This document shows, piece by piece, positions 1-64,000 of a stretch of DNA of 64,000 nucleotides. How positions within the stretch are numbered: position 1 is the first letter of the stretch; every line of letters begins with the position of its first letter. Below the pieces are notes generated by a model. The model did not search any database. It was not told where the DNA came from and was given only the letters and a program-made list of their open reading frames with translations. Origin of the DNA: Toxoplasma gondii ME49 (taxonomy: Eukaryota > Apicomplexa > Conoidasida > Eucoccidiorida > Sarcocystidae); contig NC_031476.1 in assembly GCF_000006565.2 (NCBI RefSeq), positions 1,698,458 through 1,762,457 of the forward strand. The letters run 5' to 3'. The translations under genes and the position numbers were made by a program.

Positions 1-1270
1 GACCTCTGCGGATAAATGAAAATGTGATCTGGGAAGCATATCTCTCGAAGCTCAAACGCGACAAACCTCTCCTTCTGCATACAACCCACATATTATATAT
101 ATATATATATATATATTCATGTATACTTAATAAAAGTGTTGGAGAGTTACACAGTCCGTGCCATTCAGGCGTCTGTCCTGGTTGGACAGTCACCGGTTTC
201 GCGAGCGACGAGATTTCTACATGGTCTCTCTTGGATCATTATGTTTTTTTAGAACCGGTTTTGTACAGAGAACGCCGTAACTTCTTCCGACTATTCTCTA
301 CGGTTCGGAAGTTCTTTTCCCAGGAACGGACCCTTTCTCTTGTTTCCTAGCTTCTCCTGACCTCTTGGGTCGGATGTTCAGTGCGCGAGGGGTGCAGCAG
401 GGGGGAGAGCGAGAGAGAAGGACGCATCAAAACACGAGACGCGAGACGAGGATGACAGAAGAACAAAGGACAGATTCGAGAGCGGCCAAAACTCGAGTTT
501 AGAACACAGGATACAAGCACACACTCCAGAGGGTTGTTCGAGTTTGACCCATGATTTCGTAGAAGCGACGCACATGCACGCGCCGACGCAGTTCTGTCGC
601 CAAGAGAACTCCTTGTGAATGCAGAGCCAACAAAAAAGAGCAGGGGATGCAGAGAGACAAAGTCGACTCACAAACACACCCTCGGTGCTGTTCTTTCCGC
701 TCCCAGAAACAACGTGACGACAGGTTTCACGTCTCTCTTTTCTTTGTCGTCGTCCTTTCTCTCACCAATCGCTGTTTTTCCACTTCCGTTTTCTGTTCTA
801 CACGCAGTATGCGGATTCCTTCACACGCGACACTCCATTCGTTTCAGTGCCGGGGAAAGCTCACGATCTGAAAACCCCCATGGGTGATGCATGCCGAGCC
901 ATCAAGTCGGTGTCTGTTCGTCGCGCTTCGAGAGCGCGCTGCCACCAGCAGACCTTCCGCGACTTTAAACTCAGTTCTGGCCGCTCTACCTCTGAAGTTC
1001 TTTTGCGAGTTCTCGCGTAATCGCTTTCTGTGCTTATGTGAAGCGCCTCTATATGGGAGCGACTGTCCTTCACATAATCTCGATTCTTCACCTTTTCCCC
1101 CCTGTCTCGCTTATACGCGCGCGCCGGTTTTGCTGAAGCTTCGACAACGCAGATCCTCAACTGAGCCTCCACTCTCGGGTGTCGGAGAGAAGGGATCTTC
1201 CTGTCAGTTTTTGCCCTTCTCTGCGTCAAAAACCTCCTGCTGTCCAACACAGCGGGGAAACCACCTCCCC
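1..1270. other. No gene supported (3' flank of the RCC1-like gene)
   Basis: Short ORFs occur on both strands but none has a convincing start, splice context or protein-like composition. A (TA)n tract lies at about 93-116. The minus strand should carry the 3' UTR of the gene whose stop is at 1271-1273. A possible donor (GTGAGA) overlaps that stop on the minus strand, so a further downstream exon is not excluded. Confidence 0.5.
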
Positions 1271-3524
1271 TCATTCCGTCTGCGTCTCACCTTCTCTCGC
1301 TGGTTTCGTTTCTGACCCTCCCATCTCCTTGACGTCACCTTCTTGTTCTCTCGGCGCATCTTCCTTGTGAGTTTGGCCAGCTGCGCGTGCAGCCATTTCG
1401 AGAACAGGCTCCTCCACTGCCTCGTCCTTCCTGTCCGTTGTCGAGGGCGGGGACTCCTTCTGTTCATCGTCCTTTCTGTCGAGGTCGACTTCGTCTTGGC
1501 CGCGTCTCCCTTGTCTGTTTCCTTCTTGCTCTTCCTCTATCGCCTCTTCATTTTGCTGCCGGCGTCGTCGCTCGAGCTGCATGCGGAGGAGCCTTCTTCT
1601 CGCCTGGTCGAGGATGTTGTTTCTTCGCTCTCTCTCCCGCGCTCTTCTGCTTCGCTCTTCTCTTCTGTTTCGCTCTTCTCGTCTCTCGGCCTCCCGCCTT
1701 CCAGCTGCTCTCTGCCTTTCGTCTGCGCTCGCATGCACACTGGTAGATGAAGCCTGTTCATCGGGAAACGCGCTGCTTCCCGCCTTCCCGCGCCTGGAAA
1801 AGGCGCGCGATCCATCTTTGTTTCGTCTCCTCTCTGTGTGCTTCTGTCTCCGCCATCCTGGATTGCCTTGAGCGAGAGCCAATCCTGCAGTGACTCTCTG
1901 CTTCTTCTCCTCTCTTTCCTCGTCTCCGGCTCTGTCTCCTCTCCGCTTGCGCCAGATTGCATGCGCCCCCCTCGTGCCGCGCTCACCCGGCGAGGACCGG
2001 CGAGACTCGAAGTCTTCATTCTTACCAGAAGTTGAGTACAGCAGCGAAAAGTGTGCAACAAGATCCGACACAAATGCACCGACAACTTTTTCCATCTCTG
2101 CAGCCTCACTCTCTGCCATCTGTTCTTCTCTTCCCGTTGAACTGTCTCCTCTGACTCGCTCTTCTCCCGCTTCCTCCTCTCCGTTCTCGTCGCTGCTTCT
2201 CGCTGGCGTCAGCGGCCGCGCGCGTTTCTTCTCTTGCTGTCTCCCCTGGCGTCTCTCTTGTCTCTCGAGTTTTTCTTCTGTCTCTTGCGTTTGCTTCTTG
2301 AGGATGCGCAGCAGCACCGCATGGCCGCGCGAAAGAAGGATGTGCTGGAGATCCGCCAGACGCAGAAAAAGACGAGGATTCTCTTCTGCAGCAGCGCAGG
2401 CGTGTCTCCATAAATCTTTGGCCAAAAGGAGGAGAGGCTCCGGGAGCGCGTCGATGCCCTCCTGAGGCTTTTCTTCTTTTCCTGTCCCTCGTTCTGTCTG
2501 TGCCTCGCGTCTGAAGAAAGGTGAGAAAGCGAGAGCGGAGAGCAGCGATGAAGGAAAAGCGCCACGATGCCTCGCCCTCTGTGCTCCTCGACACGGACAG
2601 AGACCAGAAGCAACAGGGAGTGGAGGCGAATGAAAAGTGAAGGAGGTATGTTCCCTCTGCGTGTCTTCCCCGCGGTCCGAGGTCTTGTGGCCAGAGTCTC
2701 CCGACAGAGCAGGTGACTGCTCTGCCTGTCCTCGCCCAAGAGTCGTTTGCGCGAGTCTGTGGGCAAAGGAGGCAGAAATCAGGCCACCCGTCTCTTCGCG
2801 CTGAAGACAAGCCGCGAGGGAACGACTTCTCTGCACGCGGTAGCGCGACAGGATCACGTAGTTCCCTCCCGCAAAAAGACGGAACGGAGGCGCCGACGAG
2901 GCGAGGTCGAGCACGCGAAGATACACTTCGAGCGAGGAAGGCGTGAGGGAGAGGGAGTCTGAGACCTCTCGGTTCTTCGCGTTTTCGAGTTCGTTGGCGA
3001 GGCCTGGACAGGCCAGAGATCCGCGCGAAAACGGAGACGCCTCGCGGCCAAGACGAGGGGGGAGAGATGAAGCCGACAACTGCGCTGCGACAGTCAGGAG
3101 AGACGAAGGGACGTACTGCCTCACGCGGAGCTTCCCGTGGAGGCGAAGGAGCTGAAAAAAGAAACATTTTGGGGAGAACACCCACGACTGGTTACATGCG
3201 TTCTTTTGCCTCAAAGCATGTTTTCTCCTTCACCTCGCCGCTTTGCCGAGGACCGGCGGTTCCTCTTTGTCGAACATCTTCCCTACCCCACAATCACAGT
3301 GATCCGGAGGGCCAGACATGATTCAACTGGACCGCGACTGTATGCACAAGACAGACCTCCGACCTACGTCACGTTCACATTGATTTCCTCTTTTCACAGA
3401 ACATAATGAAACATGGTTGCCTCCTTCTCTTCCTCCGAGAAAGCAACGCCCTCACCCTTCTACATAGGCACATGAACCTTCTTGCTTAATCAGCCACCTA
3501 TCTATTTATCTATCGATATAAACG

Positions 3525-3558
<34 letters not shown>

Positions 3559-6500
3559 TATATGTATGTGTTCATGTATTTATGAATCTCTATGCAAGTA
3601 TATGTCTTTACGTATTTTTCTGCCTCATTTTTGAGACATGTCCTTGGAAAGTCACGCAGTGGCATCCCACACATGCGTTGTTGTGTGTACATCTGCGTGT
3701 CTGCACTGACGTCTGCGGCTGTGGATGCGCTTTCGTGAAGACGCACCTCCTGGATGTGCCATTTGGAGACCGAGTGGAGAGATTCTTTGCGTCTGCCGCC
3801 AACCTCGAGAAGCTGTCCGCCGGCGCCTCTTCGCCACACTTTCAAGCCAAAGAGAGACTTCTGAATCGCCTCCAGATGGCCACTCTCCCGCAGAATGAGA
3901 AGAAAATCGCCCACGGCCTGCACGGAAATGGACCGATTCTTTTCCAGAGACCCAGAACTCGACAGAGGACACAGAGGCGACGGTGGAGAGGAACAGACAG
4001 CGGCCTCCCCCTTCGGCGACACTGGACAGAAAGGCGAAGCAGCTGCAGCGGGAGCAGGGAGAGACGCCGCGAGGGGAGTCGAGTCGGAAGGCGGGGAGGT
4101 CCCGACGTCTGCTTGCTCTTTTTTCTCTCGGTTCCTTGCAGCTTGAAGAGCAGCACGAGGAACACGGGGAGCGCGATACAGCAGAGAGATTTCAGACGCC
4201 CTCAGGTAGTGAAAGTGCTCCACGCACTTTGCAAGAAACGCAGAAGACGCGGAAGAAGAAGCAGAGGCGACAGAAGACGTGGAAACAGTCTCAGAAGAAG
4301 TGGAGGAAGGAGCACGAGCGGGAGGAACGAGTCTGTTTGGGTTGAGAGGGCGCGAGGAGTGAGAGGAAGTTCTGACTACGCGATCTGGAGGCTCGCCAGG
4401 AGCAGCAGAGGAACCTACAGATGCAGAAGACTGCGGACACGGAGGCTCCGGCAAGGGCAACGGCATAATCGTTTGATTCGAAGACAGAAAGACGTATTTG
4501 TCTCGAACGATCTCGAGTGAAACCGAGGAAATACTCAAAATGAAGAGCAAATACGACCTGGGAAGCGCCGCAAGCAGCCTAGGGAAATTCTCCACGCGGT
4601 AAGGGATGCGCCGATCGCTCGCTGGGTGGCTGTACAGCTGAATGGCATGCAGACACAGCCGAAGGGGTAAGAGCATGTAAACAAGGGGAACGGGTGGCTG
4701 AGAACAGGCAAAAGGGAGGAAGGAAACGCAAATAGACGGCGAAGGCATTTCCAAAGAGAAGACTACAGCGGACAGACGCTGCCCTCAGAAAACGGAAAAA
4801 AGACTCCTCCACTTTTGTGTCAAGAAAAGGACGCGACTTGGACAAATGAGAAGTCTCTTATGACCGAAACGAATCGAGAGACACCAGCTTCGCGTCTCTC
4901 CTATCTTCTCGCCTCCCTCTGCCCCCACAAGTTCTTTTTCCACCTCTCCCGGGATGCGTTTTCCGCTTGTGTTGATTCGCGCGCTTCTCTGATTCCACGT
5001 GCGAGGTCAGCGAAGACTGCTCTCCATGATTACAGAGTTTGGCGGGCGCTCCACCGGGGAAAATTGGCCCTTTTACGCATCTGTCCTTTTCCTGTAGAGT
5101 CTTGTCGTTTAACCGACTCGTTTGTCCCGTTAAAGGGCAATTTTCTCTTCTTTTCCTCGAGTCTCTTTTTCAGTTGCACTCTCCCTGTCAACTCACCAAG
5201 TCGAAACAGAACGGCGTGCACTCGATGGGCTGCGGAACGCGCGGCCTGCGAAAACTCGACAGGCCGACACCGGAAGACGAAGAGAGAGCCGCCGGAGCAC
5301 CCCCCCCACCAGAGGACGAAGCAGCCGAATTGGGAGTTCCTGTCGAGGTTCCTGCATTGACTGCGACTTGCCCGAGATTGAAATTGTACTCGTGGAGAAC
5401 GGAAGAGGCGTCTAGAAGAAAGAAATCGAAACTTCCCGGGACTCGGCCTCCGCCTGCTGCAGAAGAAGACAGCGCGCTGGAGAGAAACTCCGGAGGGCCA
5501 TGCTGGCCGCCAAAGACGTCGACGACGCGTTTGTCTTTGAGAGAGCCTTCAACCTGAGAACTCCACAGAAACCACTACTGGACGCACATTGCGACCTCCC
5601 TGGGCATGCTCGCACATTTGCGAGGCACAGTCAACACACAAACGCATCGAAAGCAAATCCATACGACACGACAGCCACGACGAAGAGACCCCTGGCCACA
5701 TCCGCTGCATGCAAGAAAAAAGGCAAGACCCGTCCCGTTCAGACGCTCGACAACACCCGGCCAAGCACGAAAGAGAACTCGCTGTGTATCTCTGAACCTA
5801 TCTACAGATGTGTCTCTGTTTTGGGCTGCACGGGCATGTACACCTATTTGAGTCCAGACAGACCTTCATGCATGTGAAGACAGCTGGTTCGATCTACGTT
5901 TTCACTTATACAGCTCTCTTCAGCGGTACACACGTGATTCTGCAGGCGGTGCATGAAGCGACTCTGAGATAGGCCCCGACTGCTCGCGGCCGCAGATTCG
6001 TTGCATCCACCCTCTTCAGAGCTTCACAGCTAGAAATAAAGTGAAAAATTGTGCCTACACGTCAAAAAAATTCAAGAACTGGAAAGCACTGGTCGGAACA
6101 GTTCTAAACTAAAAGATCACCACTTTTGGACAGCGCTTCAATTCGCTCTTACTACCGCGGCTGTTGGCACCGGGTTCGTCTTGCACACCATGAGAGAGAT
6201 AAGAGAAAGTGAAAGGACAAAAAGAGGCGTTTCTGAGCTGTACCTTTCGCAGTCCAGGAACGACTTTTCCGAGGTCAGAGACAGTTGCTTGCCACTGGTA
6301 TGCGATGCCATTGGTGAACAGCAGCAGGCCGCAGTCTGCTTCACTCCCACAAACAACCTGCGACAGCGGACGCCAGACACGCTGATTTATCGATGACAGC
6401 ACTGCAAGAAGACCGCAGAGGCGAGGACATCTCTGTGTCGACACAAAACGCTCATTCACTCTCTCGCACAGCCGCTCTGTGTACAGACACCGTGGTGCTC

Positions 6501-8894
6501 GTTTCGACTCGATTTTTGAAGGTCCCAGTGTTGATGTGTCAAGCAAAGAAGAGAGAACCTTCTTCTCGCCAAACTCGCTGCGACCCGCCGCCCCTGCGCT
6601 CAGCGTCTCCGTCGTTGTCTGAAAGGAGATTCGAGCTCACGCGCCAGACCCCACCGCGAGCTGCTTGCCTGTCTCCTCGCGAACCAGCTCTTTGGCATGC
6701 CTCACACCTCTGGCGAGGCAAACGATGTTGCTTTCCCTCGCGGCTCTCACCTTCGCAGGAACGTGTGGAAGAGGCGACGCCCGACAACTCAAAGTTTTGC
6801 CGCGAATGATGAGGCCGTAGCGTTTGTGGTAGAGCCGGGACTGACACAGCACGGCGTACCGCAGGGGCGGGAAGAAGGGGAAGCACGAGAAAGGAGGCGA
6901 GGCGAGAGCGCCTTCTCTTCTCTCGCCTTCCCGCTTCGGTCCCTGAGAGGCCGCGACCGACCACAGAGAAGCGTCGGGGCATGGCGAGGGCGGGACAGGA
7001 GTCAGTTCGGCGAGAGAGACAAACAGGCAGGTCCCCCGTTCCTCCATGCCTGCGCGAAGAAGAAACGCGAGAACGACTCGGCGACGGAAAGTGGAGACCG
7101 AGAAGGTGCGTTACGGTCTGCAACGGCTTCGCTCTCCGGCGCACAGACGACGGGAAGAAGGGCGCCACTAGAAAGGCGAAAGAAGATAGTAAATTGGAGA
7201 AAAGAGAAGAGACGGAACCAGACGCACGCGAGAAAAACCGCCGGAGAATCGAAGCAACATGGGAGGCGAAGAGCCAGGCGCAGGCGACCCGACAGAAAAC
7301 ACGAAGAGCCGCACCCACGAGATGAGGCAAAACGTAGACGCGGAAAAAACAGAGAAATGGAGGAGGCGCGGCTGTGGAGAGAATAGAGGCGACAGATTCA
7401 CACAGAAATCTCGACACGTACCTCCTTGGACACCCTGAGAAACGGGAAGTCTCAGAGACTCCATTCGCATGGGGCAGTGCTGGAAGCGGATGGGACATCC
7501 CGTTGGCTGCCCGTCTCTCTCTTCTCTCTCGGTACGTTTTTCGTCTTGGATGTTTTCGCGCAGATCCCCATTCTCAGGATTCTCGCTCGTCCGCGCTTCG
7601 TTCGGTCGACGTCCTCCACATGTGCATGTCAAGGGGCTCGAGAGGCAGTCGAACCTCCGTCGGCTCTCGTCTTCTGGCCACCCATCTCTGTCCTCTTCGT
7701 CCGTCTGTCTTTCCTCTTTGTGCTGCCCTGAGCCAGGCACCGCACTCAGACACTTCCCCTCCACTGCTCCGTTCACTCTCGGCAACGCCTCATGCGCCCG
7801 ACCCGCAGGAGACGAAGTCGACGCACGAGAGGAAGGAAGAGAACACGAGGAAAAAGACGAGGCCGAAGGTTCGCACGAGAGAGAAGACAAGAGTTTCCTT
7901 TCAGCACAGCAGCAATGTGCGTTGCTACCTAGCCATAGATTTCCGTCCCGATCTAGAGCAGCTAGCGCGAAAAGGCTCGTTGGGTCTTCTTCTCTGGAGA
8001 CACATCGACAGACGGACACAACATCCTGGCTCTCGGGTCTGCGTTTCTCCTTGCGCTCTGCAGTCTCTCGCGACATCTCTGCGTTCTCTGGGCGCAGGTC
8101 GCTTCCGTCGCATTCATCGCTTGCATGTTCGTCTCCTCTGGAACTCGCCGCGCCGCTTGCCTGGGGACCCACAGCCTCCCTCGCAGGCGCGCCACAACAG
8201 CCCAGACCGCTGGAGGCGCGCGCGGCGCAGGACGGGGGGGCAAACGGGCGAGGCTCGAACGCAGGGTCACAGAGAACGTCGAGAGGTGCATCTCCAAAGT
8301 CCAGAGACTTGATCTCCACATGAACGAACTCGCGGCCTGGCACCGAAGCAAGCGGCAGCCAAGTGTCAAAGCCTTCGCCTTGCCAAGGGTACTGCCTGGC
8401 GACGCACACACAAGAAAACCGGCGGAGTTCCAAAGAAGAGAAGGGAGGAAACGAAACAGAAGGATATCCCGGCAGGAAGCCCCTATCAAGATCACATCGC
8501 TCTGAACCCACATACTCATCTACAAATGTACACACACACACATACACAGTTCTCATACATACATAAATGCATCACTGATGTGTTTAATATTGCGCAGAGG
8601 CTTCGCCAATCCTCCGAAGTTGTTGTGTGCTTGTCTCCTCCACAGTCAAGGAATCTCAAGATGATGGCGAGGAAAGGTGACCTACGAGCGCAACATTTCT
8701 GTGATTTGCAGTGGGTTTCAAGATGAGTTTTCTGTTTCTTCACAAAAAAGGCGCCCGAAAAAGCAGCAGAAGTTTTTGCATCTTCTTCGAAGCACTTGCC
8801 CCTTGTTGCCAACATCAATCATCAAGCCGCTCTTCCCACTGAAAAAAACTGAGATACACCCAACCACCTCAACGCACTTCAGCACACACCAAAC

Positions 8895-8925
<31 letters not shown>

Positions 8926-10038
8926 GTACATGTATGCATATTATATATCTGTGTACATATATTGTATATTATATATATATATATGTATATACGTATCCAT
9001 GTGGATGGATGTGTATCGAGTCTAAAACAAGAGTTAACACTTTGGTGACTAGGCGGGAATGTCGCACCGAGGGCCTTGCGCCGAAGGCGAGGGGTGGAGA
9101 CGGACCGGATCTTGTAGATGAAGATCTGCCCTCCTTCCGTCAGAAGAGCAATGTGGTTGGTCGCACACGATAGGCTTCGCACGACGACATCGGGCAAATC
9201 TGCTAGCCACGGGAATGTCTGGTCGAGCTGGACGCCGAGACGAACGCGAGGCCGCTGGCAACATGCACACACCCAGGACAAGGGCCAGCGTACACGACAA
9301 ACGAGAGCAAGAGCAGGAGAGAAAGATGAGCGAAAAGGAGACAAAGAGGACCGGCGACAGGAGAGAAGTTGCAACCTCGAAGGGGATGAAGCTCGCTGGT
9401 TCGTTTACCTTCACACCAGCAGTGGAGCTCCAGTTGTTTTCTGATAGGTACTGCATGCAAGATATCTCGAACGACCATTTTTATTGAAGCACCGTTCCCA
9501 GGAAATCGACTCCAGTGCTCTGCATGTGGCAGCTTCTCGAAACGCAGGAACCAGACACAGGAGGAAGTCGAGAGGGGACGGCGAGTCGCCTGCACAGGCC
9601 CACAGCATCGATGCGCGAAAGCAGGAGTCGTACTTTTGTGCGAAAGCGAGAAGAGAAGCAGAGGGCCGGAGACCCGCAGTTTTCTTCCGACGAACACTCG
9701 AACGTTCCCTCTTCTCCTTCTCCTCCCGAGTGTCCATCTCGTTCTTTCTCTTCCGCGGCGAGGACTTGCAGACTCGTGGCTGCACTAGAGTAGGGACCGC
9801 CTCCAAAGAGGAAGAAGTTTTCGGAGACGTGGAAATCCGAGAGGATCTCAGACAGCAGCTGTTCCCCTGGTTTGTCCGTGACCCTGGAAAGCGCTCCGTC
9901 GCCTTCCCTGGCAGGTACGGCAGCCTTCGCTCCTTCTTCTGCTCTGAAGCCTACGTCATCTTCTTCAGTCTCGCGCTGTCTCTTGACGAGGCCCTCCCGC
10001 GCCTCGGCGTTGCCGCGGGCGGAGAGAGGAGACTCCAT
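1271..10038 (-). CDS. Large RCC1/beta-propeller-like protein, nine exons (~1777 aa)
   Basis: Exons in order: 9634-10038, 9409-9450, 9068-9254, 7422-8519, 6751-7049, 6244-6357, 5197-5553, 3747-4697, 1271-3151. Phases fit at every junction and the total, 5334 nt, is divisible by three. The start is ATG at 10038, with an in-frame stop just upstream. The N-terminal half has RCC1-like blade segments: VVVRSLSCATNHIALLTEGG in exon 3, LFALAALDRDGNLWLGS in exon 4, VVCGSEADCGLLLFTNGIAY in exon 6. They are separated by low-complexity insertions rich in Ser, Glu and Arg. Exon 8 begins with a helical, hydrophobic-rich stretch (VYMLLPLRLCLHAIQLYSHP) and exon 9 ends in an Arg/Glu-rich coiled coil. RCC1 repeats usually serve in GTPase exchange or as scaffolds. 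The family member is not recognised; a nucleoporin-type or ubiquitin-ligase scaffold is equally possible. The exon model is firm, the function is not. Confidence 0.8.
3525..3565. repeat. (TA)n microsatellite
   Basis: Interrupted TA dinucleotide run in the last intron (between 3152 and 3746) of the RCC1-like gene. Confidence 0.9.
8893..8920. repeat. (TA)n microsatellite
   Basis: TA run within the 8520-9067 intron of the RCC1-like gene, with a second shorter run near 8965-8985. Confidence 0.9.
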
Positions 10039-10042
10039 TGCG
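10039..10042. promoter_or_regulatory. Four-base gap between divergent start codons
   Basis: Minus-strand ATG at 10038 and plus-strand ATG at 10043 face away from each other with four bases between. If both starts are right, the two 5' UTRs and promoters must overlap the opposite gene. One of the starts may instead be wrong. Confidence 0.4.
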
Positions 10043-11174
10043 ATGGAGCTTTATCCGAGAAGGTAACAGGGGCGCGGCTGCTCAACCTTCGTGTGGGAAA
10101 GAGACTGGAAAGAAGTCTGGAACGTTTCTTGGCCTGAAAAGGCGACGGCGACACCACCGGTTAGAATCGCATCTTCTGTTGGCGTTCTGTTTTGCTTGCG
10201 CGATTCACAGAAGTGCAGACAAAGAGGTGCACAGAGCTTTCGCAAGACTCAAAGCGATGCGGAGAAAGGTTCAGAGTCAATCTGCTTTTCGCGAGGCGGC
10301 TAGGGCCGGAACAGGCGCACAGACGGGGGGCTGAGGAATGGCAGCAAGCGACGGTCAAGGCTGCCCGACAGCACTCCTATCTGCTTTCTTCAACCTCTCT
10401 CTTCTTCCTCTCCTCGTAACAGAGATATTTGCAGAAGAGCAGGCAAAGCTTGCAGACGGAAAGGGAGAAGGTGTGCTGGCGCTTCATCTCTCTTTTCTTT
10501 CGCATGTTGTCTGCGCAACAGAGCGGTTTGCTTCTTTCCGGACTTTGTTTTTCTTTCCTGACCTCTCTTTTCCGTTTACAGGCTGCCTCTGACCCTTCCA
10601 GATTTCGTTCCTCTCTCCCGACGGTGTTTGCGTCGTCGCTTGGACTCGCCTTTCTTCCTTTTTGCTGTCTCTTGCTGTGTCTGTTGTCTCGCCTGGAGGT
10701 GCGTCCTGCCCACGCATGCGAGGCGTGAAACCGACGGTTCAGCTCCTGCAAGATGTCAGGCCGCCGAGAATCCGATCTGTTTCGTCTCTGTCGCCGAGTT
10801 GTTTCTCCTGTCTCGAGTTTTATTCTCTCGCTTGGGCTCCCCGTCTCGGTCACGCGACGCCTTCGTCCACTTCAGACCTGCGATGCTTTTTCTGCCTTTC
10901 TGTTTGAAGGTCACCTAGCGCCGAGGTCTCTCACTCCCTGCGTATCTCTCCCGAGTGAAGCTGGACGGTGTGTATGCTTCACGGCTTTCTTTCAGAAGGC
11001 TTTCTCTCCGGTGTTCTTGCTTTCCTTTCCTCTCTGTCGGCCTTGCAAATCCGAACGTCTTCGTACCCCTGGACATTGACGGTTCGGCAGTGGGTTCTCC
11101 AAGAAGGCGCCTTTCACGCCTGGCAAGTACGGGTCGCATTCACTCCCTCTCTCTGGTTCACCCGTCTCCGCTGA
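10043..11174 (+). CDS. Small multi-exon membrane protein, about 126-151 aa
   Basis: Exons: 10043-10062, 10211-10268, 10423-10470, 10582-10698 (or a shorter form ending at 10623), 10876-10909, 10996-11174. Acceptors are pyrimidine-rich and phases agree (2, 0, 0, 0, 1, then stop TGA at 11172). The start reads MELYPRRSADKEVHRAF and continues with Arg/Lys/Gln-rich helix (RYLQKSRQSLQTEREK). The long form of exon 4 codes a hydrophobic span (FASSLGLAFLPFCCLLLCLL); the last exon has another (GVLAFLSSLSAL) and then SSYPWTLTVRQWVL. This suggests two membrane segments after a basic cytosolic or matrix head. No family is recognised. The choice between the two exon-4 donors (GTGTTT or the better GTGCGT) decides whether the first membrane span is present. 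Confidence 0.55.
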
Positions 11175-14100
11175 GACGTTTCTTTTCTTTTACAGAGTCT
11201 CTGAGTCTTCCGGCGCACGACGGGAGAGGCCGGCAAACGGGGCCCACAAGACGACGAGGAGGAATTTTTCTCTGCGTCGGGACAGGGCATGCGAGGCTGA
11301 GTCGCGATATCAAGAAGAAAGCGAGAGAATAGCGGGGGGAGAGACGAAAGAACCGGACAGAACCGGCAGTGGAGAACACAGATGCGAGAACGGGTGTCGA
11401 AGTCCTCGATGGTGCACACCAAAGGGAGACAGAGGACGGAGACGGCCGAACGACCGACAGAGAAAGGAGGACGAAAAACAGGCGGGTTGGGGAGAAGCGC
11501 ACAAAATAGTCCGATGTGGCAGCGATCCAAGACACGGAAGGAGAAAGGAGAGGTGGAGTGCAGTTCTCCGATTGGCCATTCTTGCAGAGGCGAAAACCGC
11601 CACAGAGGCACACGAGAGGGCTGCAAGAAGAGGTGGAAGACCTGAAGAACGCGGAGAGAGTGTGGTAAAAAGGTTGGATGACGGATATAGATGCTGAAGG
11701 TCTTTGTGTACCGGATCCGAGTTCTGGTGTTACCCGTGGCTTTGAGAGCCGCAGAACATTACACGAGAGTTGACCACGGCGCACTCTGACGCGCGAACCC
11801 CCCCGCGAAAGTTTACCGGTTCGCCTTTGTGTGTCTCTTGCTCGGGCGCGTTTCCCGACAAGGAAATGCACATCTCCAGGGAAGATAGAAATCCGTTTTT
11901 CAGGAGAATGACACACCGGTGTTTTGTCAAAATAGAGACAACGCATGCTCTCCACATGCCTCGGCGACTGCTCCTGCTCCTGCTTTGGCGCGGCCACCTT
12001 TTCCAACTTTGCCCGCTGCAAATGAAGACGGAGTCCTTCAGACGAATCCGCTTTTCTTGCTTTTCGCTCATGGCACATCTCAGGTGTCTCTGCGGTGCCT
12101 TGCTAGAGAAGAGATGTTGGATGGAATTCCGCGAAAGAACGAGTAGGTAACTGGGTCGAATAATACAGAGACAGTGTAGCCCTCGATGCTTCGCGGAACA
12201 GTGACTGTCGCCATCGCGCACGAGGGAGACCTGGGTTCTTACGATGTGCGCACAGACACACAGGCAAGAAGAGTGTGTCTGCAGTTGAATGGAGTGAACA
12301 AACGATTGTCTGCTGAAGAATAGGAGGACTCAGGCGAAGCGTGTCACGAGCGAGACAAATCTATGCCTGGCCCTTCTAGAAGACCGCGACTCTCTTAGTC
12401 ATTAGAGCAACAACAGACGAATCAGACACTTTTCCCTCAATCCCCTCCATTTTGCGCTTTCCGTCCGTAAGGCCGACGGGACGCTTTGACACGTATTCAA
12501 TGCCTCCGTCGACGTTTAAGAACAATGAGCTATCTCCCGTTCCTGCCCTTGTCTTTTTACGCCGAAGTTTCTGGCTAGCTGGCGTTTCACAGACCGTAAA
12601 TAGATACGCTGTGTGCTGCGGAGAATCGAGACTGCCTCGGCGTGACCCGCCAGCTCTTCGCGAGCACACTGATAGCGTCTTGTTTATCCGCTCTCGACCG
12701 TGGCCGGGCCTAGATTCTTTTTTCGTGCCTTCCACATCATGCCCTGAACAGCCAGGGTCACACGCACACTCTACACATTATTCTCTGGCGACTTTCGAAC
12801 CCCCAAGGAACTGAACTGACACTCCGTGCAAAGCGGGCATTGAGAACTGGAGTCTAGGTGAGATCGTTTCTTCCTCCTGAAATACTGGTCGTTTAAAGTC
12901 TGGTCGGATTCAAAGTGGCGGCGAGGCTGAGGTGTGCAATTGCCGTTCCCCAAGGCGCCGCCTGCCGCAAATTAGGGAATCTCCGCGCGTGGATCACCAG
13001 GGGCATTGCACATACCTTGATTGAAGACTCCCAAGAAAAGAGTACTGGCAATAACGTGACTGAAGTGGCTACCAGGAAGCATAAGTAGAGAGACCCATTT
13101 CTTCCGTGCGAGACTAAGTTTCGATCCTATGCGAAGGCGGCCTGCCTGAAGAGCCCTAGTGCCCGCCTCAAAAAGCTCTCTCCCCCGATCACACGGCCCG
13201 TCTCAGGCTGATATTTAAAAAAAACGCAGAGGGGAAGGAGGGTTTCTCATGACAGGCTCTTCTTTCGACTTGGGCTGTCACACACGCCTTCCTCCCTGAC
13301 AGGCTGTGTGCACAGTTGAAGGGAAAAAGCGGCCAATGTACCACTTGATGGAAGATAATAGTGGATCTCTCGCTTCGGTGACTCGAATACGCGCCACAAA
13401 AGACTCTCTTTTTACCGCCTACAATTTCTATTGTGTTAGCATGGTTGCCAAAACACTCAGTATATCTGTGGGTCCATTCTGGGCACAGCTTTAATGCTAC
13501 AGGTTTACTCTGCATCTGCATTCACCGTATAAATTTTGGTTTATTTGTTGCAGTGAACTTCGTACCTCTAATGATTACAACTACCACTATACAGTGTACA
13601 AATACTCCAGGCGCTTCTTGTGTAACTGCTATCGTTCAACATCTAGTTACAAACGTAGCCGCTCCGGGAAGGTTGCAGCACGCGTACACAGCCGATTATC
13701 ACCTCAGACTCAGATGCGCAGACAGATATAACTAATCCTTGGATGGCTTGTACCTACTTGACGTCTCAGTCAGACTTACGGTGTCCTTTGTTTACAGATT
13801 GTTCCCTGCCGAAGCGGAAAAAAAAACGAAGGGGGACTACCACATCGGCACCCTAGCTCCAGAGAGTCTTTCTGATGCGGAAGAACTCAGGAGCTTAGCT
13901 GCGTCACGTCCACGTGCTGTGAGGCGTGGCAATGAGGAAACATTGTGCAGTTGTACATTCGGCAACTCAACGGCCAAAAACTGGGTTCAGTCGCGAGCAA
14001 GGAGAGACAGACTTCTCTGGAATGTTTGGAGTGAGAGTTTGTAGCTGGACACCAAAGCAGTGCCACCGACCAGCGTCTCTTCCTTCCTTCTTGAAGGCCC

Positions 14101-15065
14101 CCCTCAGCAATGCGTCTTCCAGTGTGAAAAGAGCTGGAGACGGAACAGGAGGAAGTGTACTAACGATAACGTGATTTCACGATGCTCGCTCCGAGTCATA
14201 GTCAGGAGCCGTGGAGTCGCTGATCATTCCAGATTCATTCCTGACCGCACAACGGAAGCGAATTCGGACTTAGCCGCTTGGAGTACGGCACGTGACATCA
14301 ACGGTTCAGAGCGTTCTGCATTCATCTTTAAGTGCGATGAGTCTGACAGACCCTGGGTCGGGGAAACGTAATGGAGAGACAAAGGCAGGATAAACTCCTG
14401 AGAGCGTGGCACTGACCTGGTTCTGTCGAGTCTCCTTCGATGCTCCAACATGAAGCTCGAGCCTCCCTAGACACTAAAAGCTGATCAGCGGCCTTACGAA
14501 ACACCTTGTCCATGTGCACAAAAACTGATGCGTATTTGTGTAGTTTCTTGTATCCGTATATCTCTTGAGATGTACGGAGAGGCCTGCGCCTCGAATCCTT
14601 CTCCATTAATCCATTTGACTCCTTCCCCTCTTTCCTCATCCCGACACGTTCATCCCTGTATTTTCTTTCTATATGAGGGTTTGAGTGTATGGAGGTCCGG
14701 TGTTGCGCTTGATCTCTTGTTTCAAGTCACGTTAGCGGCTATTCTCGCTATATCCAGTCTTTGATCTCCGCGCGGTACCATTTTTGTTTCTTGCCTCTTT
14801 GGGTCGCGAACATATCTTTTGGAGACACATGCGCCAGGTCCTCTTCTTACATTTTACGTTGAAGGCAATATCGTGTCATCTGTCTTGCGCACCATGATTT
14901 TTCCCTTTCTCAAGTGTTCCACTCTCCTACTTCTGCTGCCACTGGTTCCTTTTGTGCCTTTTCTTCTCGTCGATGTGTCTGCTCTCAGCATTCACGCCTC
15001 TACGCACAGAGGCTCACCGACGGCTCTTTATTCCTCGACAGTTGCTCTGGTTTCTCGTCCCCTCT
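11175..15065. other. Long stretch with no gene supported
   Basis: It should contain the 3' UTR of the plus-strand gene ending at 11174 and that of the minus-strand micro-exon gene ending at 15066. A good plus-strand acceptor at 11194 could belong to a 3' UTR intron. A 306-codon minus ORF at 11158-12078 overlaps the plus-strand gene end and looks like a shadow. Between 12.2 and 14.8 kb only short unconvincing ORFs occur; 13.4-13.7 kb is AT-richer than its surroundings. Confidence 0.45.
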
Positions 15066-15440
15066 CTACATCACCTTTTCGCCGACCGTAACGGTTTCCA
15101 CTTCCACTGGTGCATTTTGGGGGCGTTCTGCTTCTTCGACTGGTTCCCCTGCCGCGGGGTCTACAACTTTCAGGACCGGTCGTTTTTGCAGTTTCCCTCT
15201 CTTGTCGAACATGAACGGGTAATTCTTGTCAAAGTTCAGAGAGATGGGGACATTCTCATCGTCCTGGCGGTGCAAAGGTTTCCGCTTCAAAACGACTTCT
15301 CTATTTTTGTCACGGAGCAAAAGCACAACACTAGCCACCAAGGCTGAGGCCAGAGCAAAACAGAAGATAACCACCGTTCCGCGGAAGAGCATGTCGCGTC
15401 GGTTTCGGCGAGTGTCCTCATCCTCTCCGTGCTTCACTTC
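15066..15440 (-). other. Last exon of the micro-exon gene: membrane anchor and tail
   Basis: The acceptor CTTTTACCAG precedes 15440. The exon reads EVKHGEDEDTRRNRRD, then MLFRG and the hydrophobic span TVVIFCFALASALVASVVLL, then RDKNREVV and a tail rich in Lys, Asp, Pro and Glu ending at TAG (15066-15068). Basic residues flank both sides of the anchor. It has 124 codons at phase 0, matching the phase of the upstream micro-exons. A shorter product could start at the internal Met of MLFRG. Confidence 0.8.
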
Positions 15441-18400
15441 CTGGTAAAAGAGCGTAAGACAACACAAAGAGCGAGGAGCAACGAATTCAAAAACACCGGC
15501 GACGTCGACTCAGACCGTCCCATATCAAAATACCTGCGCAGAGTCACGACGCTACGCCTATTTAGTGATGTAGGAGTGTCTGTGTATATATTCACATGCG
15601 TATTTCTCGATGTGTTTGCGGTCATGTTATGCTTCTGCATGATGAATGAGAGATAAGGAAATGCGCGGGGACAGAGGCAAAGAGGGCAGAGGACGAAGTC
15701 CCGAAAGCGAAGCACGGGATGTCACCTGAACCTGTTGAATTTAGAGGGGATGAATACGGACAGGAAAACGACAGGCAAACAGAAGTGTTGTTGTTCGCCA
15801 TCTAGGGATGCATGAATGCATGCAGAACGCTAGATTCTGCGGTGCGAGCTGACGGTGACATCGAGACACGGAGGACCTGACAATCATGCGTTTCAGGGGA
15901 AAGTTGATACGCAGAAGCGAAGAGCGAGAGTTGGGGAAAAGCTCTGCAAAGGAACAACTGGTTACGCATTCTACGAGAGGCGCAAGCAAGTTGAACTACC
16001 TACACACAGCCCTACATTGGCCGGCCCAAGGTTCCTGAGACGAAGATGGGACTACAGATAGCAAGCAGGCACCCAAGATGAATCCAGGCCAGGCGAATGC
16101 AGCCGATTTTCTTTTCGCGACACCTCCGCATGGGACTTACGATCTGACGAACCAGGAAACTTGGCAGCAACAAAGGTGTGTGTTAAGGAGGCAACAGAAA
16201 CACGGTCGGGAACATAGACAGAGAGAGATGTACAGACGGAGAACGGGAGTGGTTTAAGGGTAGGTGGATTGACAACCCTATAGATCGATTTTTGGACGGG
16301 GAAATCCAGTTACAATTATTTATGCGTCTCGGCGTCGGCGTGGCAGCATCTTCCTCGGAGCAAAGTCTCTTCACTTTGTAGCACCAGCTAATATCCATGT
16401 TGTCTCCAAGGTCCAACAAAACGCTGACGCACTGATCGACGTATAAGTGTGTCCCGAAACAATGGTTTTGGCACGTGAGAAAAAACAAACATACAAATTC
16501 ACATATGCATCCATGCGTATGCAGGGTGTCAGCGCTTTTCTGAAACTCGAACGCGTAAGCACGTCTCTCTAGAGAGTGTCTCTGGCCCTTCACGCAAGAA
16601 ACGATACCCAGAAGAAGAAATGGGAAACCCTTTGAGAGTGAAAAGAACCTTACAGACTGTGAATGTGTGAAATGAAAGGAGACAAACGGAGGACGATCGA
16701 TGGAGACAGGTTGACCTAAACAATGCATTTCTTGGAGCGTAACCTGCCACAGCCCCTTCCAAGTGCGCGAGTTGCGAGTGGCAGATGCGAAACGCAGCGC
16801 GTCTGAACTGGGGGAAAACGCTGTCTCTCGAAACCTTTGCTGCGTCCTGCCCTCAACCGTGTCTTTCGGTTTTCCTCTTCTTGCATTAATCAGATTCTTT
16901 CCTATAGGCTGTGAGTCCTTACGCGCTGCAGCAGAAGACGGTCCATCGTTGCAGATCACAAAATTTGAGTTTGCTCTCATGCCGGGGAAGGACCGGAGGT
17001 ACAGTTTGAAACGCAAAAACCGTGTTCTATTTCATCTAATGTTCCTGACCGTCCCTTATGTTTTCGCCAGACGGTCAAGAAACGCACAAAACTTGGTTCC
17101 GGTAAACAGAGACCTGCAAGATCTAATCCAGTGCAGCTTGTATACAGATGTTGGTTTTTCCCACGCTGGACACAGGGCTATGGGTATAAGGCTGGACAGA
17201 CGCATTAAATACCGGTACAGATACTTCAAGCACACCAGCATTCACATCTACACCATCTCATCTATTTATACATGTGAACGTGTGCACCTTTATGTGTTTC
17301 AACTTTATAGAGCGAAGCACAGGGTTTGAAGCTTAAGAAATAGTCAAATGGCAGGCATATGGGGCCGCTTTCTTTCAACGAGAAGCGCTTGGTCTCAGCG
17401 TCTCCTTCGTTTTTCTCAGGGCATCCCCAGCAAGAAAACCACCAGCACGCAGTGATTTTAGAGTGCAGCCGAGCGCTTCTGCTGAACACCTTCTTTTCGT
17501 CTGCACCTGAGAAGCTCAACCGTCTGCTGACAACTAGGACGATCTGGAGGTACGGATTTCCAGGTTGAGTTTCCGTTCACGGAAAAACAGGCAGATCTGG
17601 AGGCAGCGACTCGTATGTCTATTTTTCGTCAACAGGCTAATGGGGAGCCGTGGGGGGGGAGGGGGGGGGCAAAGATTGACGCGTCCATGTCTATCGATTT
17701 ATTATGGCGTGCATGAATGATAGCAACAGGGAAGTGTCCATTGTTTAGAATTCCTTTGGTGCTTCTGCCCATAATCCTCATTTCCTTTTGCGTGGAATTG
17801 GCCGTACGAGCTGAAAGGGAGAATCGGAAATCACGAAAAGACACAAGACACATAAAACCGATATTCCGTTCTCAGCGGCGCAGCCGACAAAACCTGAAGC
17901 CACCTAACCGGGAACCGTGGGACGAAGCAGACGATTGATGATTGGTGCTCCTGACGAAGAGGGACCAAGTACACGATTGTATCCGTTTGAAGTCGCCTTG
18001 TTGTAGACTCCTTTTCCGCTTGACATCTTTTTCTCTGGCGTCCCTTTGCGAACTCACAAGCTGAGCAGGATGGACAAAAAGATCTAGGCATTTGGGTTTC
18101 ACACTCTCTCTCACAAGTCTAGGTCTAATCTCAGCATTGACTAAATATAAATATATAGACGGACAACGGTAAGTGCCCGTTAGTGTTCTTTCATATCTGG
18201 TGTGTCTTGTCTGTGCACGAAAAGAATTGTTGCTCCACGCACTGCACTGATGCTGTGACACTAAGGAGTTGATTCTCATCCGCGCCCCCACGCAACAGAG
18301 ATGAGAATCACGCTGTGCGACGGCGGCTTCGTCCACATGCAAAGGCGACCATGCATACACGCTTCTCAGTTTGTTTACACAGTGATTCACACAAGTAAAA

Positions 18401-21400
18401 GAAGCACAGCTGGTGCAAAAGATAAAGGTCGGGTTGCTTAGGTCCAAAACAGGAAGACATTCCTTGTATGTGGAGAAGCCGAGGTCGTACTTCCTGAGGC
18501 GCAGAGACAGATGAGGCGCAGCTGGAAGAATACAACGTCGAATGAGCAAGAAGAATCCTGATGAAAGGGCGGCATTTCCTGAGCGAGATGGAAACGGGAA
18601 GTTCTGGTACACATATCTACATGTGCACATCTATACCAGAATCCGCAGCCGATGGCGTGCTTCGTGTCAAGCTAGAGAGGCACTGTAGACGCACACAGCG
18701 ACTACTGGTCACCCCCCGCTCCAGGTAAGCTCCCAGCGGGTTTTCCCCCGCGAATCAGGGTGATGAATCAAGTACACATTCCATCCTGTCGTCTCAGTTG
18801 TTCTTTTCTCCGTTCCCTGAGGCACTTTCCCGGAGTGTCTTACCGCCTGAAAGAGGGAGCGGCAGACAGGAAGAAACTCAATATTTTTACGCGTTCGCAT
18901 CTTTTCCATCTAGGTCAGACGAATTTCACCGCAGGGGCATCTCTCTCCAAAGAGATGGCTTCCTTTCTTTCCTGGGACCTCTCCCGTTCTTTCTTTTTCC
19001 GCGCCGCCCTCCTCCAAGCGACTACACATCCAGATCAGTCAGAATTTAACGCACGCCTGCTTCCTTTCGCGCGTTGCGCGCAAGGGTGCAAAAGAGAGAA
19101 ATGCATGGAACAGAGAAGAGAGGCGGCGGTGAGAGGAACTTCACTTTGGTCGGTCGTTTTCCTTTGCCACGCTTCTGCTTGTTGTATCTTTTCCTAGCTG
19201 CGCGGAACAGATAACCTGAGCAACTGCAAGAATCTGTCGACCTAGAGAACAGGCCGAGGACTCGCGCAAAATCAGGATGCAAGAGGCTTTTCGCCACGCA
19301 ACCTTTATTCAGAAGCCCGTTCACGCTCTGCCGTCTCTTGATGGCACCAACGTACTCGCTGGAGTGTTTAACCTCAAGGCACAGTGTGAGAGGTGGCACT
19401 CAGAAAAGACAAGCAGCCACAGCTTTCGCGCGTTCGCTGTTCAGAACCCAGTAGGAAGAACGACGCGCTGCATCACACGGACTGACAAGTCACCGCGGAA
19501 TATGAGCCGTGGTCGGCTTTTGCCGAGCACTGACTGTGCGGGAAGCTGGAAGATGCGACAAGGTTTTTCCACTGAAGAAATTGTGGAAACCTTACCATCT
19601 GCACAGAGACACCACGAAAAGCCCCGCAAAAGAAGACGCAGCAGTGGAAAGCGAAGAAAAACGTTTAAAACGGAGCCAAGCAGAAAGGCGAGGTTCTCTG
19701 GAAATCAACAGAAGATGCTCGGGCAGGAATTAGGAATGGAAGGAGAGTGGCATTCAATGCAACCCTGCAACCAGAGACGAGGAAGAAACGGGAAACGCAG
19801 GGACTGTCACGGAGGTGAGGCTTTGGGTCTGGAAGCGAACGCGGAAAACGTGTGGATTTCTATTCTCTCTGACTCTTCTCCCCCGTTGAGCTGTCTGATT
19901 GTTCAGAGAGTTATCGGCCTCTCTGTCCAGTCACATGTTCCGCCAGTTCCCATCTTACGCGCTGAGTTCCAAAAGAAAAGGTGCTCGCTAGTTCCTGCTC
20001 AGCCCAGCCGTTTTTTTCCTCCTCCTCGGTCCTCTTTCCAGGCGAGTCTCGATTTCTTTGCTCTTTTCACTCTGCACTGCTCTTGCCTTCTCCGAGGTTA
20101 AATGGATGCTCAAGACCCCAACCAATCTTACTTCCTGAGCAAAACAACCACGAGTTCCGTGTGGACGTTCGCTCCTACTATTCAGCACGAACAAACTTCG
20201 CGAGCGAGCAGGTCTCACAGAAAGAAGCGAACATATGACGCAGCACAGACGACGAAACGGAAAAAGAAGTGAGAACATCTCTGGCAAAGCCAAATAAGGA
20301 CATAGTTTTGACAAAGAAGGATACGGAGCATTATGAAACGTCGAAACAGTGATGTCCCCGACTCACATGCGCGGCGCACACAACTGCTGTGATTATCCAC
20401 CATGTAGAACTCTATACATGGCATTCATACGTATTGCATATATGAATATATATATATATAAATACGTTTATATTTGCAGATGTGCATCCATCAAGATGGC
20501 TGCGGTATTTCGCAACATGGTTTGTGGTGGGCAACGTAGAATTGGTTCTCGAAGACATCTATAGCTAGCAAGCTGCGAGGAGGCGGAAAGGTCGCGGGAG
20601 AAGATACCCTCCAAGATCATGAATTCTTCTGGTTCCTACTTTCTGGTAAACCAAGACAGACAGAAAAACCCCTGGGTCGGAGAGTGTCCACCTGCGAGAG
20701 ACCTACCGTGCGATGTTGGCAACAACGATGCGAGGGTGGTGTCAGAGGGCTGAGCATGCAAGGACTCAAAAGTCACTGTTCTTTTTACTTCTGTCCCGTG
20801 AACAATATCAGCGTTCTTCAATAGCTGCACAAATATGCATGCGCGTGCCTCGACATGCGGTTGAGAAGCTACTGATGTACATACACAGATATGTTCACGT
20901 ATCCCTTGGGTACCCCGGTGTGCACCCAGAGAACAGAGCTTCCATATTCGCTACGTTTAACCTAGAAACACGGGTGTCACGTCCTCGGGGTCAGTAACGA
21001 AAAATCCTGGGTAAGCGTAGGCTCGTCACCTGGATGATGAAAAGAAGCGACAACACTCGCGATTCTCGGAAAGGCTCTGCGACCTCTGCTTCGCGAGACA
21101 GAGTGGCAGCAACATGGCACACTCCAGCGTAGAATCCCGTCATCCATTAACACGCACGATCTTTTTCTGAAGAGGAAACAGAGCAAAATCAAAGGTGAAA
21201 AACGGACTCAGATGCGGCATAGGATACCTCCAGAACTTACACGTACACACCTTATACTGCATATGGACATTAAAGCAGCTACTCATATATATATATATAT
21301 ATATGCATGTGGATCTGCGGATGTTGTCCATGTTGTAGAGGAAGGAAATTATGTATGGAAATCACAAGTCTGTAGCGCCTTCGGGCAGCAGTATATGCAA

Positions 21401-24400
21401 GTGTAGTCCGAGTGCGATTCGGAGGAGCCGCGGCAGAGTGAACAGGCAAATCGCTCAAACTTTCCTCGGATCACATCGAGGGAGTAGGTTCTAAGGAAAC
21501 GTTATCTCATGTGGCGAGTTTCCGATCGCTGGTGGCGCGTTGTTGCTGCATGCTGCGCAAAAAGCGTGCGGCTTCTGCCATCTCCGCGTCCCTACCACAG
21601 GAAAGGGACGAGGGAAGGAAAACAAGACGGACAGGCGGAAATTGACGGTGGAAAAAACGCGTAAGAACAGGACTTGAGAGTCCTTTTTATCAAGTCTTAC
21701 GACCTGGAGGCGTGAGAAGGGTGATAGACAAGAAAGGAGACCGTCGAGCGCCTCCGAGAGCCAGTGTGTGACTTTGTTGCATGTGCCTTACAACAGAAGA
21801 AAAACTGACATTCCATGAATGAGACATTCCAGTCCTGTGTGCCACTGAATACACACAGTGGAGAAGGGAAGCTACAAAAAATACTGCCGACCGGACGTTA
21901 GTCGCGTTCCATGAATCAGTGAAGAGCAACAGCTTGAAGGTTTTGGCAAAAGGGTAGAAGACCTCGCCTACACGACAATCGTGCCAGTTTCTGGCCGGCA
22001 CATCCACTGTGGAGAGAGACCTACATGCTGTGCAGAAAATGGCGTCGCCACACATCGCCCACAGTGAAGTGTGTCTGTATATTTCTGTCTCGGTTTCCGT
22101 GTCCTCCCTTCAAACAGTGATCTACACCTAGTTCTATTGACTACCTTGGTACATGTGTCTCTACGGAATCTTACATTCGGAGCAAAACGACATTTCATAT
22201 GTCTCCTGTATCATATGGAGTGTGTCTCTGAGCCCACGAATTCAGATGGTCGGGGACTGTGGTGGACGTAGGATATCTAGGCCCTACTTCCTCCTGTAGG
22301 TTCGCGTACAAACTCGTTTCATTCCCGTGTGTCGCTCTCTGCCACCGAAACGAATTCGAAACCGGACCCGCACCCAATCCATTGTCGTTCATATGGACAA
22401 ATAGATCTCAGTCTTGTGTACAGTTACACACAACAACCTAAGGACGCCGAAGCAAAACCCAGAGCTGCCTGCGTCTCCACGTCGAGTCCTGATGTCTTGA
22501 TTGTTTTGCGAGCTCCATACGGGTAAACCCAAACACTGTTTCTGAAGGCGAGTTTCTTACGTTGCCCTGAAACCGCAAAGAACAAGCCAAACGAGGCCCT
22601 TCGGTTTCCCCTGCTCGTTCACTTCTCGCTGGCACCAAGCTACGCGCCTGCCGAGAGAGGCCAAGGCAACGCAGAAGCGACGGAAAGGACGAGTACAAGG
22701 GGAAGGTAACAAGAAGGATACAGAAAGCGAGCGCAAAGACAAACGAAGGGAAGCACCTCTGCAATGAAAATCCAAGACTTCAAAAAAGACGAACAAGAAA
22801 AACGCAGCTTCCGAACGTGGGAATGGTGGGAGAGATGTCAGGACAAATAGGAACAAAACGACGAAAAGACCTTCGGGGCAGTACACCTTTGAATGAACGC
22901 ATGTGTGGAACACTCGCAGTGTTCCGGATACTCTGTATCACAGAAACGCATGTGTATGACGTAGGAGAGAGCAAGAAGATAGAATCATGCCTCCACTGTG
23001 CAGGACAGATGGCGCGGTGGCGAGAGAGCTCAAGAGGGTGATTATTATGTACGGAGTTCGTGACGAAACGTTAACACTGCCACATTCGTATAGACACGGC
23101 TCTTGAGAACAAGTAACACTCCAACTACGCATTACTGACCTAGAAAAGATAGCTCTCCAGATAAATTGTAATCATCCCAGAGAATAAGTGCATAGATTTA
23201 TGCGATTGCAGGCGTGTGAAGCTGAAATATGCGGAAATGGTCAGAAGATTGCGATGCGGCGGCCGTACTTTCTGCGCCAGGGAAGGAAGGAGAGGCGACG
23301 GACCACAACATATTCACAAGGTCAGTTTGTGTCAGGGTCGCCACACCGGCGGAAAAAACAGAAAGTGCAGATGCGTCAGCTTGCACATTTCATCCCCGTC
23401 TAGCCTTTCCTCCCTTTGAGTAAATGACCACCGTCTTGTGCTTCCGAAGCAGTTGAAAACGAAGATATGTGTATAGTTCGATGACGGGATCAAAAATGCC
23501 GCCACAAGCAGACGTGGTCGACGGGTGTCTCAGAAATGTTGTTGGATGCACACGTAGGTAGTCGCTCCTTGAGGAGTGTCTGTGTACGGATAAAGCGAAC
23601 AGGAGAGTAGATTCGAGGGTCTGACAAAAGTGTAAGTTCTCCGATCGTATAGTGTGTGTGAGTGCCGAAAGCACAAAGAAGTCGGCGACTGGAGACGCTT
23701 CGAAGACCTCTAAGCAATGTGTTGCGTCGTCTTTGCAAAGACAAACAGAAGTTGAGGGTACTCACTAACTGGAGAGAAGCGCACACGGTCAGCGATCACG
23801 TGGATTGCCTCCAGCGTGCCACCAGTGAGAGAGTAATGCATGCCCCAAAAAACATTGAGGGTGCAGAACAGTCCGTCGAAGAAGCTGCGCGTGCAGGCGC
23901 CCCCAGAGAACCACGGCAGGACATACAGGTCAAAGCAAGCAACTGAAACGATGCCCTAACGCAAGTCACCTCAGGAGGGGGGGGGGACGTACTTCCTGAA
24001 GTGTAAAGCCAGAAGGCCGACAGCAAGCAAAGGAACGCCTCAACAACGCGATGTGCGAGAACTGCGCAGCGGAAGCAAAAGCAGGAAATCTTGCATAGAG
24101 CGCATGATGACAACTGATTCGAAGAACTCCTCGATCTCCTGCCGGCACCAAGATGCAGACGGCGGGTCGCCAGTGCTACTTTCTTTAATCCAGAACAGCG
24201 CATCTGGGAAGAGATCAAATCGAAGGACCGGCTAAGACTGTTCAGCATAGAGTTTCTGTAAAGTAGTGTGTCCTAGAAAGTGTCATTGTGATTTGGAGAT
24301 TGAGGCACGCTGTACACATCCGTTTCCAAGCTCCAATCTTCCTCGCCGCTGCAACCTGTTGTGTCTGAAAGCAGAGTGTAAATATGCATCGAAATGTCGG

Positions 24401-27400
24401 GTCTTACGGCCTAGAAGGACGAAACAAATGGAGGCAGAGGATAGAAAAGGTAGAAAGTCGCGTGGCAAATGGATATCTTGCTGAAAACATCTGTTCGTCT
24501 ATCGTTAAGGAATGCAAGCATTCATACGCCAAGGTGAGGCAGGTCTCCTCTCGTACAGCGCGTAAACGGTGAGGCTTAAATATTCACATATAAATACTTG
24601 CCCGTGGAATACGCTCGGCGACTGCGGATGTGTCCGTGGTGACCGGGTCACCTATATGCCTAGTTATGAATATATTTCGATACATTTGGGACGTCAGCAC
24701 AATCCTGTCGAGCAACCGTTGCCGCCTTTCTAACTCAAAGAAGGAAAGGGAGAGAAGAGGAGCGACGAAGCTTCGATGCATGCCGTTTGAGGACTCAGGG
24801 GCAAACGAGGCTATCGGGAAGAAAAGTCAAACGAGAAAGGGATCCACAAAAGAAAGAGCAGAAGGGAAGTGGAACTGCACACTCGCAATGACGGAAACCA
24901 GCAAGCCTGCATGCTTCACGTATCGGCACCTCCACCTGAAAACCTACTCCCTGGTAAGGCGCACACCGTGGGCTCACGGATGGTGGATAGCAGGCAGGCA
25001 TCTCTCCGAGACATGCACGTGGACGACCCTACGTTATTTGCCCTCTCTCTTTAAGGGGAAATGTAGCATGCACTGGCGTATGGTCGTCTCTGATACTTCT
25101 TGAGGCACCATGTCATTTACACAGGTCGACCATGTATCATCTACATCCGTTAATCAGAGCCATTGATATCTATTACGGCGAGCGGGATTGCATCTGTGAT
25201 CTTTCGAAGGGGTCACAAGCTGGGTGCGCAAACCCATGTGACAAAGTAAGGTGCTTGTGTTTTCTCTGTCTCTTTCTGGGTCATATTTTTCAACGAAAAT
25301 GTCAAAATGATACCTGTGCCTCGCAAAGCCCCTTCGAGTTCGTTTCTTTGGGCTTCTTACTCGTCGTTCCTTAGGAAAAACGAAAGAACACAACTACGGT
25401 AGAATATGTACCTTCGACCGCAACCAGGACACACCTGCAGTCCCGTGAGAGAAGCGATGAAAAGAGTCAATAGGAAGGAATATAGAAATGTTGCTTCCAA
25501 AACTAGACAGTGTCACGAGAGAAATGACGACTGGTTGGACACGCGAACGAGTGTATGCAAACATACTATTTACACGTATATATATATATATATATATATA
25601 CAAATCTGCTTTTCTACCGAAACAGGAAAATCAGAGTGGTATTGGACGGACAGGTAAATCGAGAAAAAGACAGCAAACGAGAGTGAAGGGGGAGACCGAA
25701 AATGCGCAGTTTAAGGGAAGAATGTACCTCCAAATGCAGACGAGACAACTAATGAATTCAGTCGATAGGCAAATACGTCGCACACATACACACTATACAC
25801 AAATTTGAATATATGCGAAAGACAAACACGTGGACTAATTGATGGATCTCGATACAGGGACAGAGAGAAAGAAGTGCTTTCCTCACAACTATCTAGACAG
25901 GTAAGTAGACAGCAGGGCAGGGAGTTATGAGAACAGAGGTTGCGATAAGAGAAATTGAGCAGATGTCAATCTCAGTGGTTCCTTCGTACCTGCAAGCGGT
26001 GAAGGACAACCACCTTGCACTTACAAGCTAAACCGAGACAGAAGGAGCGCAACACCGACCGTACAAACATGTTGCCTCTCTCAGTTCTATCTGTCTTGCA
26101 TTCTGCTTGCCTCTTCGAGGACTCTGTCTCTGTCGTTCGCTGCGCGGAACGCTCTCTAAAAGGTAGACGGAGACTTGCGTAGGAATAAGACCGACAGCGG
26201 AAAGTGAAGAAAGAATGTTGGATTTTCAGATCGCACGACAATGAAGTTGTTCCACACCGGTGATGTTCAAGACGTAATACATGGATCACTAACGAATGGC
26301 GTAAGGAGCATCTATAATTTGTGCAGTGTCACGGGAGATAAACTACAGGATAACTCTGAGGTCGATGCCGATGACCAGTGGGCAAGAGACACGAAGAGGA
26401 CAACATGCTGTGCTGAAGACGTGATGCATAAAATGCATGGGGTGTGGCTGAACAGGCCGACGGAGCTGATGCCTCAAACCACCCTTCTGCGACAGTTTCA
26501 TTTTCTCGTTTCTCGTGCGCCGATTCAAGTTGGACCTACGTCCTGTAGACAGCAAGAACAAAGAAGAGTGGACTCCAAAACAGATGAATCAAGATGCGTA
26601 GACACCGAGAAAATGGGCACACAGAAGACAGTTGCGGGCTGAGGAGAGGAGCAAGTGGCGTCAGGGGGACAGGGTCACCGGAGGGATCTCGAAACGATGA
26701 GACGAACCAGAGAAGAGAGAGGAGAGAAGAGAAAAAGGAGGTGCGAGCGGTGGAAGAAAACAGAGCAAGACAGAAGGAGAAGAGATAAGCCAGGGAGGCA
26801 CGGCAGCTAGAAGGCAACACGCGAAGGCTTCAGGGGTGAGTTGGAAAGCACGTAGCAAATACTAGCAAATGCGAGAAAGAAGCGGATGAGACAACCAAAG
26901 GAGGCCGAAAGAGAACTCGAAAGGAAAAGGGTAGCGTTCGCGAGAGATGGCCATGCAGAAAGACGAAGGGTACGTTGGCGTTGACTTACACTCTGAAAGT
27001 CCAAAAATAAAAGACACGCGATCCTTTCGATGCTGGACGAAGGACGAAACCGCGAAAGACACCAGGAGAATCATAGGAGCGTCCAACCACGAAGAATAGA
27101 CCCTCCTGGTCTCTGTGCGTGTGCATAGCAATGCATGTACATGTGTGTATTAGCGCGCATGTGCGTGAGCGTGTGAATATGTATAGTCATTCAAAGGTCA
27201 ATCGTGTACATCGGAAATTGACGGATACGCAGGGACGTTTACGAAGATGCAGCTCGGCGTGGAAGCACCATTCTCCTGTTGAAAGAGACCTCAGCAGCCT
27301 CCAACGCGCAAACTGGTATGTCGCAGGTTACCCTGAAGAAACAGAATGATGCACGAGTGAAGGAAACCGGAAGAAGAGATGTCCTTTTCGTCTTCGATGC

Positions 27401-30400
27401 GTTTTTGATCCAGCAAGAACTCTGCAGAAACAGACAGGCTTACCATCTGCAACCGCGAAATCGGACGCAAAACGCCGCGCCAGCTGAAGATGGTGTGGAA
27501 GCAGAAACGCAAGAGTGAAGAGAGGAAACTCCGTGCGACAACACTTGTACTCGTGGGAGGATTAGGAGACAGTGGCACAAATGCGAAAGCAGACAGAAGA
27601 AACATTCAACAGTGAAAGGCCAAAGCAGACGCTGAACCAAGCGCCTCGCAAAGTAACTTACGAACTGAGAAAAAAGACAGCAACGTTCGACGCTTCATCT
27701 CCGACTCCGTTCTGGTCCTCTCCCTTCACCTCTTTTCTGTTGCTGAGACAAATGGGCGGCTTTGGGAACAGTGGCGAGCAAAAACTGCTTACCTCCTGGA
27801 GGCCGCCGGAATGCAAGGAGAGTTCAAACGGACATTAGCCGACAATGCTGCGACCAGTTATCCTATCTATGGCGTATACAGTCGCGTTAGAAGAAGGTAC
27901 AGAAAAACGCAGAATCATGAACAGGGCGCTCAATGCAAGCGTACACACGTGTACATGCCTGTCTCTGCATAGATCTAGTAAGGCAGATACGGATCATGCA
28001 TCCTCTCGTTCCGTACACTGGCGGAGATTTATTTAGAGAGGCGCGTATATGAACACAAACATACACACGCACACATTTACATAATTGCCTATGGATGTGC
28101 ACAGGTGTGGAACGGCAAGATTTCATGAAAAGAGACTCGCTTGGCAGGCAGGACAGAATCACGTGAAGAGCGGTAACTTACGCTCTGAACCAGAAGAGGA
28201 TACCGACACAGAAAGACTCGGATGAGAGACAGCGTCGATGTCTCTGGCGCGAGATACTAGGTTGCTTTGCGCAGAAGGGGAGGTACGTATCTAGCAAACT
28301 CGGTCTGCCGATTTTCAATCCCTGAGAATGGTTGACAGATCTTTCGTCCTGCCGGCTTACAATCTGAACAAGTGAACAGGTTTCCAGTTGAGGACCAATT
28401 CACCTCGAAACAAAATCGATGCGTTGTTCTCTCCATGTGGAGTCGGAGACGCGGATTTTCTGCAGCGCCGTTCTCTCTCTCGCTTTCATTCGATCGCCCG
28501 CTTCCCATCATGTCAATGTGCGTATCCACTTGCCGCACCGGAATGCCCTCTAGGTTGCATTTTCGATGGAATCTGCTTTCTCTTCGCCTTAAAATAACAC
28601 GTATCTGCAGACGTATCCTTTTACGAGTACATTTTTTCGCGAGAGAGAATCCTTCATGTTTTTCTACTTGCGTCTTAATAGTATCGGCGTCCATATAGAC
28701 GCATTCGTCTGTGTGCATCTATATCTGTTCATCTAACATTGTTGTTGAGGCGCCTCTATGTTCTGCGGCAGCGGCTGGATGGTTTGACTGCAAGAAAGTA
28801 AGTTAAAGTGTAGTGGGTGAGGGAGTTGTAGAACAACCAGGGTGAAAGCCGCTTACCCTCTGTGGTGTTGGATGAAAGAAAGGAAGAAGGGAGAAGAACT
28901 GTTGCGAGAAACGGCTTGCAGTAGTTCCAACCCACATGCAGAAAACCAAGAGTTCACATGCAAAAGAACCCAAGCACCACTATTATATAGATCCACAAAG
29001 TCAACTACCTGTTTCACCAATAATTACGGAACTGATTTCTACGTGGAGTCGCTTGAATGTGCATATATATATATATATATACGTATATATCCATAAGTGT
29101 ACATATTAACATACACGTGCATGTACATATACAAACGCAGATGTATAGTCACATTCAGGCAGATATCGGTGTATCTACAGACACCTTGAGACCACACAGG
29201 AGTAATTACGCTCATATGTGTACATGCATGTGAAAGCAGAAGAAGTGTGTAGTCGGCGAGCTTGCTTTTGCGCCAGCAGGTGATTTCCTCTCCCGTCCAC
29301 TAATGAAGAGTTGCCCCTTTTCGGCTTACTTTCTGATCAAAACAAAGATACGAGTGAGTGCACAGATCTCCGAAATATGTATGTCCATGTATTTCTCGCA
29401 CCGACACAGCGGGGCACCTGAATCGTGGATCAGGACTCTCCTCATCAAAAAGAGGATTGCTTACATTCTGAGAATCAAGACCAGCCAGAACAAACCAAAG
29501 AAACGCGTGGTTTCGAGCTTTTTATAGGTCCTACTATAACGGTTGTACATGTCTGCTCCGTACATCTCGAGGGTGGTTAGCAACTCTGCAGGTACCGGTA
29601 CTCCAGATACCACACTGAAAGTTGCCTTGTATCCTTGTGTGTTAATGACTGCCGCTACACGTTTATCGAACTTGACTGGGTTATTCTACCCACATGCATC
29701 TTTCTTCTCTATTTGCCGCACCACTCGCGAGGCAGAAGGCCGAGACGGAGAAAGACGAAGGAACCAGAGGGCATCCACGAGACAGTCTGGTTCGGCGAAG
29801 CACGAAAGAGGGAAGAATATGGAAAATAAAGCAGTCTGACGGAGAGACGAGCTTACGCGCTGTTGAAAAAACGCCAGTGTGAAAATGAGGCTTGGTCCAG
29901 CTTAGTGAAGAGGCAGAGACTCGGATTCGCCATTCATGAATAAGCAAACAAATCCGCCACGAAATAGCTTCGCACTGCAACACGACGAGCATCGCGCAGA
30001 CGTCGAGTGCCATGCAGACAGAGAGAGACATCGGATGATCGAAAAATGAGTTTCAAGGTGGGCCGATGATATTATCCTGAGCAGCGGCACCTCTCTTGCA
30101 TCGCATGCAAGCGGTAACTGGAACCAAGACAGGCTCGAAAACTAGAACGACAAGGAGACGAAAGACACTGGATAATGAAATCACACATCAAAGTGAAAAG
30201 AACACTGACGTTCACCTGTTTGTTCCGCAAGACGGAGGGAGCACAGACGACACAACGATGCACCGGATAAAACGGCAGGACAGGTAAGAACAAGCAAACG
30301 TCGTGCAAAAGCGGCTTCTAACCAAGTGTCGAGTTTGTGATTTCTGTGCCACGTTCGAGAAACGAAACTTGTCCTGTTCCTCTCTCCGATGAACCCAGTC

Positions 30401-33400
30401 AAACCGCATGATGTTCCACTTACTTCCTAACAAGGCAAACGAAAATGGCGCCCACGAAGGTCGAAAGAAGATTCAAAACGAGTTTTCGCCTTTCCTCCAC
30501 GCGTTCTACGTTTCTGACTCTATGGACTGGAAATACGCCAGATCCAACTTCGACAAAAAACAGAGGCAGCCTTTGCAGGCCACAGCAACCAAATCGTGCA
30601 CCATACACGTTGTATGCACCCAGGATTGTGCTAGAATGCATACACATCTAGAAGCTACTTCCTATATCTTCATTAGTGTGCTGTTGCAGTACATGCATAG
30701 GACGTGAGGGTGAGAGGGGCGAGGCAGAGGAAGATCTTCGTTCACAGGCACTGCGGAGAAGAGCGGCCAGGTTCGATTGCGTAGGCTACGAAAAGTCTAC
30801 AGGCGTTTTACTTCAACAGCTTACCACACACACCCGTAGGCAGCAGGCAAAAGAGACGACAAGAGCGGGGTCCTACTTGGCTTCGAGATTACCAAACGCC
30901 TTACTGCTGCAGGGATCTGCGAGAAGAGACAGCGGAAAGCAGGAAGAAGGCGAGAAACATAGAGTGAATTCGAAACAGGAGCACAAGAGGAAAAACAAGA
31001 CTTTCAGCTCGGTGTGTGAACTAGCGGAAGAAGCAAACTGTCACGAAGCTGGACGACTTCTCTCTGTTGGCGTGACACGCTTTCGTCGGTTTGAGTCTCC
31101 TCCCTTACTTGAAGCTGTGAAGAGGTCAGAAGAGCACAGAGAAGACAGTCAAGTCATTTGTCTCACTCGCAACGCACACCGGACTGAAAACTGCTATCTC
31201 AGCAAATGGATCTTTTGACACAAAAAAAGAAAAGAAGAAGTGCCTACGATCTGCAAATGGCATGCCAAGCACGAGGGACAAGAACACGTTCTGAGATACA
31301 CTCCTGCTGTACGGACTGCCGAAAAAGACGCGAGGAAGTCCGCGACAGGCAAGCCAACTTGATGGTGGCGAGCCGTGCTGGCGGTCTCGGGGCACAGGGA
31401 ACATACTGTCTTGTATTTTCTCCGGAGCCCAGTCCCTTGTCTAAGTAAACATATATAGATATGTACAAAAAGGGATATTTCTATCATGCCTCAACACAGA
31501 GAGAGATGTTCAAGCAGATGTGCACACACAAATACGTGTGTGATGTTTACAAGAAACAATCAAGATAGACGTGTCTACGCCAGTATTTGCATGTATTCAA
31601 GTGTATACATGTCCCTCTGCTGCTTCTCTACGTTTCTCTCAGTTTGTTTAATCGTTTGAGCGTTCACTCGCTTCCTAAAAATAGTGTATCTCTCGGTCTC
31701 GACCGAGGATCCTTCTGGTGTCGCGTGCGTCCCTCACCTGCGATCTGTCACCAGGGCCGCAAAGACGGCATTGACCCACATTTTGTTTGCAAGCATATCT
31801 GCGTAGGTCCGCCTGGCTGCCCCATTGACGTAAAAACGTGCCAGCGTTCCTCATGCAGATGTGTGGAGGGCATATGGAGACAAAACGCGCAACAAGCCGA
31901 CTTGTTCCGTTTTCGACTTGTGCTTTCAGTGTCAGGAAGCGAAGACGCGTACTTCCTGAATCGCGCGTGCACACCTAAGTAAGACGCAGTGCGTTTGCAG
32001 AGGCCCAGGGATAGATTTTGAACTGGCCGGAAAGAATTCTTGGATCTTCGACTGCGCCCCTCAGTCAGACTCACCTCGACTCAAAGGGTATTTGACATCG
32101 ATGCCAAGCGACAACCGCCCGCAAGTAACCGATTCGCATGCTTTTTTGTCCATCTTTCCTTGTAACAGTGACGCAAACAAAAAGTGTAGATTAGCTCGGG
32201 GACGCCAAGTGCATACGTGAATCACGTTTGTCCATGGAATCATATACTTGAGTGGGAATAAATGATTATAAATATTCATTCCACATAAAGAAACCTGCGC
32301 GCATGGACAGTTTGCCTTCATGCATTATCGAACACAAAGGTAAAGCCCAAGATAGGCAAATCGCCAGATGTTCTAGTGGCTTGCCCTCTGCATTTGTTCT
32401 TGACTCATCGGCAAGGACCTACTCCCTGTTACGACGCGAAAGAATACACTGACTGCGGAACGGAATTATCAATGAACCGCAGAAGGTGCTAGGCAGAAAC
32501 AGCAGCAACGCTTCTGTAGAGTACACCGATCTCCCTTTCTGTTCCATTTCTCCGTTACTCTACTGACCTGAAGGCAACAAGTGTGTTTCGTGAATGCGCA
32601 GGACCCTTTCCTTCTTTGCCCGGAGACAGGTCTTGTCTCCCCACGCTTCTGAGTCGTTCAGGACAGAGCAGCCCTTCGACACTGGTGACAGCAAGGCAAA
32701 GATTCTCTTTCGCTCTTCGCTCCTGAGGGATCCTCAGGGTGGGAGAAGACTTCGAAATGACAGCAGTTGCCCTTCTTTCCGCGAACCAGCAGCCGATCTG
32801 TGTCTTTGTTATATCTCATGACATGTCTCGGCACTCTGTTGTACCCGCTCAGTTCGAGAACAATGGACAGAGACTGCATGCAAGTGTCCATACAACAGAA
32901 AACGGACTTACAATCTGAAGGCGCCAACAGCGATACAGACGCAGTGACGTGGTGAGAAGGGGAAGTTAAGGAGGAGCAGCAGACCATTGTGGCCAGGCTG
33001 TCCGCCACAAGCCTCTTCACGGTTCTCATGACCCGCAGTGACTAAACGCAAAACGAGAGAGTCATTCTTGGTGTCTACTGTTCTCTGTGAAATGAAACTG
33101 ACTTGCACTCACTTGCTGAGAGGAAGGGAGCAAAGTAGCAACACGAGCGAGGAGCGCTGACGGCAGCAAGGTAATCGATCTCCAGAGATAAAAGAAAACA
33201 CACGAGAACCTGGGGAAGCGTGAGAAGCGAGAGGCGGGACTGTGCACATTTTACAGCTCCACATACGCTACATTTGTTTGCCTGATCGCGACTAACGTCA
33301 ATCATTTCGCTCGAGATGCATAGCTAGGTTCTCTGTGTTGTCGTATCTGCACGAATCTCTCGTAAATACATGCGGAGACACACACCCACATGGGAAAGCA

Positions 33401-35352
33401 TATGTGTGCCTAAGCTAATGCACAAATGACCTATCTACATATATTGATGCAGGCGCGTGTACTTGAGTTATCGCGTAGGAAAAACACAAGCAAGAGACCG
33501 CAGCCGCGGTGATGGAAAAAAAGAGGCGAAGGCACCGTGAGTGTGTGCGCTGTGTGCGTGCTCTGCTGACGGGAAAGAAAAACGGATTCGACACGCATAA
33601 GGATAACAAACCACGCCAGACGGCAAACTAGAAATGAAACAAACGTCTTACCGTTTTGGCCTGAATAGAATGACAGAAAGGCCAAATCGAAGAAACCACA
33701 CAGAAATGGGTTCCTTCTTGCAGAGAAGAGGCGAGACAGGCAACACACGAAGCCAGCTCAAGAGTTGAGTCTTTCGTGCATATATGCAAGCGCAAAAAGA
33801 ACACGAGAGAAGGGGCGGCAACAATTGCCTGACGCCAGAGAGTAGAAAAAACGAACGAGGGAAATCGGAGAAAAGAAAACAGCAGACGAACAGGCATGAA
33901 CAGCGAAACGAAGAGAAGACGCTGGCAAGAAGCAGAGGGAAAACGAAGACAGGAAATGGTTTAAAGACTTACCCACGTCTCATACTGCACTCACCACACA
34001 GGGGACAGCAACAGAAGCGTAAATAAAACATAGGAGAAATTAAGGAAGACAGCTCGTGTGAAAGAAGGCGAACAGCCGCTCTCTTCCCGCAGTAGGAACT
34101 GTTCAGAAACTAATCAAAGAAGATGAAGGACTGAGGAGAAGGGAAGGAGAAGCGAAGAGAGCAATTGAGAAAGGTCAGAGAAACAAACATGATTGAGCGG
34201 GTCAGTGAAGAAAGCAGCAGAATGAGAGGAGCATGCTGACGGAAAAAGATCTGAACGCTTACAGCCTGAGGGAAGAGCATGAAAACCACGACACAGCGGT
34301 GTGAGACCCAGCGTGTACATTAAGAGCCGATACCCTCCCTTCCACAGAGGTGTGCTGGATTGTTTTTCTGTAGATCTGTCTATCGACACATATGAGTATG
34401 AGGATGTATGTATACACGTTGCACGGATGCAGGTGAGCGCCCTGAACGCAGCCGTGTTCTTCATCAAGTTTCTGCGTTTCTCGTGGGTTGTTTCTGTGCC
34501 TTTTCCCCTGTTTCATCTCGGACATGCAGACCGAAATGAGTCTGTGTTGACAACAGCAATGTTTTTCCCGGTTGTCTTGCTCTTTCTCATCATTGTGCTG
34601 CCATTCACTTGCCCCTCCACCCCCCCCCACCTTTCTTGCACGTTGTTTTCAGCCTCTCGATTGTTCATACTGTCAGCTCTTTAGGACGGGCCTGGAGAGA
34701 ACGAAAGGGCAGCAAGTGAGAATAGCTCGCACCTTTTCTTTCCCGTTTCGCTAAACGATCAGAGCCTCGTAGTGAGAGAACCAAAGGAAATATGAAGACC
34801 CAAATAGCGACGGAAAAAGGGCCAGAGAGAGAGACACAGACAAAGGGAGAACAAAGGCAGATAGGTAACCGCGAACAAAGTGTACAACGAGGTGCAGTGA
34901 CAACGACAGCCCTCCGAAAACCAGATACGTCCGGAGATATGGACTTCCCTTCTTCTACAGTTTCCACAGGGAGCCGACGAAATATTTCTCTGGCTTGTCT
35001 GCAAGCTTTGCCATGACCGTTTTCCTTCCTCATCCGCGGGACGATGAGACGCTTGGGATTCCCCTATCCTTTCGCTAAAAAAGGCTTGCATGTCCTCATT
35101 CAGCTCGCAGACGAGACTTACTTCGCCTCTGCCGCCCCTCTCGCCCTGCGGTGCGCCTTCATCTGCAGACAGAGACAGGCCAAGAACACTAGAGAAAGTG
35201 ACTAAGGCAACCAATCGCGGGATTCCAGCGTCTGCAAGCGGAGCCTTTCTCTCGTTTGCTCTGATGCCGACGATGCGACAGAGAAATGTGTGGTCGTCGC
35301 AACCAGAACGGCAAACACGCAGCTGTAAGAAGTTACAAGCGACAAGGATCAT
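15066..35352 (-). CDS. Micro-exon gene: single-pass membrane protein assembled from ~50 exons (~274 aa)
   Basis: The gene spans about 20 kb. Exon 1 is 35122-35352, the last exon is 15066-15440, and 48 internal micro-exons of 3-21 nt lie between (listed in the block entries). Every internal exon is a multiple of three and phase 0, and both end exons are phase 0 at the junctions, so inclusion or skipping never shifts frame. Concatenated, the 48 exons give 73 codons with no stop. The product should have an N-terminal part with a hydrophobic stretch, a charged and probably helical middle, then TVVIFCFALASALVASVVLL as a membrane anchor and a ~80-residue Lys/Glu/Pro-rich tail. No family is recognised. 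Seen: splice-site pairs, lengths, phase and open frame. Inferred: that most exons are joined in one mRNA. The start is ATG at 35352 with an in-frame TAA just upstream. A strong acceptor at 35323 leaves open that exon 1 is really an internal exon of 201 nt. Confidence 0.8.
15726..18846 (-). other. Micro-exon block 5 (3'-most eight exons)
   Basis: In transcript order with encoded residues: 18844-18846 A, 18491-18493 E, 18058-18060 L, 17808-17810 L, 16923-16925 R, 16654-16656 S, 16141-16143 I, 15726-15731 VQ. Each is preceded by a pyrimidine-rich tract ending in CAG and followed by GTAAGN, GTACGN, GTGAGT or, for the last, GTGACA. Examples of acceptors: CCCTCTTTCAG before 18846 and CTTCTGCTGCAG before 16925. 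A further 18-nt candidate (RRDSAQ, low end at about 15537, donor GTATTT) lies before the last exon but has a weak acceptor and is not counted. Confidence 0.7.
19596..22566 (-). other. Micro-exon block 4 (eight exons)
   Basis: In order: 22561-22566 GN, 22288-22293 EE, 22025-22027 H, 21701-21703 V, 21158-21166 KKI, 20640-20642 K, 20132-20134 E, 19596-19598 M. Donors are GTAAGN, GTAGGN or GTGCGT. Acceptors such as TTTCCTCTTCAG (21158-21166) and GGTTTACCAG (20640-20642) are strong; the one before EE is weaker. For GN, a second strong acceptor (TTTTCATTGCAG) would give a 198-nt exon 22561-22758 that stays in frame without a stop. Confidence 0.7.
21283..21304. repeat. (TA)n microsatellite
   Basis: TA run in a micro-exon gene intron, about 120 nt upstream (transcript sense) of exon 21158-21166. 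Similar runs lie near 20446-20461, 25575-25600 and 29060-29082, all inside introns of the same gene. Confidence 0.9.
23269..26992 (-). other. Micro-exon block 3 (ten exons)
   Basis: In order: 26990-26992 S, 26540-26542 D, 26025-26027 L, 25887-25892 IV, 25361-25369 ERR, 24948-24950 G, 24408-24410 A, 23993-23995 E, 23766-23768 L, 23269-23271 K. Donors are GTAAGN, GTAGGT, GTACGN or GTGAGN. The acceptor before ERR ends in AAG rather than CAG but follows a long T-rich tract. An extra single-codon candidate, 25217-25219 (L, donor GTGACC), fits the same pattern with a weaker donor and is not counted. Confidence 0.7.
27444..30916 (-). other. Micro-exon block 2 (eleven exons)
   Basis: In order: 30905-30916 IPAA, 30424-30426 E, 29857-29859 R, 29465-29467 N, 29330-29332 K, 28857-28859 R, 28361-28363 I, 28182-28184 S, 27793-27795 E, 27662-27664 F, 27444-27446 M. 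This is the densest and cleanest part: ten consecutive one-codon exons, all with GTAAGN donors and acceptors ending in CAG or TAG after pyrimidine tracts (for example CTGTCTTTTTTCTCAG before 27664). Introns are about 130-570 nt. Confidence 0.8.
31109..34691 (-). other. Micro-exon block 1 (5'-most eleven exons)
   Basis: In order: 34671-34691 ARPKELT, 34263-34265 A, 33973-33984 YETW, 33652-33660 AKT, 33113-33115 Q, 32912-32914 I, 32559-32567 VSR, 32423-32425 G, 31953-31955 E, 31248-31250 I, 31109-31114 LQ. Exon size varies most here (21, 12, 9, 9, 6 and 3 nt) and every one is a multiple of three. Donors are GTATGA, GTAAGN, GTGAGT, GTAACG, GTAGGN and GTACGC. A candidate single-codon exon at 31313-31315 (S) is only 62 nt from the next acceptor. 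Confidence 0.7.
35122..35352 (-). other. 5' exon of the micro-exon gene
   Basis: ATG at 35352 opens 77 codons to the donor GTAAGT at 35121. The product starts MILVACNFLQLRVCRSGC, has a moderately hydrophobic stretch (LVALVTFSSVLGLSLS) about residues 47-62 and ends GAPQGERGGRGE at phase 0. Two internal acceptors compete: one after CTTCTTACAG (exon would begin at 35322, 201 nt, same frame) and a very pyrimidine-rich one after GTCTCTGTCTGCAG (exon would begin at 35162, 41 nt, needing phase 1). The true 5' end may therefore lie further upstream. Confidence 0.6.
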
Positions 35353-38300
35353 TGCTTATTTTTTGGTAGAAAAGGCGCGCGTCAGCTGCCGTTTTTCAAG
35401 AACGACACAAAGATGCCTTCCGCGTTCGTCTGTGGTGAACGCGCCCACCATAGTTTCGAGTTGCAAAAAGGAAATAGAAGTTGTAAAAAAAGTGAAGATT
35501 CAGAAAGTTCGCTCAACAGTTGCTTCTCCGGTTCTTTGTGAAAACAGGCTTGAGGGACGCAGTTGCCTCCGCCGGGCACGTCCTCGGTCATCACTGACTC
35601 TTGAGTGATTATGCAGACTGACGAGGCGGTAAGAAATTTTTAAACCAGAAACACATCGAGGAAGCATACACTTAAGCGGCCGCCGTGGTGTAGTTTCTGG
35701 AAACATCGTCAAGGAGAGAAAGTCAGGAAAAGGTGTGAGCTTGCGAGTGTACACCTTCCGCACAATGGTGTCTAGAAATGCCGGGCACTGAGTCCGCCCA
35801 TGAGCAAACGCTGTAACAGACGTTGTTTGCTGCGATTGGTGAGCACATATACACGCCTTTCAACGCGAAAACAGGACTTTGGTGTAACTGGCAGATCGAC
35901 ACCGTTGTTAGGGTTACACCAAATTTGTAGGGTAGTAGGGAGGTTTGTTCAAACCGCCTTCCTGTAGTTCCCATCAGTGATGCCACCCCTCCTTTTCCTC
36001 GCGTAGCACGAATACAGAACTCAACAGTTGCAATCTCCTCCTGTCCTTCCAATTATTCTGTTCAAAAGGAAACGGCCGTACGTCGAGATATACGAGATAT
36101 GCGCTTCACGTCGGTACACATGGATACACGCAGCCGGCATCCGGTGTGTACAGCATTTACACCTGACAGATAAACGAAGGCGTCTGAGGGGATCCATCTT
36201 GTCAAAAGTAGAGAACTAATTTGGCCTGGAACGTTTTGCGAAAATGAAGCCACCACCAGAAAGGGTGGGGGTCCTGGTTTCGTGTAAGGGCTTCTGGCAG
36301 GGCCCCAGTAGGGGGCCAGTGTTACGTCAATATTTGGGACCGTTCATTGATCGATACTGCCGCAAAAAGCGATGTATTCTGGAGTGTTGTTTTCAACCCC
36401 TCAATCGTTTCCGTTTCAAGCAAATCAACTCTTCCATGGGCATTACGGTACATCGCGTCTTCCTGTCGGTAGTGGCCTACTTCGGGGGCTGGCAGCGAAA
36501 GCCTGAAAGGCAGCTGGAGCCAAACAGCCGGAGAGGAGGGCCAGGAAAAGAAGTGTAGTTTTCATTTTGCACAAACCGTGCTCGGAATCAGGGTGAATGC
36601 AAAGCGTCAAAAGGAAAAAATTGAGGGAAAAGGCATGGTCGCATGAAATTTGAGCTAGAGAAAGTGTTGATTGCTGCGTGGCACCCTCTCGGCGCATTGC
36701 ACGGAAAGGTGAGCAAACAGGGTTGCTGCGGGAAACAGCAGGAAATGATCAGGACTGAGTTCGATTCAGGCCGACACAACTCAGAATGAGCTGGCCAGCA
36801 CAGCTGGTTAGAAAATGTGTCACCAAGAAGGATGTAGTTTCCTAGGCAAACTAGCAAATTGACGCTGCCACGACCGCTGTCTGCCTCACGCCCTCTGGCT
36901 GTTTAATCGGCTCCTGCCAGTCCCATGTGGCTGTGCTAGGAAGAGCCTCGAAAGAGACACCGAGACTCATATAATGCTCTGCATTCCTGGTCTTACTGTC
37001 CCCTCTGACAGCTTATCTTTGTCTTACAGTCCTTTCAACAGAAATTACGCGTGTTTATTTTTAGATTAAGCCCCATATTTTTAAGGAAGGTATCTTCCAG
37101 TACTACCCGTTACGGCAACGGCAATGTCTTGCCCAACACCGGCGGGTTAAGGCTTAGGAGATGTCCATTAGTGTCGTCGGAGTCAATCTGATCTGTCCGT
37201 GTACAGCACTTCGCCACATTCTCGTACCACCATTATTTTCGCTATAAGTTGAACAGTAAAGCCGAAAAACGGAGATACGAAAGTGTGGTGGACCACAGGC
37301 ACCACAGGGTCAACACCCAGGTTAGTCGCAGCTAGTCAGTGGGACCACCATCATTTGAAATAGACAAGCCGAAACAGCAGAGTGGAAGCTTAGAAGCGAC
37401 CATACGTCGCAAAAAAGTTTAGAACATTCCCTAAGGTCGCTAGTCATCGTTCATTTAGCAGACGCTCCAGGGGGGTAGCTGTTTGTATGGCAGTCCTTCC
37501 TCGGAGTAGCCACTCAGTATCGAAACAACACATGTGCATTCCTCCTAATCGTTTAGGGGGACAATTCTTTCACAGATCTTGTGACAAACAGTCCGTGACT
37601 ACATAATTGCGGCACCCCGCGGCGCGTCGATTCTCGGGAGTGACTGTATCGGTTGTCCGAACTAGGCTTTTGAGCCGGACGCCCAGAAGGGAGGGCGGTA
37701 TCAGGTGTGTCTGCGTCGATAGTAGTAACTGGTTGAAACATGGTTTTTTCACATCGGGACAACAGAAGAGAGAAGAATGGCCCTCGAGGGCTCCCTCATC
37801 CAAAACGAAAAGTAGACTAAACTCACGGCTGGCTGAGGTGTCGTCGCACCTCTACATGACGTGCAAATGCTTGCTAGTGTGTTTCCACCAGCGTAGCGGA
37901 AAAACAATCGATCAGGTTTCCAGTAGTCCTTGTCTCGCACCCTTCCTCCCCATCAGTTGAGAAGAAAACCACCGCTGCTGTTCAATAGCCGGTAGAGGAG
38001 TTGGTACTGGAGGCGTAGGGCGTTTTAGCCCCTTCCTCACAGGAATCAACAACGGCAAAACTTTACGGAACACCGCCGCTGCTCCCACCCGTGCTGCAAT
38101 TGTCACTGCCCACAGCTGCTCCTTGAAAAGGCACAGACTGCAGAGAACGCCTGTTGATTCTTGGTCTAAAGCTGCAGTGAGTTAGCTGGACAAACGCACA
38201 ATCCCGCCCCATAGAGATGTGCTTTACTATCAAGTGCACGGCGTTGTCTCTTTCACGGCTGTGCCAATCAAACATGCAGTACGCGACCGCAATTCCAGCA

Positions 38301-41300
38301 ATCTGGAGAGTCACTGAAGTGGGTATCGTCCGTTTTTTTTCTCGTGGGAGGCATCACTTCTTTGTTTATTCGAGTTGTTTAGGGTTTACGGTGTCATCAT
38401 ATTTTTGTTGCATGAGGCTCGCTATGAGCGTTGGATGATCATACAACACAACCAATTGGCGTAGTAAACTGGTTATGCGCCCACGACGTTTCGACGTCGA
38501 CGGAAGGGTAGCTATTGAACGAGAATTCGTCTAAAGTCCAACAGGAAATTGTTGATCGCTCCTGTGGTTTCGCCAAACAGTGGAACGGCTCATGGTGTCC
38601 GAGTAATAATATTTCTGAAGGTCCAGTCCCATGCACGTCTGTGCTGACTAGGTATCAGCGCCACGAGCGTTTACTGATTATGGACGGAAATATCTCATCC
38701 GTAGCTCCTTACCTCTTCTTCGAGTTTTACAAGCTCTAACAATCTCCGTCTCTCCTCGGCAATTGCTTTTAGTTCTCTGAGGTGCTGGAAATACGCCGTT
38801 GCTCGCTCCGTGTTTCTTAGAATTCTGCTGGAACGGAAAAGTTGGGGTTGTGGGATATTAATCCCGAGTTCTTTCGTTCGGCTTGCGTTACAGACTCAAC
38901 TAGAAATTGTAGATTACCAGAATATGAGCTGAACAGACTATACTCCAACCACTCTCGTGGACGGAACTCTTCAGCAGGGGGGGGGGAGTCGTCATATGTC
39001 ACGCGAAGGTAATAACCGCTAACGGCACCATCTTGTTCAAAAACTGACAGCTGGCTTACCGTAGCACTGAGGAAACGCCTTTTCTTCTGTTCGTTTTAGG
39101 CTGCAAAAGTAAGCAGGTACCACGTGGGTGTGGACACGAATCGTTTGTGAACTGTGGCCCATAAGAAGGCAAGATGCAGACGCGACTCGCCTCTGCAGCA
39201 GCCCAAAGATAAGAAAAGCCATGTAGGTCTAGACATGAAAGCCCCTGTAGGTTCTTAATTTCGTCAGCAGGAGAAGATGCTGTTGCGGAAGCCTTCAGTG
39301 TTATTCTTACACGAAACGTTAACTCGCGGGCTTCCGCCTTTGCTGCGCATTCTGCATGCCTTCCACCACAAAACACCTTCTCTCCCTCAAATGGGTTCCG
39401 TTGTAGTCGAAGCGCAAGCTTTCGAGACAGGCTGCACCGACGCACAAACGATATTCTGCCGTGAACTGTGTATCAAGCCTGTATACGGCACTCGGCCTCA
39501 GAGACTACACGCGTAACATGCGCTCTTTCACAGACGAACAGGCTCCCCAGGTGGCTCTGAGCATGCGAATAGCAGAACTAACGGCCTCTGCTTCTCTGAC
39601 TCCACGTACAAGCTGGGAACAGCAGAGGCATCTCCCTTTGTCACTACCGGCATTGAACGGCCATTTTTAACAAGGAGCAGCCTTTCCCGACGACTCACTT
39701 GTTGATACATGGGACGAAAGCCTGCTGGCACTGTTCTTCCTTGAAACAGTGCTTCGATTCCAGCAGCCGATCCTTATGGCCTCGTCCAGATCCAATGGAA
39801 CTCGAAGTGAACCCATGATAAGAGCGGGAACGGCAGATCCGCGCAGACGTAGGATTGATCGAGGGCCGTGACGCTGTTTCAGCGGCTGCCGTTCAGTCGC
39901 AAGACACAGTGCATGCCTTATGCAACCAGGAGGGCCCTTGCTGTATTCTTCATTGCCTTTCCCATTCGTGTATGCCACCGACGCCCGTAAGCATGGGCAT
40001 CAGCCGGAGCCGCTCATGGCAAGGTGGGACTGACGTATGGAAAAGAGAGTCTGGAGCCTGTGTCTACCGGCGATGACTAGGCAACGGTTTCCCGATCTAA
40101 GCGCTGTTAGTTGTTGTAACGCGAGTGAAACACCCATCCGTCAACTGCAGGGAAAAAAGGTTCGCAGCGACACTACCGAACCAGCGGTCGTTCTGATGTG
40201 AGAAGGAAGACAAGCTCTATACAGTGTTCCTCCGTTTTTGACACACCTCTCTGCCTCTGCACAGCCCGAATGCTCTCAAGCTTGTGAATCCTTCTTTCTT
40301 CCTGAAAAAAGAAATAGTGTGGCACCAGATTTTCACCATTCATTATATCAGCTGGAAATTTGCACACTTGCTGAAGCCAGCAAGTAGCACTGTGACATGC
40401 AGGTCATCCGTCACCGTTTGCGCACGATTGTCTCTTCACTTCAAGGTAGTTTCTAGTGGAGGGTGAATCAAGATCAAGACCTGCAACTTAATAGTGTTGA
40501 CGACTACTATATTGTTCTCGTCGCCGGGTATCCTGTGTGCCGGAGAAAAGGCTAGCTGCTTTGGCAAGATGAATAAAGGAGCATGTAGGGACGTATCGCA
40601 ACCGAGTACTAAACAAGAGACACTATATTGGTCGTCGCCTCAAACACTAACGGGTGGAAAACGACGGCAATTGCCCAGAGCACTGATCACAAGACGGCTT
40701 CTTTTTCGAGCACATACTGTCATATTCATTTGCAAGCTAGCCTTATCGCCATTCACGTCTCGCTGTATGCATTTAACAAAGACAGCTGCTCGTAAACGCA
40801 ACCCGGTGAGTCCAACAGTCTGAGCAACCAACATGCGTGTCCTCGTTGCAGAGGCAGCGCTTACAGCTGGAACTTTCAGTCTTTCGGAGTGCTTCTCACC
40901 ATCGCCTGCTGCCTTCTGACAAAGGCAGTCACTAAGTCAGCTTTCGTTTTGGCGTGTGGTACTCGCCCTCCGTTTCCCGCACACTGTGGTCCATGAAGAG
41001 ACCTCGTGGAGTTCGTCGTCCTTGCCAGTACCTCCTTAGTCGACTTTGAAGTGCATGGAGGCACGGCAGAACGTGGTCCCCGCCGCGGATTCTGACGTTC
41101 GTATGATGAGTGACTACAAATTTGAGACTGCACCCCACTTCGGTTTTCAGTTGTGTCTGGATCAGAAGCGGCCACCAAAGCAGCCGGCTCCAGGTCATCA
41201 GTCTTTTGCGTAGAACGGAAAAGATGAGGTGTACCAATTCCAGAACAGACTCGAAGTCTATTTTCGATATTGCCGGAGTGTCCTTGCTAGCGTTCAACGT

Positions 41301-41606
41301 CTAGTTAGAAGAGCAGCAGCAGGATGGGAAGTTAGGACGTTGTATGCTTCAAAATCCTCATTAAAGCCTCCGGAAGAAGTACTAGGAGGGAGAACCAAAC
41401 ACATACGCTAGTAATGCAAAACGTTGCTTGCATCCAGTCCCACGCCATACTATTTCGCTGTCTACCTATCGCAGTGCAGGAACACTATGGGTCAAGCACA
41501 TGAATTCCTCCGCAAGTGCTTCCGGCTGTGAAATTCAACCTTCATTTCTACGGCAATGCTATATACACCTACACAGCATGCACCAATACGTGTTTCCTGA
41601 ATGCGT
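35353..41606. other. Gene-poor stretch
   Basis: No ORF here combines length, a good start and splice signals. It is the place to look for an upstream exon and promoter of the micro-exon gene. A minus open stretch at about 40876-41290 (frame containing CTSKSTKEVLARTTNSTR, stop at 40876) could be an extra exon of the 41.6-43.0 kb ORF, but I found no convincing splice pair for it. Confidence 0.45.
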
Positions 41607-43028
41607 TTATCGCATGTAATGGACATTTTTATGCAGGGTGCCTCGTTGCCGCAATTCTCCTGCGTGTGTAATTCTCTCTCTCTCCTTCAGCAACGTCCCA
41701 TTACCCGCTGACGTTTTGTGGGTGGACCAGATACGCGAGGGAGAGCGTGCGTCGCAGCCGACAATTTCGTTCTGTTGACCTTGAGGTTGTGTGTTCTCGG
41801 CCAGCACGCCACGCTGTCGTCTTAGTCCAGGAGTAGACGCTTTCGAAGATGGTGCCTTCACGACTCTTTGGGATAGAGATATGTCCGGGGAAAACGTGCA
41901 CGCGATTCGTTCTAATTCGTCCTGTTGAAGCTTCGCCTCGATGATTCTGGAAGCACCTCGACATCGTGGTGGCCACTGACAGGGTAGTTTCAGTTCGTGG
42001 AGAACTGACGCCAGACGTACGTCATCCGTCACCATGGTGTTCTTGCCCCGCCAGTTTTGTGAGTGTCGACAAGAACTCTGTTCCCTCCGAGACGTATCCA
42101 TCTCCGAGACAGCACAGGGCCATTCCCTTTTGCACCTTTGTATCATGTACGTGCTGCTTTTTGCACCGAAAGAGGCAGTCTTGTCGCGCCCACAGTGATC
42201 GTTGCTGGCTGCGAAACATAACGTTAGAACTCGATGCTGAGCGCTAGGGTCGTTTTTCGGGGTTTTCCCGTTGCGATTCGTTCCTGGTGACGAATGGAGG
42301 AGCGAAGTATCGTCCTTCCGAAATGTCCTCAATCCAAGATCGGACGACTGCACCGGCGTTTTCCTGGTACGTTGCAGCCGACCGAAAGGGAATCTACGGC
42401 TTCCAGTACGTGTTCGCGTGGAAACGGAACAGCCGCGCGATGAACGGCGGCGACGCGACTCTGGTCCACTTTTGCACTTAAGACAACATAAGGTTGACCA
42501 TTTCGAATTACGAATTGGATCATAAACTGTAGGTGGAGCGGAGAGACTTCTGTGGGCTTGCGGACCCCTTTTCGGGCTAGAAAGACTCACTGTACACTGA
42601 GCATCACATTCAGAGATCACTTCGTCTGCTGCTGCTACCTGTCGATCTCCTGGCATATCTAACAGGCTCAGTGTTCTATCCCGAAGTTGCCACCGATTTG
42701 GGCCTTCGCCTGTCGCACACATGGTATCTCCTCTACCTAGCACCGGAGAATCGGCGTCATCCATTGGGGATGCGACACTGCTGTGCATCAGTCTCAATAA
42801 AGTCCATCTCGGGCAGAAGAAAGAGAGAAAAGAAAAGTCGTTGTTTGTTACGTTCTCTGTTGACTTCATGTTGACGATAGGACGTGTCCGTCGCTGCGTC
42901 TCACCTGCAGGCCCTGGATAGTCCAGGCACACGCATGCCGTGTCTGTAGAGTTTTTCATTACACAGCTGCTCGCTGACGACGAAACACACCAGCAGAAAC
43001 CTACTGTTTGACCAGCAGGTTTCTTCAT
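41607..43028 (-). CDS. Uncharacterised protein, 473 codons, single open frame
   Basis: ATG at 43028 (MKKPAGQTVGFCWCVSSS) runs open to a stop at 41607. In DNA of balanced GC an open run this long is unlikely by chance, so at least part is probably coding. The product is Ser/Arg/Cys-rich and has no hydrophobic segment long enough for a membrane span and no domain I recognise. A strong donor (CTGCAG then GTGAGACG, about 42910) early in the frame leaves open that only part is exon. It is divergent from the 44.8 kb gene. Confidence 0.45.
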   Translation of the reverse strand: MKKPAGQTVGFCWCVSSSASSCVMKNSTDTACVCLDYPGPAGETQRRTRPIVNMKSTENVTNNDFSFLSFFCPRWTLLRLMHSSVASPMDDADSPVLGRGDTMCATGEGPNRWQLRDRTLSLLDMPGDRQVAAADEVISECDAQCTVSLSSPKRGPQAHRSLSAPPTVYDPIRNSKWSTLCCLKCKSGPESRRRRSSRGCSVSTRTRTGSRRFPFGRLQRTRKTPVQSSDLGLRTFRKDDTSLLHSSPGTNRNGKTPKNDPSAQHRVLTLCFAASNDHCGRDKTASFGAKSSTYMIQRCKREWPCAVSEMDTSRREQSSCRHSQNWRGKNTMVTDDVRLASVLHELKLPCQWPPRCRGASRIIEAKLQQDELERIACTFSPDISLSQRVVKAPSSKASTPGLRRQRGVLAENTQPQGQQNEIVGCDARSPSRIWSTHKTSAGNGTLLKERERITHAGELRQRGTLHKNVHYMR

Positions 43029-44854
43029 GGGCCTACAGCGGTTGCAGTTGCCTCGCGAGCTACAGCAGTTAACGAACTACCCGTGGCGACTTGTCCCGAA
43101 CTGTGGAGGATCTATTCTTGTTGCAAACGTTCCTCCGTAACGTTAGCAGAAAACGAGATATGGAAACAGCAACACTGGTCCCCAGTGGCTTGCCCTCCTG
43201 CTTCTCTCGAAGGCCCGCGGTGCCATCGACGCATCTCGCTGGTTGCCTGCGCTCGCAGTTCTTCTACGGGGGAGGTACTACGACGGCATCGCTAAAGGGG
43301 GGAAGAATTACACCATTCAACTGCAAAATACGTTTGGCTTGTCGGACTGATCAGTGTGCGGCGCACGAAGTAAACTGTCACACGAGCCATACCTGCGCGG
43401 AACACGCTCTCACTGAACGGCTCGAAAATCTAGCGAGGAGCGATCGCAACGCCACACATGGTAGGCACATGCGGTATGCTCAATGGACCGAAAACAAACA
43501 ATGCAGGCCTTATATTGTACAGCGTGCGCGAGGGAACGACTTTCCCGACGCGCCAACCCTTCGCACACTCCCCAAAACTTGACATGCAGACGGCTGTCAG
43601 CGTGAAGCAGAAGAAGCAGAGTCAGAAGTACTGGCACACCCGCCGCTATCTCTGACCACGAATGTCCTTTGAAATGCATCTACTTCTGTCACTACCAATG
43701 ACGAACATTTCTGCCTAATAGTGGACACGGGTTTAGACACGCAGTCCACTGAACCGGGACGTCCGGCCAAATGGGCACATTGCTGCAGTGAGAGTTGCGG
43801 ATTTAAATGAACCCTCTCATTCAAAGGCTCTCTATTGCTTTCGGTGAGCTGGATCTGAAGAGTTCAAATTCCTGACGCATCACTCTGACATTGTGATATG
43901 TGACATGTTCGCTGATGAGATAGCTTGCAGGTCTCCTGAAATGCAACTAACGAGTTACACTTACGAGAAAAAACCCGGCCATCCTACCGAGCCCCCCTTT
44001 CGGAACATGAGACGCACCACCAGCCACGAGCGAGGAACCCCGCTTCTCAGTACCGTAGGAACCATCACGAGCGCCCGCACAGAAACAAGCCGCGGACTTC
44101 ATGAAGTGACTCTTTCCCACCATTGAGTCGTTTTTTAACTGTTGTGGACAACTAATTCAAACTGTGTTAATGCTTTTGGTGACCTCGGGTGACCTCCGTA
44201 TCCAAGTCCCGCGCTGAACAGGGCGCGGCAGCATCATCTGACACGAACCAGGGGGGCGGTCCCCTCCGGCTCTCCCGTGTATCGTAGAGGACGAACCTAC
44301 AAATGGCGTCGCAAATTCAGTCCTTTTTTTGTCGAGATAAATATTAACACACAGCACCTTAGGTGCTATGTTTTCCAAGCTGAGCGATTTGCAGTCGCGG
44401 AGTACCACCGTGCAGGAACGTATTCCTTTTTCGAGCACGTCCTGGATGTTCTGGCTTCTCCAAGAACCGCACGGGGGATCGCTCCGTAGCCGAACCACCT
44501 GCAGCAGAAGTGCCATTGTTTAAAGTAACCAGAGCTTTCATCCACTAACCATATGGATCCGCAACTCGTGCTCGCGTAGATTTTCCGTTGGAGTCCAGGC
44601 TCCACAGGGGTACAGTATTCCTGTGAACACAGGCCTTTCTCAGGGGACTCCACTCCCTGGGAAGACTGTTCCCCCGGTCCAGTCAGAGGATCCGCAACCT
44701 CGCGGGCTACTGCCTGGGGGAAATCGAGAACACAAGTCAGCATCTTTGTCTCCGCGTCTCTGGCGTCTAGGAGGCGTGAGTTTAGTAGGCAACTCACCTC
44801 GGATTCTAAGGGAGGGAAATGCGTCACATTTTTCCTGATGACTCGGCGACTAGC
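43029..44854. promoter_or_regulatory. Divergent intergenic region, candidate shared promoter
   Basis: About 1.8 kb lies between the minus ORF starting at 43028 and the plus gene starting at 44855. No gene is supported inside it. The divergent arrangement makes it the natural promoter region for both; I see no specific motif I would name. Confidence 0.35.
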
Positions 44855-47151
44855 ATGAGGGCTCTCGTTTGGGGTCTCGGGGCCCGTGTCCTCTGGTTTT
44901 TCTTAGCAGGTGTTCTCGCTGCTACCGTGGACATCGCTGGCGCCGATGGGATTGGACAGGGTATGCCTGACAGTGGTTTCAACCATGTGGATGCAGAGGC
45001 GCAGCCGACGGTGTTTATCCGTGAAGAGCACGATGACAGTGCAAGCTCTGAACTCGTCGAGGACGACGGAACATACAGTGTGGCCCGGCGCTTTCGTCTG
45101 ATGGTTATGGCCGACCACAAAAAGGACGGACGTGCATGCGAAAGGGACATGGTTCTGCAGGCCGCGGATATTACAAGATTGAGAGTGGGGGGTTCGCGAA
45201 CATCTTTCAGTGCTGGACTCGTCCCTCTCGTCGGTCTCCCTTTGTTGGCGGCGGCTGGCCTGAAAGACTACATCCTCGGAGGTACCTCCAGACGCGTCTG
45301 TAGGGGGGAAGTCTAATGTTTGACACTAAGGAAACATATTGTTGAACTAGGCTCTGTGGAACAACAGGGTGCCAGCTGACCCGCAGCGCTTCGCTGGATG
45401 AATGATACCTATTTTCGTGAAATGGTGCATACGTAGTCAATGTCGGGGACATGTCGTTCATTTTGAGCGCTGCAACTTTTTTAAACCGCCCGAGAGAGCA
45501 ACGATATTTCAGTGAGCATACTCCCATATGCTCAAGACGCATACGGTTACCGTGTCCGGTAGCTTGCGGGACGACGTTGCTCGCTTGTATGTTGCTTTTA
45601 AACTTTTCCTTCAGTTGTTCCTGTGAATTAGTACCTGGGATTGCGTGGCCAGGCTTTCTGTTCATCGTTCTTCTCCCTTTGTTGCGGTGTTCTGGTGCAG
45701 TGAACGCCCCTGTTGATGAGCTGCGCCTCCCCGGCGCCAGGGCTCTGACCCCGCATGACGTGGTCGACGGTGTTGTTTCGGTTGGTCCCGGACCTCCACC
45801 ACGGCCCGACGGTGAAACACCCAGAATAGTGCCTTTTGGGGGTACGCAAGATAAGCCTTTCTGGAAGTCAAAGACCTTCATCGGATCAGGAGTTGCCTTG
45901 GTCGCTGCCATTATCGCTGGACTCGCGTCTTCGTATAGGGCTTCAAAACAGGAGCGGTCTCGACGGGGTTTGCTAGGCGGCGAACAGACGGCAGTGTGGG
46001 ATTTGTCTGATTGCATCCTTTTAGTCGACGTGGGCCAAGCGCAGTCCCGAAAGTCCATTTTTGGCACCTTCGTGCCGGGGTCCGCGAGACTCATCGTTGA
46101 CTACCGTCGGCAGCGTGCTCGCTTACTGTACGAAGAACGACCACCGCTTGTTGGAAATCTTCTATTCCGTCTTCGGCGGAAGAGCCTCAACAGGTTCGAG
46201 GACTTTCAGCTGAACACACCGCACTGCTATTTTCGACCAGACTTCCAACCGCTGGCCCAGAAAGAGAGGACAGAAGTTTCTACGAAAAAGGAAGATAGAC
46301 ATGCCCCCCTCCCTCTGACCTCTGGAAATCTTTTCTTCCGTGAGCTGCTTGATTCTAAGGGCAAAAAAACCGAGGGCATCGCGATCCATTTCGTCAAAAA
46401 CCCCGGGTGGGTGGCCCCTAAAGAGGCTCTACCCCTTGCAGCGGCAGCGCGAAGCGCCGCGTCAGACCTTGATTTCACCCTGTTGATGCGCCGAGCAGCA
46501 GCCAGAAATCTGGTGTGTTCAGAAAGCGTAAAAGGAGGAAGTGGCGGCATATCAATGTGTTGGAAGTCGTCTCCCCCAACAGGTTCGTTGCTTTTGTGGC
46601 ACGAGGAGGTCTTGCAGCATAGCTGTCGCGTCGTGGCTGCCTTTCGAGGCAGTGTTAATCATTCGGTCTGGGCGAACTTTGCAACTCAGCAACTCTCTAT
46701 AGGCTCCGATGCGCCTTCTACGCGCAGTGATAATGTCCGTTCCGTGCTGAGCAAGTGCTTGCTCCTCGAGCGGAATCCTCCCACGTATGGTGTTGCGCTG
46801 AAGAGAGCAACGATCTCGTGTCCGGACCCAGCAACGGTGCCATGCGGCAGTATCCTCTTCAGACAGAAGACTGACGTAGGAGTACTGGAGGGTCACTCCG
46901 GCGCTTCAACGTCGTCGAGGAAGCCTACTGAGGTAGCTTCTACGGTCTTGCAAGGAAAGGAAGAGCCCGGTCTTGTAGGCGCAGGTGCCGCGACCCAAAT
47001 GGACTACAGAGGGAACAAGGAGACTTCCAAGGTGATACAGTCTTCAGTAGAGTTTTTTACGGTATTCATAGTCGATTTTCAGCGCAAGCCCTCCGATTGG
47101 CCAGTACTGCTTGAGATGAGGAAAAAGGATGCGGCAAGAACTAGAACCTGA
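44855..47151 (+). CDS. Two-exon secretory-pathway membrane protein (~625 aa)
   Basis: Exon 1 is 44855-45281 (donor GTACCT) and exon 2 is 45701-47151 (acceptor after TTGCGGTGTTCTGGTGCAG). The junction is phase 1 and the total is a multiple of three. The product begins MRALVWGLGARVLWFFLAGV, a clear signal peptide with likely cleavage after AGADG. A second hydrophobic stretch (AGLVPLVGLPLLAAAGL) ends exon 1 and a third (FIGSGVALVAAIIAGLA) lies near residue 210, followed by about 400 residues with scattered Cys and no known domain. An in-frame ATG at 44819 would add twelve residues in front of the signal. No family is recognised; a parasite-specific secreted or membrane protein is the best guess. 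Confidence 0.7.
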
Positions 47152-50100
47152 GCTGATACCTTTAGCCGGTGAAAGCGGTGCGTACGCCCTCCACCCGCGC
47201 GAATTGCCATTCGAACTCAATGCGTTTCCTACAGAAATTGCGCAAGCATGATTGAGAACCACAACACGCCAGTGAGAAGCCATGGTAACAGAATTTCGAC
47301 CACGCTCACGGTGACTGTTAGAGCTTATGTGAAACCTCTGCTGCACGGGACATTTTTTTGATGCTTTGAGCACTATCATCTGCAGAACGTGCATATTCAT
47401 TTACAATACGTGTTTTTCAGATGATGCCGATATGTGTCGAATTCGGAGGTAGGGTGAGCAGTTGATAATACTGCGCCCGTTGGTGGTGACCTTCACCTCA
47501 CTCAGACCCCCGTGGAAGTTTGGTGCCCGGTCAGCAGGATGCTCGGGCTAGGATCAGTCTCGCTACGTGGCTGCCATGCATGCCGCAAACTGCGGACTCG
47601 TTACCATTCAAGGTATGGTAAGATTGTAGTTTCGGATGAAGGGACGTGACTTTCAACCATTAATAAGAGGCATTGTGTGTATGTAGTGTCAGTCATCCGA
47701 TTTATTCCGTGTGCCCTTCGGCTCATCTGCATGGCTCGATGTCGACCTTTTTATGTAAATAGGGTTGGTAAGAGATCGTGCGAGAAACAGACAGGTTGTC
47801 CAATTGCAGAAAATATTGCTTGCGTGCATGAACATACCTTGTTCTCAACCAGATGTCGGGAGCGAACGACAGAACGGATCATGTGCAGTGGCACTGTCTT
47901 TTTCTACAGTCTTGGTTTTGTCGGCGCTGGATTTTCTGCTAGTACCCCGGCACAAAGTGTTTACAGTCTGGTGCAGCCTTTGAAGTAGAGCAGTCTCCGC
48001 AGCAGCTGTTGGATGACAAGGTAACGGTAGTTCGATTGAGGGAGGTCGGCAGTGCAGCCGTCATGTGATGTTTCCGCCCTACATTTCAGCGTTTCTAATT
48101 TTTCTTCGGGCCGTGTGGCAGAGCTGTCAAGGTGGCGCGGCGCATCAAGCGAAACTCCAGACTCATCTGGTTTCGTCTCTGACTTTTGGTGACCCACGTT
48201 CACTACCAGACGCTCGGGGTATCCAGCACAAAACCGTGCTCCCCGCTGGACTGTTTCTTGTGTTTTATGTGCGCCCCCTGGAGGATGGTTTGCCCTGTTA
48301 AGGCTCTAGTATTATCCTCATTCGATTCCTTCAGCACCTTCAGCTTTACTAATTGTATTTCGCCCTTGAGTTTCCCTTACATTTTGCCTGAGAAGCAGTT
48401 CCACGTCAGAGGATCTCTGTATCGCTCTGGTGGCCCCTGTTCTCACAATCTTACGAATTCAAGATATTCTGTGATCGTCAGTACAAACCAGCGGAGGTGA
48501 AGTTGCCTAAATGGTATTTCATGCCTTTATACGGTAATTAGAAGTACGGCTGCAACTTGATTCGTGGTATGCACGGTGGCGCTTGCAGCGTGCCGACGCG
48601 AGAAAAAAGACGTTTATTATAAGCAGATAGGCTTTCCGGATTTCGTCTCAGCTAGGGTTCGGGCATGCCGAACGAATTTGCCGTAACCAACCTTGCCGAT
48701 GTCACCGGCGAGCGTAAAATAAACTGAGCAAATCGAATCAACCGGAGAAAGACGTTGACGAAAGACATTTATACAGGGAAAGGATGTCTGTTCACCTTTT
48801 GATACTCTGCTGATCGATAGAGCATCGCTGAACCACATCATGCGTTACGACTTCACCGCGCGGACCTTGATTTTATGTTTTTCTTAACCTCATGGATTTT
48901 GTAGTGGGAACCACTGGATATTTAGCTAACGTGATTTCACGGTGCCACGGTGGAGTTGAATTTCCTTTCACGGGAGAGGTGAAACACGGAAGCCTACAAA
49001 CGGCGAGGCAGTTGCTCGAATGGAGATTGGCATGGCAGTGACAGTCGTAGACGCGCACTTGAGAGGATATGTAACGCGGTCAGACGACGCGCGTGCGACC
49101 TATTCTCTATGGAAACTTTTGCGGTGTGACGGCCTGAACCGTGACCCTTTTAATCTCGTAAACAGGCCCAGGGTTTATTATGGACTCCTCACCCCCGCGA
49201 ATCACGTCATGGTCCGGTGCTCCCCGGCTGTTGGTTTGTTGGAACAAGAACACCCAGATAACTCAATACCATTGAACCGGTACCAGACGCTGCGTGAACC
49301 ATACAAACAGCACACGGACATTCGGATATGGCAGAGCGCAAGAAGTTTGTAAAAAATGACGTCGGGTTTTATGGTTCATATGTGGCTTTTAAAAAAACAC
49401 ATGTCGCGTGGCGTCACCGCGGTTTTTCCATTCATAATTACGGCGGAGAGCAGGGGAGCGAAATACTTTCGGAGACAGCACGGGATGACGGAAAGCCGGG
49501 TGTTTCACATTCGATTGAACACAAATGCAAGGGCGCTGTCTGTTAACGTGAGCTGGCCTCGACGGCGTCTCCGGAAACTAACGGGGTACATTGCTGGAAC
49601 ACGGCTTTGTTTGAACAAACCATTCCTGTCCATGCTACGCACAATGCCATTGGAAACGAACGAAATAATGCAGTGTTCTGGGCGGCATGTGTGTTTTCTA
49701 GGACAACCTAAAAAGGCGGTTGGTCCCACTTGGTTCTCCCTTTTACGTTGGCGAGTTTCGTGAAGTCGGTTAGCGGCACCACGTATGCGGAATTGGCGAG
49801 AATCTTGGCGCACACCGGTTACATGTTGGATTGAGACACGGGTGTAACTTCAGTTTCACCGAGTATGCCCCGTAAATCGCTTTTACGTGATCAATGCCCT
49901 TCTGACTAGCGTCGGAACGAAAGTATGAGACACCCTCGTCTCTCTATCGCGTCTGCGCCTAAGAAGATTTCGAGAAGCTCGTTTCAGTTTCTCACGCATG
50001 GTTCAACACGTTTCTCCTGTCTCAGAGAGGACAAACATTATACCGAAGGTCTTTTGTAGATGACTGGTGGCATAACCAACAGAACGTGATCTAGTTTCTA

Positions 50101-50306
50101 ATGCAAGATAGCCGTATGATTCTGTGTGCTGGGGCAGTACACGGATAGGGATACATGCACAGGCTAGTGAACGAGACATGCTTCACGGTTTTTGTTCCCA
50201 CATAGACGAAGATATGCACAAGAGCTTGAGAGCTTCGCATTCAAAAAGCCCAGTGGGAAGCGAACGTCAACGACGGATACTTCTGCCGATCGGCTTGTAC
50301 GCGAGG
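47152..50306. other. Gene-poor stretch
   Basis: Only short ORFs occur on both strands; none has splice partners or protein-like composition I would defend. The longest, 49356-49763 plus, lacks both. Confidence 0.45.
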
Positions 50307-51023
50307 TCACTTAACCCTTGCGAGACACGTTTTCGCGCGTGCTAACAGCGCCTTGGATTCTTGTAGCCACCGAAACGCGTGGGACACCAACATTCTCGAG
50401 TTTTTCGGGTGCGTGTCCGGTTTCATAGCGACGTACTCAAGCCGATTTTGTGGTCGGATCCCGATTTTCTGTGCCAGCGTTTCAAGATTTTTGCGGTCTT
50501 TTGTGTGCTTTCTGAAAGGATTGGCGAAGGGTTGGTTCCTCAAGTCTTGCCACGTCTGCTTGACGCACTGCTCGGTGCCTGTCGACCGACCCACCGGTGC
50601 GAGAAAACGGCATGTTCCTTCATATTTGACTCACGTAATTCTTCTGAGCAAGTTCAGGAATCGTGGATTCTCTAGCAGGTCCTTCCTTGGGTAGAAATGG
50701 TCGACCCGCTGTCCCTTCACTATGTTGCAGCGGGATGAGCTCCCGCGGACGCCGAGACAAGCCACGTTAGCATGCTTTCAACGTTTGCCCGGAAATGAGG
50801 CACAGCGGAAAGTGACAAGCCAAGCATGCCGCTTACCATCTGCCTTCTCTACTGATGTAAGTGTGCGTTGGAAGAATGACTGCCAGAGCGTCACGGCCGG
50901 TTCCTGCCGTAGCTCCTCCATTCTATACCATTTCGATCTCGTATACAACGGAAGAGCACCGTGATGGAATACGGAAACATGTTCAAAGTCTCTGCCGCGA
51001 AGCGTGCAAGCCACTTCTGCCAT
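50307..51023 (-). CDS. Two-exon protein of 152 aa, unknown family
   Basis: Exon 1 is 50837-51023 (ATG, MAEVACTLRGRDFEHVSV) with donor GTAAGC; exon 2 is 50307-50578 after the acceptor GGTCGGTCGACAG. The junction is phase 1 and 459 nt in total close exactly. The sequence is Trp- and Arg-rich: SKWYRMEELRQEPAVTLWQS in exon 1, KQTWQDLRNQPFANPFRKHT and NLETLAQKIGIRPQNRLEYV in exon 2. The spacing of Leu/Trp and the KIGI...EY block recall a poorly described stramenopile/apicomplexan family with an EDWY-like motif, but this is recollection, not a match. There is no signal peptide or membrane span; a basic, possibly nucleic-acid-binding protein is a guess. Confidence 0.6.
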
Positions 51024-51841
51024 GACTCGCTTAGGGCTGGCCTTTCCACTCCACTTCGTCGTGTTCCTCTGGTGGTAGAGTGGGAAATTGTGAAAGGTTG
51101 TTTCTAGCGTATTATCTGGTTATATGTGATCTGCGTTCCTGCGTTGCCAGAGGGTGGAGACACAGAACGACTGTTGCCTCTTTCCCCGCATGTACATTCG
51201 AGCCAAACTCATTTCCTGATGGGTGCTCTGTCCCCTTGTTTACAAGTTCGCGCATCTGGAGAAGTCACGGTCACGTTCTGGTCTCATTAGTCTGACTAGG
51301 TTACCAGGTGCTTTCTTTCCACGATGTGTCCACCCTGTCTTCACCTTGTTGCTAGTCAGCAGTTAGACGAGGGAACTCAACGCTGTGTGTTTTGATGCAT
51401 GTGTGGCGTCTTCACAGGAGTGCCAGAGACAGGCGAGAAAGAGGGAGGGTTGGGACAGAGAGACAGTGCAGTGAAGCCACCGGGAAAGAATAAAATGAGC
51501 TGTTGATCACATTCGAGTCCCTTCCCCGCTGCCCTGTTTTTTCACTCGGTCGTCCCGCCTTCGCACTGGTAGAAGTCTCTCCTTCGACTCTAGCAAGAAA
51601 ATGGAGGGACTGAAAGCCCAACGTTGCTGTGACACACCGTCTTGTTGGGTTCAGCAGAGTCCGAGCCCGTACCGTCGGTTCGGCGACTCGCCTGTGAGCG
51701 TAACTCACCGTCTCTGGAACCCTTCTCCGCTCACAATTTTTCACTTCCCCCTTTCCGCAAGTATCCTGTGTCAGGTCTTTCATATTTCCCCTTGAACATC
51801 TAGGTTGCTCGCTGTTGCGTGTGTTTCAAACGGCTTGTAAA
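51024..51841. promoter_or_regulatory. Divergent intergenic region, candidate shared promoter
   Basis: About 800 nt separate the start of the 152 aa minus gene from the FHA-phosphatase start. ORFs here are short. The plus-strand start has a good context (TGTAAAATGACC). Confidence 0.4.
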
Positions 51842-54800
51842 ATGACCTTCGGGTCTGCCCTGGCGGAGCTTCCGGTCTGCGTGGGCAGCGCCCCCCGCGG
51901 CACTCCGTCCCCGGCATCTCCTCTTCCAACTTTTCCCACTTCGTCTCTCTCGGCTCGACAAAGAAAACGGACGCTTCCAGCTCCCTCGTCTCTTCCCCGA
52001 GGTTGCACTAGAGCCCACGGCAGCACCCGTCCTGCACTGAGAGGAAGGACGCCTGCGGAGGAGTCTCTCGACTTCTTTCTGGACCCCCGAAATCGCCTGA
52101 GAGAGTCTCTGGAGAGAGACCGGGTCGAGAGGAGAAAGGGTTCGACGGAGACCGTCCAGAAACGCTGTCTGGGATCCGAGACACATGACGACCTCCGATT
52201 GGGGCACTCCGCCCTGCCTCAGCCTCGCCTGGCTCCGCTGTTCGTTCCTGGGATGGTCCCCGATGGGCCTGCCGCTGCTGTGCTGCCCTGCACGCCGCAC
52301 CGCCACGCGGTGATCCGCTGCACGCGAGGGCCCTTTGAAGGCCGCTTCTTCTTCGTGAACAAGGGACAGAAAGGAGACATCTTTGGAGGCGGAAAGGACC
52401 GGAGAGAGGTCACCATGTACGTGGAACATGCCGGACTCAGCGTTACACACGCCCAGGTTGTCGAGGAGACAGGAGACGGTGACCGACGCAGAGAAGACTC
52501 GCTCGCGCTTCTCGACCTCAACAGTGACACGGGTACGCGAGACAGAAGCGCGGGGAATGTGTCGCTCTCTCGGGATGAGAAGAAAACGAGGAGGAAAGAC
52601 ATTTGACGCGGGTGGCCGGATCTACTTTGTCGGAAGACTCAGTGAGTGTTGAGGGTCTTTGCGTCGAAGAAATGTCAATTCACCGATCTCCTTTCTTCGA
52701 TGATTGTATACCTGCTGTCGATCCGTGATACCCATGCGTCCGAGAAACGAGATGGAGACAAGGACGATGTCCATGTCTCCATCTGTGTAGCTGACCAGGG
52801 GGCGATCTGTCGATTCATTATTCCATGACTACGTTTATGCTGGGATACTGCCATGTCTTCATGGCTAACTCATCCCGCTTGTGTCCTCATCTCTTCCCTC
52901 TCAGGCACATGGGCGCGTGTCCGGTGGGACCGCCCTACGCCACTCTTCTCTCTCTCAGGTAGCGCGGCGTCTCGGTCTTCTTGTCCCCTCAAGGGTCAGT
53001 GTGGTGACACCGGAGGAAGTTCAGCAGATGCCTCTTCCGGATCTTCTCTCCCTCGTGGATCTTCTCCGTCGTCCGGATCATTCTCCCCGTTTCCCAGTGT
53101 CGCGTATTCTTCGCCTGCATGCAAGGAGTCAACTGGTGTCTCCAAGCGGCAGTCAGCCGAACAAGGAGCCTGTTTGCCTGCTTCGCCTCCGGTAGAAGTC
53201 TGTGGCCCCTCTCAGTTCCTTTTGTTTCAGGGGACACTGCTGAGACTCTGCAGAGGTCCGCCCCTGTCACCCTGGGGAGCCTTCGTCGAATTCCTGAAGG
53301 CCTTTGAATTGTCACATTTGCGGGATATAATCATACGGGCACTCCAGCGGCAGTGCCGATGCTCTCAGGAGCATCCGAAGCGAGAACAGGCACCCCCGGT
53401 CTCCCCTTGTTCTGACACTGCGGTGCCTTACGGTATCGGCTCTGCCTTCCTGGGAAGACCTTGGTCTCTTCAAAGTGACCAGGGCAAAGGCTTTTTGCCG
53501 ACCACGCCGGAGAATCAGAATCCGTTTTCTTCCTCTGTTGTTTTGTCTGGGAGACCAGAAGCTGCACCTTGTGACTCGTGGCCAGGAGGGCGAGAAGAAA
53601 ACGCTACAGACTCAGATTTGAGCTCTGCGTCCGCTTCTGTGTCGGGGCCGTTGTCGACCTTCCGCACTCAAGGGGGCTTCTGCCCGCGGTGCATGCGCAG
53701 TCCTTTAGACCGGCTGGCGGAGGCGAGTCCGTCGTGCCTGTTCGCTTCTCTCCAGAGTTCCAATCGGGGGAAAGCGAAAATCTGTCGAGAGGGGTCGGAT
53801 CAAAGCGCCGAGGTGGAATCTGCCGCAACGTCTTCTCCGCCACTTTCTTCTCCTTTCTCCACTCCTGCTTTCCCCTTTGTTTCTCGCCTTCCGTCTGCTC
53901 GCGCTTCCGCGCCGTCGTTGCCAACTCCTTCTTCGCCTTCACTGCATGCAGACCCGGCTCAAGCTTCGTCTTCAGTACATCGCAGCCTCTCCACTGTTGC
54001 CGGGTCGAGGAAGGGCGCCGTCGGGGACGTAAGTGAGCGATATCTCGCGAGTCACCAATTCGCATGCAGAGAAAACTTCCTTTCAGCCACCTCCAACGCG
54101 ATCAAGAGAGACTGCGAAGCAACTCGAGCAGAAGAGGCCGAACGGGAAGGCCGCAGGAATGACCAAGGAACACCCAGAGAGAGTGGAGACAGCCTCGAGA
54201 AGAGAAAGAGCCGCAGCAAAGACCACAGGTTCACTTTCTTACGAAAAAAAGGGAAACCGGCGTCCGGAAAAGGCGACGCTTATGCCTCCCCTGCTGCGTG
54301 CACCCCCTCTTCTGAGGCGTACCCATTGGGTTTTTCTTCGTTGTGTCAGCAGAGAACGCCGGAAGAAGGAAAGGCATGCCACGACGAGCAAGCTGGAGAC
54401 GAAGAACTGACTTACGAGGACCTTCTCAAGTGGAAACTTGCATGCAAGAACCTTCCTCATTACCTGCCTGTGGAGGTGAAAAGTCGCCCTCTGCTGATTG
54501 TCGACCACGCGTCAGGAACATTGCTGGGTCAGGTTTCCTGGACAGGTGCTTGCCTGTTTCCGGCGTTTCGTTCGGACTTTCCCATCTTGTCTTCTTCGGT
54601 GTGCACGAGCTCTTCCTCTGGTGCCTCAGAGTCCTTTCTGTCTCGCTCAACGACCTCCTGTCCCGCCTCTCGTTGCTCTTCGGCATCTAAGTATGCCGCT
54701 TTCTTTTCGTCTCCGTCGCAAGTAGGCACGAAAGCAGATCACACAGACGAAGTTGCGTCGCACATGCCCCTGGAGCGGTCTCGAGGGTCTCACGCTGCGG

Positions 54801-57800
54801 CGCCCGGTGCGCACGATTGTGGCAAGCAGACGCCCAGGTTCTCTCTCCAATCCTCCCCCTCAAAGAGGCACAGTTGTTCGGGAACGAGCGATGCGTTTGA
54901 TACTCTTTACCCGGCTGCCTGGCTCTCATCGGGCAAGAAAACCCACAGAGAGAAGCGAGAGGGCAGTGGCGACAGAAGAAAGAGAGAGGATAATGACAAC
55001 CGAAACAAGAAACAGGAGAGTGACGACGGAAGACCGAGAGCCGATAGGAACGACAGAAGATCTGTTGAAGCCGGGAGCATGAAGGGCGACTGGTGTGCGA
55101 CGACAGCGACTCGAGAGACAAAGACGGGAAGAGATGGAAGAGGTGAGCACGTTAGCCAAACGTCAGAGAAGCCGAACATTCAGGAAACTCGTATCGTTTC
55201 TGTTCCTTCGGACAAGAGAAACACCGCGAGTGCTCGTGGCGAGGATCGAGCGTCAGAAGCAGAGGGCATCCTTCTACAGCGCGGCGCAGAAAGTTTGGGG
55301 GGACACCCGGAGCCCCAGGGGACCAAGGCGTGTGGGATGTCGAGCCTGAGAAGTTCTCTGTCTCCTCTGCTTACTCACTCTGAGGACAGTCACCACTTCC
55401 GAGAAGCTGCCTCGCTGCATGCCCTTTCTCCTGAAAAGAAGGGACAGCGATCAGCGGACCTAGATGTACTGAAGCCCGGACGCGACAGGGCGTTTTCGGC
55501 GCGGAAAAACCTACACCTAGCAACCGGTCGAGACAGGGGTGGCGGGGAAGGAGGCGCGGAGAAAGAAGAAAAGGAACAGACTCGAAAGCAGCACCGAAGA
55601 GTCCCTGAAGAGGAAGGAAGAGATTTCGAGGAAGGAAATATGAGTGGGATCTCTGGGATGATGTCAGGGATAGAAAAGATGCCAGTGGCGAGAACTCACA
55701 GCGAGGGTCGACCCACACTTCCTGCTTCGCAGTCGGACCTCCCTTCTTCCTCTTCTTTCTCTGCCTTCTCTTATTCCTCTGTCGCGTCAGGTCAGTCGCC
55801 AACATGTCGCTCTCCCTTTCCGCAGCTCTCACCGGGACGGGGGCCGCAACTTCATTTGTCTGTTGTCGACAAAGATCGTCGTGGCGGGTCAATTCTTCTT
55901 TGCGCCGATTCTCTATCTCTCTCGACCTCTCCGGCTGTGGCTCAACCGACTCCTGCCGCGTCCCTCTCTCGCGAAGTGCTACGTTCGCCTGTTGTGGCTT
56001 CTACACACGACGCAGGGACTGTCCTCTCCGCTTCTTCTGCTTTTGTATCATCTTCTCCGTGCTCGGCGCTTTCGTCCTTCTCTTCCGAGGTGGCGCCGGT
56101 CTCCTTGCGGTCGCCTGCGTTGACACCGCGGCCGAAGTCATTCCTTTCTGCTCTGGGACGCTGTCGCCCTCACTCTCTGTCCGCTAGCGAGGAGAGGGAG
56201 ACACGCGCTTTCCTTCTTCCCTTTCCGTCCACCGAAGAGAGGAGAACAGACCCGAGAGAAGAAGGAAAGCCGTTGTCGCCGGCACTCAGTCTGAGAGCCT
56301 CGAAGACCCCCTTGCTGCCTCAGAAAAGAGGAGACGGCGTGCGGACAGAGGACGCAAAACCAGAAGATGAGACAGAACGAGGAAGCGAGGAGGCAAGCCA
56401 AGGTGGTCAGGGAGGGGAACGAGAAGGACGCACACAAAGATATGGAAAGGAAGAAAGCGAACGAGTGCAGAAGGAACAGTCGCTGGCTGGAGAAGAGACG
56501 AGAGAAGGGGTTCGTGACAAAGGACAAGGGAAAAGAACAGAGGACACTGGTGCCGATGCCGACAGGGATAGGAGGTCAGGAGCAAAGGAAGACGAAGAGA
56601 GTACAGCAAGAGGAAGAGGAAGGATGCGCAACCAGGAAGGAAAGCTTGGCACACCTGACAGCGTTCGTAAACGACAGAGACGGAGTGTCTCTTTGCTGCA
56701 AAAGTACGTATTTTCGAGGAACGGAAATGCGTCTCACTGGCTGTCTTTCACGGACTGTAGCGAGGCGAATAAAGTTCATTTGGACGCTCCCTCATCTCTA
56801 AGAAAACAGGTGATTTCCGGACCTTACGGTTTCCGTGTGTCTTCTCCTTCTTACGGTTTCCGTGTGTCTTCTCCTTCTTCCTTTCCTGCTGGCCAAGGGA
56901 GAGTCCGGGAACGGCGCGGCAGCTCTGTCTGTACACTCTCTTCGTCTCTGGGCCCCGTCTTTCAATCGTCGGTTTCGACTTCTTCCTCTTCTCTTGGCTC
57001 GAATGGACAGTCCGCGTCTCCGTTTGTCCTTCCGGTTACTCGTTCTTCCTCTCCTTCTTCCCCTCTTTCCTTCGGCGTGCGGCAGGCACAGACAGCCAGC
57101 GCGGAAAGAGCAGCCTTAACACAGACGGAGAGCAAAAGCTTTGGCCTGCAGTCGCCCTCCACGCGCGTTTGCTCTCTGCGGCGCAGAATCAGAGACGAGG
57201 AGAGGGGAGGAGACAGTGAACAGGAAGGCGCGGTGATGGACACACTCGCAAGAGGGACGGGGAGAGAAACAGAATGGAGTCGAACGCTAGTGGTCAAGGT
57301 GACGGAGGAGGAAGTCGTATTTTCAGGGATCGTGAAGCCCCCAGAAGCGCCAATGTGCAGTTCCCTGGTCGCGCCAAGACCAGGGCAGCCACGAGACGCC
57401 GATGAGAACATTAAAGAAGAAGAAGACATGCGGAACCAGAGGAGCGGGAGGAAGGACGGAGACGCCAGAGAAGAATGCCAAGAAGAACAAGGGGAGCGAC
57501 AGATGGTGCATACACCGTGGCACGGAAGTCCGCCTGCGTTGCTGATGTTGGAGCGTCGCAGTCGGAGCGAGGGAGACAGGAAGAAGAGGGAAACTTTTGG
57601 AGAGAAGCCGGTGGCCCAACGTCCCTGGGTCTCTTCTTCTTCAGCTGTCTCTCGTTCTTCTGCAGCGTCTCCCCTCTCTCGTGCTGCGTTTGAGACTGTC
57701 CGCGGGCCGATCCGAGACGGCCAGCAAGGCGCGAGAGAGGCAAGACAACTGCAAAGAGAGAAAACGGGAGACCTGCGAAGCGGAGGGAAAGAGGAGTTTG

Positions 57801-60800
57801 ACCGTGAAATGATGCAGCGGGGAGGAGTCGGAACAACGACCACCGAGGTTGTTTGTGACCGACGCACGGCTTCGGAAGGCAGTCAGAGGTGTGCCGTATC
57901 TCCAAAACTTTTGGGAGGGGATACTGTTTCTTCTTCTCCAGAGGCGCTGACGCCTTCTTGGATCCCCTTCGTCTCCTCGGAGCCCCACCGGGCGTCGTCT
58001 CCGGCATCTTCTGCCGCCTTGAGACTTGGCGCTCCCAGACGCGTTTCGGCGGCTTCTTTGCCGCACGCTGCCCCGGCGTCGCAGCTGTGTCCAGAGCCTC
58101 TCGGCAGCGAACGGGAGAAGGTAGGAGACGGCTGGGGGCGAGAGGAAAGGAGAGTGCACGCGAGACCTGACAAGAAGAGAGACGAAGGAGACGAGGAAGA
58201 AGCAGAGGGTGTTGGGGAAGGCCAGACGCAGGAAGGCACTGGGGTCGACAGGAAGCGTGGAGGTGACGCAGAGGCGAAGCGTGACGAGGGCAGTGTCATC
58301 ACAAGAGGAAAGAAAAGCGCTTTGAGAAGAGACGCAGAAAGTAAGGAGATCCATAGCTGCCGCCTGGCCTCGCTCAGAACGGACAACGCCGATGTTGTCG
58401 AGCTCGAAGACAGAAATCGCTTTTCCAGTGTCTACCAGAAGACCTTTTCTCGTCAGCGAAAAGCCAGGCTGCCTTCCCATAGTCGTTTTGTCTCCTCATC
58501 CTTCTCTGCTCTGCCACCCGAGTGTCCCGATTCTCTGCACGCGTCGCCGTCTGCGACCCCTCCTCGACGCACTGCTTTTCCTCGCTTTCTCGTTTCTCCC
58601 GGAGCTCTCGGCAAGTGCGGGAGCAGTCCGGTCTCTTCGTCTTCTTCAGCAAGACGCGCATCTGCTGAGAGCATCAAGAAAGAAAGGAGGCGACTCTTCC
58701 CGTTCCTCTACGACAAAAGAGATAAAAAAAGCCGAAGAAAACGGGTCTGGCGCCGCGACGAAAACTATGAAGAGAAGGAAGAAGCGAACGAAGGTAACCA
58801 CGACAAAAAAGAGGAGCGGGAAGAGGAGAATGGAGACCAGGAAGAGAAGAAGGACGAGACAGAAAAAGCGAGCGAGCTGGAGGCCAAAACTGAGCGACGG
58901 GAACAGCGGGGCAGAGAAGAGCTGCAAGGTTTGCAGGAACCCGAGAGAGATCAGAAAACCGAAGAGGCAAATGGCGAAGAGAAAAGCTCCGGAGGGGAGG
59001 AAGTGGTGAAGCACGGAAAGACGAGACGGGTGGTAGAAACGTCGGCGGGGTCTGTGGGTCTTACAGAGTTAAAGGCGTCTGCGAATCGGAGTCTCCTCGA
59101 GGCAGAGGCGCCACAGACGGAACAGGGAAGGTACGAAGAAGCAACTGTACAGTGCGCCAGAAGGCTGAGCCGAAACGAAAATCAGAGGGGACAGAAAGTG
59201 ATGGGGAGACGCCTCGTGATGGAAGATGAAGAAGAAGGAAGCATTCCGTCGGAGGTGGTGTTTTTCGACCTGTGCGATGGAGACAACAGAGACAGCAACG
59301 CAGGAGCACCAGCTCTGCGAGAACTCCGCGCCGGGTGCTTGGCTTCCGTTCTTCCTTCCCCTTCGACATGTCTGCCGACGCCGCCGTTCCCGGCTCCTTT
59401 TTCCCCTCGCGCTTCTTCGCCTCCTTCTCCTCTGCTTCTCTCCGGGCTTGCCGGCGGCTCTGGAAGTGACCTTGGCGAGCAGACCAGTCCCGACGGAGAC
59501 GCACAGAGAGGAGACTGCAGACTTCCCCGGCTGGAAGAAGGAGTGTGCACGAGGCTGAAGCGACTGAGAAACGAGAACACCTGCGAGCATGAGTCCGAAA
59601 AGGGAGAGGGAAGAGAAGACGAGGAAAGGGGAGAAAAGAGCGGGAGGCGAGAAGAACGAAAGGCTGAAAGAGCTCTACGGGAGAAAGGAACGCGGAAAGA
59701 AAGGGAGACACACGTTGTCGAAGGAGACGAGGCCACCAGCAGCGGAGCCCCCCCGGGTGTCTTGTTACCCCATTTCGAGGCACTGTGGTTCGACGCAGAT
59801 GTCGCAGAAGAGGGCAGAGGAGGCGACACAGAAGAAACCTTCCTGAGTCCCCGTTTTCCTCCCGCAGAAGTGATGAAAAACAAACAGCGAATGCATGCAG
59901 AGGTGGCGCCTCTCAAAGCGAGTGGGCCTTCATCTGCACTTCGTGCCCCAGAGTGTGAAGGGAACGACGTGCTGTCTGTTGGGGCTTCGCTGTCCCTATT
60001 TTCTCCTGTCGCTTCTTCTGTTGCTGTCTCGTCCTTCTCGGCGTCTTCGCTGCACTGCATGCGATCTTCTTCGAGCGACGCGCAGCCGAACGGGCGCAGC
60101 GAGAGGAGACGTGGAGCGGGAATGAAAGCCAAAGCGAGAGAGACAAAACCCAGGTTCTGCGCGTTCTCTCGCTTCCCTCTGTCCCGATTTCTTGTGAATG
60201 CGGAGAAAAATGAAAGAAAACTGTCGGCTCAAGAAGAGAAACAAGAATGCGAAACGGACGAAGGCAGAGACGAGGCGGCAGGCAGCGACAGAGCGCCGGA
60301 AGGAAGCATCGCGCGTGCATCCTCTAGCGATGACGAGTTTCTGTGTCCAGATTCTGTGGACATTCGAGTCCCTGCGTTCCAGGTGTCCAGACGAAGAATC
60401 GCCAGCAAAGGCCAGGGCGATGAAGAAGGCCAGGGAGCGGAGAGAAAGGAAGAGACCGACGGGGCGGGGAGATATGAAGCCACGCGACAGAGAAGTGAAG
60501 TTGAAGATGTTGACGCGAGAAGCAGAGGCGAAGGCGAAATTTCAGATCAAGAAAAAAGACATCTCGGCGAAGAGCGGAGAGAAAAGGAAGGACACGACTC
60601 GAAGAAAGGCAAGGAATCTGACACTGGCGAACGTGTAGCGGGAGGAGGAGACATGGAGGGGCTGCAGAAGCGGCAAGAAGAACGAACTCTTTCAACAGAG
60701 ACACAAGGAGAAGAGAGGCACCGACTTGCAGCGGGCCTTGCCCCTGTTCTTCTTTCTTCGCTCCTGTCTCATCTTGTCGCTTCGCGCCGACAAATTTTTC

Positions 60801-63800
60801 AAGAACTCAGGATCTTCTGCAGTTCCCCGCCAGCCGCTCTTCCGTCTGTCTTGCCTTCACCTTCCTCTCATCGCCGCGGTGTTTCTGTGCCCGCTTCCTC
60901 TAGTTCACCTGTTTCTTCTGCCCCTCGTCCGTTCCTCTCTTCTGGTCTTTCTTCTTCCCCTCCGTCTTCTTCTTCGTGTCTACTGCTATCTTCGTTTTCC
61001 TCGTTGTCTGATTCCTCTGCTCGCAACTCTTCGTCTTTTCATCTCAGCAGCTTGGCGGTTCCCTCCGACATTTTCCATGTACATGGAAGTGGGGAACCTG
61101 AAAGGCCCAGGGAGGTCCGAGAACCGGCCTCGCCAGAAGGGGACGAGAAGAGACAGAAAATCACATGTGACGACGGGGAAGCGGAAACAGTGACTGAAAA
61201 CCGTACCTCCTCCTCCTGCTGCGAGGCTCTTCGAGAGACCGATGACGCAACAGGAAGCATGTTAGGTGACCGCGGTGCGCCTATGAAGTCTCGACTTTCT
61301 TTGGATACATGCTTTATTGCGACTGATCGCTTTGACTCTAAGCCTGGAGTCGCGGGCGAACGCAGCCGCCTGTCCAGTTCTACACTCTGCAGCAATCCAA
61401 AGCAGGAGACTGCAAACGTTTGCATGGGGAGTAACAGGGACTCCACCCCCAATGCCGAGGCCCAGGCGAAATTCGAGACATATCAGAAGCGTCCTGACCC
61501 AGGAAAGAGCCTTCCTGACAGAAGCAACAACTGCGTTTCCTATGATGTCTCCGCATGCACTCGCGAGAGTCTAGGTACCTCGATACGATATGTGGAGACG
61601 CGGTCCGACACTGGGCATCAACTGAAAGTGAACGAGGGGACTCTGTGCATTCCAAAAAGTGAAGACGAGAGGGACGACAGTGACGTTGGTGACAGTGCCA
61701 GTCCGTTTCCATTGAGCGTTTCCGAGAGGCAGGCAGTCGCATCAGACCCGCAGTCGAGTCTCCTCATCGACTCCAGCTCTGTTCACACTGCCCTTCCTGC
61801 GGTTCTGCCCAAGGCGTTCTGCTCAGCAACCTTCCACGATCTCTGCAGTGCCTCTGGTCTGAGAAAGCCTAGCAGGAGGCTGGGGAAGAGCAGCCGGAAC
61901 GCCGGCGACGGTCTCCCCAGAAGCGACGTCCCGGATTGTGCGGTGAATACGGCTTTTGGTGCGACGGGATCTGCTGGAAGCGAGACGCGGCATCCTGAAG
62001 GCGGCCAAGGTAGAAGTCCAAAACTCTCGCGGAACAGTAGTCCCAGCGTCCACAGTCCCCATTGTCTCAGGAAGGTCGAAGGCGACAGACGGCCTCCTGC
62101 CGCGATTTGGAGGGTCGCAAACAGTGACTATTGGTCCTTCTTCAAGAAGAAGCGGAGTGTCGAAGGTGACTCAAGTGCGTCAGTGACTTCTTTGGCGGCC
62201 ACGAGCCACGGCAACCAGACGCAGAAACTCCTGAGCTGGGAGCTCCAGAAGAAAGCGCGCAGTGGGGACAACTCTCCGGCAGGCCCGGGTGGGGCTCCAC
62301 GCGTGGGCTGTGTCCTCACGCCAAGCGCGACCGCGGTCGTAAAGGGCAAGAGTCGGGCTCCAGGAACTGAGTGGAACCCCGCGGCGAGACAGGCACGAGA
62401 CAAGGCACAGAACAGGAGTGACGATCTGACGTCGTTTTTGTTCGGGGAAGAAGACGATGAAGTTGTTCTCCATAAAACGAAACAACATCTTCTTCGTCAT
62501 CCTCGCGAGGATCGACCGGTCATTTTCGTCCCCGTTTCTGCAAGTGGGGGAACTTCCCGTCGGTCTCCGTTCTGTCCAGCGTCCCCCGTTGGCCCACCTG
62601 CTGGCTTGTCCCGTCTCCCAGCAGACAGTCGTCCCTACCCTTTTCTTCCTTCTTTCTCTCGTGCCTCTCCTGCTCTCGACCTCTGCCAGATGCGACACGA
62701 CGCCAGCGAAAATCGGAGAGCATCGCTTTTGACCAACTCCCGCGAAGAGCTCTCTGAAGTGGAGACTCCCGTCTGGCGAGCGGCGTCCCTAGGGGCGCAA
62801 ACGCGTCTCGCTCCGTCTCCTCTTCTGTCTCCTAGATCTACGTCTTCTTTTTCTCCGTTTTTCTTGCCCTCTTTCTCGCCATCATTCTCTCCATCTCCCC
62901 CTTTTTTGTCACATCCATTTCCCACTTCTCTTTCCTCTTTTCGTTCGGGTTCCGCCTTCTCTCCTTCCGTGTGCCCTTCGCCTCCATTTGCTCTATCCTC
63001 GTCTCCGACCGCTTCCATCCCTCCACCTTCCTTCGAGTCGCCTGCCTGTTCGTCGCCAGTCTCGTCTGCTCCTTCCCCGCGGTTTTCACATTCTTCGCCT
63101 GCGTGTTTCGGCACCTCTCCCTCCACGTTTCACGGCATTCTGGTCCTTTTTCTGGAAGGCACTTTCCAGCTGGTTTCCACGGCGCGCGGCCTCCAGGAGG
63201 GGCAAGCGGAGAGCTTTGTTTCGCTGCCTCCGGCGACGCCGCTGTCTTTGAGACCCGACGCGGCCTTTCGCCTCGGTAACCTCGACCTCGCATTTCTCAG
63301 ATTCAACGTCGGCTGTAGGAGTGAGCGGGGCTTGCGCCCGACGATGGAGGACGAAGAAGTCATCATTCAAGATCTAGGAATCAGCGACGCATTTTCCTGT
63401 TCCTTCTTCGGCGTCTACGACGGCCACGGCGGCCGCGACTGCGCCGAGTTCGTCAAGCAGCACCTCCACCAAGCGTTCCACCAGCAGCTCGAGCAGTTGT
63501 GTGGACGCCTCGACTTTTCTCAGCGCATCAACTTTCACATCTTTCGCGCTCTCTACTTCGCCTTTCTGCTCACCGACGCGGCCTACCTGCGCCGGCAACG
63601 CAGCTGGAATCGCGTCTCGCAGATTCCAGACTCCCTCGCCTGCAGAGGGATCCTTGGTTCTAGTCCAGGAGAGGGTACTGGCGTGACTTGCGTTTCTGGG
63701 GCAGTGCCGAGACCCCGAAAAAAGCTTATGAACACGCTGATTTCGGAGGGAAGTCCGCTGCATGCGCCGGGCGCTTCATTCGTCCCCAGGGAGTCTCCGA

Positions 63801-64000
63801 AGACACACCTCTTCCTCAGTCCCAGGGCCCAGCCTCGTCCCAGTTCTTCCGGCTGCGCCTCAGTAGTCGTGGTAGTCGTCGGTGGCGCGGTCTGGTGCGC
63901 CAATTGCGGAGACGCTCGCGCGGTCTTGTCTCGAAATGGCCGCGCCGTGGATCTCTCGTCAGACCACAAACCGGACAGGAAAGACGAGGTCAAGCGGATT
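51842..64000 (+). CDS. FHA domain plus PP2C (PPM) protein phosphatase, giant, 3' end outside the window
   Basis: Exon 1 is 51842-52532 and exon 2 runs from 52905 past the window end without a stop in frame. At least 3929 residues are encoded. Residues about 155-235 form an FHA domain: GPFEGRFFFVNKGQKGDIFG, then SVTHAQVV (the conserved Ser-x-x-His) and LLDLNSDTGT, cut by the intron at the last motif (phase 1). About 3400 Ser/Glu/Arg-rich residues follow. The PP2C domain starts near residue 3705: RPTMEDEE, FFGVYDGHGGRDCAEF (metal-binding Asp), and CASVVVVVVGGAVWCANCGD followed by ARAVLSRNGRAVDLSSDHKP. The C-terminal metal-binding motifs should lie beyond 64000. PP2C enzymes remove phosphate from Ser/Thr with Mn/Mg; FHA binds phosphothreonine. 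The combination recalls plant kinase-associated phosphatase, in which an FHA domain recruits a PP2C to phosphorylated partners. Confidence 0.85.

Follow-up and report, generated by a model that had tools for sequence, protein, structure and literature searches.

A probable Toxoplasma gondii gene with a chain of some 45 in-frame micro-exons, most of them a single codon

The minus strand between 36.6 and 15.1 kb of the window (the whole stretch of 64,000 nucleotides that was analysed, positions 1698458-1762457 of contig 10) very probably contains a single protein-coding gene, of Toxoplasma gondii or a species very close to it. Some 45 successive micro-exons, 38 of them single codons, would be spliced together in frame, stepwise and by intron definition. 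The micro-exon observation is real and, at the level of DNA, the reading as an in-frame chain is supported by controls for chance, for the other strand and for other spacings.

The earlier note had described an acceptor followed after a multiple of three nucleotides by a donor, recurring on one strand only. Using a hand-set score of at least 4 we found 31 acceptor-NNN-donor sites on the minus strand from 15.4 to 35.2 kb and one antisense. The first count took a pyrimidine-rich YAG, N nucleotides and GT followed by AAG, GAG, ACG, AGG or ATG at each spacing from 0 to 30 nt, motif counts over all exon lengths being made without a frame or stop filter. At spacing 3 the minus strand of the locus contained 34 sites, and at all other spacings 0-3 each. 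On the plus strand of the locus, spacing 3 gave a single site, and the counts for the flanking sequence (four strand-segments) were 0, 0, 0 and 1, which bears out the one-strand recurrence. Spacing 0, that is, YAG directly followed by GT as in a zero-length exon, was not enriched (one site sense, two antisense). At a score of at least 3 the window locus gave 37 sites, compared with a mean of 1.4 and a maximum of 4 in 40 dinucleotide-preserving shuffles.

The sites were then assembled with a frame-neutral chain model, which assumes phase 0 in the window and at the four further loci described below (C3, C9, C14a and C14b). With weights from three loci on other contigs (C3, C9 and C14a) the model returned 45 micro-exons in the window, from 34265 to 16141, with a score of 185 versus 0.3 for the opposite strand; the chains at these three loci had themselves been begun from window-inclusive weights, so that the independence of this result is imperfect. 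Weights trained with and without the window gave identical exons (45 of 45). The model micro-exons measure 3 nt (n = 38), 6 nt (n = 2), 9 nt (n = 3) and 12 nt (n = 2), and the introns between them 128-882 nt with a median of 438. The earlier figures of 48 micro-exons and 36 single codons were therefore correct within a few; the spacing given at the time was about 130-1900 nt. Assembly by hand led to 49 micro-exons, four weak ones of which (34691-34671, 25892-25887, 22293-22288 and 15731-15726) fall outside the model chain. Judged from the DNA only, the locus has the many consecutive internal micro-exons that characterise a micro-exon gene, 45 of them in the chain. The exons are as follows (window positions):

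36481..36565, minus, coding exon, likely the first, with signal peptide MKTTLLFLALLSGCLAPAAFQAFAASPR; ATG in GTGCAAAATG, donor GTAGGC (phase 1)
35122..35162, minus, exon, likely the second (EGAPQGERGGRGE); entered in phase 1 and left in phase 0, donor GTAAGT
34671..34691, minus, exon ARPKELT of 21 nt, outside model chain; donor GTATGA, weak
34263..34265, minus, micro-exon GCT (A), model chain
33973..33984, minus, micro-exon YETW, model chain
33652..33660, minus, micro-exon AKT, model chain
33113..33115, minus, micro-exon CAA (Q), model chain
32912..32914, minus, micro-exon ATT (I), model chain
32423..32425, minus, micro-exon GGA (G), model chain
31953..31955, minus, micro-exon GAA (E), model chain
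31248..31250, minus, micro-exon ATC (I), model chain
31109..31114, minus, micro-exon LQ, model chain
30905..30916, minus, micro-exon IPAA, model chain
30424..30426, minus, micro-exon GAA (E), model chain
29857..29859, minus, micro-exon CGC (R), model chain
29465..29467, minus, micro-exon AAT (N), model chain
29330..29332, minus, micro-exon AAA (K), model chain
28857..28859, minus, micro-exon AGG (R), model chain
28361..28363, minus, micro-exon ATT (I), model chain
28182..28184, minus, micro-exon AGC (S), model chain
27793..27795, minus, micro-exon GAG (E), model chain
27662..27664, minus, micro-exon TTC (F), model chain
27444..27446, minus, micro-exon ATG (M), model chain
26990..26992, minus, micro-exon AGT (S), model chain
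26540..26542, minus, micro-exon GAC (D), model chain
26025..26027, minus, micro-exon CTT (L), model chain
25887..25892, minus, possible micro-exon IV, outside model chain
25361..25369, minus, micro-exon ERR, model chain; acceptor AAG
24948..24950, minus, micro-exon GGA (G), model chain
24408..24410, minus, micro-exon GCC (A), model chain
23993..23995, minus, micro-exon GAA (E), model chain
23766..23768, minus, micro-exon TTA (L), model chain
23269..23271, minus, micro-exon AAA (K), model chain
22561..22566, minus, micro-exon GN, model chain
22288..22293, minus, possible micro-exon EE, outside model chain
22025..22027, minus, micro-exon CAT (H), model chain
21701..21703, minus, micro-exon GTC (V), model chain
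21158..21166, minus, micro-exon KKI, model chain; donor GTGCGT
20640..20642, minus, micro-exon AAA (K), model chain
20132..20134, minus, micro-exon GAA (E), model chain
19959..19961, minus, micro-exon CGC (R), model chain
19596..19598, minus, micro-exon ATG (M), model chain
19356..19358, minus, micro-exon CGA (R), model chain
18844..18846, minus, micro-exon GCG (A), model chain
18491..18493, minus, micro-exon GAA (E), model chain
18058..18060, minus, micro-exon CTT (L), model chain
17808..17810, minus, micro-exon CTC (L), model chain
16923..16925, minus, micro-exon CGC (R), model chain
16654..16656, minus, micro-exon TCT (S), model chain
16141..16143, minus, micro-exon ATC (I), model chain
15726..15731, minus, possible micro-exon VQ; poor donor GTGACA (log-odds -1.75), outside model chain
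15066..15440, minus, likely last exon, EVKHGEDEDT...; 124 codons and stop, a single transmembrane-like hydrophobic stretch followed by a charged tail

The gene likely starts with the exon 36565-36481, followed by exon 2 at 35162-35122, both of which lie beyond the interval of the earlier note. By eye, exon 1 looks like it encodes a classical signal peptide. Its donor (at 36481) has a log-odds of 3.66, within the top 6.1% of 1445 GT dinucleotides, and is in frame with the strong acceptor preceding 35162. An alternative start would be the ATG at 35352, whose frame is open into exon 2; the coding log-likelihood ratio of the 63 codons from this ATG is -1.7, however, versus 0.3 and 4.7 for exons 1 and 2. 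At the other end, the joined frame of the chain runs on into the 124-codon transmembrane exon, which is likely the end of the gene. The first and the last links of the chain have weaker splice sites. Assembled by hand from 52 exons, the coding sequence has 717 nt; its predicted product is a type I membrane protein, 238 residues long, whose middle is charged and helix-like. Peptides that are possible only if micro-exons are joined would be TQIGEILQIPAAER, ISEFMSDLIVER and ISEFMSDLER for the window and, for the chain on C3, the predicted ETLQFLGIVPLLYPELFPR.

Genome-wide searches covered 65.28 Mb in 1959 contigs. The pattern YYYYYYNCAGNNNGTAAG was found at 63 places versus 30 for the reversed-pattern control, and 18 of the 63 lie in five same-strand clusters: on C3 (4), on C9 (5), in the window on C10 (3) and on C14 at about 2.06 Mb (4, termed C14a) and at about 7.05 Mb (2, C14b). 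On C817 an identical pair 20 kb apart also matches the pattern and was left uncounted. When the three nucleotides were replaced by four, 24 places were found versus 60 for the reversed control, none of them in the five clusters, and with six nucleotides 38 versus 50, two of them in the clusters. A 12-nt pattern had 16 matches versus 31 in the control, with none in the known clusters. The GTGAG pattern matched 67 times versus 43; eight of these matches fell within four known clusters, and no new cluster appeared. From a looser pattern with 156 matches versus 226 for the reversed control, only clusters were used, among the matches listed (up to contig C12).

The phase-0 chain model gave 45 exons with a score of 210 for the window, 172 exons (158 of them 3 nt) with a score of 659 for C3, 43 exons with a score of 197 for C9, 84 exons (43 of 3 nt and 24 of 12 nt) with a score of 396 for C14a and, weakest of the five, 27 exons with a score of 61 for C14b. 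On the opposite strand the scores did not exceed 1.3 at any of the five loci. The C3 chain may extend beyond the ends of the fetched sequence and may comprise more than one gene. The pattern is thus wider than had been supposed from the window, with at least three further chains of 172, 84 and 43 model micro-exons on other contigs. It is probable that these loci represent a class of one-codon-per-exon genes in Toxoplasma gondii, largely unannotated, whose messages would be ratcheted together codon by codon; it includes no fewer than four chains, each on a contig of its own, and 344 micro-exons in all, 269 of them single codons and 158 of these in one chain. Presumably the class has been overlooked because gene finders and read aligners do not cope with 3-nt exons.

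A public gene model bears on the C14a chain. The hypothetical protein TGRH88_059680 [Toxoplasma gondii] of 265 residues matches the assembled C14a protein weakly over its whole length (E 1.2, 59% identity over 23%), yet maps exactly onto the C14a locus in stretches, the longest of 46 residues. This supports the coccidian origin supposed in the earlier note. It contains TLSVPQFLQTMPTVVQGL (TLSV-PQF-LQTM-PTV-VQGL), which corresponds to five consecutive C14a micro-exons in order, with 12, 9, 12, 9 and 12 nt at 2051187, 2051638, 2052006, 2052154 and 2052693. Four of the five are placed by the mapping to the locus, the three-residue PQF being below the match limit. Elsewhere at this locus the model has longer exons that run across putative introns, and it may be a gene finder's guess only. 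It lends weak support to the splicing of the C14a micro-exons, but was made independently of the present analysis.

The assembled proteins were compared with known ones. For the window protein no homologue was found at E <= 1 among 2692 candidates, and when the last exon was fused to the C3 chain none was found at E <= 10 among 7999 scored. Pfam listed a single family for the assembled window protein (E 0.16, below the cut-off of the family); searches of Pfam with four assembled proteins and of NCBIfam with three, the window protein not being among the latter, yielded no convincing match. The window and C14a proteins had no match in the PDB at E <= 10. None of seven proteins from neighbouring open reading frames, including the last exon of the gene itself, had a Pfam family at E <= 0.01. 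The last exon has a single exact place in the genome, and its next match (E 0.04) is unconvincing. For the C3 chain a TrmD tRNA methyltransferase was considered, as a phmmer search of the PDB with a first version of this chain gave E 0.0045; this assignment was rejected, since the NCBIfam match and the Pfam TrmD family were both absent and a separate contiguous TrmD exon is located at C13.

Several features of the sites point to coding micro-exons. Over lengths of 1-30 nt, the sense strands of four loci contained 194 sites at 3 nt, 13 at 6, 14 at 9 and 26 at 12 nt, and 0-5 at each other length, whereas antisense there were 0-4 at every length (2 at length 3). Lengths 6, 9 and 12 together account for 53 sites, compared with 6 at the eight adjacent lengths that are not multiples of three. 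At a score of at least 3, none of the 253 single-codon sites at the four loci is a stop, with 8.5 expected from local trinucleotides; at a score of at least 2.5 it is none of 271, with 9.1 expected. When the 253 codons were concatenated, the other two frames contained stops at 10 of 249 and 14 of 249 positions; the whole-codon frame (phase 0) is therefore the open one. Without this contrast, multiples of three would be compatible with any phase. Chain models with free phase and free length were discarded, as they filled gaps with long or frame-shifting exons. Of the 43 window exons chosen by the free-phase model, 28 were assigned to phase 2, on a path that includes a 16-nt filler exon. Even so, the exons of the free-phase model were multiples of three in 41 of 43 cases in the window, 117 of 124 at C3, 37 of 39 at C9, 70 of 73 at C14a and 7 of 7 at C14b.

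The codon choice was closer to a coding model than to the intron background (z 4.5); the model was built from the last exon and one long open reading frame of the window that was taken as coding. Alanine and leucine are in excess among the single-codon residues, and serine, cysteine and phenylalanine in deficit. The sites also keep a distance from each other. In the window no adjacent single-codon sites are less than 100 nt apart, with 6.1 expected and at least one in all 2000 simulations; C3 has one such pair, with 42.1 expected and a minimum of 28 in 2000 simulations. C9 and C14a have none either (4.0 and 5.1 expected), a result that also arose by chance. Helical periodicity exceeded that of shuffled exon orders at C3 (p 0.003) and C14a (p 0.0025), and did not in the window (p 0.085), at C9 (0.88) or at C14b (0.53). 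The most hydrophobic stretch showed no excess over shuffled orders in the window (p 0.73), C3 and C14a, and a weak one at C9 (p 0.033) and C14b (p 0.011).

How could such exons be recognised? An exon of 3 nt offers no space for complexes that recognise both its ends simultaneously. Two spliceosomes could not sit at once on an acceptor and donor separated by only 3 nt, which argues for recognition of each intron across itself and for removal in sequence. An exonic AG before the GT donor is rare (9 of the 269 single-codon exons), suggesting that recognition is seated in the introns. A pyrimidine tract is present, C precedes AG in 93% of 215 strong sites, and 260 of the 269 donors are GTAAG, GTACG, GTGAG or GTAGG; these letter frequencies are descriptive, as the sites were chosen by a score that favours those letters. 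We propose that the introns would be taken out one by one, each being recognised across itself, and that each micro-exon would serve as a ratchet point, as in recursive splicing, at which one codon is retained, so that the mRNA would be put together largely one amino acid at a time. For a 1-nt exon of Arabidopsis a combined intron-definition/recursive splicing model has been proposed (PMC4674806), and intron-defined, stepwise splicing of the present chain would be consistent with it.

Known systems share single features with the chain. Schistosome micro-exon genes (MEGs) consist of a signal peptide and central micro-exons of mostly 6-36 nt. As here, the micro-exons occur in genes for proteins without outside homologues, and exon skipping has been described for them (PMC7046203). 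They differ in belonging to another phylum and in their longer exons, 38 of 45 being one codon in the window; the window chain has a candidate signal peptide, judged by eye, and none was established for the other three chains. The bicycle and megacycle genes of aphids are likewise built of a great number of small exons, almost all of which share one phase (PMC9168663); in M. sacchari the megacycle gene spreads 118 exons across about 100 kb and encodes 2092 residues, or about 18 codons per exon (PMC9168663). Internal exons of bicycle genes start in phase 2, however (PMC9168663), whereas here the phase is 0, with about 1.3 codons per exon and a whole-codon frame free of stops. The 3-bp exon of Drosophila homothorax (PMC7392893) and the 1-nt exon of Arabidopsis APC11 (PMC4674806) are also too small for exon definition and yet are spliced, but these are single cases, whereas here dozens stand in a row; an example from rice has two adjacent micro-exons of 5 and 12 nt (PMC8831610). 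In recursive splicing, acceptor and donor are back to back and introns are removed stepwise (PMC5126111); the exons have zero nucleotides, whereas here the codon would stay and zero-length sites are not enriched. We found no report of serial one-codon exons in the open-licence literature on micro-exons in Toxoplasma or Apicomplexa, on one-codon or 3-nt exons and on very short exons, among the matches listed. In the main text of a T. gondii direct-RNA study, the terms 'microexon', 'small exon' and 'short exon' are absent (PMC8561664).

We considered three alternatives. First, the coding micro-exons could be included alternatively, as frame-neutral codon cassettes that provide many protein variants like the skipped exons of schistosome MEGs (PMC7046203). 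Since all model micro-exons are multiples of three, any subset could be skipped without a frameshift. In T. gondii and P. falciparum, however, no form of alternative splicing is rarer than exon skipping, which affects less than 3% of alternatively spliced genes (PMC8561664), and the helical periodicity at C3 and C14a, though not seen at the other three loci, argues for a fixed order and set of exons; we regard this alternative as unlikely.

Second, the sites could be ratchet points for one very long intron, with the 3-nt blocks mostly left out of the mature message, comparable to the zero-nucleotide recursive sites of Drosophila. The motif pairs do look like recursive sites, and a 19-kb intron might need help in an organism with on average just 4.5 introns per gene (PMC8561664). 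Yet zero-length sites are not enriched, and omitted blocks would have no reason to lack stops in just one frame or to have lengths divisible by three, as observed for 253 single codons and for the longer sites (53 versus 6), respectively. This explanation is very improbable. Third, a chance density of motifs or a decayed gene with non-working splice sites would fit the failure to find an annotated homologue (none at E <= 1 in 2692 candidates or at E <= 10 in 7999 scored), but can be dismissed almost with certainty given the excess over the shuffles, the repetition of the pattern at other loci and the lack of stops; the strength of the splice sites in the chain is not an independent argument against decay, because the model selects strong sites.

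If these genes are spliced as drawn, they would place the limit of the spliceosome beyond the reports consulted, with more than 100 exons of 3 nt in one chain and scant exonic consensus, and would make stepwise intron-defined splicing directly testable. Missing proteins would join the proteome of a well-studied parasite, and a whole gene architecture would be overlooked by standard annotation.

As to the origin of such chains, random insertion of introns into an old coding sequence fits poorly because the introns are in phase 0 throughout. The chains might have grown by frame-neutral units, either through new 3n exons arising inside phase-0 introns or through duplication of an intron-plus-micro-exon unit. 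Similarity between the introns of a chain (E <= 1e-4) was absent at four of the five loci, and for this reason duplication remains a suggestion. On C14, at 7.043 Mb, we found a 248-bp tandem array of about five copies with alike introns and an identical 9-nt candidate exon in each copy, possibly a young stage of unit duplication.

Elsewhere in the T. gondii ME49 genome the splice-site chain model, which works from the DNA only, placed micro-exon chains on contigs C3 and C14:

Contig C3, 812-854 kb, minus strand: modelled micro-exon chain
Contig C14, 2.044-2.073 Mb, plus strand: modelled micro-exon chain

The C3 chain comprises about 172 model micro-exons, 158 of the 172 being single codons, and may continue past the ends of the fetched segment. 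Joining these exons gives a product rich in alanine and leucine, and the protein is probably helical. A contiguous exon of the tRNA methyltransferase family is distinct from this chain:

Contig C13, 2045300-2045545: TrmD (PF01746) exon, E 7.7e-12

For the C14 chain 84 micro-exons were modelled, with 3 nt and 12 nt as the favoured lengths in alternating blocks; its product, judged by eye, contains membrane-like hydrophobic stretches. The same contig carries a repeated unit:

Contig C14, 7.0433-7.0446 Mb (L016 9302-10000 and L017 1-582 of the fetched pieces): 248-bp tandem array, about five copies

Every copy contains a candidate 9-nt exon, ATTCAGGAA or, once, ATCCAGGAA, followed by the donor GTGAGG. 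Possibly, micro-exons arise here via duplication of an intron–exon unit.

Three long open frames neighbour the chain gene of the window, and a Pfam search of them returned no family at E <= 0.01:

Window 45421-47151, plus strand: long open frame
Window 44810-45316, plus strand: long open frame
Window 41607-43076, minus strand: long open frame

A genome-wide pattern search located the 18-mer CCTTTTACAGCCTGTAAG at eight places (C1:5167, C3:3404, C7:3641799, C14:29048, C63:1976, C789:15871, C795:27374, and C815:5171), several of them close to contig starts or on high-numbered contigs. It looks like a piece of a dispersed or subtelomeric repeat.
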